From positions 1-33,686 of the IMG/VR virus record IMGVR_UViG_3300028610_002416: a stretch of DNA of 33,686 nt; one strand, given 5' to 3'. The DNA comes from a virus. Below the pieces are notes generated by a model that searched no databases, was not told where the DNA came from, and saw nothing but the letters and a program-made list of their open reading frames with translations. Positions 1 through 33,686 of this stretch are shown here, in pieces (positions within the stretch are counted from its first letter, which is position 1; every line of letters begins with the position of its first letter). A program made the translations under genes and the position numbers.

Positions 1-2023
1 CGATCGCGCCACCCAGGACCTTGCCTTGCTGACGGGCCAGCGATCCAGCGGGGGCGAGGGCGCCGGCCAGAGAGGCAGTGACCTTGCGGGTCAGGGCGCC
101 GGCCGGGGTCAGGGACCCGGCCAAGGCCTTGCCGATGTTGAATGGACCCAGAGCGCCGGAGGGAGTCAGCGAGCCAGCGACGGCCTGGCTGAGGCCGTCC
201 GCGCCGATCTCAGCGCCATCGTCATTGAGAATGAAATCGTCAATGAAAAATGTGCCGGTGATGCCGGCGCTCACACTGCCTGTGATCCCGAGCCGGGCCC
301 GATCCGGCTTCGACAGGCCGTCATTGTCAATGGCCGTGATTTGCTCTTGTTGGACCCCGTCAATCCACAGCGTGAGCGTGCCGGCAGAGGCCCCAATTTC
401 AACCTGTACCTCAACGTAATGCGGCTCATCGGTGATGGTGTACAAGCTAGTCGTCGGCCAGCCACCCGAATCAGGCCGCGTGGAGCAGCGAACCTGATAA
501 TTTGAGCCGTTGTAATACAGTTCGGCGGTGGCCAGGTTTGTGCCACCCACCATAACATACACAAAGTAGAATCTGTCCCCGCTGCCTATCGACAACGTAT
601 TCGGATCTATGTAGGCGCGGAAGCGGTAGACGTCCGAGGTGAGCTGTGTGAAGGTTTTCTCACCGTAGAAAACCGTCGTATCATCAATCAGGCAGCCCAG
701 GCCATTACTGCCGACGAGCGCCGCCGCGCCGGTGACGGAGAGGTCGTTGTCCGGATCAACAGTCGAATCGAACTCGCTCAGGTCGCCGGGCTCAAGGGTG
801 ATATGGAATACTTCGTTGGCGGACGTGTGGACCGTCGAGAGGGCGCCGGTTGGGGTAATGCTCCCGGCCAAGGGCTTCAATGTTTCGCGGGCCAGCGAGC
901 CGGCCGGGGTAATTGCACCGGCCAGGGCCACCAAGACTTTGCGGGCCAGTGATCCGGCTGGGGTGAGTGCGCCGGACAAAGCTATCAACGTTTTGCGGGC
1001 CAACGAGCCGGCTGGGGTGAGGGCGCCGGCCAGGGCCACCGAGACTTTGCGGACGAGCGACCCGGAGGGGGTGATTGCGCCAGCCACAGACTTCAGGGTC
1101 TTGGCCACCAGCGAGCCGGCTGGAGTGATTGCGCCGGCGGCCGCCTGAGTCCGCGTATGCACGGTCGCCAGAGCGCCAGCCGGGGCGATTACGCCGGCCG
1201 CAGCCTTGAGAACCTTGACCACCAGCGAGCCGGCCGGAGTAAGCGCGCCGGCCACAGGCTTCAGAGCCTTGACCACCAGCGAGCCGGCCGGAGTAAGCGC
1301 GCCGGCCGCAGCCTTGAGAACCTTGACCACCAGTGAGCCGGCCGGGGTGATCGCGCCAGCCGCCGCCTGCTCCTCGACCGCGACCGCTGGCCTAATGGAG
1401 ACAGCACCGAGTGCCCAATGTGCCGTGTCACCCGACCAAGACATGGTGACCGTCGACGCGCCGGGCTCCGTGGACCCATATCCGTTGATGTCATGGGTCG
1501 TGTTTACATCAATACCCCATCGCTCTGTTTGGCTGGCGCCAACGGCGATCCCAGCGGGGGTGTACTCGCAGGCAACCGTATCGAAAACTAGTTCACCTAC
1601 CGCTGAGGTGATGTCGAGTGTAACTGAGGCTACGTCAGATGTGGCTTCGGTCCAGGGCGTCCGCGTCGGCGTTGCCTGGTGAACGCCTTCGAACGACATC
1701 GCCCCAGCGACGAATGCACTTCCGCTAGGATTTTGATCTACCGTGACCGTGATATCTCGGGTGTCATTTGCCGGAGCGACTACCCCCCATATCTCAACCA
1801 GCCCGTCATCAGAGTTGGCAATAGAATCGATTCGAGCAAGGCTGGTAACGCCAAAAGTAACGCTATCGACCTGTGTCGGTCCTTCGGTGGCGTGGTTATT
1901 CAAAGACACGCCAACGAGTAGATAGCGATCGCTACCGCTGCCAACTACAAAATTCGATATAACGACAGTCGTACCGCTGGCCGCGCTATTCGATTGCCCA
2001 ACGTTGTCAATCGTTATGGTCAT
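1..2023 (-). CDS. Repeat-rich virion/tail protein (3' end missing)
   Basis: This frame is open from an ATG at 2023 to the left edge (674 codons, no stop), so the C terminus is missing. Residues 1-215 form a beta-rich domain beginning MTITIDNVGQSNSAASG, like domains seen in environmental secreted and phage proteins. Then come ten 18-residue repeats of the type AGAITPAGSLVVKVLKAA. A beta-sandwich, LamG-like segment follows (around plus-strand 190-830), then three or four more repeats up to the edge. In the DNA the repeats have a 54-bp period at about 840-1375 and 20-190. Its place at the end of the head operon suggests a tail fibre or other virion surface protein; that is inference. No Shine-Dalgarno is visible: a U-tract of a terminator-like hairpin lies directly before the ATG. 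The opposite-strand open frames here are shadows of the repeats. Confidence 0.85.
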   Translation of the reverse strand, partial: MTITIDNVGQSNSAASGTTVVISNFVVGSGSDRYLLVGVSLNNHATEGPTQVDSVTFGVTSLARIDSIANSDDGLVEIWGVVAPANDTRDITVTVDQNPSGSAFVAGAMSFEGVHQATPTRTPWTEATSDVASVTLDITSAVGELVFDTVACEYTPAGIAVGASQTERWGIDVNTTHDINGYGSTEPGASTVTMSWSGDTAHWALGAVSIRPAVAVEEQAAAGAITPAGSLVVKVLKAAAGALTPAGSLVVKALKPVAGALTPAGSLVVKVLKAAAGVIAPAGALATVHTRTQAAAGAITPAGSLVAKTLKSVAGAITPSGSLVRKVSVALAGALTPAGSLARKTLIALSGALTPAGSLARKVLVALAGAITPAGSLARETLKPLAGSITPTGALSTVHTSANEVFHITLEPGDLSEFDSTVDPDNDLSVTGAAALVGSNGLGCLIDDTTVFYGEKTFTQLTSDVYRFRAYIDPNTLSIGSGDRFYFVYVMVGGTNLATAELYYNGSNYQVRCSTRPDSGGWPTTSLYTITDEPHYVEVQVEIGASAGTLTLWIDGVQQEQITAIDNDGLSKPDRARLGITGSVSAGITGTFFIDDFILNDDGAEIGADGLSQAVAGSLTPSGALGPFNIGKALAGSLTPAGALTRKVTASLAGALAPAGSLARQQGKVLGGAI

Positions 2024-2025
2024 AG

Positions 2026-2051
2026 AAAAAAAGCCGACTCAAATAGCCGGC
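2026..2051 (-). terminator. Intrinsic terminator or attenuator
   Basis: Read on the minus strand, a 7-bp stem (GCCGGCT pairing with AGTCGGC, one G-U) with loop ATTTG is followed at once by seven T. It lies between the 199-residue virion gene and the repeat-protein gene, and its U-tract ends 2 nt before the latter's ATG. It may dampen expression of the distal gene. Confidence 0.6.
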
Positions 2052-2079
2052 CAAATAATCTATCCTAAATCACGCGATA

Positions 2080-2679
2080 CTACGAGCCAGCGGTAAGCGT
2101 CAGCTCATAGCTAAACTCGATGGAGGACCCATCTTCCACGTTGATAACCGAGAACACGGTGCGGTCCATCAGTGTCACACCCGTCGATGCGTTGAACAGT
2201 CCGTGCTCGGTAATGGCCAGGGTCGAGGTGTAGGCGATGGTGCCAACGCTCTTATAAATGTTGGCCGACGCGCCCTCGGTCTGGCTGCCAGAGGCCCGGC
2301 TTTCAGCGTCCGTGGTCTCGATGTCGGTATCGCCAACATCGGCCGCCGTAGTTCCGACGCCGCTGTCATGGTACAGAAAGTCACCAAAAACCGAGGTCTC
2401 GGTCTGGAGTTGATCAACTACGAAATTAACGAAAGCGGTGGTCACCACCCGGCAACCCACCAGGCCATAATCAACGACCCGGCCATCGGCCCCGAAGGTA
2501 CGAATTCGCAGCGTGCCGTAGATGGTCGGTATCCGCAGCAGCATCGCCGCCGCCACCCGCCAGCCGCACAAAATATTTGGCAGGTTGCGCAGCTTCCAAC
2601 CCCAGCCGGCCCATTCCACACTATTAATGAGCCGTGTCCGAAGTTCTCCGGCCGGACTCACTTGTCCATTTATACTCAT
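2080..2679 (-). CDS. Conserved phage virion protein
   Basis: 199 residues, well-placed Shine-Dalgarno (AAGGAG, 9 nt before the ATG). The C-terminal half has the pattern FGDFLYHDSGVGTTAADVGD ... ATGSQTEG-like ... ITEHGLFNASTGVTLMDRTVFS ... FSYELTL. I recognise this as a recurring phage structural family found in head-tail or tail operons, without an assigned role. No signal peptide or membrane segment. It lies between the adaptor-like gene and the large repeat protein. Structural protein is secure from context; the exact role is not. Confidence 0.7.
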   Translation of the reverse strand: MSINGQVSPAGELRTRLINSVEWAGWGWKLRNLPNILCGWRVAAAMLLRIPTIYGTLRIRTFGADGRVVDYGLVGCRVVTTAFVNFVVDQLQTETSVFGDFLYHDSGVGTTAADVGDTDIETTDAESRASGSQTEGASANIYKSVGTIAYTSTLAITEHGLFNASTGVTLMDRTVFSVINVEDGSSIEFSYELTLTAGS

Positions 2680-2727
2680 AATTCAATACTCCTTAGAATT
2701 TCAACTTGCAATAACGACCAGGTACGT

Positions 2728-3387
2728 CTACGACCAACCCCAACCGTCTCGGTCCCAACGGTCGAGCGGGGGCAGGCCCACGGCGCTCCGACCGACCAAC
2801 GCCAGGCGATTCGCTTCAGCGGCCACCAGCGCCCGGAAGCGCTCAAGACGCGCCTCGCCCCAGGCTTGGATTTCTTTGGCCACCCTTGCGCCCAGGGTGA
2901 CTTGCTCGCCGAGATCCAGCGAGCGCGACAAAGCCGCGAAGCCCGCGCCACCGGTGATCAGAATCGATTCCTGTGGCCCGGTGAGGGTCGTTGCGGTGGC
3001 GCTGTCCAGATCCTCGATGGTCTGGCCCGCCGTGTAGAAAATCCTGGCCACATCGCCGGACTGGCCTTGGTATTCGCCGAGATAGAGAATGTCGTTGTCC
3101 CGCCAGTGGTCGAAGGGCCGCCAATTCGGCGGGTTCTCCGGGCTGGCCGCCGTGTAGGGCAGCCAGAGCCGGGCCACGCCCAGCAGGCCGGAGATGGCGG
3201 AGATGTCGAGCTCGTAGGTGTCGCTGCTCAAAGTAAGCGTGGTGATCTGGTGCACCGGAATCGACAATGAAAATTCGGCCAGGGCCTGGCGCAGACCCTC
3301 GTCGATCAGGCCGGTGGCCCAGATGGCGTTGGTCGTGTCGACGAGCTGCTGCTCGATGCGGTCGCGGATGGTAGCCAGGTTACTCAT
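2728..3387 (-). CDS. Head-tail adaptor/connector candidate
   Basis: 219 residues, overlapping the HhH gene before it by 8 nt, so translation is probably coupled. The N terminus is helical (IRDRIEQQLVDTTNAIWATG, then LIDEGLRQALAEFSL), followed by a beta-rich core (PVHQITTLTLSSDTYELDIS) and a C-terminal helix (ARLERFRALVAAEANRLAL). This helix/core/helix plan and its place after the capsid gene match gp6-like head-completion or connector proteins that join the portal to the tail. I see no signature motif that proves it. Cytoplasmic, assembling into the virion. Confidence 0.55.
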   Translation of the reverse strand: MSNLATIRDRIEQQLVDTTNAIWATGLIDEGLRQALAEFSLSIPVHQITTLTLSSDTYELDISAISGLLGVARLWLPYTAASPENPPNWRPFDHWRDNDILYLGEYQGQSGDVARIFYTAGQTIEDLDSATATTLTGPQESILITGGAGFAALSRSLDLGEQVTLGARVAKEIQAWGEARLERFRALVAAEANRLALVGRSAVGLPPLDRWDRDGWGWS

Positions 3388-3766
3388 CTACATCTACCGC
3401 CGTAGCCGCGTCGATTATCGCCGCCCGGATGCGCCTCAGTGTGGCCCGGCCCACGCCATCCACGGCCAGCAACGCTTTGTCAGACGCCCCGGCGACAGTG
3501 GCCAGCGTCATGTAGCCGGCGCTGACCAACGCGGCCAGGGTGTTGCTCGGCACATCGCGGATAAGCAGCGCCTGCGGCGGCTGCTCCGCCTCGACCTGCA
3601 GCGATGCCGGCAGCGCCGAGCGCTCTACGCGCACCTCGCCGAGGTCGGCGGTCTGCAAAAATACATCGGCCTCGGTGAGCCGCACACCGCGCACAAGCGC
3701 CGGATCCAGGTTTTTGACGCGGCAAGCGACGATCACCGTTGGCGTTTTGCTAAGGATGTTGCTCAT
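3380..3766 (-). CDS. Small HhH-domain virion-operon protein
   Basis: 128 residues; starts within the last 4 nt of the preceding gene and overlaps the next by 8 nt. The C-terminal 60 residues form a helix-hairpin-helix: LAALVSAGYMTLATVAGASD followed by KALLAVDGVGRATLRRIRAA, with the hairpin VDGVG. HhH domains usually bind DNA backbone non-specifically. The N-terminal part (VIVACRVKNLDPALVRGVRL ... GEVRVERSALP) looks like a small beta domain. In head operons such proteins are often named head-fiber or completion proteins, but the role is not established here. Confidence 0.6.
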   Translation of the reverse strand: MSNILSKTPTVIVACRVKNLDPALVRGVRLTEADVFLQTADLGEVRVERSALPASLQVEAEQPPQALLIRDVPSNTLAALVSAGYMTLATVAGASDKALLAVDGVGRATLRRIRAAIIDAATAVDVDE

Positions 3767-4269
3767 TTGGCCAGCCCCAGCAACGTTATGGTGATTGGGT
3801 TGGTGTTCGACACATCTTGCTTGAATCGGATATACCGGCCAAACAATTGCAGCCGCGTGATGGTGGTCGCATCGGCCACATTGGCTGAGACAATCGCCGG
3901 CCCATCGGTCCAGTTGCTGTTGTCGTTGCTGAACTGGATGGTAATGGTGGTCGTGTTAAAAACCGTCGCCACCGCCGTTTGATCGATGGTAGATTGAATG
4001 TCAACATACTCATAGCTCTGCATCAACCGGCCTGACGTATTCGCGTCGGCCGTAATCGAAAACGCACCGGTAGAAAAAACCACGTACAGCGAATTGTCGC
4101 TGTCGCCGGGGATGTTGGCCACCGGCGTTGGGGCGGCGGGCGGCGCAGCCACTGCAGCCGGAGCGGGAGCAATGATGATCTGCAGGGCGACCAGCAGGAC
4201 CAAGGCCAGGGCAATGACATAGGCCAAGGCGCTACCGCTGCGGGTTCGTTTCGTTTCTTTGGTTTCCAT
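3763..4269 (-). CDS. Virion surface protein with N-terminal membrane anchor
   Basis: 168 residues; Shine-Dalgarno CAGGAGA about 8 nt before the ATG. A basic N terminus (METKETKRTRSGS) precedes one hydrophobic segment at about 14-34 (ALAYVIALALVLLVALQIII), then an Ala/Pro-rich linker (about 35-52) and a Ser/Thr/Asn-rich beta domain (residues 53-168). It sits between the capsid and HhH genes. A decoration protein would usually lack a membrane helix, so the hydrophobic segment is odd; it may be a signal-anchor or a hydrophobic tether. Function is inferred from position only. Confidence 0.55.
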   Translation of the reverse strand: METKETKRTRSGSALAYVIALALVLLVALQIIIAPAPAAVAAPPAAPTPVANIPGDSDNSLYVVFSTGAFSITADANTSGRLMQSYEYVDIQSTIDQTAVATVFNTTTITIQFSNDNSNWTDGPAIVSANVADATTITRLQLFGRYIRFKQDVSNTNPITITLLGLAK

Positions 4270-4322
4270 AAGTAAATCTCCTGAAATTTGAAATTAAAAA
4301 ATCATAAAGTTAGTTGCGCTGA

Positions 4323-6449
4323 TTATTGATTGCTCTTAATCGCGCCACGCGTCTCGATGACCGAGACGGCGAAAAACCAGCGGACTTTGATCGGCAAAAC
4401 GTCGTGGAGCCACAGGATATGGTTGTTCTCGCTGGGCGCGAAAACCTCCGGGGTCTCGCCGAAGCGAAACGCCACGCCCGCAAAGGGGCAAACATTCTTA
4501 TCCGCCACCGCACACCAATTGTTGGCGTTAGTCCAGTGGGGGACCGTAATGATATCCTCCTCGCGCAAAAGCCGTTTGCCAGGGTAACGGTCGGCCAACG
4601 TGCCGGCCTTGACCGCTGAGGTCGTAGCGGTGATACCCTGCTGCTCCAGCTCGATGGGTACCAATAATTTGCGCGGGCGAGTGGCGATGCGACGATCTTC
4701 AGTTTGAGAGGAGTTTTTGAGTTCGGCAAGTTTGTACATTTGTTCCACCGCCATCCCCCAGGTGTCTTGGTCCAGAGCCTGGGTGATAAGGTTGCCGCGG
4801 GTCGTATTAAACGCATAACCATTCCCAATGCTATCGCTAAGATCAGCGCCCGCGCCACTATTATCGGTAAACAGCGAGGAAATAACATAACTAATCGTCA
4901 CCACCTCCGCCACTGCTAATTGACGGGGCACAGCCCGCCAGCCGGCCACGTCATCACAATCAATCATCTCCAAGGACAATGGCAGATAGCCACCCTTTTT
5001 GACCCAGGTGGCCGTTGTTCTATCATCCTCCCATAGAAGTTGCTGGTACTCGCCTTTCTCGGCAACCGTTGGCAGCCCCACGCCCGAATCGTACCCAATG
5101 CCGCCGTATTTCACCCAGGACACCTGCTGCAACGAATTAAAGTCCTCGGTGTGCGCAACTTCCTTCCACCAATTGTACTCGTCCATCAGATCGATTTGCT
5201 GGATGAGGCGCTTGTTCATCACGTTGCGGGTAAGTTCGGCCATCGTGCTGGTGTCCGCGTTGTTGCCGCCGCTCGAATAAGCCAAGAAGGAGGGCACTAA
5301 ATCCGGGTTATACTCCCCCCGAAAACTACGGTCACCGGTAAGCAGCAGATAAAGCTCACGGATGCCGGAGAGCTGATGCACCGGCCCAGAGACCGGCAAG
5401 CCCATCAGCTGGTCGTAGGCCATTTCGACTTGATCAAAGCTATTCAACCACGACCCTCGAATGTTCGCCGGTTGCCGATCACACGGCGCGATCCCGACGC
5501 CCATCTCATCGATGACGCGCCTTTCCTCGCCACGCGCGTACTGCGTAGCTAAGCTTTGATTGAGTTGGCCAACGGCGTCAGCTAAGTTGACGACGACGGA
5601 CTCCAGACGGTCGAGGCGGTCAGGTACGGCCGGAGCATCGTGGCTCAGGCTCTGGCTGTGCATCTCGGACGACAGAGGGGGACGTATGGTGTGAGTGTGA
5701 GTCCGGTCGCCACCCGGCGCAGCCAGATCGCAGCCGACACGCATACGCGGCGGTAAATCGTTTGGTGCGGCAGCCTCAGCAGAGGTAGAGGTCACCGCTT
5801 CTTCCGTAACTTGAATTTCTTCAGGCATAATATGAACCTCCGTTCTATTTAACGCGCCGGAATCGACGCGAGATAATACTTCTCTGATTCGGCCTTCCGC
5901 CCCAGGGCCAAAGACTACATCAACACTTTCGACGTGGTCAATGGATGTGGTGACGCGGATCCGATCCTCATCGTCCTCCCCTTGCCACTCGGATTGACCA
6001 AAGAAAACGATGGACAAACCCACATCCGGCGTCTCACGGCCCGCTTTCTGATCTTCTACGATCTCATCGAGCAACACCCGCAGCCATTCCAGATCGGGCC
6101 GAGCTGAAAGCCTAAGCCCGCCATCCGCCCGGCCCGCTTCTTCATTCCAGGTTGCGCCGAACGTCACGCCGGCTAGACTGCGTAATGAAGGATGCGCCGG
6201 GGTGAAAAATCCACCAAGCGTGTGGTCGACAAAGGAAGCCACACCGCCGAATTTCTCAATCGCAGCCTGCACCGTCGAGCGTGGAATGTTCCAGTCAGAC
6301 TCCTTCCCATCCCGACGCCGAACCCGGCCGGCCTTGATAAACGACACATCGTACTCCCTACGCGAATCACCGCTAACGCTGCCTAAGCGCAATGGCATAT
6401 AGACCGCGTCGGGCCTAGTCTCCTGCTGCTTAAGATTGACTTCTTCCAT
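4323..6449 (-). CDS. Fused prohead protease - major capsid protein
   Basis: 708 residues. Residues 1-190 match the HK97-type (S78) prohead protease: His76 in SFVDHTLGGFF, Ser146 in PDVGLSIVFF, and acidic residues 174-177 in HVESVDVVFGPGAEG. Residues about 208-310 form a variable helical delta-domain/scaffold-like segment (DRLDRLESVVVNLADAVGQL). From about 320 to 708 the protein is capsid-like and ends KVRWFFAVSVIETRGAIKSN. The protease should cleave the scaffold region during head maturation. AGGAGG lies 7 nt before the ATG and directly abuts a 23-bp palindrome (6462-6484). An internal start at residue 208 has its own strong ribosome binding site, so free capsid chains (501 residues) are probably also made. 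Confidence 0.88.
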   Translation of the reverse strand: MEEVNLKQQETRPDAVYMPLRLGSVSGDSRREYDVSFIKAGRVRRRDGKESDWNIPRSTVQAAIEKFGGVASFVDHTLGGFFTPAHPSLRSLAGVTFGATWNEEAGRADGGLRLSARPDLEWLRVLLDEIVEDQKAGRETPDVGLSIVFFGQSEWQGEDDEDRIRVTTSIDHVESVDVVFGPGAEGRIREVLSRVDSGALNRTEVHIMPEEIQVTEEAVTSTSAEAAAPNDLPPRMRVGCDLAAPGGDRTHTHTIRPPLSSEMHSQSLSHDAPAVPDRLDRLESVVVNLADAVGQLNQSLATQYARGEERRVIDEMGVGIAPCDRQPANIRGSWLNSFDQVEMAYDQLMGLPVSGPVHQLSGIRELYLLLTGDRSFRGEYNPDLVPSFLAYSSGGNNADTSTMAELTRNVMNKRLIQQIDLMDEYNWWKEVAHTEDFNSLQQVSWVKYGGIGYDSGVGLPTVAEKGEYQQLLWEDDRTTATWVKKGGYLPLSLEMIDCDDVAGWRAVPRQLAVAEVVTISYVISSLFTDNSGAGADLSDSIGNGYAFNTTRGNLITQALDQDTWGMAVEQMYKLAELKNSSQTEDRRIATRPRKLLVPIELEQQGITATTSAVKAGTLADRYPGKRLLREEDIITVPHWTNANNWCAVADKNVCPFAGVAFRFGETPEVFAPSENNHILWLHDVLPIKVRWFFAVSVIETRGAIKSNQ
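5826..5841 (-). promoter_or_regulatory. Internal ribosome binding site for capsid-only product
   Basis: On the minus strand GGAGG (5837-5841) lies 8 nt before an in-frame ATG (5826-5828) that begins MPEEIQVTEEAV. This is exactly where the protease domain ends. It would yield a 501-residue scaffold-capsid chain in addition to the 708-residue fusion, fitting the need for hundreds of capsid subunits per few proteases. Confidence 0.7.
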
Positions 6450-6461
6450 TGTAATGCCTCC

Positions 6462-6484
6462 TATCTGGGGAAATTCCCCAGATA
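6462..6484. repeat. 23-bp perfect palindrome, copy A
   Basis: Two 11-bp arms (TATCTGGGGAA) around a single central base. The same palindrome recurs at 20881-20903 and 27670-27692, where the outermost pair is C-G instead of T-A, so symmetry is kept by a paired change. This copy lies between the portal stop and the capsid gene and ends where the capsid Shine-Dalgarno (6455-6460) begins. It could be a protein-binding DNA site or an RNA hairpin next to the ribosome binding site. Confidence 0.9.
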
Positions 6485-6503
6485 CTAGTTGTCCTCGAAA
6501 TTC

Positions 6504-7928
6504 CTAGTCCTCGCCCTCGTCCTCTTCGTCCTCCTCGTCCTCATCCCCTTCTTCCTCCGGGTCATCCTCATCGCCCTCTCCCTCATCCTCCTCCTCAAAA
6601 ATCAGATCGTGTTCAGCGGCCCAATCGAGGATCTCGTCAATTTCCTCTTGAGATAAAATCTCGCCGAAGAATTTGAAGCACAATCCCACGGCCAGCTCAT
6701 CGGTAATCCAGCCATAGCGCCGCATCTCGCTGAACGCCGCCACGATGTCCCGCGCCGCTTTGGCCAGCGCCGCGTTGTCCGCCTCGCTGACATCCGGCAC
6801 GCTGAAGTCAATACGTAGATCATCATTGACCGGGATCCGGACGTGGCTGGCCTCAGCCGCTCGACGATAGACGAAGTCAACCAAGTCTATCAACGCCTCG
6901 CCGAAGTCCGCCTGACGCATTTCAAGAAATGAATGCGTAGGCCCGCCCATCTCCTTCGCCGTAGCCCGGTTAGCGCCGGAGCCTTCGCCGAAGAAATGGA
7001 GCGGGTAGTTGCTGCCAGCGCTAATCGCCATCCTTTGCGCGTGGCCATCCGGGGCGGCGTCGCCGGCGTTGATGTTGGCGGCGGGGAACTTAATCCGCTC
7101 GCCGCGACCGTGGACAAAGAGGGCGCCGCTAATTGGCGGCGTGGTCTTATACTGCTGGCGCTTGGCCTCGATCTGGCTGTCGTCGTCGATCTCGATGTCT
7201 ACGGCGGCCAACTCCGCTCTGAGTTTGTTGAAGCGCACGCGACCCTTCAGCCAATCGGTGTAGCGCTGCGCGACCGGCAAGACCGGCGTCAAATCCGATT
7301 CGCCACGAGTGGCGCCGACCACGCGGTTGAAGGCGAAGTGCAGCAGCGCCGGCTCATCGAGCGCCGCCGTGTGTCTGCTTTTCCAGACCTTCGGCTCAAT
7401 CTGGCCGGGTACAGTCTCCTGATATTCGAGTTCGCGCTCGTAGTCGCTCGGATCCGTCTCTACGTGCTGAATACACGAGGCCGGGATAGCGCGGACAAAC
7501 GCCAGGCCGTCCGCCTCGCTTGGCGCAGAGACGGCGATGAACAGATCCCCGGAGCGCGTCACCTCATCGCACCAGCTCGAGAGCCGCGACCGGAGCCGAT
7601 TCTCTCGATGCTCCCAGAAACGGCGGGTGAAGCGCTCGACGGCCGGCCGCTTGGAGCTGATGCCGATGCCCTGGCTGCCAACGACGTAGCTCGTGGTGAT
7701 GGTGACGATACGCCGAATGATGAAGTTGCGCCGCCAGGCTTCGAGGGTATCGGTCAGGTCCTCGCGGAGTTCGGCCCAGGGCCGATCAGCCGGGCCGGAA
7801 CCAGAGCGGACCAGGTCCCAACCGGCGTCCTCTGTCGCTTTCGCGGCCGGCAGCGGACCGGCGACGATGCTGGCCAGGGTGACGCGGCGGCGGGCTATCC
7901 AGTTGGTGAAGCGTTGCCATAGATTCAC
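6504..7928 (-). CDS. Portal protein
   Basis: 474 residues from the chosen GTG at 7928. That start has GAGGA 7 nt upstream and overlaps the preceding mini-gene's stop as GTGA; a GTG at 7946 gives six more residues but has no ribosome binding site. Family features: helical N terminus, RNFIIRRIVTITTSYVVGSQ, FTRRFWEHRENRLRSRLSSW, the region ISAGSNYPLHFFGEGSGANR followed by ATAKEMGGPTHSFLEMRQ, and a helical C-terminal region. The portal is the dodecameric DNA-entry ring at the capsid vertex and docks the terminase. The last 35 or so residues are almost purely Glu/Asp/Gly, an extreme acidic tail, possibly disordered. Confidence 0.9.
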   Translation of the reverse strand: MNLWQRFTNWIARRRVTLASIVAGPLPAAKATEDAGWDLVRSGSGPADRPWAELREDLTDTLEAWRRNFIIRRIVTITTSYVVGSQGIGISSKRPAVERFTRRFWEHRENRLRSRLSSWCDEVTRSGDLFIAVSAPSEADGLAFVRAIPASCIQHVETDPSDYERELEYQETVPGQIEPKVWKSRHTAALDEPALLHFAFNRVVGATRGESDLTPVLPVAQRYTDWLKGRVRFNKLRAELAAVDIEIDDDSQIEAKRQQYKTTPPISGALFVHGRGERIKFPAANINAGDAAPDGHAQRMAISAGSNYPLHFFGEGSGANRATAKEMGGPTHSFLEMRQADFGEALIDLVDFVYRRAAEASHVRIPVNDDLRIDFSVPDVSEADNAALAKAARDIVAAFSEMRRYGWITDELAVGLCFKFFGEILSQEEIDEILDWAAEHDLIFEEEDEGEGDEDDPEEEGDEDEEDEEDEGED

Positions 7929-8194
7929 TTTTTCTTCCTCATACACCGCACGTAGGCGAAAACACGCCGACAGCCGCAGTGATCATGGAGTGGCGGATAT
8001 GGCCCGTAGCCGCGCCGGTAAACCTGGCCGTGAAACGACCGGCAGGCATCACAAGTGTTCGACAACATGCGAGCCCGCCACTCCTCAAAATAGATTTTCT
8101 TACAGCCAGGCGGACAAACCTTGCCCTCAGGGAATACCCCACCAGGTCAACCATCTGGCCTCGGTGGCTTCTTGGCCAGCCTATAATCAGCCAT
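7925..8194 (-). CDS. Cys/His-rich head mini-gene interrupted by in-frame TGA
   Basis: An ATG at 8194 has a strong Shine-Dalgarno (GGGAGG about 10 nt upstream) and overlaps the preceding stop, but its frame meets TGA at 8147-8149 after 15 codons (MADYRLAKKPPRPDG). The same frame then stays open for 73 codons to a TGA at 7925-7927: PGGVFPEGKVCPPGCKKIYF, then EEWRARMLSNTCDACRSFHG, then QVYRRGYGPYPPLHDHCGCR. The CxxC/HxxC-rich end resembles the C-terminal tail of phage minor head (Mu gpF-like) proteins. The final TGA overlaps the portal GTG as GTGA, which supports real coding. Either the UGA (followed by C) is read through, or the gene is broken, or there is a sequence error. A 47-residue product from ATG 8068 is a weaker alternative. 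Confidence 0.55.
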
Positions 8195-8624
8195 CGAGCT
8201 TGTACCTCCCCACGCGGTTACGCCGCGCCGTATCCTCAGAGACAGCCGTGATCAATTCGCCGAGCAGCCGCTCGGAGACGCGCAGATGGGCGATGAGTAT
8301 CTGGAGATCGTCGTAGATCTCGCAGGGGACCATATCGGTGATGCCGTCTTTGTAAAGCTCTGTGATGATCCTATCGAGATCACCGCCGATCATTGAGAGA
8401 TCAGTGGCCCGGCCGCCGATCTCGCCCGGATTGCCGTGGTCACCCAGCCAACGCAAATCCTTCGGCAGCGCATAATACGCCTTCACGCCATCATCAGGTT
8501 GCCCAGGATTGCCCAACTCTCCTTCGACTGAATCCAAGCCCCTCTCCTTTAAGTAAGCGTACCATTCGTCCTGCGCAGCAACGCGGGCTGCACGGTCATC
8601 GTGTTCTTTAGCTCCATCCGCCAT
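8187..8624 (-). CDS. Small protein between large terminase and portal
   Basis: 145 residues from ATG 8624 (MADGAKEHDDRAARVAAQDE). This start is preferred because GAGAGG lies 9 nt upstream; a longer frame from 8774 lies deep inside the terminase gene. It overlaps the terminase end by 17 nt. The protein is charged and helical towards the end (ILIAHLRVSERLLGELITAV). No known motif. Not recognised; position suggests a packaging or head-assembly accessory. Confidence 0.65.
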   Translation of the reverse strand: MADGAKEHDDRAARVAAQDEWYAYLKERGLDSVEGELGNPGQPDDGVKAYYALPKDLRWLGDHGNPGEIGGRATDLSMIGGDLDRIITELYKDGITDMVPCEIYDDLQILIAHLRVSERLLGELITAVSEDTARRNRVGRYKLDG

Positions 8625-10251
8625 CGTTTTCATCCTCTCTGCGAATAACCGCGCTCTCCCCGGTCGACAAGAACAGATCCCCGGTGCGTACCAGCCGGTC
8701 CACCTCAGCCACCAGGGCCGCCGACAACAACCGGTCATCGTGAATCGAAATCGATTCACCCGTGGCCTGAACAACGATCTTGGCCGAAGGCTTCACTTCC
8801 CAGCGCAAGCCGCGCTCAATCGGGATGCCCTCAGCGAGTTCGTAGCCGCAGTGTTCGCACTGCGTGAAAAACCACCACCAATCACTAAGCTCATCCTCCA
8901 TCGAACCGGCGAAATAGCGGAAGCGCCCGGTTTCGACGACGGCCAGGAAGTCGTTGCCCAGCCTCGACTTGCCATAGCTTTTCGAAAAATCAAAAGCAAA
9001 AACGGGCTGGGACAGTTTCTCAATGAGGGCGTCGGTGATACCCTGACCCACACCCGTAAAGTCGCTCACCACAGCTACTACACGCCACTTCTGCAAATGA
9101 GCAACAAGCTGATCGAAGAGTGACGGCCGCCCAGGCATAGCCTGGAAATGCCGCGTGCCCTGATCAACCCAACAATCAACCACTTCGTAGGCCGGGCCGA
9201 TGTCGCTCGCCCCGGTGACCACGCGGACAATGGTCAGCGTGGTATAGTCCCGGCCGGCGTTGGCCAACTCCGCAAAGGCAGCGGTAGCCGCTTCATCTTG
9301 GCCGCCGACATCGACCAGGCCCACATATACATCCCCGGCTTGCGGACCATCAAGCCGAGGATGGTTCCCCTGCATCAGTACACGCCGCCGGGGAGGGAAC
9401 AACCCCGCCGCGACGTCAACCGGTTCGTTGAAATACTCGGTCCGAACGATCGGATGCTGCCGGCCGCGTTGCCGAACTTGTCCAGCAACAAAGGCGGAAT
9501 AATGCGCATTTTCAGCGCCAACAGCGTCAGGCGAGACGATGAAGACGCGCTGTTGGCCGTCTTGGGCCTCCAGCTTTTCAAGGCGTTGCTTGGTGCGCCA
9601 CAGGTAATCAGCGGTCGTACGCACGGTGCCGACGTAGAGGGCAGTGGCGTTCGTCGAGGACCGCATCGGCGTGAAGCGCCGTTCAACAGTGGGCTCGTTG
9701 TGGTCCTGCACTTCGTTCACAATGAGCAGCAGGTTAGCCGTAGCGCCTTCGGCCCGGGCCTGGGGGTAGCCAGAGAAAAAGCTACACTGAGCCGAACCCA
9801 AACCGCGCCGGGTGGGCTTTGATTTGCCCCACCATCTGCCGCCCATCCAAAGATTACTCATTCGATTCTCAAGCCTCGATACCCCTACCGAAATCTGAGT
9901 AGCTGTGGGATACGTGTGGATAATCTGTGCCTCCGTGCGATGAAACAACATCAGCAGAAAGGCCAACATCTGCGCTACGGCTTCATCCTTCCCCGATTGA
10001 CGCGGGAAAACCCACAGAAATTCGAGGCCCCGATTCATCAACACCGACTGTATAACCGCGTCAGTTGGCTCAACCTGATAGCGACGAAGCCGGAGCTGGA
10101 TGACCAGCCGCGAAAAGAGATCAATGGAAAACAGAATTTGCCGTAGTTTCTCTTTCATCTCGGTCACATAGGGACACTCGTCACAATGAAGTACAGCAGC
10201 AATAAGATCGCTTCCACAATCGGGACAACAAGAGCCAGCATGAACAGCCAT
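8608..10251 (-). CDS. terL: Terminase large subunit (packaging ATPase-nuclease)
   Basis: 547 residues. Walker A variant PRQSGKDE at 83-90, Walker B LLLIVNEVQD at 174-183, then an RNase H-like nuclease with acidic positions in VGLVDVGGQDEAATAAFAEL, VVAVVSDFTGVGQG and HDDRLLSAALVAEVD. It pumps DNA into the prohead through the portal and cuts the concatemer. Residues 8-26 form a CxxC-x10-CxxC zinc ribbon, unusual at this end. The start at 10251 has GGAGAG 9 nt upstream; a later ATG (10158) lacks one. The first 88 nt therefore overlap, in another frame, the end of a membrane-protein gene. Confidence 0.93.
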   Translation of the reverse strand: MAVHAGSCCPDCGSDLIAAVLHCDECPYVTEMKEKLRQILFSIDLFSRLVIQLRLRRYQVEPTDAVIQSVLMNRGLEFLWVFPRQSGKDEAVAQMLAFLLMLFHRTEAQIIHTYPTATQISVGVSRLENRMSNLWMGGRWWGKSKPTRRGLGSAQCSFFSGYPQARAEGATANLLLIVNEVQDHNEPTVERRFTPMRSSTNATALYVGTVRTTADYLWRTKQRLEKLEAQDGQQRVFIVSPDAVGAENAHYSAFVAGQVRQRGRQHPIVRTEYFNEPVDVAAGLFPPRRRVLMQGNHPRLDGPQAGDVYVGLVDVGGQDEAATAAFAELANAGRDYTTLTIVRVVTGASDIGPAYEVVDCWVDQGTRHFQAMPGRPSLFDQLVAHLQKWRVVAVVSDFTGVGQGITDALIEKLSQPVFAFDFSKSYGKSRLGNDFLAVVETGRFRYFAGSMEDELSDWWWFFTQCEHCGYELAEGIPIERGLRWEVKPSAKIVVQATGESISIHDDRLLSAALVAEVDRLVRTGDLFLSTGESAVIRREDENDGGWS

Positions 10252-10382
10252 CTAATTCTTCTCTCCAGCCGCTCAATCCGATACCAGAGCCAAGCGTCCT
10301 CAACGCACTCAGGCGCCTTCCCTTGCGGCTCGAAATGCCGCTCCTGAAGATACTCCAACAAAGTAAAGAAACGCTCAAGCAC
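10164..10382 (-). CDS. Small single-pass membrane protein
   Basis: 72 residues from a GTG 1 nt after the previous stop. The N-terminal part is amphipathic (LERFFTLLEYLQERHF ... WLWYRIERLERRIRW) and residues about 46-68 are a strong membrane helix (LFMLALVVPIVEAILLLLYF). The last 88 nt overlap terL in a different frame. No clear Shine-Dalgarno, so it is probably translated by coupling with the gene before it. A small holin- or spanin-like role cannot be excluded, but nothing specific shows it. Confidence 0.55.
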   Translation of the reverse strand: MLERFFTLLEYLQERHFEPQGKAPECVEDAWLWYRIERLERRIRWLFMLALVVPIVEAILLLLYFIVTSVPM

Positions 10383-10383
10383 A

Positions 10384-10572
10384 TCATTTCACCAATAGCT
10401 CTACCAGGCTCTGCAACGCCTCGCCCTCAATGCCCAGCAGTGCAGCCAGCAATCCCAAGACCAGCACTACCAACCGAAACCATTGCGCCGGCGTCAACCG
10501 CGGCGGCCACGACCAACGAGATTTACGCAGCCGATGCAGCGACTCCCTAAACTTGGCCTCACCCCGTTTCAC
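10384..10572 (-). CDS. Small membrane protein
   Basis: 62 residues; its ATG overlaps the previous stop by 4 nt. A very basic N terminus (MKRGEAKFRESLHRLRKSRW) precedes one membrane helix (about 31-49, FRLVVLVLGLLAALLGIEG) and a short helical tail. It lies between the small terminase-like gene and another small membrane protein. No family recognised; a pair of short membrane proteins beside terminase genes could serve lysis or membrane-linked assembly (inference). Confidence 0.55.
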   Translation of the reverse strand: MKRGEAKFRESLHRLRKSRWSWPPRLTPAQWFRLVVLVLGLLAALLGIEGEALQSLVELLVK

Positions 10573-11009
10573 AGCTTCACCCCTAGCAATCCCTCGGTAT
10601 TCACCTCATCGAATATCTTGCTTATGGCCTCAAGCAACCCGTCCGGCGATTCACCGTCAAGCGCCCGCTTATCCCGCAGCAGTCGCCCCAGACGCGAGGC
10701 ATTTTGGGCCAGCAGCGAAAGCAGCTTGATCATCTCATCAGAATCTAAACCCTCCGCCATCTGATCATCGATGTAGCCTGACAGTTGCTGCTGCTTACGT
10801 AACAGATCATCAGCCACGTCCCCAATGCCGTCCATCTTAACCGGCACAACGTAAAAGCCGTGAGTACGCCGGTTCTGGTTGCCCTGGGGAGCACCGACCA
10901 CCCCTGAATGCGCAGCGCAGAGGTGGCTATCGTGGACAGCCCAAGCCTTGCAGGGGTCACCCGCTTTGGTGGTCGCAGAGCAACGGCGTGAAGCGATATT
11001 GGACGACAT
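10569..11009 (-). CDS. Zinc-binding small terminase-like protein
   Basis: 146 residues with GGAGG 9 nt before the ATG. The N-terminal motif RRCSATTKAGDPCKAWAV ... HLCAAHSG is a four-ligand Cys/His site (C-x9-C ... C-x2-H), followed by APQGNQNRRTHGFY, a phrase typical of proteins directly before large terminases. The C-terminal half is helical (LLRKQQQLSGYIDD ... MIKLLSLLAQNASRLGRLLR). Small terminases bind pac/cos DNA and form a ring for the motor. The assignment rests on gene order plus this motif; sequence similarity to a biochemically studied TerS is not visible. Confidence 0.6.
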   Translation of the reverse strand: MSSNIASRRCSATTKAGDPCKAWAVHDSHLCAAHSGVVGAPQGNQNRRTHGFYVVPVKMDGIGDVADDLLRKQQQLSGYIDDQMAEGLDSDEMIKLLSLLAQNASRLGRLLRDKRALDGESPDGLLEAISKIFDEVNTEGLLGVKL

Positions 11010-11091
11010 AACTATAAGCCTCCATTGCTAACACATAGACGGCCAGGCATAGCACGATGAGCAAAGCACTGAGGTGAGACTGAGAGGGCAT
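10957..11091 (-). CDS. Very small membrane protein (44 residues)
   Basis: ATG at 11091 with AAAGGA 7 nt upstream; 44 codons beginning MPSQSHLSALLIVLCLAVYV, i.e. a membrane helix from about residue 7 to 24, then a short tail. It overlaps the next gene by 53 nt in another frame. It is the first open frame after the terminator-like hairpin and the LexA-like promoter region, so it could be the first late gene or a leader. Supported by the ribosome binding site and hydrophobic segment only. Confidence 0.4.
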   Translation of the reverse strand: MPSQSHLSALLIVLCLAVYVLAMEAYSYVVQYRFTPLLCDHQSG

Positions 11092-11110
11092 AGACAAATC
11101 CTTTAAACGC

Positions 11111-11146
11111 ATAAAGGCCCCCGCTTGGGTGAGCGAGGGCCTTTAT
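11111..11146. terminator. Bidirectional terminator-like hairpin
   Basis: A 10-bp perfect stem (ATAAAGGCCC with GGGCCTTTAT), extendable by CGC/GCG, around a short loop. Its outer T-A pairs give short U-runs in both directions. It separates the small minus-strand genes at 11280-12370 from the late packaging genes. Confidence 0.6.
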
Positions 11147-11231
11147 CGCCACTAAACCAACAACAAACAAAAGAGGTAAACAAGGAGATAACCATGCTCA
11201 ACCGAACGAGTGACCGCGGTCAACCGTCACC

Positions 11232-11245
11232 CGAACAGTTGTTCT
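11232..11245. promoter_or_regulatory. LexA-like operator, copy 1
   Basis: The dyad CGAACAGTTGTTCT resembles the Gram-positive SOS box (CGAAC-N4-GTTC). The surrounding bases, TCACCCGAACAG then two variable bases then GTTCTAAT, are repeated at 31269-31290. This copy overlaps the predicted start of transcription from the putative minus-strand late promoter at 11250-11278. A 12-bp palindrome, TGACCGCGGTCA, lies nearby at 11211-11222. Confidence 0.55.
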
Positions 11246-11249
11246 AATT

Positions 11250-11278
11250 AGTGTAGCAGTAAGTTAGAGGGAAGGCAA
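11250..11278 (-). promoter_or_regulatory. Putative late promoter
   Basis: On the minus strand TTGCCT, a 17-nt spacer, then TACACT (4 of 6 matches to each consensus hexamer). The start point would fall inside the LexA-like dyad. It precedes the terminase-portal-capsid operon. Weak by itself; the operator overlap and position raise it. Confidence 0.35.
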
Positions 11279-11279
11279 G

Positions 11280-11609
11280 TTAGGCGTCAACACGAAGAAG
11301 GAAGAAGTCAAATTCAGCCGAAGTGCCTGACCCTAGACCCAAAGCCTCTCTCACCATCGCATCCATTGAACGCTGCATCTGGCGTTGCATCCTCGCCAAA
11401 GTATCAGGATCAGGATCCAACGTCGGATTACAAACAACAACCTCCCCCATATCAATACCAATACATTTCATCGGCGGCGACCATTCGTGCCCACACCTAC
11501 AAATATAAAGCTCAACCTCGTTATTCTCACCGAGTACTTGATTAGCTTGCGCCCGATCACACTCCGGGCACGTATCCTCTGGCCTGATATCGTTGTACCA
11601 GCTTGTCAA
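11280..11609 (-). CDS. Small zinc-ribbon protein
   Basis: 109 residues from TTG at 11609, chosen because AGGAGG lies 7 nt upstream; a longer frame from ATG 11687 would overlap the preceding gene by 35 nt. A zinc ribbon is formed by CPEC and, about 28 residues later, CRCGHEW. The C-terminal half is helical (LARMQRQMQRSMDAMVREAL). Probably nucleic-acid- or protein-binding; no family recognised. Confidence 0.6.
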   Translation of the reverse strand: MTSWYNDIRPEDTCPECDRAQANQVLGENNEVELYICRCGHEWSPPMKCIGIDMGEVVVCNPTLDPDPDTLARMQRQMQRSMDAMVREALGLGSGTSAEFDFFLLRVDA

Positions 11610-11652
11610 AATAGCACCTCCTGCAACTAGTTCTTGTTTTCTGCGTTCTATT

Positions 11653-11859
11653 TCACTCCTCGTCAAAATCTTCAAATTCCTCCGCATTGAAGTCGATCTG
11701 CCCTATATGCTCCGCACCGCGAACCACCGCCAAATTGCCCACGCGATTCGGAATAAGGAGATCATCATCGTCAAGCTGGCTCAAGATTTCCTTCAGTTTC
11801 TTCACGGTCAGCCAGCGTTTGAAAAATACCGCTCGCACTTCTACATCTGTGTCAATCAT
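11653..11859 (-). CDS. Small acidic protein
   Basis: 68 residues, GAGGGGG 4-5 nt before the ATG. The sequence VKKLKEILSQLDDDDLLIPN, then RVGNLAVVRGAEHIGQIDF, ends in an acidic tail (NAEEFEDFDEE). The 'LKEIL..LDDDDLL..N..GNLAV' layout is common in small phage proteins of unknown role. Cytoplasmic. Confidence 0.6.
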   Translation of the reverse strand: MIDTDVEVRAVFFKRWLTVKKLKEILSQLDDDDLLIPNRVGNLAVVRGAEHIGQIDFNAEEFEDFDEE

Positions 11860-11925
11860 AATTCCCCCTCAAAGCCACGCCTCCCGGCCCAAGGCGCGGC
11901 CTGCTATGGATTGCGTTGGAGAGAA

Positions 11926-11941
11926 GCCCGCCGAAGCGGGC
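11926..11941 (-). terminator. UUCG-loop hairpin, terminator-like
   Basis: On the minus strand a 6-bp stem GCCCGC/GCGGGC closes a TTCG tetraloop and is followed by CTTCTC. A second GC-rich hairpin ending GGGGCTTCTC lies upstream, at about 11968-12002. Together they separate the membrane-protein pair (12019-12370) from the gene at 11653-11859. The U-tract is poor. Confidence 0.45.
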
Positions 11942-12018
11942 AGCGTGGATCAGTGGATTACTTGTTGAGAAGCCCCGCCGGCGCGGCCAGGCCGGGGCCG
12001 GGACGGTGGGGCGAGCAA

Positions 12019-12216
12019 TTAGCTGGGCTTCTTTTCCTCGCGGAGGATCAGGCGCACCACGGCGACCAGAACGAAGAAGCCCAGAAGATAATGAAACCAG
12101 AAAGCAGCGAGCAGCTGCGCCTGCGTAAACTCTGGGTTGGCCAGGGGCAAATACCAGAAATAGCTTACGGCGGTGACGGCAATTAAATAGTAAAGCAGCT
12201 CGCGTAGTTTTTTCAT
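12019..12216 (-). CDS. Two-helix membrane protein
   Basis: 65 residues from ATG 12216, 7 nt after the stop of the upstream small gene; a longer frame to 12288 is not supported. Two membrane helices: ELLYYLIAVTAVSYFWYLPL and FWFHYLLGFFVLVAVVRLIL, with a charged tail REEKKPS. Size and two-helix hairpin fit class II holins, which open the membrane at lysis, but no lysin gene is nearby. No Shine-Dalgarno, so coupling is likely. Confidence 0.6.
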   Translation of the reverse strand: MKKLRELLYYLIAVTAVSYFWYLPLANPEFTQAQLLAAFWFHYLLGFFVLVAVVRLILREEKKPS

Positions 12217-12223
12217 AGAGAGA

Positions 12224-12370
12224 TTATAGCACAGAGACAGCCCGCCACCACACCACCCCCGCCACCCCCGCCATCCCCAGCAGCACATAGCGCCAGTGAT
12301 GGAACCAGAGGTAATCAGTGAATCGGAGCGTGGCTCTGATTAGATCGTAGACGAATTTGCGGCGGTGCAT
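12224..12370 (-). CDS. Small single-helix membrane protein
   Basis: 48 residues from ATG 12370 with GAGG 4 nt upstream: a basic N terminus (MHRRKFVYDLIRATLRF), then HHWRYVLLGMAGVAGVVWW, a membrane helix, and RAVSVL. It is the first gene of the minus-strand run and diverges from the early promoter at 12398. It may act with the two-helix protein that follows (holin/antiholin-like pair is only a guess). Confidence 0.5.
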   Translation of the reverse strand: MHRRKFVYDLIRATLRFTDYLWFHHWRYVLLGMAGVAGVVWWRAVSVL

Positions 12371-12397
12371 TTGGCCTCGCAAAAAAAGAATCGGGAT

Positions 12398-12426
12398 TTG
12401 ACAGCATACGCAGTGACAAGTATAAT
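12398..12426 (+). promoter_or_regulatory. Consensus early promoter
   Basis: TTGACA (12398-12403), a 17-nt spacer, and TATAAT (12421-12426): a perfect sigma-70-type promoter. GTGACAA occurs at 12413-12419 and again at 12430-12436, flanking the -10 box, and could be a repressor site. It drives the early plus-strand genes from 12465. Confidence 0.85.
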
Positions 12427-12464
12427 TGGTGACAACTAATCACAGTGTCTAGTAAGAGAGTTCT

Positions 12465-12653
12465 ATGAGTGACATCATCAGCACCACCGAAGCCGCCGAA
12501 ATACTTGAAGTCTCGCGTCAATGGATCTTACGACTGATCCACGAAGATAAGTTATTGGCCAGGAAGATCGGGCCAACCTTCGCCGTTGACGTCGATTCCG
12601 TCAAGCAGTATCGGCGCGAAGTCCAGAAGAAGAACGACCTGAACGACAACTAA
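12465..12653 (+). CDS. Excisionase-like HTH DNA-binding protein
   Basis: 62 residues: IISTTEAAEILEVSRQWILR, then LIHEDKLLARKIGPTFAVDV, then DSVKQYR. This is the HTH_17/MerR-type fold used by phage excisionases and small regulators. As the first gene behind the strongest promoter in the window, it is a candidate Cro- or Xis-like early regulator. No integrase is visible, so a regulatory role is likelier than excision. Confidence 0.75.
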   Translation: MSDIISTTEAAEILEVSRQWILRLIHEDKLLARKIGPTFAVDVDSVKQYRREVQKKNDLNDN

Positions 12654-12729
12654 CAACCTAAGCAGGACGCGACGGCGTTGACACCGCCATCGCGCCCCTG
12701 ACCCACACACTGTATCCGGAGGTACAGCA

Positions 12730-12981
12730 ATGCAAGCTACCCCTAGTTTACCAAAAATTTTCTTTCGTGTCATATCTCGCTATCGCATCGTCGCCGACGA
12801 CGACCAGCAAGATGAGACACAAGATATTGTCCTCGAGGCCGCAGACGCCAGAGAGGCGGCCGTCTTGGCCATCGCCAAGATCAGCGGGCCATTCATCGCC
12901 AATCTGCGTCTATCGGTGATGATCTCGCATACAAATGGACCAGTGAGCGAGAGAGAGCGGCTCGAAGGGAGGGCCGAATGA
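12730..12981 (+). CDS. Small uncharacterised protein
   Basis: 83 residues, ATG 7 nt after GGAGGT. Beta-alpha layout: KIFFRVISRYRIVADDD, then VLEAADAREAAVLAIAKISG and NLRLSVMISHTNG. Ends in an ATGA overlap with the next gene. Not recognised. Confidence 0.65.
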   Translation: MQATPSLPKIFFRVISRYRIVADDDQQDETQDIVLEAADAREAAVLAIAKISGPFIANLRLSVMISHTNGPVSERERLEGRAE

Positions 12982-13892
12982 CCTTCCCCAGCAAGGCCCT
13001 CACCCTCTTCGACGGTACGCGGACCATCGTCTCCGGCTTCGTCGGAATGATGGAGGGGATATTCACCGACACCGTGACCCGCCTGGCCCCGATCCTGGCC
13101 CCGCTGCCGCCGGCGTTCTCGGTGTATACGGCGATGGCCAAAGCCCAGACGCCGTACTGGATTGCGCTATGTACGGCGTTAGCCGTGGAGCTCATCGGGA
13201 TGTTTAGCTCAAAAGTCGCGATCCAGTCGTGGAACTGGAACCGCAGCCGGCTGAAGACCGAACCTGTTGCGCCCTTCACCTTAACCGTCGCTATGGCGGC
13301 TGTCTACTTCATCGTCGTTCTGGTGCTGGCGCTCTCCATCGAGATATGGACGCAAAGCCTAATCATCCTCTATCCGGGCTTCGTCATCATCGCCGCCGCG
13401 ACCTACGTCAGCAACGCCATCAACGGCGATCTCAGCGCCTGGCAACGCAAACGCAACGAGCGACTCCAACAGCAGAAAGAGAAACGCGGGCTTGGCGCAG
13501 AGATCAAAACGGCCAGAGAACAGTTAGCCGAACTCACCATCGAACTCGAAAAGACGCGCGATGAAACACACGACCTAACCGAAGCGGCCGCCGCCGACCT
13601 CGAAACAATACGCACCGAAACAGCCGACCTGACCGAAGCGGTTGCCCGGCTGAAGGCGCAGAAGCGACGCCTCAACGCAACACCAGCCACCACCACCACC
13701 GACACCACCGAGCAGGCCCGCGTCATTCTGACCGAAGTATGGCGCAACGGTTCGGATATTTCCGGGGCAGAGTTGGGGCGACAACTAAAGCGAAGTGGCA
13801 CCCTGGGACGAAAATTGAAAAACGAATTGTGGCCGGAGATCAGCGCGGGCGCAACTAACGGCGTAGCGGAGACGAACGGAGTGACGCAATGA
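12978..13892 (+). CDS. Membrane protein with coiled coil and C-terminal HTH
   Basis: 304 residues. Membrane segments: about 56-75 (TPYWIALCTALAVELIGMFS), 98-118 (FTLTVAMAAVYFIVVLVLAL) and 124-145 (IWTQSLIILYPGFVIIAAAT). Then a long coiled coil (about 153-235; RERLQQQKEK-type, LAELTIELEKTRDETHDLTE) and a winged-helix-like end (ARVILTEVWRNGSDISGAEL, GRQLKRSGTLGRKLKNELWP). The plan of membrane helices followed by an HTH resembles DUF2637/SpdB-like proteins of actinobacterial conjugative plasmids; I infer a similarity in layout only. It may tether DNA or the nearby FtsK-like ATPase to the membrane. Confidence 0.7.
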   Translation: MTFPSKALTLFDGTRTIVSGFVGMMEGIFTDTVTRLAPILAPLPPAFSVYTAMAKAQTPYWIALCTALAVELIGMFSSKVAIQSWNWNRSRLKTEPVAPFTLTVAMAAVYFIVVLVLALSIEIWTQSLIILYPGFVIIAAATYVSNAINGDLSAWQRKRNERLQQQKEKRGLGAEIKTAREQLAELTIELEKTRDETHDLTEAAAADLETIRTETADLTEAVARLKAQKRRLNATPATTTTDTTEQARVILTEVWRNGSDISGAELGRQLKRSGTLGRKLKNELWPEISAGATNGVAETNGVTQ

Positions 13893-14158
13893 ATGATCCT
13901 GAATGCCCACACTGCAACGCAGCGATAGACTATTATTTCGAGGATACCGAAGACGAGTGGACCATCCTCACCCCCCACACCCACGAACTTACTCACGAGT
14001 GCGAACGAGGATGCACCGAGATCAGCGAACTAGAAACCGTTATCGATTGCCGTAATTGCGGAGAGGATATCTACCTCAGTTGCACGTATTACCAACCGTG
14101 CAACGCCAATGGGTACGTTGTAGCACTCGAGTTAAAACCTAGCGGGGTGGCGCAATAA
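13889..14158 (+). CDS. Small multi-Cys zinc-binding protein
   Basis: 89 residues; ATG overlaps the previous stop and has GGAG 7 nt upstream. Cysteines are arranged as CPHC near the N terminus, CERGC in the middle, then CRNCGEDIYLSC and C near the end, consistent with two zinc ribbons. Acidic between them. Probably a protein- or nucleic-acid-binding accessory; no family recognised. Confidence 0.65.
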   Translation: MNDPECPHCNAAIDYYFEDTEDEWTILTPHTHELTHECERGCTEISELETVIDCRNCGEDIYLSCTYYQPCNANGYVVALELKPSGVAQ

Positions 14159-14424
14159 TAACCACGAAACTGATCGCAGCAATCGCAGACAAAGAGAACA
14201 AACAGCGTGACATCGCGGAGATGTACCAAGCCGCATTTAACAAAATCCCTGACGCCGACTGGCGCAAGGTGAATACCGCCATCGCCAAACGCTGGCCCTC
14301 GAAGTCAGGGCTCGTTCGAGTAAAGACAATGGCCTGGAAGATTTACAAAGAGAGGCGCCACCCGCCACCAGGCGGTCAAAATAAAAACGGCTCAGGCGTT
14401 AGGGCGCCTGAGCCAACCACCTGA
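14158..14424 (+). CDS. Small basic protein with probable ATA start
   Basis: The frame overlaps the previous stop as TAATA, giving (ATA)TTKLIAAIADKENKQRDIAE, then MYQAAFNKIPDADWRKVNTA and IAKRWPSKSGLVRVKTMAWK. GGGGTGG lies about 8 nt before the ATA. The first ATG in frame is 14221, with no properly spaced ribosome binding site and a helix cut in half. 88 codons from ATA, 67 from ATG. A 10-bp hairpin overlaps the 3' end. Function unknown. Confidence 0.5.
   Translation: MTTKLIAAIADKENKQRDIAEMYQAAFNKIPDADWRKVNTAIAKRWPSKSGLVRVKTMAWKIYKERRHPPPGGQNKNGSGVRAPEPTT
14389..14414. terminator. Strong hairpin without U-tract
   Basis: Perfect 10-bp stem GGCTCAGGCG/CGCCTGAGCC around a 6-nt loop, inside the last codons of the preceding gene. 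No T run follows, so it may stabilise the mRNA 3' end or weaken read-through before the gene at 14492. Confidence 0.5.
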
Positions 14425-14491
14425 CTGAGAGCATAGCAAAAAAACAGGTGGTTCAACAATTATATATCAGTTTAATAAAGGAGCATAGCAA

Positions 14492-15016
14492 ATGTCTAAG
14501 AAGATCACGATGAACAAATTACAAACCAAACACATAACTATTGATGATTTACAGTTTATTTACAAGCCCCAACAAGGGGCTATAGCGGTGATCCAACGTG
14601 ATGGCGTCGCCGGGATGATGGAAATAGACACCCTAGTGCCCCCCCTATTATCTCAATTAGTCGGCAGACCTATTCAGGATTTCAGCGTAATCCGTCGCCG
14701 TAGTAGTGGCGGCGTATTGGCGGTCGCTTTTTCTCCCATCCTCCAAGGGGACCCAGTTTTGCCAGTTCCCATTAACTGCCCATCACTGCTCTATCCGCGT
14801 TCGTTCGTTGGCACAATGCGGAAATTTTCGGATCACATTTTGTCGTTGGGGAATCGCTATAATAACCCCGACCTGGCTGAATGGTACAGAGACGGAGAGC
14901 TTTTTATTGAGGACGTGCTGGATAATATCAACTTGCTCAGACTAAATCATTTTGATCGTTTCACATTCGAATTAATTATCAAAACAACTTTAGCGCAACC
15001 TTTCCGCACCGATTGA
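14492..15016 (+). CDS. Uncharacterised 174-residue protein
   Basis: ATG with AAGGAG about 10 nt upstream. Soluble, beta-rich first half (HITIDDLQFIYKPQQGAIAV ... DFSVIRRRSSGGVLAVAFSP) and helical second half (AEWYRDGELFIEDVLDNINL). No recognised motif. AT-richer than its neighbours and preceded by its own AT-rich leader (14450-14480), so it may be a separate transcription unit or a recent acquisition. Confidence 0.65.
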   Translation: MSKKITMNKLQTKHITIDDLQFIYKPQQGAIAVIQRDGVAGMMEIDTLVPPLLSQLVGRPIQDFSVIRRRSSGGVLAVAFSPILQGDPVLPVPINCPSLLYPRSFVGTMRKFSDHILSLGNRYNNPDLAEWYRDGELFIEDVLDNINLLRLNHFDRFTFELIIKTTLAQPFRTD

Positions 15017-15040
15017 AAGGCTGAAACAACCGGACTGGCT

Positions 15041-15358
15041 ATGAAGAAGCTCTTCTACGAAATCACCGTCATCGACCTCCCCACCGGCCAATGGCGCCCC
15101 CACCGCCCCTGGCCCCTCCGCCTGGCCCGGGCGGTCTGGGGCCTGCTGGTTGCGCTGCTATTCACCGCGATGCGCATCGAGTACGCGATGCACGCAGTGG
15201 CCGCGTCGTTGCTGACCACCACCGAGGCAGTGGCCGGCGCGATTCGCGTAGTGGCCACGGCGGGCCGGGTGGCGCTGGGGGTGATCGTAGACGACCTGGC
15301 TTATGAGGTGGGGCGGGTGATTGTAGAGGATCGGCTGGCGGGGGTGGCCTGTGCCTAA
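15041..15358 (+). CDS. Membrane-associated small protein
   Basis: 105 residues. A basic region (QWRPHRPWPLRLARAVW) leads into a hydrophobic helix (GLLVALLFTAMRIEYAMHAV) and a long Ala/Val-rich helix (LTTTEAVAGAIRVVATAGRV ... VIVDDLAYEVGRVIVEDRLA). Weak ribosome binding site. Overlaps the next gene by 8 nt. Not recognised; may belong to the membrane complex with the ATPase downstream. Confidence 0.55.
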   Translation: MKKLFYEITVIDLPTGQWRPHRPWPLRLARAVWGLLVALLFTAMRIEYAMHAVAASLLTTTEAVAGAIRVVATAGRVALGVIVDDLAYEVGRVIVEDRLAGVACA

Positions 15359-15557
15359 TTTGCAAACAATAGGATATTTGAAAATAAACGATCAAGTCAT
15401 CCTAATCCTTGCCCGACAGAAGAAGACCAGCCGAGCTTTAAAACTCAGAAAAGGCGGCGGTGCGCTCGGAGCATATTTTGAGGATGAGTCTATTTTCCTG
15501 AGAGATGAGCCCGCTTTGCTTGAGCAATTACGAGATGGCGGCGTCATCTACATATAA
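15351..15557 (+). CDS. Small uncharacterised protein
   Basis: 68 residues from GTG 15351, with GGGGTGG a few nt upstream. Basic beta-rich body (LQTIGYLKINDQVILILARQ, KKTSRALKLRKGGG) and acidic C-terminal helix (DEPALLEQLRDGGVIYI). Not recognised. Confidence 0.55.
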   Translation: MPNLQTIGYLKINDQVILILARQKKTSRALKLRKGGGALGAYFEDESIFLRDEPALLEQLRDGGVIYI

Positions 15558-15575
15558 GAAGAGAGGAAGTAGTCT

Positions 15576-15893
15576 ATGCCTGAGAAACTATCACCCACAC
15601 AGCAGGAGATGTTAGAGTGGCTAGAAGCCGGCAACTACGTAGACCTAGCCGGGAACTACGCACTGAGAAAAACAGGCGGACGTTGGATGAAAAATACGTT
15701 GATGTCTCTGGTAAATCGGGGCCTGGCCACAACCGTCGTCAAGAACGGCTGGAGCTACAAAGCCACCACCATTGAACCAGGCGGCAATTGTCCACTATGT
15801 TGGACCGGCTCCATTGAAGAAATAGAGGAAGGTCATTATTCCTGCAATAATGATCCTTGCCATTTCGAGTATCAAAGGGAATCGAATGGATGA
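15576..15893 (+). CDS. Winged-helix plus zinc-ribbon protein
   Basis: 105 residues, GAGGAAG 6-8 nt before the ATG. Residues 1-65 look like a winged helix (SPTQQEMLEWLEAGNYVDLA ... MKNTLMSLVNRGLATTVVKN), followed by a zinc ribbon (CPLCWTGSIEEIEEGHYSCN, ending C). A small DNA-binding regulator is likely. Overlaps the ATPase gene start by 8 nt. Confidence 0.6.
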   Translation: MPEKLSPTQQEMLEWLEAGNYVDLAGNYALRKTGGRWMKNTLMSLVNRGLATTVVKNGWSYKATTIEPGGNCPLCWTGSIEEIEEGHYSCNNDPCHFEYQRESNG

Positions 15894-17283
15894 GATAACC
15901 AAACCAACGCCAATCAAAGCCAACACCATCCTCCTCATCGTCCTAGCCCTCATCGCCCTCATTGGCCTCCTGGCCGCCTGGGACGCACTGACACGCTACG
16001 GCGTTATCATCGCCGCCGTCTACGCGGCCGCCGCCATCCTGAGCGCGGCGGCCTGGACAGTGGCCGTCATCGTGCGCGTGGGTTATGGCCTTAGTCGTGT
16101 CCGCAGCGATCACCGTCTTAGCCAGGCTGAAGCTAACGCTCAGCAAATCGCCATTGTCGACCAAATAAAGCTGACCGAGACCCGAATGCTGACCGAAAGC
16201 CGGCAGCTAAAAGCGTCAGCCCGGAAGGCCGAGCGGGAAGCAGACCTGTTCATCGTCACCGCCAAACGCGATGAACAAGTGTTGATCAGCGACGGCGATA
16301 GTACACGGCGGTTCACCGCCGCGCATCTCCAACTATCCGGCCAGGTCAACGGCGTTCAAATCCCGGCGACGCCAGAGCAGATCAAAGCCTGGGCCGCGTG
16401 GCACGGGCCGCGATCGCAGAGCACACCGGCGTTGGTGCAGGAGATTGCGCCGGCCGAGACGTTGCCGTTGTTGCCGGCGCTGGCAGACTGCGATAATATT
16501 TTGATTGTCGGTGGCAAAGGTTCAGGTAAAACTACGCTCCTGCAGTGGTTCGAGGCCGAACGCATCCAGAAAGGGCCAGTCATTGTACTGGACAGCCACG
16601 CCGAACCAGGGCAATGGTTCAGTCAAGTAATTGGCGCTGGCCGGAAGTACAGCAAGATCAAAGACGCTATGATCGCCCTGATCAACAAAATGGACAAACG
16701 CCACCAGCGACGCACCCAAGGCCACAAGAATTTTACGCCGATCTGCACCATTATCGACGAGTTTACCTTGTTGCCCGGCTACCTGAAGGAGCTAGGTTAC
16801 AAGTCGCAGACATATTCATTTCCAATGCTGACGGAGGGCAGAAAAGTTGAAATGTCGTGTTTGTGGGGCATCCATAGCGACCGGGTCAAGGCCACAGGCT
16901 TCGAGGGAATGGGGGATCTAAGAGAGTGCTTCGACGCCATTGCCTATCTAAAGCACGTCAAGGGGAACTACTACGCCCTAGTCGATTTCGGCGAAGGGAA
17001 AGAGGATATCCATTATATCCCGCCCGGCCCCTTCTTCGTCCAGCCAGCGCCACCGGCCGCCGAAGATTTGCTATCGTTGCCCGATGAACCGGAGGAACCG
17101 GAGCCAACCAGTACCAACGCCTACGACCCCGACCAGGCCGAACAAATCAGATCAATGTATAATGACGGCAAGACAAAAACAGAAATAGCCCAATCGTTCG
17201 GCTACAACTCGAACGAAGGAGCCATTTTCTACAAAATCAAAGCAGCCCTAGAAGCCGCAGAAACCGCTACTACTACTACATAG
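15886..17283 (+). CDS. Membrane-anchored FtsK/HerA-type P-loop ATPase
   Basis: 465 residues from ATG 15886 (AAAGGGA upstream, overlapping the previous stop). Two membrane helices at about 13-31 and 37-62, then a coiled region, Walker A GGKGSGKTT at 209-217, Walker B CTIIDEF at 287-293, and a C-terminal HTH-like region (DQAEQIRSMYNDGKTKTEIA, QSFGYNSNEGAIFYKI). This plan fits the FtsK/TraB/T4CP superfamily of membrane DNA pumps used in chromosome segregation and conjugation. It is distinct from the packaging terminase. In a phage this is unusual and suggests plasmid-type DNA transfer or segregation (inference). Confidence 0.8.
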   Translation: MDEITKPTPIKANTILLIVLALIALIGLLAAWDALTRYGVIIAAVYAAAAILSAAAWTVAVIVRVGYGLSRVRSDHRLSQAEANAQQIAIVDQIKLTETRMLTESRQLKASARKAEREADLFIVTAKRDEQVLISDGDSTRRFTAAHLQLSGQVNGVQIPATPEQIKAWAAWHGPRSQSTPALVQEIAPAETLPLLPALADCDNILIVGGKGSGKTTLLQWFEAERIQKGPVIVLDSHAEPGQWFSQVIGAGRKYSKIKDAMIALINKMDKRHQRRTQGHKNFTPICTIIDEFTLLPGYLKELGYKSQTYSFPMLTEGRKVEMSCLWGIHSDRVKATGFEGMGDLRECFDAIAYLKHVKGNYYALVDFGEGKEDIHYIPPGPFFVQPAPPAAEDLLSLPDEPEEPEPTSTNAYDPDQAEQIRSMYNDGKTKTEIAQSFGYNSNEGAIFYKIKAALEAAETATTTT

Positions 17284-17327
17284 GCCCTACAGGCCCTGAA
17301 ACGGCGATCTATCGCCGTAGTAGTAGC
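17266..17327. repeat. Nested inverted repeats after the ATPase gene
   Basis: Outer arms GCTACTACTAC / GTAGTAGTAGC (11 bp, 17266-17276 and 17317-17327) enclose an inner hairpin GGCGAT-CT-ATCGCC (17303-17316) and a doubled GGCCCT. The left arm encodes the poly-Thr end of the ATPase. Likely a transcript end structure or protein site; no U-tract. Confidence 0.6.
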
Positions 17328-17332
17328 GCGCT

Positions 17333-18106
17333 GTGAACGTAAGAAACAAAGAGAGGATCCTTAATAACCGAATGGAGAAACTAAGAACCTTTTGGAGTGA
17401 CCACACGCCGACCGGCCACTGGGCGCTCGGCTGGCTGGCCGCGCACCTGGTGATCATGGGCCTGGTGACTGCGTCGCCAGTGGCGCTGCAGCGCATCGGC
17501 CTCAGCACGTTGGCCGTGGCGCTGTGCTACGCGCTGGCCAGGCGCGGGCACGAGACGATAGCGGCGGTGTCGCTGTGCGTTGTCCTCAGCGCCAATTTCC
17601 ACCTGTCGGCCATCGCAAATTATTCGCGAGGCGACCTGCATCTGTACAGCGACAACCTGGTCGTTTTCTCGGCCATCGTGTTGCTAATGGCCGGCCACAC
17701 GCTCGGCCGGCAGATGATCCTGATCACCGCCGCCGGCAATAGCCTGATCTTATTGGTCAGCCAGGCCCGGCTGGGGGCAGATGAAACGATCATTTTGTAT
17801 CTGGTGGCGGCGGCGGGCATCTACTACCACCGCAGCCAGCAGGAGCGACAAACCGAGCCGCACAAGCCCCAGGGCCTCATCACCCGCCACATCGAACGCG
17901 GCGGCTACATCGCCATCCGCCTGGAGACGGTGCGCGGCGAGGTGCTGCAGGTCCGGGTGGCCAAAGCGTACTGGGCCACACTCGGCCTAAATCGCGGGAA
18001 CCGGATCATCATTGACCAATATGAAATCCGGGCGGAGAACGGCCGGCAATATATTCAGGCGTTCGTTCTCCACTCCATTCGGAAAGTTGACCAGAGCCGA
18101 GAATAA
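17333..18106 (+). CDS. Multi-pass membrane protein with C-terminal soluble domain
   Basis: 257 residues from GTG 17333; ATG 17372 (MEKLRTFW) is an equally plausible start and neither has a good ribosome binding site. Five or so membrane helices (GWLAAHLVIMGLVTASPVAL, LSTLAVALCYALARRG, IAAVSLCVVLSANFHLSA, LVVFSAIVLLMAG, ILITAAGNSLILLVSQ, IILYLVAAAGIYYHR), then a basic beta-rich domain (GLITRHIERGGYIAIRLETV ... RVAKAYWATLGLNRGNRIII). No known family. With the ATPase and the coiled-coil membrane protein it may form an envelope complex. Confidence 0.6.
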   Translation: MNVRNKERILNNRMEKLRTFWSDHTPTGHWALGWLAAHLVIMGLVTASPVALQRIGLSTLAVALCYALARRGHETIAAVSLCVVLSANFHLSAIANYSRGDLHLYSDNLVVFSAIVLLMAGHTLGRQMILITAAGNSLILLVSQARLGADETIILYLVAAAGIYYHRSQQERQTEPHKPQGLITRHIERGGYIAIRLETVRGEVLQVRVAKAYWATLGLNRGNRIIIDQYEIRAENGRQYIQAFVLHSIRKVDQSRE

Positions 18107-18140
18107 ATTTATAATGATTATACATTGCACCACTCATCAC

Positions 18141-18228
18141 AAACAGCCCCGCGCCTGCGCGGGTCGACTGTGCGTATCGCACTCCGCAGCAATGCGGCTC
18201 CTGTATACAGGAGATAGTCTCGCTGTTT
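18141..18228. other. Four-armed hairpin cluster (structured RNA or origin element)
   Basis: A 7-bp closing stem (AAACAGC at 18141-18147 with GCTGTTT at 18222-18228) encloses four consecutive hairpins: 18148-18163 (CCCGCG/CGCGGG), 18170-18182 (GTGCG/CGCAC), 18184-18197 (CCGCA/TGCGG) and 18198-18213, a perfect 16-bp palindrome CTCCTGTATACAGGAG. It lies in the 472-nt gap before the initiator gene. tRNA features (T-loop, junction spacing) are absent. Candidates are a structured ncRNA, a plasmid-type single-strand origin, or a protein-binding cruciform. Confidence 0.6.
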
Positions 18229-18249
18229 TCACATCGCAAGCAAGAAACC

Positions 18250-18272
18250 GGGCTACTCGTAGCCTGATTTTT
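18250..18272 (+). terminator. Terminator-like hairpin
   Basis: GGCTAC-TC-GTAGCC stem followed by TGATTTTTG. A larger hairpin with a 10-bp stem (GGCCCGGTGG/CCACCGGGCC, 18315-18355) follows. The rest of the 18107-18578 gap is AT-rich before the initiator gene and holds no gene I can see. Confidence 0.5.
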
Positions 18273-18578
18273 GTCTGTACCTGAAAACGGCGAGTTTTTC
18301 GTTTAAAAATCTACGGCCCGGTGGAATTGGCGGCTAACCTTTCCCCCACCGGGCCATCACCGGGGCTTAACCCGTATGCAAACGCGCTGAGCGCGGCTTT
18401 GCCTATTTCATTTCCCCCCTCACCACCCCCCGTGGTTTTGTCCCCCCAAGCAACACAAATGACTCTTACTATTCTAATCCGACGTGCTAAGAGCCATTTG
18501 TTAAAAACAATGATATGAGCATTGTAGCACAACCCTGCACACAATTCAAACAATTCATTGGCCGAAGAGGTCCGATCT

Positions 18579-19373
18579 ATGACCAACCCTGACCCCAACC
18601 CTAACCCCTGGCCCGACGCACTCGAGATTTTGCGCACCACCACCACCAAAGCGACTTTTGACACCTGGCTGGCCAACACCACGGCCACCGTGAACGACGA
18701 CGGCAGCCTGACCATCCACGTCAAGAACAACTACGCCATCGGCTGGCTGGAGAACAATCTCCGCAAGCCGATCAGTCGCGCCCTGGCGGGCGTCACCGGC
18801 CAAGAGCTCGATATCCGCTATGAAGTCGGCGGCGGCCCGGAGCCGGAGCCGGAGCCACGCGCCAGGCCGGAGCCGGGGCCGGGGGAGTTTAGCGTGGAAT
18901 TGATCTCGTTTGATCCAGCGCATTGGGGCCACGTCATCACGCAACGCTACACGCTGGTGTTTTGGCAGCCGTTGCTCGGCTTCAGCTTCCAAGTGTGGGT
19001 CACCCTCCGCGCCTTCGCCTGGAATTTCGAGACCGAGGGCTGGCCGACGATTGAGCTACTGGCCGACATCTGCGCCAACGGCAACCGCCACCGGCTGACA
19101 GGGCGCAATGAGCGCGTCGACCGCAAGCCGCAGGTGGGGGCGCTGGAAATCTTGGCCAAGGCCAGGATCATCCACGTCAGGACCGAGGGCAAGGGCCGCA
19201 AGACGCAGTATTATTTCCGCGTGCTGGACAATCTTCCATTGCTCACGCCGCGCCAGGTCGAGGAACTGACACCGGCGCTACAGCAGCGCCACAAAGAGTG
19301 GCTGTGGAAATGCTCGATTGACTATGAGGAGTGGGAGCAGTTGGACTTTGGAAGCCTAATTGAGCCTGAATAA
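18579..19373 (+). CDS. Replication initiator: DnaA-N domain plus winged helix
   Basis: 264 residues from ATG 18579 (AGAGG 8 nt upstream; the TTG at 18558 is not supported). Residues about 10-85 match the DnaA N-terminal domain: WPDALEILRTTTTKATFDTW, then LTIHVKNNYAIGWLENNLRK and a following beta strand. A Pro/Glu-rich linker (PEPEPEPRARPEPGPGE) leads to a winged-helix region (VTLRAFAWNFETEGWPTIEL, LLADICANGN, GALEILAKARIIHVRTEGKG) and a C-terminal tail. No AAA+ domain is present. The iteron array starts 9 nt after the stop, the classic layout of an initiator and its origin. Confidence 0.78.
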   Translation: MTNPDPNPNPWPDALEILRTTTTKATFDTWLANTTATVNDDGSLTIHVKNNYAIGWLENNLRKPISRALAGVTGQELDIRYEVGGGPEPEPEPRARPEPGPGEFSVELISFDPAHWGHVITQRYTLVFWQPLLGFSFQVWVTLRAFAWNFETEGWPTIELLADICANGNRHRLTGRNERVDRKPQVGALEILAKARIIHVRTEGKGRKTQYYFRVLDNLPLLTPRQVEELTPALQQRHKEWLWKCSIDYEEWEQLDFGSLIEPE

Positions 19374-19376
19374 TTG

Positions 19377-19525
19377 CCTTGTGTCCGGGACACATCGCTT
19401 ATGTCCCGGACATAAGGAACCACGAGTCACTTATGTCCGGGACATAAGGAGCTAAAAATTCGCTTATGTCCCGGACACATCGGGCTTATGTCCGGGACAC
19501 ATCGGGCTTATGTCCCGGACATAGC
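19377..19525. repeat. Six-iteron array (putative replication origin)
   Basis: Six copies of an 11-bp core TGTCC[G/C]GGACA centred at 19387, 19407, 19439, 19472, 19494 and 19516, most embedded in CTTATGTCCGGGACATAAG. Each is nearly palindromic; the middle base is G, C, G, C, G, C, so copies alternate in orientation. Centre spacings are 20, 32, 33, 22 and 22 bp, i.e. two or three helical turns, putting all on one DNA face. Placed between the initiator gene and an AT-rich segment, this is best read as the initiator's binding array; a partition site is the alternative. Confidence 0.88.
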
Positions 19526-19561
19526 TAATATAAAAGAATAAAGATATAAGCTTATTATAAT
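19522..19561. other. AT-rich segment beside iterons (candidate unwinding element)
   Basis: Forty bases with only seven G or C directly after the last iteron, ending in TATAAT (19556-19561). It may be the DNA unwinding element of the origin and also hold the -10 box for the following gene, though no good -35 is visible. Confidence 0.6.
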
Positions 19562-19580
19562 GAAGAAAGGAATCGATTCT

Positions 19581-19874
19581 ATGAAGCACACGTTTTACAT
19601 AATAGCAAAAGTATTCGACTGTCGACCCAACGGCCGCATAGCTAGAAACTACTCCGGCAAGGCAATAACAGAATACCTCACCACACCTATCGAAGCAGAA
19701 ACCCTACGAGAGGCTGAACTTCTCGCAAAGGACATCATTGATGACATCGGCTACGATTGGCTAAAGACCAAGATCTGCTCCGAAGCAGAGCGGATGTGGG
19801 ACAGCGGATACCCAGCTTTCTTTGACCTAAAAGCACTCGAAGGGACCAGGCGCCTGAAGGGGGTGGCTCAGTGA
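19581..19874 (+). CDS. Small uncharacterised early protein
   Basis: 97 residues from ATG 19581 (AAAGGA 9 nt upstream; ATG 19560 is inside the AT-rich segment). Layout: beta strand (HTFYIIAKVFDCRPNGRIAR), then helices (EAETLREAELLAKDIIDDIG, WLKTKICSEAERMWDSGYPA). Overlaps the next start as GTGA. Not recognised. Confidence 0.6.
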   Translation: MKHTFYIIAKVFDCRPNGRIARNYSGKAITEYLTTPIEAETLREAELLAKDIIDDIGYDWLKTKICSEAERMWDSGYPAFFDLKALEGTRRLKGVAQ

Positions 19875-20194
19875 GCAAAAACAATCCCCATACCATCACC
19901 ATCCACCACGAAGGACGTCGAACGGAATGGCGAGCCATTTTCGGAACAGATACCCTGCCCATCAAGGCACCCATCCCACACTACGATACCTTACCCGGCG
20001 CCCCGAATGCCCTCGTCTACGAGGTTGATCTCAACGCCATCACCGCTGATCAGCGCCAACGCCTAATAGCCCACACCGCCACAAAGTTTGGATACTCAAC
20101 CGAGTTTGTCGAGGAAAATTTAGACAAACTCGGAATGCCAGTGCTGGCCAACGACGTAACAATGACCAGCACTCAGATAGGACTATTGCTATGA
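19871..20194 (+). CDS. Small uncharacterised early protein
   Basis: 107 residues from GTG overlapping the previous stop. HTITIHHEGRRTEWRAIFGT, then PNALVYEVDLNAITADQRQR, LIAHTATKFGYSTEFVEENL. No motif recognised. ATGA overlap with the next gene. Confidence 0.6.
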   Translation: MSKNNPHTITIHHEGRRTEWRAIFGTDTLPIKAPIPHYDTLPGAPNALVYEVDLNAITADQRQRLIAHTATKFGYSTEFVEENLDKLGMPVLANDVTMTSTQIGLLL

Positions 20195-20409
20195 CCGAAA
20201 CCCGCCCCCGCTACCACCCCCACCGCCCTCACATCAAATATCCAGGCAGTCGCCTCGAAGTCCTGGTTGAATGCCTAGACGAACTAGCCGAGCTCGCCCC
20301 TGATGCCTACCCGCTTCGTGTGAATGCCATCCACACCGCATTACGATCCACGCTCGAAGGCGAGATCGGGCCAACAAAATTGCTGGCGTATTTGATGAGC
20401 AGCGCTTGA
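20191..20409 (+). CDS. Small helical protein
   Basis: 72 residues, overlapping its neighbour by 4 nt. His/Arg/Pro-rich N terminus (TRPRYHPHRPHIKYPGSR) and a helical body (LEVLVECLDELAELAPDAYP, LRVNAIHTALRSTLEGEIGP). Directly before the parB-like gene. Not recognised. Confidence 0.55.
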   Translation: MTETRPRYHPHRPHIKYPGSRLEVLVECLDELAELAPDAYPLRVNAIHTALRSTLEGEIGPTKLLAYLMSSA

Positions 20410-20450
20410 CCCACATAAACCAAGATTTGCAAAATGAACAAGGAGGAACG

Positions 20451-22319
20451 ATGTTAATGAAACTCTATAGTGACCTAAAACATAACCTAACCGTGATCCA
20501 ATCCCGCGCCGAAATGAACTATGATCTCGTAGACGAGTACGCCGCCGAGATGAAACGCGGCACAAGCTTCGATCCGGCCGAGGCCATTTACGATCACGAC
20601 GAAAATCACTATTATGTCTACAATGGCGCTCACCGTATCGAGGCAATGCAAAAAGCCGATGTAGGCCTACATATCAGCTTCAAAAACGGCTCCAGGGCCG
20701 ACGCGGAGTGGCTCAGCTTCAGCGCCAACACCAAACACGGCCTGCGACGCAGCCGCGCCGACAAGCAGCGCGTGACCAAAAATGCGCTACTCACCCGGCC
20801 ACACCTCAGCGACCGGGAAATCGGAAAGCACTGTAACGTCGATCACAAGACGGTGGGCAAACTCCGGGCAGACCTCGTTGCATCTGGGGAAATTCCCCAG
20901 ATGGACGAGCGAACCGTCACAAGGAACGGGAAGACGTTTACGCAGGCGGCCAGGGAAGAGCCTGAATATATGAGTAAGGCAGACATCGAACAGTCAATCC
21001 AAGCTTGGCTGAAGGACCGCCCGCCAGAATTACACCTGGAAATCCTGGCCGACATTGCCCGAAAAAACGAGGATGGCCAACGCTACTATGGAAGCATACT
21101 CAAGGCTATGCCACTAGTATACATTGAGGCCAACGTTTGGACAACGTGCCTCGCAATGTTAGAGCAGATGAAAGCGGCCAAGGCGGAGCCGGAGTATGCC
21201 ACCATCCCCCAGCTCGAGAAGGGCGTCCGGGCCTGGCTCGATGGCAAATGGTACAAAGCCCCAAAAGTACATATAGAGGTTCTGGGCGACATCAAAAACA
21301 AAACAGTTAAAGGACCGGTACGCCTACAGGGACTGGTCAACGACGACATCCTACCCGGCCCGCGACGGAAACGCGATGTAATACAGGCCTGCAATAACGT
21401 GCTGGACCAGATAAAGCAGCGCCAATGGCAGCAAGAGCGCGAAGACCTCATCTCTGCACTGATCTGCATCAACTGCGACGAGCAGACCATTGAGGCCATT
21501 GACAGCAACTCCATCCACTGCACGACCTGTGGCGACGAGTGGACTTCCGTAGTCGCCTTTGAACGCGAGAAAGACGCCTACCAGACCACCCGCGAAAACA
21601 TCACCCCAATCTCCCACGCCAAGCCGTGCCCACAGTGCAGCGGCAAAGTCTTTTACGGTAAAAGCGCCCGCCTCGATTGCAAGAAGTGCAAGAAAGGCTG
21701 GCCAACCGAAAACGAGTTCCTAGCGGACATGGATAGGCTTTGGCGCAGTGGATCGTTTGAAACGCAGGAGACCGCCGAGGCCGACCGCGACGCCGAGACC
21801 CAAGCCGCTCCCCCCGCCAACCAACCCATCTTCGCCCGCGTCCCCTGCCCCAAGTGCAACGAAATGAAGATCGAAATCAAGCCAATCGAAGATTCGGTCC
21901 TTTGCCACCACTGTAAGCAAAGTTGGAATACTATGGCCGCATTCCACAAAGAACGAATGGCACCCCGGACGGCATCCGCGCAACCCATTGCGGAGATGCC
22001 GACAGGGGACCAGGCCGAAGCCCCAGAGGAACCCACCCCCGACCCCGACCGTTGCGACGCTTGCACCGCCCGCGACTTTTACGAGCCGGAGGTCTGGGTC
22101 AAGCAATACACACAACACATCTGCCCACAGTGCCTACAAGAATTAGGCGCGGCAATGATAGCGGCGGCCAGCGAAAACAACGAACCCCCCAAAGGTCTGT
22201 CCCCACGGACAGACTTTAGCAGGCGACTGAGAGAGATTGCCTGGAAAGTCCCGGATGAAGACCTGAAAACCCTTCAGACCTGGATTGAAACAATGGAGTA
22301 CAAATATCATATATCATAA
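20451..22319 (+). CDS. ParB-like protein with four zinc ribbons
   Basis: 622 residues from ATG 20451 (AGGAGG 4 nt upstream; the open frame reaches back to 20406 without support). Residues about 1-110 form a ParB/sulfiredoxin-like domain (FDPAEAIYDHDENHYYVYNG, AHRIEAMQKADVGLHISF, then SFSANTKHGLRRSRADKQRV). An HTH follows (LSDREIGKHCNVDHKTVGKL). After two related helical blocks come zinc ribbons from about residue 339 on: CINC/CTTC, CPQC/CKKC, CPKC/CHHC, CDAC/CPQC. ParB proteins bind palindromic centromere sites. A 23-bp palindrome lies inside this gene. No ParA is seen. Host-shutoff or transcription roles are alternatives. Confidence 0.75.
   Translation: MLMKLYSDLKHNLTVIQSRAEMNYDLVDEYAAEMKRGTSFDPAEAIYDHDENHYYVYNGAHRIEAMQKADVGLHISFKNGSRADAEWLSFSANTKHGLRRSRADKQRVTKNALLTRPHLSDREIGKHCNVDHKTVGKLRADLVASGEIPQMDERTVTRNGKTFTQAAREEPEYMSKADIEQSIQAWLKDRPPELHLEILADIARKNEDGQRYYGSILKAMPLVYIEANVWTTCLAMLEQMKAAKAEPEYATIPQLEKGVRAWLDGKWYKAPKVHIEVLGDIKNKTVKGPVRLQGLVNDDILPGPRRKRDVIQACNNVLDQIKQRQWQQEREDLISALICINCDEQTIEAIDSNSIHCTTCGDEWTSVVAFEREKDAYQTTRENITPISHAKPCPQCSGKVFYGKSARLDCKKCKKGWPTENEFLADMDRLWRSGSFETQETAEADRDAETQAAPPANQPIFARVPCPKCNEMKIEIKPIEDSVLCHHCKQSWNTMAAFHKERMAPRTASAQPIAEMPTGDQAEAPEEPTPDPDRCDACTARDFYEPEVWVKQYTQHICPQCLQELGAAMIAAASENNEPPKGLSPRTDFSRRLREIAWKVPDEDLKTLQTWIETMEYKYHIS
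20881..20903. repeat. 23-bp perfect palindrome, copy B
   Basis: Arms CATCTGGGGAA/TTCCCCAGATG around one base, inside the parB-like gene just after its HTH codons. The inner 21 bases are identical to copy A (6462-6484), and all but the centre to copy C (27670-27692). Being kept inside coding DNA argues for selection on the site. Confidence 0.9.
22192..22217. repeat. Hairpin inside the parB-like gene
   Basis: GTCTGTCC-CCAC-GGACAGAC, extendable by AAAG/TTT, near the 3' end of the gene. GGACA recalls the iteron core but the dyad is different. It may attenuate or stabilise the mRNA. Confidence 0.45.
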
Positions 22320-22338
22320 ACAAGAGGAGCAAAACCTT

Positions 22339-22617
22339 ATGACCGAACAAACCGAACACCTAACCGCTGCACAACTCGCCGGCGTCACCGAACAACTGCG
22401 CAACACCGTGACCACCATCGAGACCGAGCAAGAGGCGCCGCTTGACCTCGATCAAACCTGTACGATCTACGACCTCTGCGTCCACTTCGGCGTGGGGCCG
22501 TTTTCGGTCCTGAGCCAGCAGGGCCTAGACCTCATCGACCCCGGCCCGCCGATCGTCGAAGTGTTGGCGGGGGAGCCGAAGTTGCTGGCCGAACTGGGGA
22601 AGGCGATGATGATATGA
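22339..22617 (+). CDS. Small uncharacterised protein
   Basis: 92 residues from ATG 22339 (AAGAGGAG 9 nt upstream). Acidic helical N terminus (LTAAQLAGVTEQLRNTVTTI), then TCTIYDLCVHFGVGPFSVLS and a C-terminal helix. No family recognised. Confidence 0.6.
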   Translation: MTEQTEHLTAAQLAGVTEQLRNTVTTIETEQEAPLDLDQTCTIYDLCVHFGVGPFSVLSQQGLDLIDPGPPIVEVLAGEPKLLAELGKAMMI

Positions 22618-22664
22618 TTGCCTTCAACGTATCCATCAAAACTTAGGGAGACCACAACAGTACC

Positions 22665-22859
22665 ATAGTCGCCGCCAAGACGCGAGGCCAGGCCATAAGC
22701 GATTTAGCTATAGCAGCAAAAGAATGTGGATTCGATGTGAAATACACAGACTTCAGGGCTAGGCGCGCACCAGAGTTTGATGACCTGGCCAGTCAGGCAG
22801 AAAACAAAGAGACGCTCGGGTGGGAGATGAAGTCAGAACGATGGGGGTGCTTGAAATGA
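22665..22859 (+). CDS. Small protein with no standard start codon
   Basis: The frame from ATA 22665 reads VAAKTRGQAISDLAIAAKEC, GFDVKYTDFRARRAPEFDDL, ASQAENKETLGWEMKSERWG and ends in a TGA that overlaps the exonuclease ATG as ATGA. After the upstream in-frame TAG (22644) there is no ATG, GTG or TTG until deep in the protein. AGGGAG lies 14 nt before the ATA. The protein-like sequence and coupled stop support coding; the start is unresolved. Unknown function. Confidence 0.5.
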   Translation: MVAAKTRGQAISDLAIAAKECGFDVKYTDFRARRAPEFDDLASQAENKETLGWEMKSERWGCLK

Positions 22860-23413
22860 ACCAAAACACATTCTACGCCGTCCGCCAAGCCCGCGCCTGG
22901 CTTGAACAAAGTCCATTGTTCTTGGACACCGAGACCACCGGCTTGAGCTCCACCGATGGAATCATTGATCTAGCACTGATTGACCACGACAACACAGCAT
23001 TGATTGAGACGCTGATCCGGCCAACGGCGCCGATTTCGCAGATAGCCAGCGAGATCCACCACATCAGAGATGAGGATGTCATAGACGCGCCAAGCTTCGG
23101 CGAGGTGCTAATCAACTTGACCAAGCTGACCAAAGGCCGCCTTGTCCTCATCTACAACGCCACCTTCGACCTGCGTATGCTGCGCCAATCAGCAACCGCG
23201 CATCGAGCCAGACTGCCGTACATCAACGCCGGCTGCGTAATGCGGCTATACACCGAATTCCACGGCAAGAAGACAGCGCTCGGCGAGGCATCACTTAATT
23301 TTGGCGTCGTGGGCTGCGACCTCCATCGAGCGGCTGTGGACGCACGGCTATGCCGGGAGATTGTGTTGGCAGTGGCGGCGACGCAGTTGCCGGGGGAGAA
23401 ACCCACAAAATGA
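22856..23413 (+). CDS. DnaQ-family 3'-5' exonuclease
   Basis: 185 residues from ATG 22856, which overlaps the previous stop by 4 nt and has GGGGGTG upstream. DEDDh signature: Exo I FLDTETTGL (about 21-29), Exo II LIYNATFDLRML, Exo III HRAAVDARLC (His and Asp present). A single-domain exonuclease as in polymerase proofreading subunits or RNase T-like trimming enzymes. It likely acts in phage DNA replication or repair; no polymerase is in the window, so it may work with the host's. Confidence 0.88.
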   Translation: MNQNTFYAVRQARAWLEQSPLFLDTETTGLSSTDGIIDLALIDHDNTALIETLIRPTAPISQIASEIHHIRDEDVIDAPSFGEVLINLTKLTKGRLVLIYNATFDLRMLRQSATAHRARLPYINAGCVMRLYTEFHGKKTALGEASLNFGVVGCDLHRAAVDARLCREIVLAVAATQLPGEKPTK

Positions 23414-23790
23414 AGACAGACCACTTAGGCCAAGAAGTCATTAAATGCCATCTCTGCAACAAGGAAACCACGATGCTAGGCACACTCTGTGACCGCTGCC
23501 ACGAACTGGAAACCCGAATTCAGCGCGATCTAGAGTTAGCCACGCAAATCGTGATAGCATTACAAAAAGCCCAAGCGCCCACGATGAACCTAGACGAATT
23601 CGTGCGCGATGGCATCTGTAAAGTAATGGTTATCGCCGCCGAGACAACAGCAGCGATAACCACCAATCCAGGCGACGCAGCCGGCGTCCCCTTAATCTTT
23701 TTTGGCATTGAGGAGAAACTGCTGGCCACCTGGCAAACGGAATATGAGCGGCTATTTAAACCCAAGGAGGAACAAACCAATGAGCACTAA
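23410..23790 (+). CDS. Zinc-finger helical protein
   Basis: 126 residues from ATG 23410, overlapping the previous stop. CHLCNKETTMLGTLCDRC is a CxxC-x11-CxxC zinc knuckle at about 12-29, followed by helices (LETRIQRDLELATQIVIALQ ... LLATWQTEYERLFKPKEEQT). Small DNA- or protein-binding factor; no specific family. Confidence 0.6.
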   Translation: MKTDHLGQEVIKCHLCNKETTMLGTLCDRCHELETRIQRDLELATQIVIALQKAQAPTMNLDEFVRDGICKVMVIAAETTAAITTNPGDAAGVPLIFFGIEEKLLATWQTEYERLFKPKEEQTNEH

Positions 23791-24037
23791 CACTAACCTT
23801 TACATCCAAATCTTATGGCCCGAAATGCTGGAGCAAGGCGACATCCAAATCATCGCCCCGCCCACCGCCGATCACCCCGGCCAGGCCCGGCTTGTTCGAG
23901 CCATCATCGGCGACGCCCGGCCCGACGCGCCAAGCTCGCGGCCGCTGCTCAGTCATCAAAGCAGATCCAACATCGGCTACGTGGCCAACGTCAAGTTTAT
24001 GGAGGAGCCTTATGACCACAGCTACGTTATTCGATAA
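23780..24037 (+). CDS. Small uncharacterised protein
   Basis: 85 residues from ATG 23780 (AAGGAGG 9 nt upstream), overlapping its neighbour by 11 nt. Beta-rich (NLYIQILWPEMLEQGDIQII, ARLVRAIIGDARPD, NIGYVANVKFMEEP). Not recognised. Confidence 0.55.
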   Translation: MSTNTNLYIQILWPEMLEQGDIQIIAPPTADHPGQARLVRAIIGDARPDAPSSRPLLSHQSRSNIGYVANVKFMEEPYDHSYVIR

Positions 24038-24209
24038 TAAAATCATCATCACAGAGGAGGAATGCAAGTACTTAATTCTAGATCTAACAGCCAAAATCAT
24101 CGAACATCAGAAAATCCTGGACACAGAAAAATCGCTGTTAGCCAAGCTAAAAAGGAGCCTCGCCGACCAGGGCGAGACTCCAGATATTCACCACGCAGAG
24201 ACGCAATGA
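24012..24209 (+). CDS. Small helical protein
   Basis: 65 residues from ATG 24012 (GGAGGAG 4-5 nt upstream), overlapping the previous gene by 26 nt. A single long amphipathic helix or coiled coil: EEECKYLILDLTAKIIEHQK, ILDTEKSLLAKLKRSLADQG. Not recognised. Confidence 0.5.
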   Translation: MTTATLFDNKIIITEEECKYLILDLTAKIIEHQKILDTEKSLLAKLKRSLADQGETPDIHHAETQ

Positions 24210-24251
24210 ACACCTAGCATGATAGCGCCGTAATCGTTGCGACGCAAAGAA

Positions 24252-24274
24252 AGCCCCGTCGCTGAGGCGGGGCT
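24252..24274. terminator. Intergenic hairpin without U-tract
   Basis: AGCCCCG/CGGGGCT stem around 9 nt, between two early genes and just before an AAGGAGG ribosome binding site. Likely a partial terminator or mRNA-processing or stability element. Confidence 0.5.
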
Positions 24275-24289
24275 AACCAAGGAGGAACG

Positions 24290-24562
24290 ATGCCAATAAA
24301 TCCCCGCGAGCGCTTGACCAAAAAGGCCAGGGCTGCCATAGAACTCTATGCCAGCCTCAAATCAGAACGTACCGGGCGTTACCAGCACTTTATGATCGAC
24401 CACGTTCTGGCCGCCGAGCGAATGAAACGCGCCGATCTGTACGCCTGGATTGAATCTATTGGCTATCGTTGGCGGCCGCCGTATTGGGAGATTAAGAGCA
24501 TCGACGGCCGCACGATCGGCGGCTATTGTCCGAAAGAGAAGCGGCCGCCGAAGAAGAAATAA
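24290..24562 (+). CDS. Small basic protein
   Basis: 90 residues, AAGGAGG 4 nt before the ATG. Helical first half (KKARAAIELYASLKSERTGR, YQHFMIDHVLAAERMKRADL), aromatic middle (YRWRPPYWEIKSIDGRTIGG) and Lys/Pro-rich end (KEKRPPKKK). Possibly DNA-binding; not recognised. Last gene before a strong terminator. Confidence 0.6.
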   Translation: MPINPRERLTKKARAAIELYASLKSERTGRYQHFMIDHVLAAERMKRADLYAWIESIGYRWRPPYWEIKSIDGRTIGGYCPKEKRPPKKK

Positions 24563-24573
24563 GCAAAGAAAAG

Positions 24574-24598
24574 GCCCCGTCGTGAGACGGGGCTTTTT
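24574..24598 (+). terminator. Intrinsic terminator
   Basis: 8-bp perfect stem GCCCCGTC/GACGGGGC, GTGA tetraloop, followed by TTTTT. It ends the early operon. The 14-bp palindrome TTTGAAATTTCAAA follows at 24607-24620. Confidence 0.85.
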
Positions 24599-24692
24599 GA
24601 TTCACGTTTGAAATTTCAAAAGCAAAAACCCAATCCGCCGATATTGAATCGCGGAAAAAATCACTAACGGCGATAACCACCAAAAACGCCGA

Positions 24693-24727
24693 TTTTAATG
24701 TTATTTTAATGTTGGCGGTTTATTATG
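24693..24727 (+). promoter_or_regulatory. Promoter-like element shared with A-depleted tract, copy 1
   Basis: TTTTAATGTTATTTTAATGTT followed by GGCGG and a TATTAT -10-like box; about 26 of 36 positions match the element at 26007-26041. It contains a direct repeat TTTTAATGTT. It lies 38 nt before the excisionase-like gene at 24765, so it is probably its promoter with a regulator site. Confidence 0.5.
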
Positions 24728-24764
24728 TGGTTAATTGAATTTACGAGTGTAACAGGAGAAAACA

Positions 24765-25106
24765 ATGAAAACTTGGAACGACTATCCGCCAGTGTTAACC
24801 GCCACGGAAACCGCCGAGCTACTGAGAATCGACCGCCTGAACACTATCACCGAAAAATGCCGCCGAGGTGAACTTCCCGCCTTCAAAGCCAGTGGCAAAG
24901 CTTGGCGCATTGACCGCGATAGACTGCGAGCAATGTTCGCGCTGAAGAACCAAAAGAATGTCAGCTTGGCCGATAAACTTGGCGAGATTGAGCTGGCGCT
25001 GAGTACGTTGGCAGCTGTGCATCGAGGCACGGAAATCGAGGAGCAGCTGCGAACGGCGCATGCGGCGGCGCTCGATGCGTACAACCAGGCGCGGGAAGAT
25101 GGATAA
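24765..25106 (+). CDS. Excisionase-like HTH regulator with helical tail
   Basis: 113 residues, AGGAG 6-7 nt before the ATG. Residues 8-58 form an HTH_17 domain: LTATETAELLRIDRLNTITE, KCRRGELPAFKASGKAWRID, RDRL. A helical C-terminal part (LADKLGEIELALSTLAAVHR ... LRTAHAAALDAYNQ) may dimerise. It stands alone between two terminators, with a promoter-like element also found before the A-depleted tract, so it might regulate both. Confidence 0.75.
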   Translation: MKTWNDYPPVLTATETAELLRIDRLNTITEKCRRGELPAFKASGKAWRIDRDRLRAMFALKNQKNVSLADKLGEIELALSTLAAVHRGTEIEEQLRTAHAAALDAYNQAREDG

Positions 25107-25125
25107 GCCAGGCGTTACGGTCCCA

Positions 25126-25162
25126 GGCCTCAGCCCTTGCGGGGGTTGGGGCCTTTTTTTTT
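25126..25162 (+). terminator. Intrinsic terminator
   Basis: Eleven-pair stem GGCCTCAGCCC/GGGTTGGGGCC (G-U pairs included) around TTGCGG, then nine T (25154-25162). Ends the HTH regulator transcript. Confidence 0.8.
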
Positions 25163-25785
25163 GGGGAAATTTAGGAGGCTGCGGTTTGGGGCTATTTGCT
25201 CCGGAGCAAAGGCTCTCTGCTCTTGTGGCTGGGTGGGAACGCTTTGCGCAGGGCGATGCACCATATAGGGCGAAGGGGAAGCCGGACTTTAAATCAACCC
25301 CCTTTAGCAGGAGTTCACTTTTTCCGCAAGCCGTCTGTTAAAAACAAATGAATCGCAAGGCAAACTATTCAAAATAAAAGCGGCCTAAACTGCAGGCCGC
25401 CGGGCGCACAAAGTCACTTTTTATTAAAGAGAGTCCCGTCAGCAAACTCACTTTCCATTCAGCCATCCTCGCTGCGCCCGAACGCCGCCTAAACTACAGG
25501 CGGCTAGGGGGAGTACCCCCATCGGGTCGTATCGCCCAGGCGAGTCGGGGTCGGGGTCGGGGCGCTAACTTGCTATTCAAACTCACTTTCAAATAACAAA
25601 TTCACTTTCAATTCTGCCCCGCCCTCCTTCCTCCTCCTCGCCTGTCCGCCGCCCTCCCCCCCCTTTTTTAAAAAATCTTTGAAGCAGCGGCTGGCTTCCC
25701 GGTGCAGCTCCTTTCCCAAACAACTAAGGACACCTCTTATTTATGCCGCCCCTCCGCCCCGGCATCCCACCCAAGGAACCAAAAA
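25163..25785. other. Non-coding region with dyads and TCACTTT repeats
   Basis: No credible gene. It holds a perfect 16-bp palindrome TTTGCTCCGGAGCAAA (25195-25210), five copies of TCACTTT (25315, 25414, 25448, 25583, 25602), GGGTC-type short tandem G-runs near 25543-25562, and two related hairpins at 25380-25400 and 25484-25504. It leads into the A-depleted tract. Appears regulatory or structural rather than coding. Confidence 0.6.
25380..25504. repeat. Twin hairpins with covarying stems
   Basis: 25380-25400 has arms GCGGCCT/AGGCCGC with loop AAACTGC; 25484-25504 has arms GCCGCCT/AGGCGGC with loop AAACTAC. Loops are nearly identical while stem bases differ in matched pairs, so base-pairing has been kept. 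Candidate RNA hairpins or protein-binding dyads. Confidence 0.6.
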
Positions 25786-25796
25786 GCGTGGTGGTC

Positions 25797-25827
<31 letters not shown>

Positions 25828-26006
25828 CTCTGCCCCCTGGCCGCCGTCTGGTCGTGGCGGGGTGCGCTCCGCGTCGTCCGTTGCCGCGTGCCGTTTGCGT
25901 TGTTGCTTGTGGCGTGCCGTTGCTCCTGCTCGCTGCCTCGGTGTGTGTTGCCCTCCGCCCTTGGGGCGTGGGGGGCGGGCTTCCGGTGTCGTTTTTCTTT
26001 ACGATA

Positions 26007-26041
26007 TTTTAATGTGACGTTAATGTTCGCGTTGTATACTG
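26007..26041 (+). promoter_or_regulatory. Promoter-like element within the A-depleted tract, copy 2
   Basis: TTTTAATGTGACGTTAATGT, then TCGCG and TATACT (26035-26040). Similar to the element before the HTH gene (24693-24727). It sits in the only A-containing island and points into the 1.4-kb A-poor stretch, so it would drive an RNA made almost solely of G, U and C. Confidence 0.5.
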
Positions 26042-27669
26042 TTAGTGTTGGTGGGTGGCGGGGTTGTCCCTCCGCCCGGTCTCTCTCTCGTGGGGGTGCT
26101 TCGTGGCTCGTCTTGGCTTGGTTCCGTCCTCTCTCCTCTCTTTCCTTCGTTCGCCCGCCGTCGCCGGCGTGGCTTCCGTGTCGGCCTCGCCGGCCGGTTG
26201 GGCCTCCGTGTCTTTTCGTGGCCCTGGTTCCGTGGCCTCCGCCGCCGTGGCCGTCCGTTGGGCCCGTTGGTTGGGCCTGTCCGCCCTCGTCGGGTTTGTT
26301 GGCCCGCTTGGTTCGTCGGGCGTGGGCTCGTGGGTCGTGGTCGTTTCCGCCGCGCCTCGCGTGTGCGTGTTCGGTTGCGCCGCTTCCTTGTCCGTTGGCG
26401 TGGCCGCGTCCTGGTCCTCTCGTGCCGGCCGTGGTGGCCTGGTTTGGTTTTAGTTGGCTTGGTTTTTCGGCCCGCGCCGGGCGGTTCCCGGCTTTCTCTT
26501 TCGTGGGGGTGTCTCGTGTCCGTTGCTCTTTCTTCGTCTGTTTGGTCTTCTCGCCGGGTTGCCGGTTCCGCCGTTGGTTCTGGCGCCTCTCGTTGGGCCG
26601 TTCGTTCCTCCTCGCGCTCTGTTTCGGGCGCCGTCTTGGTGGCCGGTTTCGCGTCGTGGGCCGCCGCCTCTGCGTTTTCGCGCCGTTGGTCTGGCCGGTT
26701 GCCTCGCCGTTGTCGTGGCGCCGTTGTCCGCCGCCGGCCGTCTGGCCTGTTCGCGGTTTCTGTCCCCGTCGCCGGTGTGGGGGGGGTGCTTCGTGGCCGT
26801 TAGCCTTGTCGGGTTTTGTGGTTCGCGCTCCCTCCCCGCCGGGGGGGGAGCTGTGGCGGCCCGGCTTGTTTCCGCCGTCGCCGTCTCCGGCCGCGGCGTT
26901 GCCGTTGGGTGCTGTGTCGGCGCCGATCAGGCCGTCCTTGTTGCCGCTCCTCCGGCCTCGTTGTCCGTGTTCGCCGCCTTTGGGTCTGGGTCCGCTTGGG
27001 GGCCTGGGTCTGGCGCTCCCGGTGTTGGGTCTGGCGCTCCTGGTGCCTGCTCTTTGTCCGCCGTTGGTTCGGTCTGTCTGGTCGGGCGTTCTGGCGCTTC
27101 CGTGTCTTGGTGGGCCGGTGGTGGGCCTGGCGTCCCTCTGCGCGCGCGCCTGGTCGGGCGCTCTGTGGCCTTGGTTCGCGCGGTTGCCGCCTCCGGGCCA
27201 GCCGCCGCCTTCGTGGGCCTGGTCGCCTCGCCCTGCCCGGCGGGGTTGTCGCCGTCGCCGTCGTGGTCGTCGTGCGGCTCCGGTTCGTGGTCGTCGTTGG
27301 CGCTGGCCGCTGGCCTTGGGCTGTTTGTCGCCGTTTTTCCCGTGCTGGCTCCCGGCGCTCCTTTGCCGTCGTCGTTCCTGCCTGCTTGGCCTGGTGGTGC
27401 GTGGGTGCCGGTTGCCGCGCGGCCCGGCGTCCCGGCCGGCTCTGGGTGGGCCTGGTCGCCCTGCCAGCCGTCGCTCTTTTAGCCGGCTTGGTTTCGGCGG
27501 GGCGGGCTTCGTGCCCGTCCCGCGCGGAGGAGAGCGGCCCGTTAGAGCCTGGGCCGCCGCGCGCGCAGCCTCACCTTTAATTTAGGCTGGTTGCGTTTGC
27601 CAAGGCGCTCCCAGTTCGGGCGTAGTGCGGAGCGCGCAATGAGGTTGTAAGGGCATTTGCACCCTTCAC

Positions 27670-27692
27670 CATCTGGGGAATTTCCCCAGATG
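27670..27692. repeat. 23-bp perfect palindrome, copy C
   Basis: Arms CATCTGGGGAA/TTCCCCAGATG with central T (copies A and B have A, i.e. the other strand's base). It lies in the 390-nt non-coding gap between the A-depleted tract and the gene at 27871. Confidence 0.9.
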
Positions 27693-27712
27693 CGAAACAC
27701 CGTTAGTTTTTT

Positions 27713-27754
27713 CTCCCCTTGGGGACCAGGGATCTACCTGGCCCACAAGGGGAG
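27713..27754. ncRNA. Long imperfect hairpin upstream of 27871 gene
   Basis: A 9-bp stem CTCCCCTTG/CAAGGGGAG continues through two mismatches into a 5-bp stem CCAGG/CCTGG with loop GATCTA. Strong enough to fold in RNA or DNA. With the palindrome at 27670 and a small AAGGG/CCCTT hairpin near 27648-27665, it makes 27590-27870 a structured leader with no gene. Whether it is an ncRNA or an operator is open. Confidence 0.45.
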
Positions 27755-27870
27755 GGAAACCTCGAACACCTTAAAAACTCAATCGCTCATCGGGCAACGG
27801 TGAAACACCGGCTTGAGGTAAATCTGAGCCTGGAGAATGAGCAGCCAATTTTACATAACTAGGAGGATTG

Positions 27871-28071
27871 ATGGACCACTACGCGGGATTATTTGGCTTA
27901 CCAGTAGAACAAATACGACATTTCGATGACCTATCACCACAGCAGCAGGACGAAGTAGCTTATCATTTTTCCACCATAGACGCATCAAAATATATCTATG
28001 CCGTGAAACGTGACGGCCACCTCGTTTCAATCAGACACAAACGAAATTATAATTACGAACGATCAGCATAA
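27871..28071 (+). CDS. Small uncharacterised protein
   Basis: 66 residues from ATG 27871 (AGGAGG 4-5 nt upstream). MDHYAGLFGLPVEQIRHFDD, LSPQQQDEVAYHFSTIDASK, YIYAVKRDGHLVSIRHKRNY: a helix followed by a beta hairpin. Not recognised. A GC-rich hairpin follows. Confidence 0.6.
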   Translation: MDHYAGLFGLPVEQIRHFDDLSPQQQDEVAYHFSTIDASKYIYAVKRDGHLVSIRHKRNYNYERSA

Positions 28072-28076
28072 AAAAA

Positions 28077-28107
28077 GCCCCGCCCGTGTTGATCGCACGG
28101 GCGAGGC
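28077..28107. terminator. Intergenic hairpin
   Basis: GCC-CCGCCCGTG / CACGGGCG-A-GGC around TTGATCG with single bulges, preceded by A7 on the plus strand (a T7 tract for the minus strand). Could be bidirectional, or an mRNA stability element. Confidence 0.5.
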
Positions 28108-28142
28108 CAAACCAAATCCTTACCTCACAGAAAGGAATTTTT

Positions 28143-28736
28143 ATGATTATAGCAGAGATACCGACCGAGTACAATTATGAACCTATCCAACTTTGCAGCG
28201 TCCAATACGACCGCAAAGACAAAACCTTTATCGTGGCCAATGGCGCCGAGATCACCCGCGTCCCAGCCAATGGCTACAAGGACCGCAACGCCAAGGAGCT
28301 GGCCAGCCTGTTGGCCCTGGAGTTCGACCGGCCCGATCTGGTGCAGATGGTCAAGCAGACATTTTCTGATTATCTGCTCCATCCCGATGTGCAGGCGATC
28401 AAGAGCCGGGCGATCCGCGCCGGCTTCATCGTCCGTGATGGCCTGGTCGATCTGGACCCACCCGCATACCTGCCCGACGTGGCACAAGTCGTCAGCCAGA
28501 GCGGATCCGGAGAAATCCACAGCGTTTGGGAGAATGGGCGCGATGATCTAGCGTGCTCCTGCTACGATTGGAGAAACGGCGAAAGCCGGGCTAGAATGAC
28601 AGAGGGTAACCCGAATCGGCCTCGCTTTGGAGCGCCTGAGATATACCCCGGCCGCATCGACTGTAAACACATCATGGCCTATCTGATGGCCCTGCAAATT
28701 CAAAATCAATTATCCCGCACATCTACCGACTGGTAA
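28143..28736 (+). CDS. SWIM-type zinc-finger protein
   Basis: 197 residues from ATG 28143 (AAAGGA 6-7 nt upstream). The C-terminal end has CSCYDW ... 30 residues ... DCKHIMAYLMALQ, matching the CxC-xn-CxH pattern of SWIM zinc fingers, which mediate DNA or protein contacts. The front part is beta then helical (YDRKDKTFIVANGAEITRVP, KELASLLALEFDRPDLVQMV). In phages such proteins sit with recombination or replication genes. Confidence 0.65.
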   Translation: MIIAEIPTEYNYEPIQLCSVQYDRKDKTFIVANGAEITRVPANGYKDRNAKELASLLALEFDRPDLVQMVKQTFSDYLLHPDVQAIKSRAIRAGFIVRDGLVDLDPPAYLPDVAQVVSQSGSGEIHSVWENGRDDLACSCYDWRNGESRARMTEGNPNRPRFGAPEIYPGRIDCKHIMAYLMALQIQNQLSRTSTDW

Positions 28737-28788
28737 TTAATCGAGGGGGCGTAATGCCCCCATCACATACTTTAGGAGAATTAAAATA

Positions 28789-29469
28789 ATGACTGAACAA
28801 GCAATCACCGCACCCGCAGAGACCGCAATTCAAGAAAATGGCTATAGTGATTTGGATGATTTTCAATTACCCAGATGGCGAATCAATAAGGACAATGGCC
28901 TATTCATTCACGATTACGGCGACCAAAACGAAGCCATTCAAGTCGCTCTGATCAAGGTGAGCAAATCGCGGGTGATGTGGCCAGAGCGATATACCGAGAG
29001 CAATCGCCCGGAGTGCCGGAGCCACAATCTAGCCCATCCCGAAGAACGCGACCCAGAGAAAGCGCCGTTTGGCGCGGTCGATGCGAGCAACCTTCGTACA
29101 TGCGCCAGCTGTCCTTTGGCCGAATGGACGGACGACGGCCAAGAGCGGATTAAGCCGCGATGCGCGCTGACGTATGACCTGTTGTTGTTGGACCTGGAGA
29201 CGGGAATGTTAGGCGTATTGTCGTTGATGCGGACGCGGGCCAAAGTGGCCCGGACCCTTGAAGGGTTTTGGAAAATGACTCATATGCGGTTTAGCGTTAG
29301 GCTGACTACCGAAAAAGTCAGCGGGCCCAGTGGCCAATGGTGGGGCATCACATTTGAACGAGATTCCACCTTTGAGCCAGAACAACGCGAGCAGCTCATC
29401 GGCATGGCGACAGGCTTTAAACATTGGAACCTCAGCAGCATTACCGTTGACATCACCCAGGACGAATAA
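28789..29469 (+). CDS. Conserved phage protein, possible ssDNA-binding partner
   Basis: 226 residues, AGGAG 9 nt before the ATG. Opening FQLPRWRINKDNGLFIHDYG, then a Cys/His cluster (CRSHNLAHPEERD ... CASCPLAEWTDDG ... KPRCALTYDLLLLDLETG) and a beta-rich C-terminal part (HMRFSVRLTTEKVSGPSGQW). The '...LPR......G.F / CA.CP...W / KPRC..' layout recurs in phage early regions beside replication genes. A single-stranded DNA-binding or recombination-mediator role is inferred only. Confidence 0.6.
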   Translation: MTEQAITAPAETAIQENGYSDLDDFQLPRWRINKDNGLFIHDYGDQNEAIQVALIKVSKSRVMWPERYTESNRPECRSHNLAHPEERDPEKAPFGAVDASNLRTCASCPLAEWTDDGQERIKPRCALTYDLLLLDLETGMLGVLSLMRTRAKVARTLEGFWKMTHMRFSVRLTTEKVSGPSGQWWGITFERDSTFEPEQREQLIGMATGFKHWNLSSITVDITQDE

Positions 29470-29475
29470 CCCCCC

Positions 29476-29503
29476 CCTGGCCGGGTCACACGGCCCGGCC
29501 AGG
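29476..29503. terminator. Strong GC hairpin
   Basis: 10-bp perfect stem CCTGGCCGGG/CCCGGCCAGG around TCACACGG, directly after the preceding stop and before the next ribosome binding site. No U-tract. Confidence 0.55.
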
Positions 29504-29526
29504 CTGCGAAAGGAGACATAAAAATA

Positions 29527-29799
29527 ATGTGCCAAGATTATGTATACATCGACCACAATGGCAGCCTACTCGACCAGAACGACCAACCCGATCAGCAAGC
29601 CGCGCTCCAGCATGCCCGCGTCCTGGGCGCACACTACCAAGCCCGCTTTGTCTGCGTGGCCCGGGTGATCCGGCTGAAGCTCGAGATCCCGCGTTGCGAT
29701 TGCTGCGGCCAGCGGTTTGATGGCTATGGCGAAATTTGCGCGGCGTGCGGCGGGGAAATGGCGGAGCAGACTCCCCGCCCGCTCGAGGAAGCCGCCTAA
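29527..29799 (+). CDS. Small zinc-ribbon protein
   Basis: 90 residues, AAGGAG about 10 nt before the ATG. C-terminal ribbon CDCCGQRFDGYGEICAACGG (two CxxC knuckles). N-terminal part helical (QQAALQHARVLGAHYQARFV). Function unknown. Confidence 0.6.
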   Translation: MCQDYVYIDHNGSLLDQNDQPDQQAALQHARVLGAHYQARFVCVARVIRLKLEIPRCDCCGQRFDGYGEICAACGGEMAEQTPRPLEEAA

Positions 29800-29809
29800 G
29801 CAATCCCCC

Positions 29810-29846
29810 CCCCAGCCGCCGCGCCAGGGTGCGCGGTGGGCTGGGG
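29810..29846. terminator. Long GC hairpin
   Basis: CCCCAGCC and CCGCGC pair with GCGCGG and GGCTGGGG, separated by small bulges, around CAGGGT; outer C and G runs can extend the stem. Separates two transcription units; the next promoter starts about 45 nt on. Confidence 0.6.
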
Positions 29847-29889
29847 TTGGGGGAGTTTCGGAACTGTTGCGTGATTTCAGTGCCCTCTA

Positions 29890-29898
29890 TGATATAAT
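29890..29898 (+). promoter_or_regulatory. Extended -10 promoter, leader copy 1
   Basis: TGATATAAT is an extended -10 box; no good -35 is seen. The following leader (AAACCAAATTTCA, CACAAGGAGAA) is very like that after the TGATATAAT at 31385, so the two promoters are duplicates. Confidence 0.65.
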
Positions 29899-29938
29899 CA
29901 AATCAAACCAAATTTCAGTACTCACAAGGAGAAGAACA

Positions 29939-30169
29939 ATGTTTACGAAAGGCCAACGAGTTAAAATTACCAGCGTCACCCGTACCAGAACCATCTTTCA
30001 AAATGCCGAGGTTGCCCCCGGCACAACCAAAACCCATAACCTGAATGTGACCGGCGTCATCACCCAGGTCTACGAGGATCCGTTGCTGTCGTATGAGGTG
30101 AAAGTCGACGGGAAGATGGAAGGCCAAGACCATATCGAGGTTAATCCCGGCGAATTGAAAGCAATCTAA
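29939..30169 (+). CDS. Small SH3/KOW-like beta-barrel protein
   Basis: 76 residues from ATG 29939 (AAGGAG about 8 nt upstream). FTKGQRVKITSVTRTRTIFQ, then HNLNVTGVITQVYEDPLLSY, EVKVDGKMEGQDHIEVNPGE: the strand pattern with 'G..V.I' opening fits small SH3-like/KOW barrels that bind nucleic acids or proteins. Overlaps the next start as TAATG. Confidence 0.6.
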   Translation: MFTKGQRVKITSVTRTRTIFQNAEVAPGTTKTHNLNVTGVITQVYEDPLLSYEVKVDGKMEGQDHIEVNPGELKAI

Positions 30170-30369
30170 TGATCTGCGCCAACCAAAAATGCGCCCGCGA
30201 CTTCGACCCCGCCGACCGGGCCAGCGCGATCACGCCGCCCGGCTCGGCGGTGCAGATCAAATATTGCTCCGTGGCCTGCGCCAAGGCCGCCGCGAACCGG
30301 CGCTATTACCTGGCGCATCGAGCGGCGATGATTGCGCGGGTACAGGCGCGGCGGGCAAAGACGAAGTGA
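30169..30369 (+). CDS. Small Cys4 zinc-finger basic protein
   Basis: 66 residues. CANQKCARDFDPADRASAIT ... YCSVACAKAAANRRYYLAHR: two Cys pairs about 28 residues apart, resembling small RNA/DNA-binding or HNH-associated zinc modules. Very Arg/Ala-rich tail. Followed by a strong terminator. Confidence 0.65.
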   Translation: MICANQKCARDFDPADRASAITPPGSAVQIKYCSVACAKAAANRRYYLAHRAAMIARVQARRAKTK

Positions 30370-30374
30370 GCCAG

Positions 30375-30401
30375 GCCCTGGCTGAAGCCGGGGCTTTTTT
30401 T
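30375..30401 (+). terminator. Intrinsic terminator
   Basis: 8-bp stem GCCCTGGC/GCCGGGGC (one G-U), TGAA loop, then TTTTTTT. Confidence 0.85.
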
Positions 30402-30417
30402 GATCAAATCAATAGGG

Positions 30418-30467
30418 TTGACAATCGAAACCATATATGGTAGAATGTTGTCAATCGAAACCGTATA
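30418..30467 (+). promoter_or_regulatory. Consensus promoter with tandem operator-like repeat
   Basis: TTGACA (30418-30423), 17-nt spacer, TAGAAT (30441-30446). The 20-nt stretch starting at the -35 box (TTGACAATCGAAACCATATA) is repeated 30 bp downstream at 30448 with three changes (TTGTCAATCGAAACCGTATA). The second copy covers the start of transcription. Three-turn phasing suggests a repressor bound at both. Confidence 0.8.
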
Positions 30468-30485
30468 GTAAAAGGAGCTAATGAA

Positions 30486-30755
30486 ATGCCTAGAAAAATT
30501 CAAGTAACCGAATGGTTGAGCCACTGTGATACTATGAGCATGCAGGAGATGCGATTATGGCTAACTCCTGGAGCCTCTACACCCTACTGGTCAAACAATG
30601 CCAATTTTAAGCACGACCAAGTGGTTGCCAGCCCTTGGGACTTTCTGGCTAAAGCCGGATATGATATGTTCAACGAAGATCACGATTACGAGGGCTGCGA
30701 TGAACAAATCACGCTAGAAGTAAATTGGATTGATCCCGCGCCATATATGGATTGA
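30486..30755 (+). CDS. Small uncharacterised protein
   Basis: 89 residues, AAAGGAG 9 nt before the ATG. PRKIQVTEWLSHCDTMSMQE, MRLWLTPGASTPYWSNNANF, then an acidic stretch (NEDHDYEGCDEQITLEVNWI). First gene behind a repressed-looking promoter. Small, acidic, soluble; an anti-restriction or other host-takeover role is conceivable but unsupported. Confidence 0.6.
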   Translation: MPRKIQVTEWLSHCDTMSMQEMRLWLTPGASTPYWSNNANFKHDQVVASPWDFLAKAGYDMFNEDHDYEGCDEQITLEVNWIDPAPYMD

Positions 30756-30762
30756 GGGGACT

Positions 30763-31113
30763 ATGACTACAATACCAGGATATTACACCACCCAAGAAGT
30801 GGCCGCACTCTTCAGTATGACCCGCCAGCGCGTGGCGGGTCTGGCCCAGCGCGAGGGATGGGAAAAACAGATGGTCGGCAACGCGGCGCTCTACGCCGCT
30901 GAAGACGTCAGAGAGTATCGGGACACCCGCTACCGCACCGAGCTAGTGAAGAAAGCCGGTTGGTGGTCAGGCCGGGGCCTCTACCGTGACGCCGATCTGG
31001 ATATAGCTTGTCCGGTCTGCGAGGGGTTTGCGGTAGAGCGGCCGCTGACGGCTGAGGGTGAAATTGATTGGATTTGCCTTAAAGGACATAGCAGCCCACC
31101 AGCGCCCCTCTAA
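30763..31113 (+). CDS. HTH DNA-binding protein with C-terminal zinc knuckle
   Basis: 116 residues from ATG 30763 (GAGGGG upstream). HTH of the excisionase/MerR type (YYTTQEVAALFSMTRQRVAG, LAQREGWEKQMVGNAALYAA, EDVREYR) followed by CPVCEGF ... 18 residues ... CLKGH, a probable zinc site. It could be the repressor acting on the operators upstream (30418) or downstream (31187-31321). Confidence 0.7.
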   Translation: MTTIPGYYTTQEVAALFSMTRQRVAGLAQREGWEKQMVGNAALYAAEDVREYRDTRYRTELVKKAGWWSGRGLYRDADLDIACPVCEGFAVERPLTAEGEIDWICLKGHSSPPAPL

Positions 31114-31186
31114 GCCCTCCCCAGCCGCAAAGCCGCCCCAACCCTACCTCAAATCAGCGGCTTTTCGGCCCGGCTCAGGAGCATCT

Positions 31187-31321
31187 TTGTGCAGGTTGCA
31201 CAAGTACCCCGGTACTATCACCCCTTAACTCCCCACAAATCGCGCTGTAAATCGGTTTCAGCACGATTCACCCGAACAGGCGTTCTAATACCCGCTATTT
31301 TACAAAAAGACTATTTTGTAA
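31187..31321. promoter_or_regulatory. Regulatory hub with four dyads
   Basis: In the 321-nt gap before the gene at 31435: TTGTGCA-GGT-TGCACAA (31187-31203), GTACC-CC-GGTAC (31204-31215), the LexA-like CGAACAGGCGTTCT (31273-31286) that repeats the late-region site at 11232, and TTTACAAAA/TTTTGTAAA (31299-31307 and 31314-31322). No gene seen. Looks like a control region for the terminal early gene and possibly for a lysis-lysogeny decision. Confidence 0.65.
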
Positions 31322-31384
31322 AGTAAAGGAATTGAGGAAATTTCGAGCAATTTCAGCCAGATTCACGGTATTTTTCCAACTGGC

Positions 31385-31393
31385 TGATATAAT
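31385..31393 (+). promoter_or_regulatory. Extended -10 promoter, leader copy 2
   Basis: TGATATAAT, followed by a leader (AAACCAAATTCAATTCACGC, AAAGGAGAA) nearly the same as that at 29890. Confidence 0.65.
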
Positions 31394-31434
31394 AGAAGTA
31401 AAACCAAATTCAATTCACGCAAAGGAGAAAGAAC

Positions 31435-31635
31435 GTGCCTAAACTTTATGTTAACGAAGAAAACTTAGGAACAGAAGCAACCAGGGAGCAAGCTCTGCAG
31501 GTCATTAAAATTTTACAATCCCAGAGATGGAATGTGAATTACGGCGACAGCCTGATGAATGATCACATCACAGACGAGGATCAAGCTAACTTTGACGCCG
31601 CCTTCTACAAAGCATTAGACAAAATCGCCGAATAG
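31435..31635 (+). CDS. Small acidic protein
   Basis: 66 residues from GTG (AAAGGAG about 8 nt upstream). PKLYVNEENLGTEATREQAL, QVIKILQSQRWNVNYGDSLM, then TDEDQANFDAAFYKALDKIA. Two helices around a short strand. Own promoter and terminator, i.e. a monocistronic unit at the end of the early block. Not recognised. Confidence 0.65.
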   Translation: MPKLYVNEENLGTEATREQALQVIKILQSQRWNVNYGDSLMNDHITDEDQANFDAAFYKALDKIAE

Positions 31636-31650
31636 ACCGCTAACCCCCAA

Positions 31651-31690
31651 AAGCCCCCCGGCGTCACCACGAGCCGGGGGGCTTTTTTTT
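31651..31690 (+). terminator. Strong intrinsic terminator
   Basis: 10-bp perfect stem GCCCCCCGGC/GCCGGGGGGC around 10 nt, followed by eight T. It closes the early block ahead of the convergent collar gene. From 31691 to 31935 I see no convincing gene; it includes GAGGC-T7-C-GCCTC (about 31867-31884). Confidence 0.92.
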
Positions 31691-31935
31691 GCGTCTATTT
31701 TCGGAGCCAAGCGCGGGCGATCCCCAACGGCTTTGAAATTTCAAAATCAGATTTTGGAACCCAGACGAGACAACGCCAAGGCCAAGGCTCTGCACATTCG
31801 CAGCTCCGCGCTACAGCGCGTTGCCTCCTCCCTACGGTCGGGGCCGGGCTTCCGCTGGTGGTGCCGAGGCTTTTTTTCGCCTCTTCCTTGGGGCCGATCA
31901 CCGCCGCCAACGAGTCGGCAATACAAGTTTGAGCG

Positions 31936-33686
31936 TTATACAATCCGCATAATGAACGCCAGGCTATAGTACGGCGGCAAAATATCCTGCGTCGTACTCA
32001 ATGCGTTGGCCGTGGAGCCGGTGACGCCGTGGCCGTGGCTGTCGCTGGCCGTGGAGCCGGTGACGCCGTGGCCGTGGCTGTCGCTGGAAACCGAGCCATT
32101 AACCGCGTGACCATGACCGGATCGTGCCAAATTGACAGTAGGCGCCCCGACAACCTCAGTCTCCTGATTGGAATTAGATGCGCCTAAGCTAAATGTATCG
32201 CCGTGGCTGTGGCTGTCCGAGGCCGCCGCCAGCGAGCCGTCACCGTGACTGTGGCTGTCCGAGGCTGCAGCCAGCGAGCCGTCACCGTGGCTATGCCGGA
32301 TATCGACGCTGGCCGCGCCGCCCGTATCGTCGATCGCGTAGGTAGTCCCGGAGCCGACGATGAAACGATCCCGGAGATCCGGTGTACCGCCAGAGCCGTC
32401 GCAGAGCGCCCAGCCGGCCGGCACCGACGCCCCGGACCACATTATGATGCCGCCAATCGGCGTCAGCCCTGGCTCCGCAGTTGACCCGCTGCTGCTACTG
32501 CGGCTCTGGCTGCTGCTACGCCGGCGACTACTACGCCGGCGACTGCTACGCTTACGCGCACGCCGACGCCCTTTGCTTTTGCGACCGCTGTCCCCCTCCG
32601 CCTCCAGGGCAAAGGCGAAGACCGAGCCGAGCGTGAGCTCCTGCTCCCAGGTGATCTCCCCGATTCGGCGGGGATCATAGCGGATGTCGTAATCCTCAAC
32701 CAACTCAATCACGCGGCCGGTGACGGCGGGGCCGCCCCAGGGCGGAGCCGCCACCGAGACCACGTCATAAAGCTCCAGCGTGAAATGTGGTCGGGCGACG
32801 AGAATCGCGCAAACCTCCTGGGCCTGTTCGTGATCCAGCATAGCCTCAGCCTGCTCCACACATTGCGCGTTCGAGGCAAGCGTACCGTTTTCGACGCTCA
32901 AGAGCCGCGTCTGACCGGTCAGCGCAATCTCGGCCGCATCCTCAGCCGTGCCGGTGTAGGTCAGATCCGGGCCGCCGAGGACCGCTACACTGTTGAACCG
33001 TGGCGATGACTCAAGGACCACACTCTCCGGCAGCAGCGGATGCTCCGCCGTGCCGTTGGCGAAGTCGTAGGTATACGTGGCCGCCTCGCCCGTGTCGAGT
33101 TGTTTCCATTGGACCTCACCGGCCAGACCAGCGTAGAGGGCCTCGTGGCACTCGGCCATCAGCTCCTGCAAAACCATATCACCATCATCAAACTTGATGG
33201 CGATGAAGCTGGTTGAATAACCGAAGCTACCGCTAGCTAGCGTCAGGCCGACTTCGCCCAGGACCGAAGCGGCAATGGCGCTGTGGGTCTGGCTGCTGAA
33301 CTCGGTGTTGCTGGCGTAGCGCCAGGCTTCGAGGCGGCCCCAGAAATCGATGCAGGTCAGAAGCAAAGTGCCATCCTCGGTGTATTCCAGGCTTTCCACC
33401 CAGCAACGCGGCAAGGCCTGCCCCGCCGTGGCCCCAACCAAACCGCGCGTCAGCGTGACCACCGCGCCACGGGTCAGCGTCGGGTAGTCGTTGGCCAAGT
33501 CGTCGAATCTATCGCCACGATTGTCGAGCCAGATGGCCAAGTAACCCATCTTCTCACTCACCTCCTCATAGTGGTAAGCGAGGAGGTGCGCGGTCAGTGT
33601 CTCAGAGCCAATGGTGAGGGTGAAGGTCGGGATGCCGCCGAGGATCTTCTGGGCATCGATGAGGGCCTGCTGATAGACGGTGCTAA
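31936..33686 (-). CDS. Tail hub/collar protein with His-rich tip (5' end missing)
   Basis: The frame is open to the right edge (582 residues seen). The GTG at 33561 is not needed, since coding continues upstream (STVYQQALIDAQKILGGIPT, LTIGSETLTAHLLAYHYEE). The first part looks like a baseplate-hub or gpD-like fold (LEYTEDGTLLLTCIDFWGRL, VEDYDIRYDPRRIGEITWEQ). Next is an Arg/Ser low-complexity linker (RKSKGRRRARKRSSRRRSSR) and a collar domain (GGIIMWSGASVPAGWALCDG, TPDLRDRFIVGSG). The end has HSHGDGSLAAASDS and SDSHGHGVTGSTA repeats with HxH motifs. HxH repeats bind iron in the tips of T4 and P2 fibres. Likely the host-contact protein at the tail end. Confidence 0.82.
   Translation of the reverse strand, partial: STVYQQALIDAQKILGGIPTFTLTIGSETLTAHLLAYHYEEVSEKMGYLAIWLDNRGDRFDDLANDYPTLTRGAVVTLTRGLVGATAGQALPRCWVESLEYTEDGTLLLTCIDFWGRLEAWRYASNTEFSSQTHSAIAASVLGEVGLTLASGSFGYSTSFIAIKFDDGDMVLQELMAECHEALYAGLAGEVQWKQLDTGEAATYTYDFANGTAEHPLLPESVVLESSPRFNSVAVLGGPDLTYTGTAEDAAEIALTGQTRLLSVENGTLASNAQCVEQAEAMLDHEQAQEVCAILVARPHFTLELYDVVSVAAPPWGGPAVTGRVIELVEDYDIRYDPRRIGEITWEQELTLGSVFAFALEAEGDSGRKSKGRRRARKRSSRRRSSRRRSSSQSRSSSSGSTAEPGLTPIGGIIMWSGASVPAGWALCDGSGGTPDLRDRFIVGSGTTYAIDDTGGAASVDIRHSHGDGSLAAASDSHSHGDGSLAAASDSHSHGDTFSLGASNSNQETEVVGAPTVNLARSGHGHAVNGSVSSDSHGHGVTGSTASDSHGHGVTGSTANALSTTQDILPPYYSLAFIMRIV

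Follow-up and report, generated by a model that had tools for sequence, protein, structure and literature searches.

The phage-plasmid N15, a linear replicon with telomeres and a SopA protein, has ParB-type sites that are scattered around its genome. The title of a work cited in PMC11652158 links the sop locus of N15 to late gene expression. In class A actinophages, a ParABS system replaces the integration module (PMC11652158). The FtsK-type ICEs of Actinobacteria (AICEs), which combine an FtsK-like Tra protein, a recombinase (tyrosine or serine integrase) and a replication gene, were restricted to one order in a 2011 survey of actinobacterial genomes (PMC3218068).

We analyzed a window of 33,686 nt, which is the entire IMG/VR record IMGVR_UViG_3300028610_002416. 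The host is most likely a filamentous bacterium of the Chloroflexota and probably a member of the Anaerolineae, which are typically filamentous. The genome resembles those of class A actinophages in that it belongs to a tailed phage, is free of integrase, and encodes its own replication gene and a ParB-like protein with candidate sites, while its close relatives bear an integrase. In contrast to the actinophages, it has no ParA among its early proteins, a Rep of the DnaA_N type, a membrane ATPase cassette, and a Chloroflexota host. The scattered candidate sites are shared with N15, one of them here lying upstream of the capsid gene; unlike N15, the phage has neither a ParA among its early proteins nor any sign of telomeres. 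We propose, with a probability of about 0.55, that it is a phage-plasmid in which integration has been replaced by Rep/iteron and ParB/site maintenance, and which carries an FtsK/TraB-like DNA-translocation cassette. If so, the integrase-for-partition swap known in actinophages extends to Chloroflexota phages and is accompanied by a membrane DNA-pump cassette otherwise known from integrative elements and plasmids.

Genome completeness and absence of an integrase

The two ends of the record join in frame. A single open frame for the tail fibre on the minus strand runs from 2023 to 1 (N-terminal part) and continues across the record ends through 33686 to 31936 (C-terminal part), corresponding to one frame of 982 aa in the sister phage (IMGVR_UViG_3300025970_000009). 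The genome is therefore essentially complete and circularly permuted. The core genes for the major capsid/protease, portal and terminase large subunit occupy positions 4323-10251 on the minus strand, and together with the fibre these matches provide the packaging and structural genes of a small 33.7-kb tailed phage.

Neither tyrosine (PF00589) nor serine (PF00239) recombinases gave any match in the whole circle or in the sister, and thus the remark in an earlier note that no integrase was in view holds for a complete genome. A tyrosine integrase is present in 9 of the 14 related IMG/VR contigs that we examined, suggesting that the lineage is temperate. The integrase-bearing relatives G007 and G008 have Rep and lack the ParB-like and ATPase genes within the stretches examined; G008 additionally contains a gene similar to that of the coiled-coil membrane protein CC304 (see below). 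The CP070811.1 chromosome (L026) was dropped as evidence of integration, as a terminase fragment next to stretches of N is all that it contains.

The same note had joined five genes between 12978 and 22319 into a plasmid-like module, namely those for a coiled-coil membrane protein, an ATPase, a multi-pass membrane protein, an initiator with iterons, and a ParB-like protein. All five are present there, and the sister encodes each of them in identical order with 44-74% identity, so these are real genes rather than open frames arisen by chance. The plasmid-like character of the set is borne out by the initiator and iterons, the ParB-like protein with candidate sites, and a cassette common to cyanobacterial plasmids and Anaerolineae elements, but not by a ParA, which is missing among the early proteins of both phages. 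A relaxase was found in neither the window nor the sister. Overall, the interpretation given in the note is partly supported.

Given that an integrase is lacking and that its place is taken by a replication start of plasmid-like type, a ParB-like protein and a membrane cassette, the phage is probably maintained as a free plasmid, and it would be kept, without integrating, as a circular replicon. We infer this extrachromosomal state from sequence, as we do the activity of every protein and the purpose of the pump described below. The phage-plasmid reading is weakened by the missing ParA in the window and sister, and by the lack of any recognizable repressor, toxin-antitoxin pair or other addiction module in the phage. 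Furthermore, the two phages are sisters, so that integrase loss and module gain represent a single evolutionary event, which also counts against this reading.

Replication initiator, ParB-like protein and three palindromes

The replication initiator (Rep; 18558-19373, plus strand, start codon uncertain) consists of a DnaA N-terminal domain and a C-terminal DNA-binding-like domain. It matches DnaA_N (PF11638) above the Pfam cut-off (E 1.3e-8) and a PHROG replication initiation protein (2.5e-10), and it is 73% identical to its counterpart in the sister and 45% to that in contig L013; the confidence of an AlphaFold2 model was limited to the DnaA_N part. The RepSA, RepAM and Prim-Pol families of Pfam are not represented among the early proteins, Rep being of the DnaA_N type, and a search for Rep in plasmids gave zero matches. 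Six palindromic iterons TTATGTCCSGGACATAA directly follow the gene (at about 19376-19527, plus strand), and the array is also found in the sister and, after its Rep, in L013/L100. This plasmid-type combination of initiator and iterons is thus kept in both the sister and L013. Binding of Rep to the iterons beside its own gene would start replication of the proposed phage-plasmid.

The ParB-like protein (20406-22319, plus strand, start codon uncertain) comprises a ParB/Srx-like N-domain, an HTH, and a zinc-ribbon-rich C-terminal part. It matches PHROG 1033 'ParB-like partition protein' (9.7e-8), is 49% identical in the sister, and has homologues on plasmids that are annotated as ParB, RepB or Spo0J. 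With regard to ParABS systems, the ParB-like protein with its HTH is therefore in place, whereas a ParA-type ATPase is not found among the early proteins of the window and sister.

New in this genome are three perfect 23-bp palindromes, one of which lies inside the ParB-like gene. They start at positions 6462, 20881 and 27670 (no strand is assigned), and the homologous places are kept in the sister. Candidate ParB site 1, CATCTGGGGAAATTCCCCAGATG (20881-20903), is the one inside the ParB-like gene. Site 2, TATCTGGGGAAATTCCCCAGATA (6462-6484; sister counterpart at about 7815-7837), is located between the portal and capsid genes, just upstream of the latter, and site 3, CATCTGGGGAATTTCCCCAGATG (27670-27692; sister counterpart at 26800-26822), is downstream of an A-depleted tract. 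Sites 2 and 3 fall outside the limits that had been drawn around the five genes. The chance expectation for such palindromes was 0.04 per shuffled genome on average. A scan with the bare palindrome across 2.9 million viral contigs of IMG/VR matched 10 contigs; in 9 of these it falls within a related ParB-like gene, at one and the same codon position, and on these grounds the palindrome is probably a ParB binding site. Among the palindrome-bearing contigs, the locus in L097 is directly downstream of a ParA gene.

The ParB-like (StrR-like) genes of cyanobacterial and Chloroflexota plasmids share with the phage gene a ParB-like domain with HTH and a long intragenic palindrome just after the HTH. 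They differ in the inner sequence of the palindrome, which would fit a binding site that varies along with the protein recognizing it, and extra copies of the site were seen in the phage only. The plasmid genes are perhaps regulators, since they are often beside biosynthetic genes; a literature search for StrR sites inside StrR's own gene found nothing useful. RNA hairpins or terminators with no connection to ParB are a very improbable explanation of the palindromes. Two of the three are indeed intergenic, but the third is intragenic, the remote plasmid genes hold a differing palindrome at the same position, and nine of the ten database matches are within ParB-like genes. If the binding-site interpretation is right, the target of such a ParB could be read from its own gene, at a fixed codon position with variable inner sequence.

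The ParB-like gene alone is no proof of plasmid life, as the same site occurs in ParB-like genes within ParA-less, apparently lytic replication modules (L095 and L096). The phage might be an ordinary lytic or pseudolysogenic one, in which Rep and the iterons would serve as a lytic origin, the ParB-like protein as a replication or late-gene regulator with targets in its own gene and at two further positions, and the membrane proteins as anchors of the replication centre. We consider this possible but doubtful. It is favored by the position of one palindrome just upstream of the capsid gene, by other phages without ParA in which palindrome-embedding ParB-like genes adjoin SSB-, RusA- and recombinase-like genes (neighbours named from sequence), and by the searches for a repressor, toxin-antitoxin pair and ParA that found none. 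However, integrases are common among the relatives, pointing to a temperate lineage, and the ATPase cassette is common to integrative elements and plasmids rather than known phages. In the phage-plasmid reading, the ParB-like protein would load at the three palindromic sites, including the one in its own gene, and thereby organize and segregate the replicon; without a phage ParA, this would require a host ParA or membrane machinery.

Membrane cassette and its relatives in host elements

At the head of the module is a small HTH_17 protein (12465-12653, plus strand; Pfam HTH_17, 9.1e-7), and a gene of this type also precedes the cassette in the host-genome elements L124, L132, L154 and L155. It is followed on the same strand by CC304 (12978-13892), a membrane and coiled-coil protein with hydrophobic stretches and a C-terminal HTH-like part (71-74% identical in the sister), and by a small TM protein (15041-15358, from hydropathy; 40% identical in the sister). 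The homology of CC304 to DUF2637-type proteins encoded by Anaerolineae elements covers residues ~205-300 only (hmmsearch 4.6e-18) and is confined to the C-terminal coiled coil/HTH. An assignment of CC304 to DUF2637 (PF10935) was dropped, as neither the window nor the sister gave a match to the family, even at E 1.

The membrane-anchored P-loop ATPase (15850-17283, plus strand) is built of two N-terminal TM segments, a coiled-coil linker, a HerA/FtsK-like motor and a C-terminal HTH; its identity to the sister protein is 68% in the TM/linker part, 35% in the motor and 68% in the C-terminal HTH. It had been named an FtsK/HerA ATPase, and while the membrane anchor, P-loop and general likeness stand, its score against FtsK/SpoIIIE (PF01580) is 14.5 bits, under the cut-off of 24, which is passed only by host-genome relatives with the same linker. 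No relative appeared in an ATPase-only pattern search of IMG/VR or in tblastn against phage records. A PDB profile search with an enlarged alignment gave P-loop matches only (including FtsK and TrwB at E 0.01-0.03), which are therefore not evidence of family, and AlphaFold2 on two sequences yielded no usable structure (pLDDT 37). Next to the ATPase is the multi-pass membrane protein with a soluble C-terminal domain (17333-18106, plus strand; 44-48% identical in the sister), for which searches found no relatives beyond the sister.

Anaerolineae genomes carry ATPase homologues of the same layout (E down to 1e-59). The genes for a DUF2637-type protein, the ATPase and a recombinase follow one another in this order in L124, L126, L130 and L153-L155; DUF2637 exceeds its cut-off in L124, L126, L130 and L132, and FtsK_SpoIIIE does so in L132 and L133. 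The linker of L132 aligns with that of the window ATPase (hhalign 1.7e-11). Cousins of the ATPase also occur on plasmids of the filamentous cyanobacteria Nostoc, Tolypothrix and Pseudanabaena. Small cyanobacterial plasmids such as pDU1 are likewise small replicons, encoding a P-loop ATPase that is related to the phage protein (about 28-34% identical across part of the motor), but they have no phage genes and their further genes differ.

CC304 and the HTH-tailed ATPase with its two TM segments may constitute an FtsK/TraB-like DNA pump fixed in the membrane, which would keep the DNA of the phage at the membrane or the septum and move it there. The pump would have been acquired from integrative elements of these bacteria, or be common to them and the phage. 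Two views of its purpose, each of which can be compatible with a phage-plasmid, were considered. The cassette may mainly serve segregation and anchoring, the ATPase pulling or clearing plasmid copies at the septum and ParB marking them, with no role in transfer between cells; we hold this to be a substantial possibility, somewhat short of even odds. The absence of relaxase and mating-pair genes agrees with it, as do the C-terminal HTH and membrane anchor, which fit septal FtsK-type action. ParB-like and ParM-like genes adjoin the same ATPase type in L125 and L133, the latter locus, which lies at one end of a host contig of 1.55 Mb, combining ParB-like, FtsK-type ATPase, ParM-like actin and DnaA_N-type Rep genes in one region. 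In most host loci, however, the ATPase is paired with a recombinase and not with ParB or ParM, like an AICE transfer gene.

Alternatively, by analogy with TraB, the cassette would be a conjugative pump that moves double-stranded phage DNA between neighbouring filament cells. This appears unlikely, since the likeness of the window ATPase to FtsK/HerA is only distant and the membrane part of CC304 is not detectably DUF2637. It draws on the composition of the host loci, which is that of the FtsK-type ICEs of Actinobacteria (PMC3218068), on a Streptomyces plasmid with a DUF2637 protein beside mobilization genes, and on the filamentous growth of both the cyanobacterial carriers and the Anaerolineae. 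Conjugation-like spread between touching cells might occur on the same analogy. A dual life, in which the phage would exist as a plasmid besides its virions and spread as naked dsDNA along or between filaments through the pump common to host elements, is quite improbable.

Judged from sequence, the Anaerolineae cassette resembles the actinobacterial AICEs (PMC3218068), as the relatives in host genomes bring an FtsK/HerA-like ATPase together with a recombinase, a replication gene and a membrane protein of the DUF2637 type. The phage differs from AICEs in having no tyrosine or serine integrase, another Rep, and an ATPase under the FtsK cut-off. If this resemblance is true, the Anaerolineae cassette carries FtsK-type, AICE-like elements beyond Actinobacteria.

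Genome completeness and integration genes

The record of 33,686 bases, of which the window is the entirety, is classed as linear in IMG/VR. A minus-strand open frame running from 2023 to 2 continues via bases 1, 33686 and 33685 unbroken into the fibre frame at 33684-31936, and the corresponding fibre protein of the sister phage (IMGVR_UViG_3300025970_000009; 31,560 bases) is a single 982-aa frame. We infer from these frames an essentially complete, circularly permuted genome; at its ends, a small number of bases divisible by three may be absent. The matches to terminase, portal, capsid/protease and fibre genes indicate a tailed phage. Since all six terminase matches in cellular genomes were from Chloroflexota (several from Anaerolineae), its host most likely lies within this phylum.

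The earlier note saw no integrase, and this absence holds for the essentially complete window and also for the sister: neither PF00589 nor PF00239 has a match in either phage, and PF00589 matches nine of 14 related IMG/VR contigs examined. ParA and relaxase, which the note had also proposed to look for, were not found, nor was an integrase, in a Pfam analysis of early proteins (thirty from the window, 29 from the sister). The integrase-keeping relatives G007 and G008 have Rep, and neither has ParB or the ATPase in the stretches examined. In G008 (locus L159, 8013-11038), Rep and a gene resembling CC304, the membrane/coiled-coil/HTH protein of the window (3e-22), adjoin a tyrosine recombinase. 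The same integrase-for-partition pattern is known from class A actinophages, about 20% of which have ParABS in place of the integration module (PMC11652158); here it concerns a single lineage.

The plasmid-like module and its cellular relatives

The module genes named in the earlier note are present as described, and gene order is identical in the sister. Identity between the two phages is 82% for terminase, 71-74% for CC304 (12978-13892), 73% for Rep (18558-19373), 48-51% for the ATPase (15850-17283), 44-48% for the multi-pass membrane protein (17333-18106), and 49% for the N-terminal part of the ParB-like protein (20406-22319). Rep, in which Pfam recognises a DnaA N-terminal domain (PF11638, 1.3e-8), also matches a replication-initiator PHROG. 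Six palindromic iterons, TTATGTCCSGGACATAA, lie 3' of its stop codon (19376-19527), as do six in the sister, and a relative (L013) has a similar array 3' of a 45% identical Rep. Compared with its sister homolog (L009, 907-2322), the ATPase shows 68% identity in both the TM/linker and the C-terminal HTH, and 35% in the motor, which was possibly swapped within a conserved frame. The motor of its relatives is HerA-like in some and a true FtsK motor in others.

In tblastn, the motor resembled plasmid ATPases of Nostoc (pDU1), Tolypothrix, Pseudanabaena and Annamia. Of 298 Anaerolineae genomes searched with a profile, 21 gave ATPase matches; in the five genomes with the strongest ones (E 1e-44 to 1e-59), the proteins have two TM segments, linker, motor and C-terminal HTH as in the window. 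The gene order that recurs around the ATPase genes is (HTH_17), a DUF2637-type membrane/coiled-coil/HTH protein, the ATPase, and a recombinase of the serine or tyrosine type; a RepA-like AAA protein, XRE-type repressor or ParM-like actin is often nearby. The DUF2637 proteins of these loci share the C-terminal coiled-coil/HTH part of CC304 (4.6e-18), but the DUF2637 domain itself was not detectable in CC304. Of 396 Anaerolineae genomes, 12 encode DUF2637 proteins; in a Streptomyces plasmid, such a protein adjoins mobilisation genes. In two Anaerolineae loci, L132 and L133, a true FtsK_SpoIIIE motor (2.4e-15 and 3.3e-9) follows an N-terminal part of the same kind as in the window ATPase (L132 linker, hhalign E 1.7e-11). 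The L133 locus, which lies where a 1.55-Mb host contig ends, unites a ParB-like protein and a DnaA_N-type Rep with the FtsK-type ATPase and a ParM-like actin. Another locus (L129, 1-13377) combines the ATPase and a serine recombinase with a RepA-like AAA protein and a small terminase subunit (PF25673, 1.3e-23), and is possibly a phage satellite with the same cassette.

In composition, the Anaerolineae elements are like actinobacterial AICEs, which are established to transfer by means of a single FtsK-like protein (PMC3218068). Because the phage has the ATPase of this cassette and a related membrane/HTH protein, we read the module as a putative plasmid-style maintenance set (Rep with iterons, ParB with sites) beside what would be an FtsK-like membrane DNA pump. 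Segregation is a plausible but tentative purpose for this pump; cell-to-cell transfer, akin to the conjugation-like spread suggested earlier, appears unlikely, and the pump may instead serve lytic replication at the membrane. For a phage-plasmid life style we estimate a probability of roughly 0.55, held down chiefly because ParA and a repressor are missing and ParB-like genes of the same kind occur in lytic modules.

Palindromes inside and outside the ParB-like gene

The window has three perfect palindromes around ATCTGGGGAAWTTCCCCAGAT, at 6462, 20881 and 27670. The sister has palindromes at all three homologous places, one slightly decayed; shuffled genomes contain a mean of 0.04 of that quality. 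A scan of all IMG/VR contigs for TCTGGGGAAWTTCCCCAGA matched ten, and in nine (sister counted) the sequence falls within a homolog of the window's ParB-like gene, directly 3' of the HTH, where it codes S-G-E-(I/F)-P-Q. One of these genes (L097) is directly downstream of a ParA gene, named from its sequence. On plasmids of cyanobacteria and Chloroflexota (L103, L104, L106, L108), ParB-like genes carry a 23-25-bp perfect palindrome (about 4380-4402) at the same position after the HTH; its inner sequence differs in each, and the outer TATCT..AGATA is common with the window palindrome. On the simplest reading, the family would bear its own putative binding site inside the gene, site and HTH changing together.

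In the tenth contig (L093, 9880-9898), the palindrome codes SGEIPQ in the gene for a 2145-aa virion-type protein with a ParB/Srx-like stretch. The host-contig ParB-like gene (L133, 7374-8309) has a 15-bp core of the window palindrome after its HTH and, beyond it, a second palindrome, CATCTGGCGAATTTCGCCAGATG.

An A-depleted tract

A very unusual 1.76-kb tract (25781-27540) contains 1.5% A on the plus strand vs 23% for the genome, and 407 consecutive bases in it lack A altogether. Every stop codon requires an A, and the long open frames here are therefore spurious. The tract of the sister (25301-26800) has an A-free run of 561, and that of a relative (L032, 111-1130) has 3% A. The third palindrome (27670) lies just beyond the end of the window tract.

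Follow-up and report, generated by a model that had tools for sequence, protein, structure and literature searches.

Initiators of the lambda O type sit on iterons through a winged helix (WH) and use the host helicase; in lambda itself the iterons lie inside O and a separate loader, P, is encoded. The Rep_3 iteron initiators, such as RepE and TrfA, have phased iterons beside an AT-rich opening site. RepA_N plasmid initiators, as described for pSK41 and PLE RepA, bind semi-palindromic iterons through a DnaD-like N-terminal domain and carry a second domain that varies with the host (PMC7145576, PMC5703833); the first of these papers calls the way in which the replisome is brought in unknown (PMC7145576). 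In Bacillus subtilis, residues T26, W27 and F49 of DnaA domain I are essential and are needed to bring DnaD to the origin (PMC10201431; also PMC6393240). Among phages, the ‘replication initiation protein’ of Brevibacillus phage Jenst/SecTim467 (YP_009199065.1; PHROG 26369) combines an HTH_36 WH with a DnaA_N domain, has no AAA+ match and has repeats nearby, these domain calls resting on the Jenst protein, the one that was translated and scanned. A term search of the main text of the Jenst paper returned no mention of DnaA or iterons (PMC4909266). Because proteins with HTH_36 followed by DnaA_N are already annotated as initiators, the kind is known by annotation.

Here we describe a locus in the virus record IMGVR_UViG_3300028610_002416, whose 33,686 bases were analysed in full (the window), in which the two domains occur in the other order. 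We put at roughly 0.78 the probability that it holds a replication initiator together with its origin, at which WH dimers would occupy iterons, an AT-rich side would open and a DnaA domain I would recruit host DnaD and helicase. Comparison with related loci gives good support to the combination of putative initiator, iterons and AT-rich unwinding side.

The putative initiator protein and its setting

The putative initiator gene (18579..19373, + strand; stop codon 19371-19373) encodes 264 residues, in which a linker separates DnaA_N from the WH. The initial annotation had described a DnaA domain I-like module joined to a WH and lacking AAA+, a composition borne out by Pfam and by an AlphaFold model compared using VIA-align. 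Pfam places DnaA_N at residues 11-69 (18609..18785, +) with an E-value of 1.3e-8 and 34.9 bits against a cut-off of 24.6. By sequence, B. subtilis DnaA supplies the closest solved domain I (4tps, E 7.5e-7), and in the model of the whole protein (pLDDT 80.9, pTM 0.57) residues 4-84 adopt the DnaA domain I fold (4tps, Z 13.9). No AAA+ family matched the protein in Pfam at E<=1, and TIGR00362, the full-length DnaA equivalog, scored 31.2 bits and did not reach its cut-off of 343.9.

Pfam names no WH family in the window protein, and the WH domain (residues ~101-254; 18879..19340, +) was assigned to the primosomal DnaB/DnaD/RepA_N type from the model. VIA-align finds residues 101-254 closest to primosomal DnaB of Geobacillus stearothermophilus (5wtn, Z 10.3, 130 aligned). 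Modelled separately (pLDDT 84.3, pTM 0.80), the WH again had 5wtn at the top (Z 10.7), followed by 4pql (Z 6.8), a RepA N-terminal domain, and by MarR-type structures at about 6; Foldseek E-values for this part were weak (8e-3). The models give good grounds for a primosomal DnaB-like fold, as a likeness of fold and not as proof of kinship. The recognition-helix region reads GNRHRLTGR. The PHROG 26369 profile matched the window protein (E 2.4e-10) in two stretches that cover the WH and DnaA_N parts, and also matched the WH part of the relative L002; DnaA_N precedes the WH in the window protein, opposite to the PHROG 26369 order.

Upstream of the gene lie a sigma-70-like promoter and a long leader (18087..18578, +; promoter 18087-18115), partially conserved with L002, and this leader may control initiator expression. 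A hairpin within 18107-18578, GGCCCG(G/A)TGG ... CCA(C/T)CGGGCC, differs from L002 in a single pair, and that change is compensatory; it may regulate production of the initiator at the RNA level.

Portal, capsid/protease, terminase and tail genes occupy the minus strand in the left part and far right of the window, and the plus strand of the early half carries the initiator, a ParB-like protein and a DnaQ-like exonuclease. The virus is likely a tailed phage of Anaerolineae whose record bears its own initiator and origin. No DnaB_C helicase was found in ten virus records (the window and nine others); since the ends of the window record are undefined, other replication genes may be missing from it. 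The ParB-like protein (20451-22319; phrog_1033, E 1e-7) has an N-terminal ParB-like part followed by several CxxC pairs, and measures 622 aa in the window and 364 aa in the L002 homologue. A P-loop ATPase with an HTH-like C-terminal end (15886-17280) weakly matches ORC-CDC6-like and packaging ATPases. Further along, about 1.7 kb (25786-27465) are nearly A-free on the + strand and ~70% GC, with A-free runs of 407, 349, 270, 265 and 215 nt and few stops because A is scarce there; the contig of L002 holds a homologous stretch (L016 ~7601-8800; 71% over 776 columns).

Iterons and AT-rich segment past the gene

Six iterons follow the gene directly and were located by site scan, all on the + strand: TGTGTCCGGGACACA (19380..19394), TATGTCCCGGACATA (19400..19414), TATGTCCGGGACATA (19432..19446), TATGTCCCGGACACA (19465..19479), TATGTCCGGGACACA (19487..19501) and a sixth with the letters of the second, TATGTCCCGGACATA (19509..19523). 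The exact motif TGTCCSGGACA occurs six times in the window, every time inside the array (19380-19523), against a chance expectation of 0.50, and six copies were reached in none of 100 shuffles. Allowing up to three mismatches to the 15-mer site added one match, distant and taken as chance. The centres lie at 19387, 19407, 19439, 19472, 19494 and 19516, so that the number, position and steps of the iterons (20, 32, 33, 22 and 22 bp) agree exactly with the initial annotation. Its centre bases (G,C,G,C,G,C; strict alternation a priori 2/64) are likewise exact, but the alternating orientation read from them does not hold. With iterons that are nearly perfect dyads, the centre base barely sets an orientation, and centres in relatives do not alternate: L002 has six G, L014 eight pyrimidines, and L062 T4/A4/T4/A4/A4 followed by one further distant weak match. 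For this reason we reject alternating orientation as a functional feature; on this comparison the centre base alternates in the window by local accident.

Rfam found nothing over its gathering score at 18000-19700, and sub-threshold miRNA matches on the palindromes were taken as chance. No DnaA box was found from 600 bp before the initiator gene to 900 bp past its stop. Beyond the last iteron lies a putative DNA-unwinding element (19524..19568), called from base composition and relatives. This 45-bp stretch is 82% AT, the highest AT within 1.5 kb either side of the stop, confirming the AT-rich segment first noticed there. The letters GCTAATATA directly past the last iteron are common to the window, L002 and L014. 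TATAAT occurs inside the segment, which could act as a promoter.

A family with cognate arrays

It had been proposed to look for other DnaA_N plus WH fusions, and the search uncovered a family in Anaerolineae phages and genomes, of which 16 DnaA_N-first members were examined. Identity to the window protein is 75% for L002, 47% for L021 (a contig of an Anaerolineae MAG), 45% for L014, 41% for L024 and 35% for L025 and L026. An HMM search of 396 Anaerolineae genomes placed members, besides chromosomal DnaA, in at least 14 of them; by order-level search they occur in 1/20, 5/56, 5/7 and 3/48 genomes. A phylum-wide WH search yielded one of 400 genomes, among the best candidates listed (up to nine per genome). 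A tandem-WH query had no match in viral_contigs, and named phages or plasmids held no close relative spanning 80% of the query. The iteron pair pattern picked out 15 stretches in viral_contigs, one of which, L016, is on the same contig as L002. Only L014's record among the other 14 carries DnaA_N; L017 was rejected on inspection as a coding repeat, and the remaining 12 loci had no DnaA_N (0/12). Among the papers listed for DnaA_N-WH phage initiators or Anaerolineae prophage initiators, we recognised none as describing the family, and as far as these searches show, the DnaA_N-first order, the cognate arrays and the two rules described below (co-change of helix and iteron, and site symmetry) are apparently undescribed.

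Three layouts were examined: DnaA_N-WH (n=11), DnaA_N-WH-WH (n=5; L063-L065, L095, L096) and WH-DnaA_N (n=10; L066-L070, L072, L073, L075, L076 and phage Jenst). The layouts cluster in a WH tree, in which the tandem copies group together (support 84/82), WH1 and WH2 each forming a subclade of its own; the two-WH layout is thus close to one event. Long branches make the placement of Jenst, L097, L062 and L071 unsure. The WH-DnaA_N genes L067-L070 and L073, perhaps domesticated, come from one order, in which 5 of 7 genomes carry such a gene, followed in all by a gene that is alike by eye.

For each member the best-repeated 14-mer was sought in the gene and in the 400 bp on either side of it, and each of these three regions was compared with 40 shuffles. 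Past the stop, 15 of the 16 DnaA_N-first members have 3-7 copies, the largest shuffle value being 2; the sixteenth, L095, a close relative of L063, has 2 copies only. Elsewhere in these members, repeats exceeded shuffles in 2/15 upstream flanks and in 0/16 coding parts. Controls in which DnaA_N is joined to another WH (L020, L027, L028, L030) showed no array past the stop (0/4); L027 has 5 copies inside its gene and L030 has 3 upstream (shuffle maximum 2). Nine reversed-order members entered the same test, L066 without a downstream flank. Arrays lie downstream in L072, L075 and L076, where upstream copies are also above shuffles, and L067-L070 and L073 have none downstream, with 3 copies upstream of L069 (shuffle maximum 2). 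Other placements were seen in passing. L020 joins DnaA_N to a different, MarR-like WH (5902-6642) with no array, and has an exact DnaA box, TTATCCACA, at 6723, ~77 bp past the stop, with a ParB-like gene next (by eye). Repeats within initiator genes that have a C-terminal DnaA_N, a lambda O-like position, occur at L027 7143-8249 and L098 2941-3133.

Array sequences vary by member and include TATGTCC-N-GGACATA, TATGTAC-G-GTACATA, TTGTG-type, TGTAGGTGC-NNNN-GCACCTACA and others. They vary along with the recognition helix: GNRH or SNRH pairs with a TATGTCC half-site (window, L002, L014, L021), GQRY with TATGTAC (L024), and CHRQ, CNRQ, VNRQ and CHRH with TGTG-type half-sites (L025, L026, L061), a pairing that also holds for WH2 in each of the five tandem proteins. 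With classes set by eye, [CV][HN]R[QH] helices have a TGTG half-site in 8/8 cases and other helices in 0/8 (nominal p 1.6e-4, from Fisher tests on hand-made tables with relatedness not removed). Site symmetry follows the number of WHs, with dyads in 11/11 one-WH members and asymmetric direct repeats in 5/5 two-WH members; the simplest physical reading would be one WH per half-site.

Helical phasing of the iterons, also claimed initially, is not significant when taken from the window steps only (p 0.13) and emerges when the family is pooled. The untrimmed steps of up to 46 bp (n=56) give R 0.68 at 10.5 bp and cluster at 20-25, 30-35 and 40-44 bp; outside these ranges, two steps measure 15 bp and one 27 bp. 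A trimmed list of 51 hand-entered steps, made by excluding steps >46 bp, weak chance matches and every step of L065 and L095, contains 36 values distinct per locus, with a mean cosine of 0.65 at 10.5 bp. A value as high arose in none of 200,000 random draws, and 13 of 14 loci are positive, L021 being the exception. Iteron spacing across the family is 2, 3 or 4 helical turns. The AT-rich side is similarly widespread: with last iterons picked by hand and a peak defined as a value no more than 0.02 below the local maximum, a 45-bp AT-rich stretch starts no more than 60 bp past the last iteron in 15/16 loci (chance 0.02-0.04 each). The exception, L062 (0.70), has none close past its array, and the peak of L025 is mild (60% AT).

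Proposed recruitment of the host machinery and comparison with known systems

Residues T29, W30 and Y52 of the window protein align with T26, W27 and F49 of B. subtilis DnaA, placing T, W and Y at the DnaD-contact positions. Among one-WH members T is present in 11/11, W in 10/11 and Y/F in 10/11, and nine of eleven, the window included, have all three. Two-WH members largely lack these residues (T 3/5, W 2/5, Y/F 0/5), which means that their recruitment must work differently or through another surface. Host DnaAs keep T, W and Y/F in all nine readable cases (17 loci sampled, 8 dropped for wrong strand or no usable row). A DnaD-like domain is found in 55 of 60 sampled Anaerolineae genomes and DciA in none of the 60; in G016 the DnaD-like match is on the DnaB helicase contig, ~0.5 kb after the helicase gene. 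The kept T/W/Y, the DnaD-like proteins of the hosts and the absence there of DciA, together with the lack of a DnaA box at the array, lead us to infer that domain I acts as a plug for the host DnaD route. Because the hosts encode DnaD-like proteins, recruitment at the putative window origin via DnaD, as in Bacillus, appears more likely than direct helicase loading. The earlier suggestion of an initiator that loads the host helicase on its own says too much, given that domain I is a recruitment surface and that DnaD-like proteins are so common in these genomes.

The same initiator might instead dock the host DnaB-type helicase directly or pair with host DnaA. In E. coli, domain I functions in DnaA oligomerisation and in helicase loading (PMC4980987), and the host DnaA model gives the phage domain I a high score, which keeps this a serious if rather unlikely alternative; the closest solved domain I is that of Bacillus and the hosts have DnaD-like proteins, both of which speak for DnaD, and host DnaA finds no boxes near the array. 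A role as transcription regulator of the following operon, with the array as operator and the AT-rich element as promoter, is very improbable for the protein. TATAAT within the segment and the MarR-like structures at Z ~6 would fit such a regulator, but in L014 no same-strand ORF of at least 100 aa starts for more than 1 kb past the array (a 91-aa ORF lies ~0.2 kb on) and the AT segment is still present, no copy of the site lies upstream of the initiator gene, and a plain regulator would leave DnaA domain I unexplained. Autoregulation on top of initiation is possible. Least probable of all is a parS-like centromere serving the ParB-like protein, with the WH protein as accessory: that gene lies ~0.9 kb downstream and is kept in L002 (61% over 208 columns), but ParB relatives occur in just 3 of 19 records (G773, there on another contig, and the two from which the query was built), and in all lineages the arrays follow the WH gene and change sequence with its recognition helix.

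Under the preferred reading, that of an initiator with its origin, the mechanism we infer comprises dimer binding, DNA opening, docking of DnaD and helicase, and origin activity. A WH dimer would occupy each palindromic iteron, with one WH on each half-site, and adjacent dimers would lie on one DNA face at intervals of two or three turns. Once bound, the array would destabilise the AT-rich segment on its 3' side, and the DnaA domain I modules gathered on it would dock host proteins, most likely DnaD and thereby the DnaB-type helicase and its loader, so that the host replisome could assemble at the window array without host DnaA. The DnaA domain I-WH protein is probably how the virus calls in the host replication machinery. 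More tentatively, and with somewhat less than even confidence, the family may represent AAA+-free, mix-and-match initiators in which DnaA domain I, before or after a DnaD/RepA_N-type WH, is a portable plug that brings the host DnaD-helicase route to any origin a WH can read; WH duplication would then have turned palindrome reading by a homodimer into the reading of two different half-sites by one chain. Since the recruiting module is recognisable and its contact residues are known, the question of recruitment can be tested by single substitutions. In this family recognition helix and iteron form a natural code, and iteron symmetry is set by WH number. Both could be useful for building replicons in Chloroflexota, for which, to our knowledge, few genetic tools exist.

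Set against the known systems, the window shares with DnaA the domain I fold and its contact residues, and differs in having no AAA+ match, no domain IV and no DnaA boxes at the array. With regard to RepA_N initiators, the window has palindromic iterons, and its WH scores Z 10.7 against 5wtn and Z 6.8 against 4pql; there is no Pfam RepA_N match at E<=1, and DnaA domain I, at the N terminus, takes the place of the second domain. With Rep_3 the window has in common phased iterons beside an AT-rich site, and the two-WH family members resemble the WH1-WH2 layout, whereas the window protein has one WH only and no Pfam Rep_3 match at E<=1. A WH beside iterons recalls lambda O, from which the window is set apart by lambda's iterons within O and its loader P. 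The Jenst/SecTim467 protein has the same two domains in reverse, WH first and DnaA_N last, is 26% identical over 46% of the query L068, and has its repeats inside the gene and upstream, whereas those of the window lie past the gene. Overall, the window system is real and biologically coherent, ordinary in role and unusual in construction.
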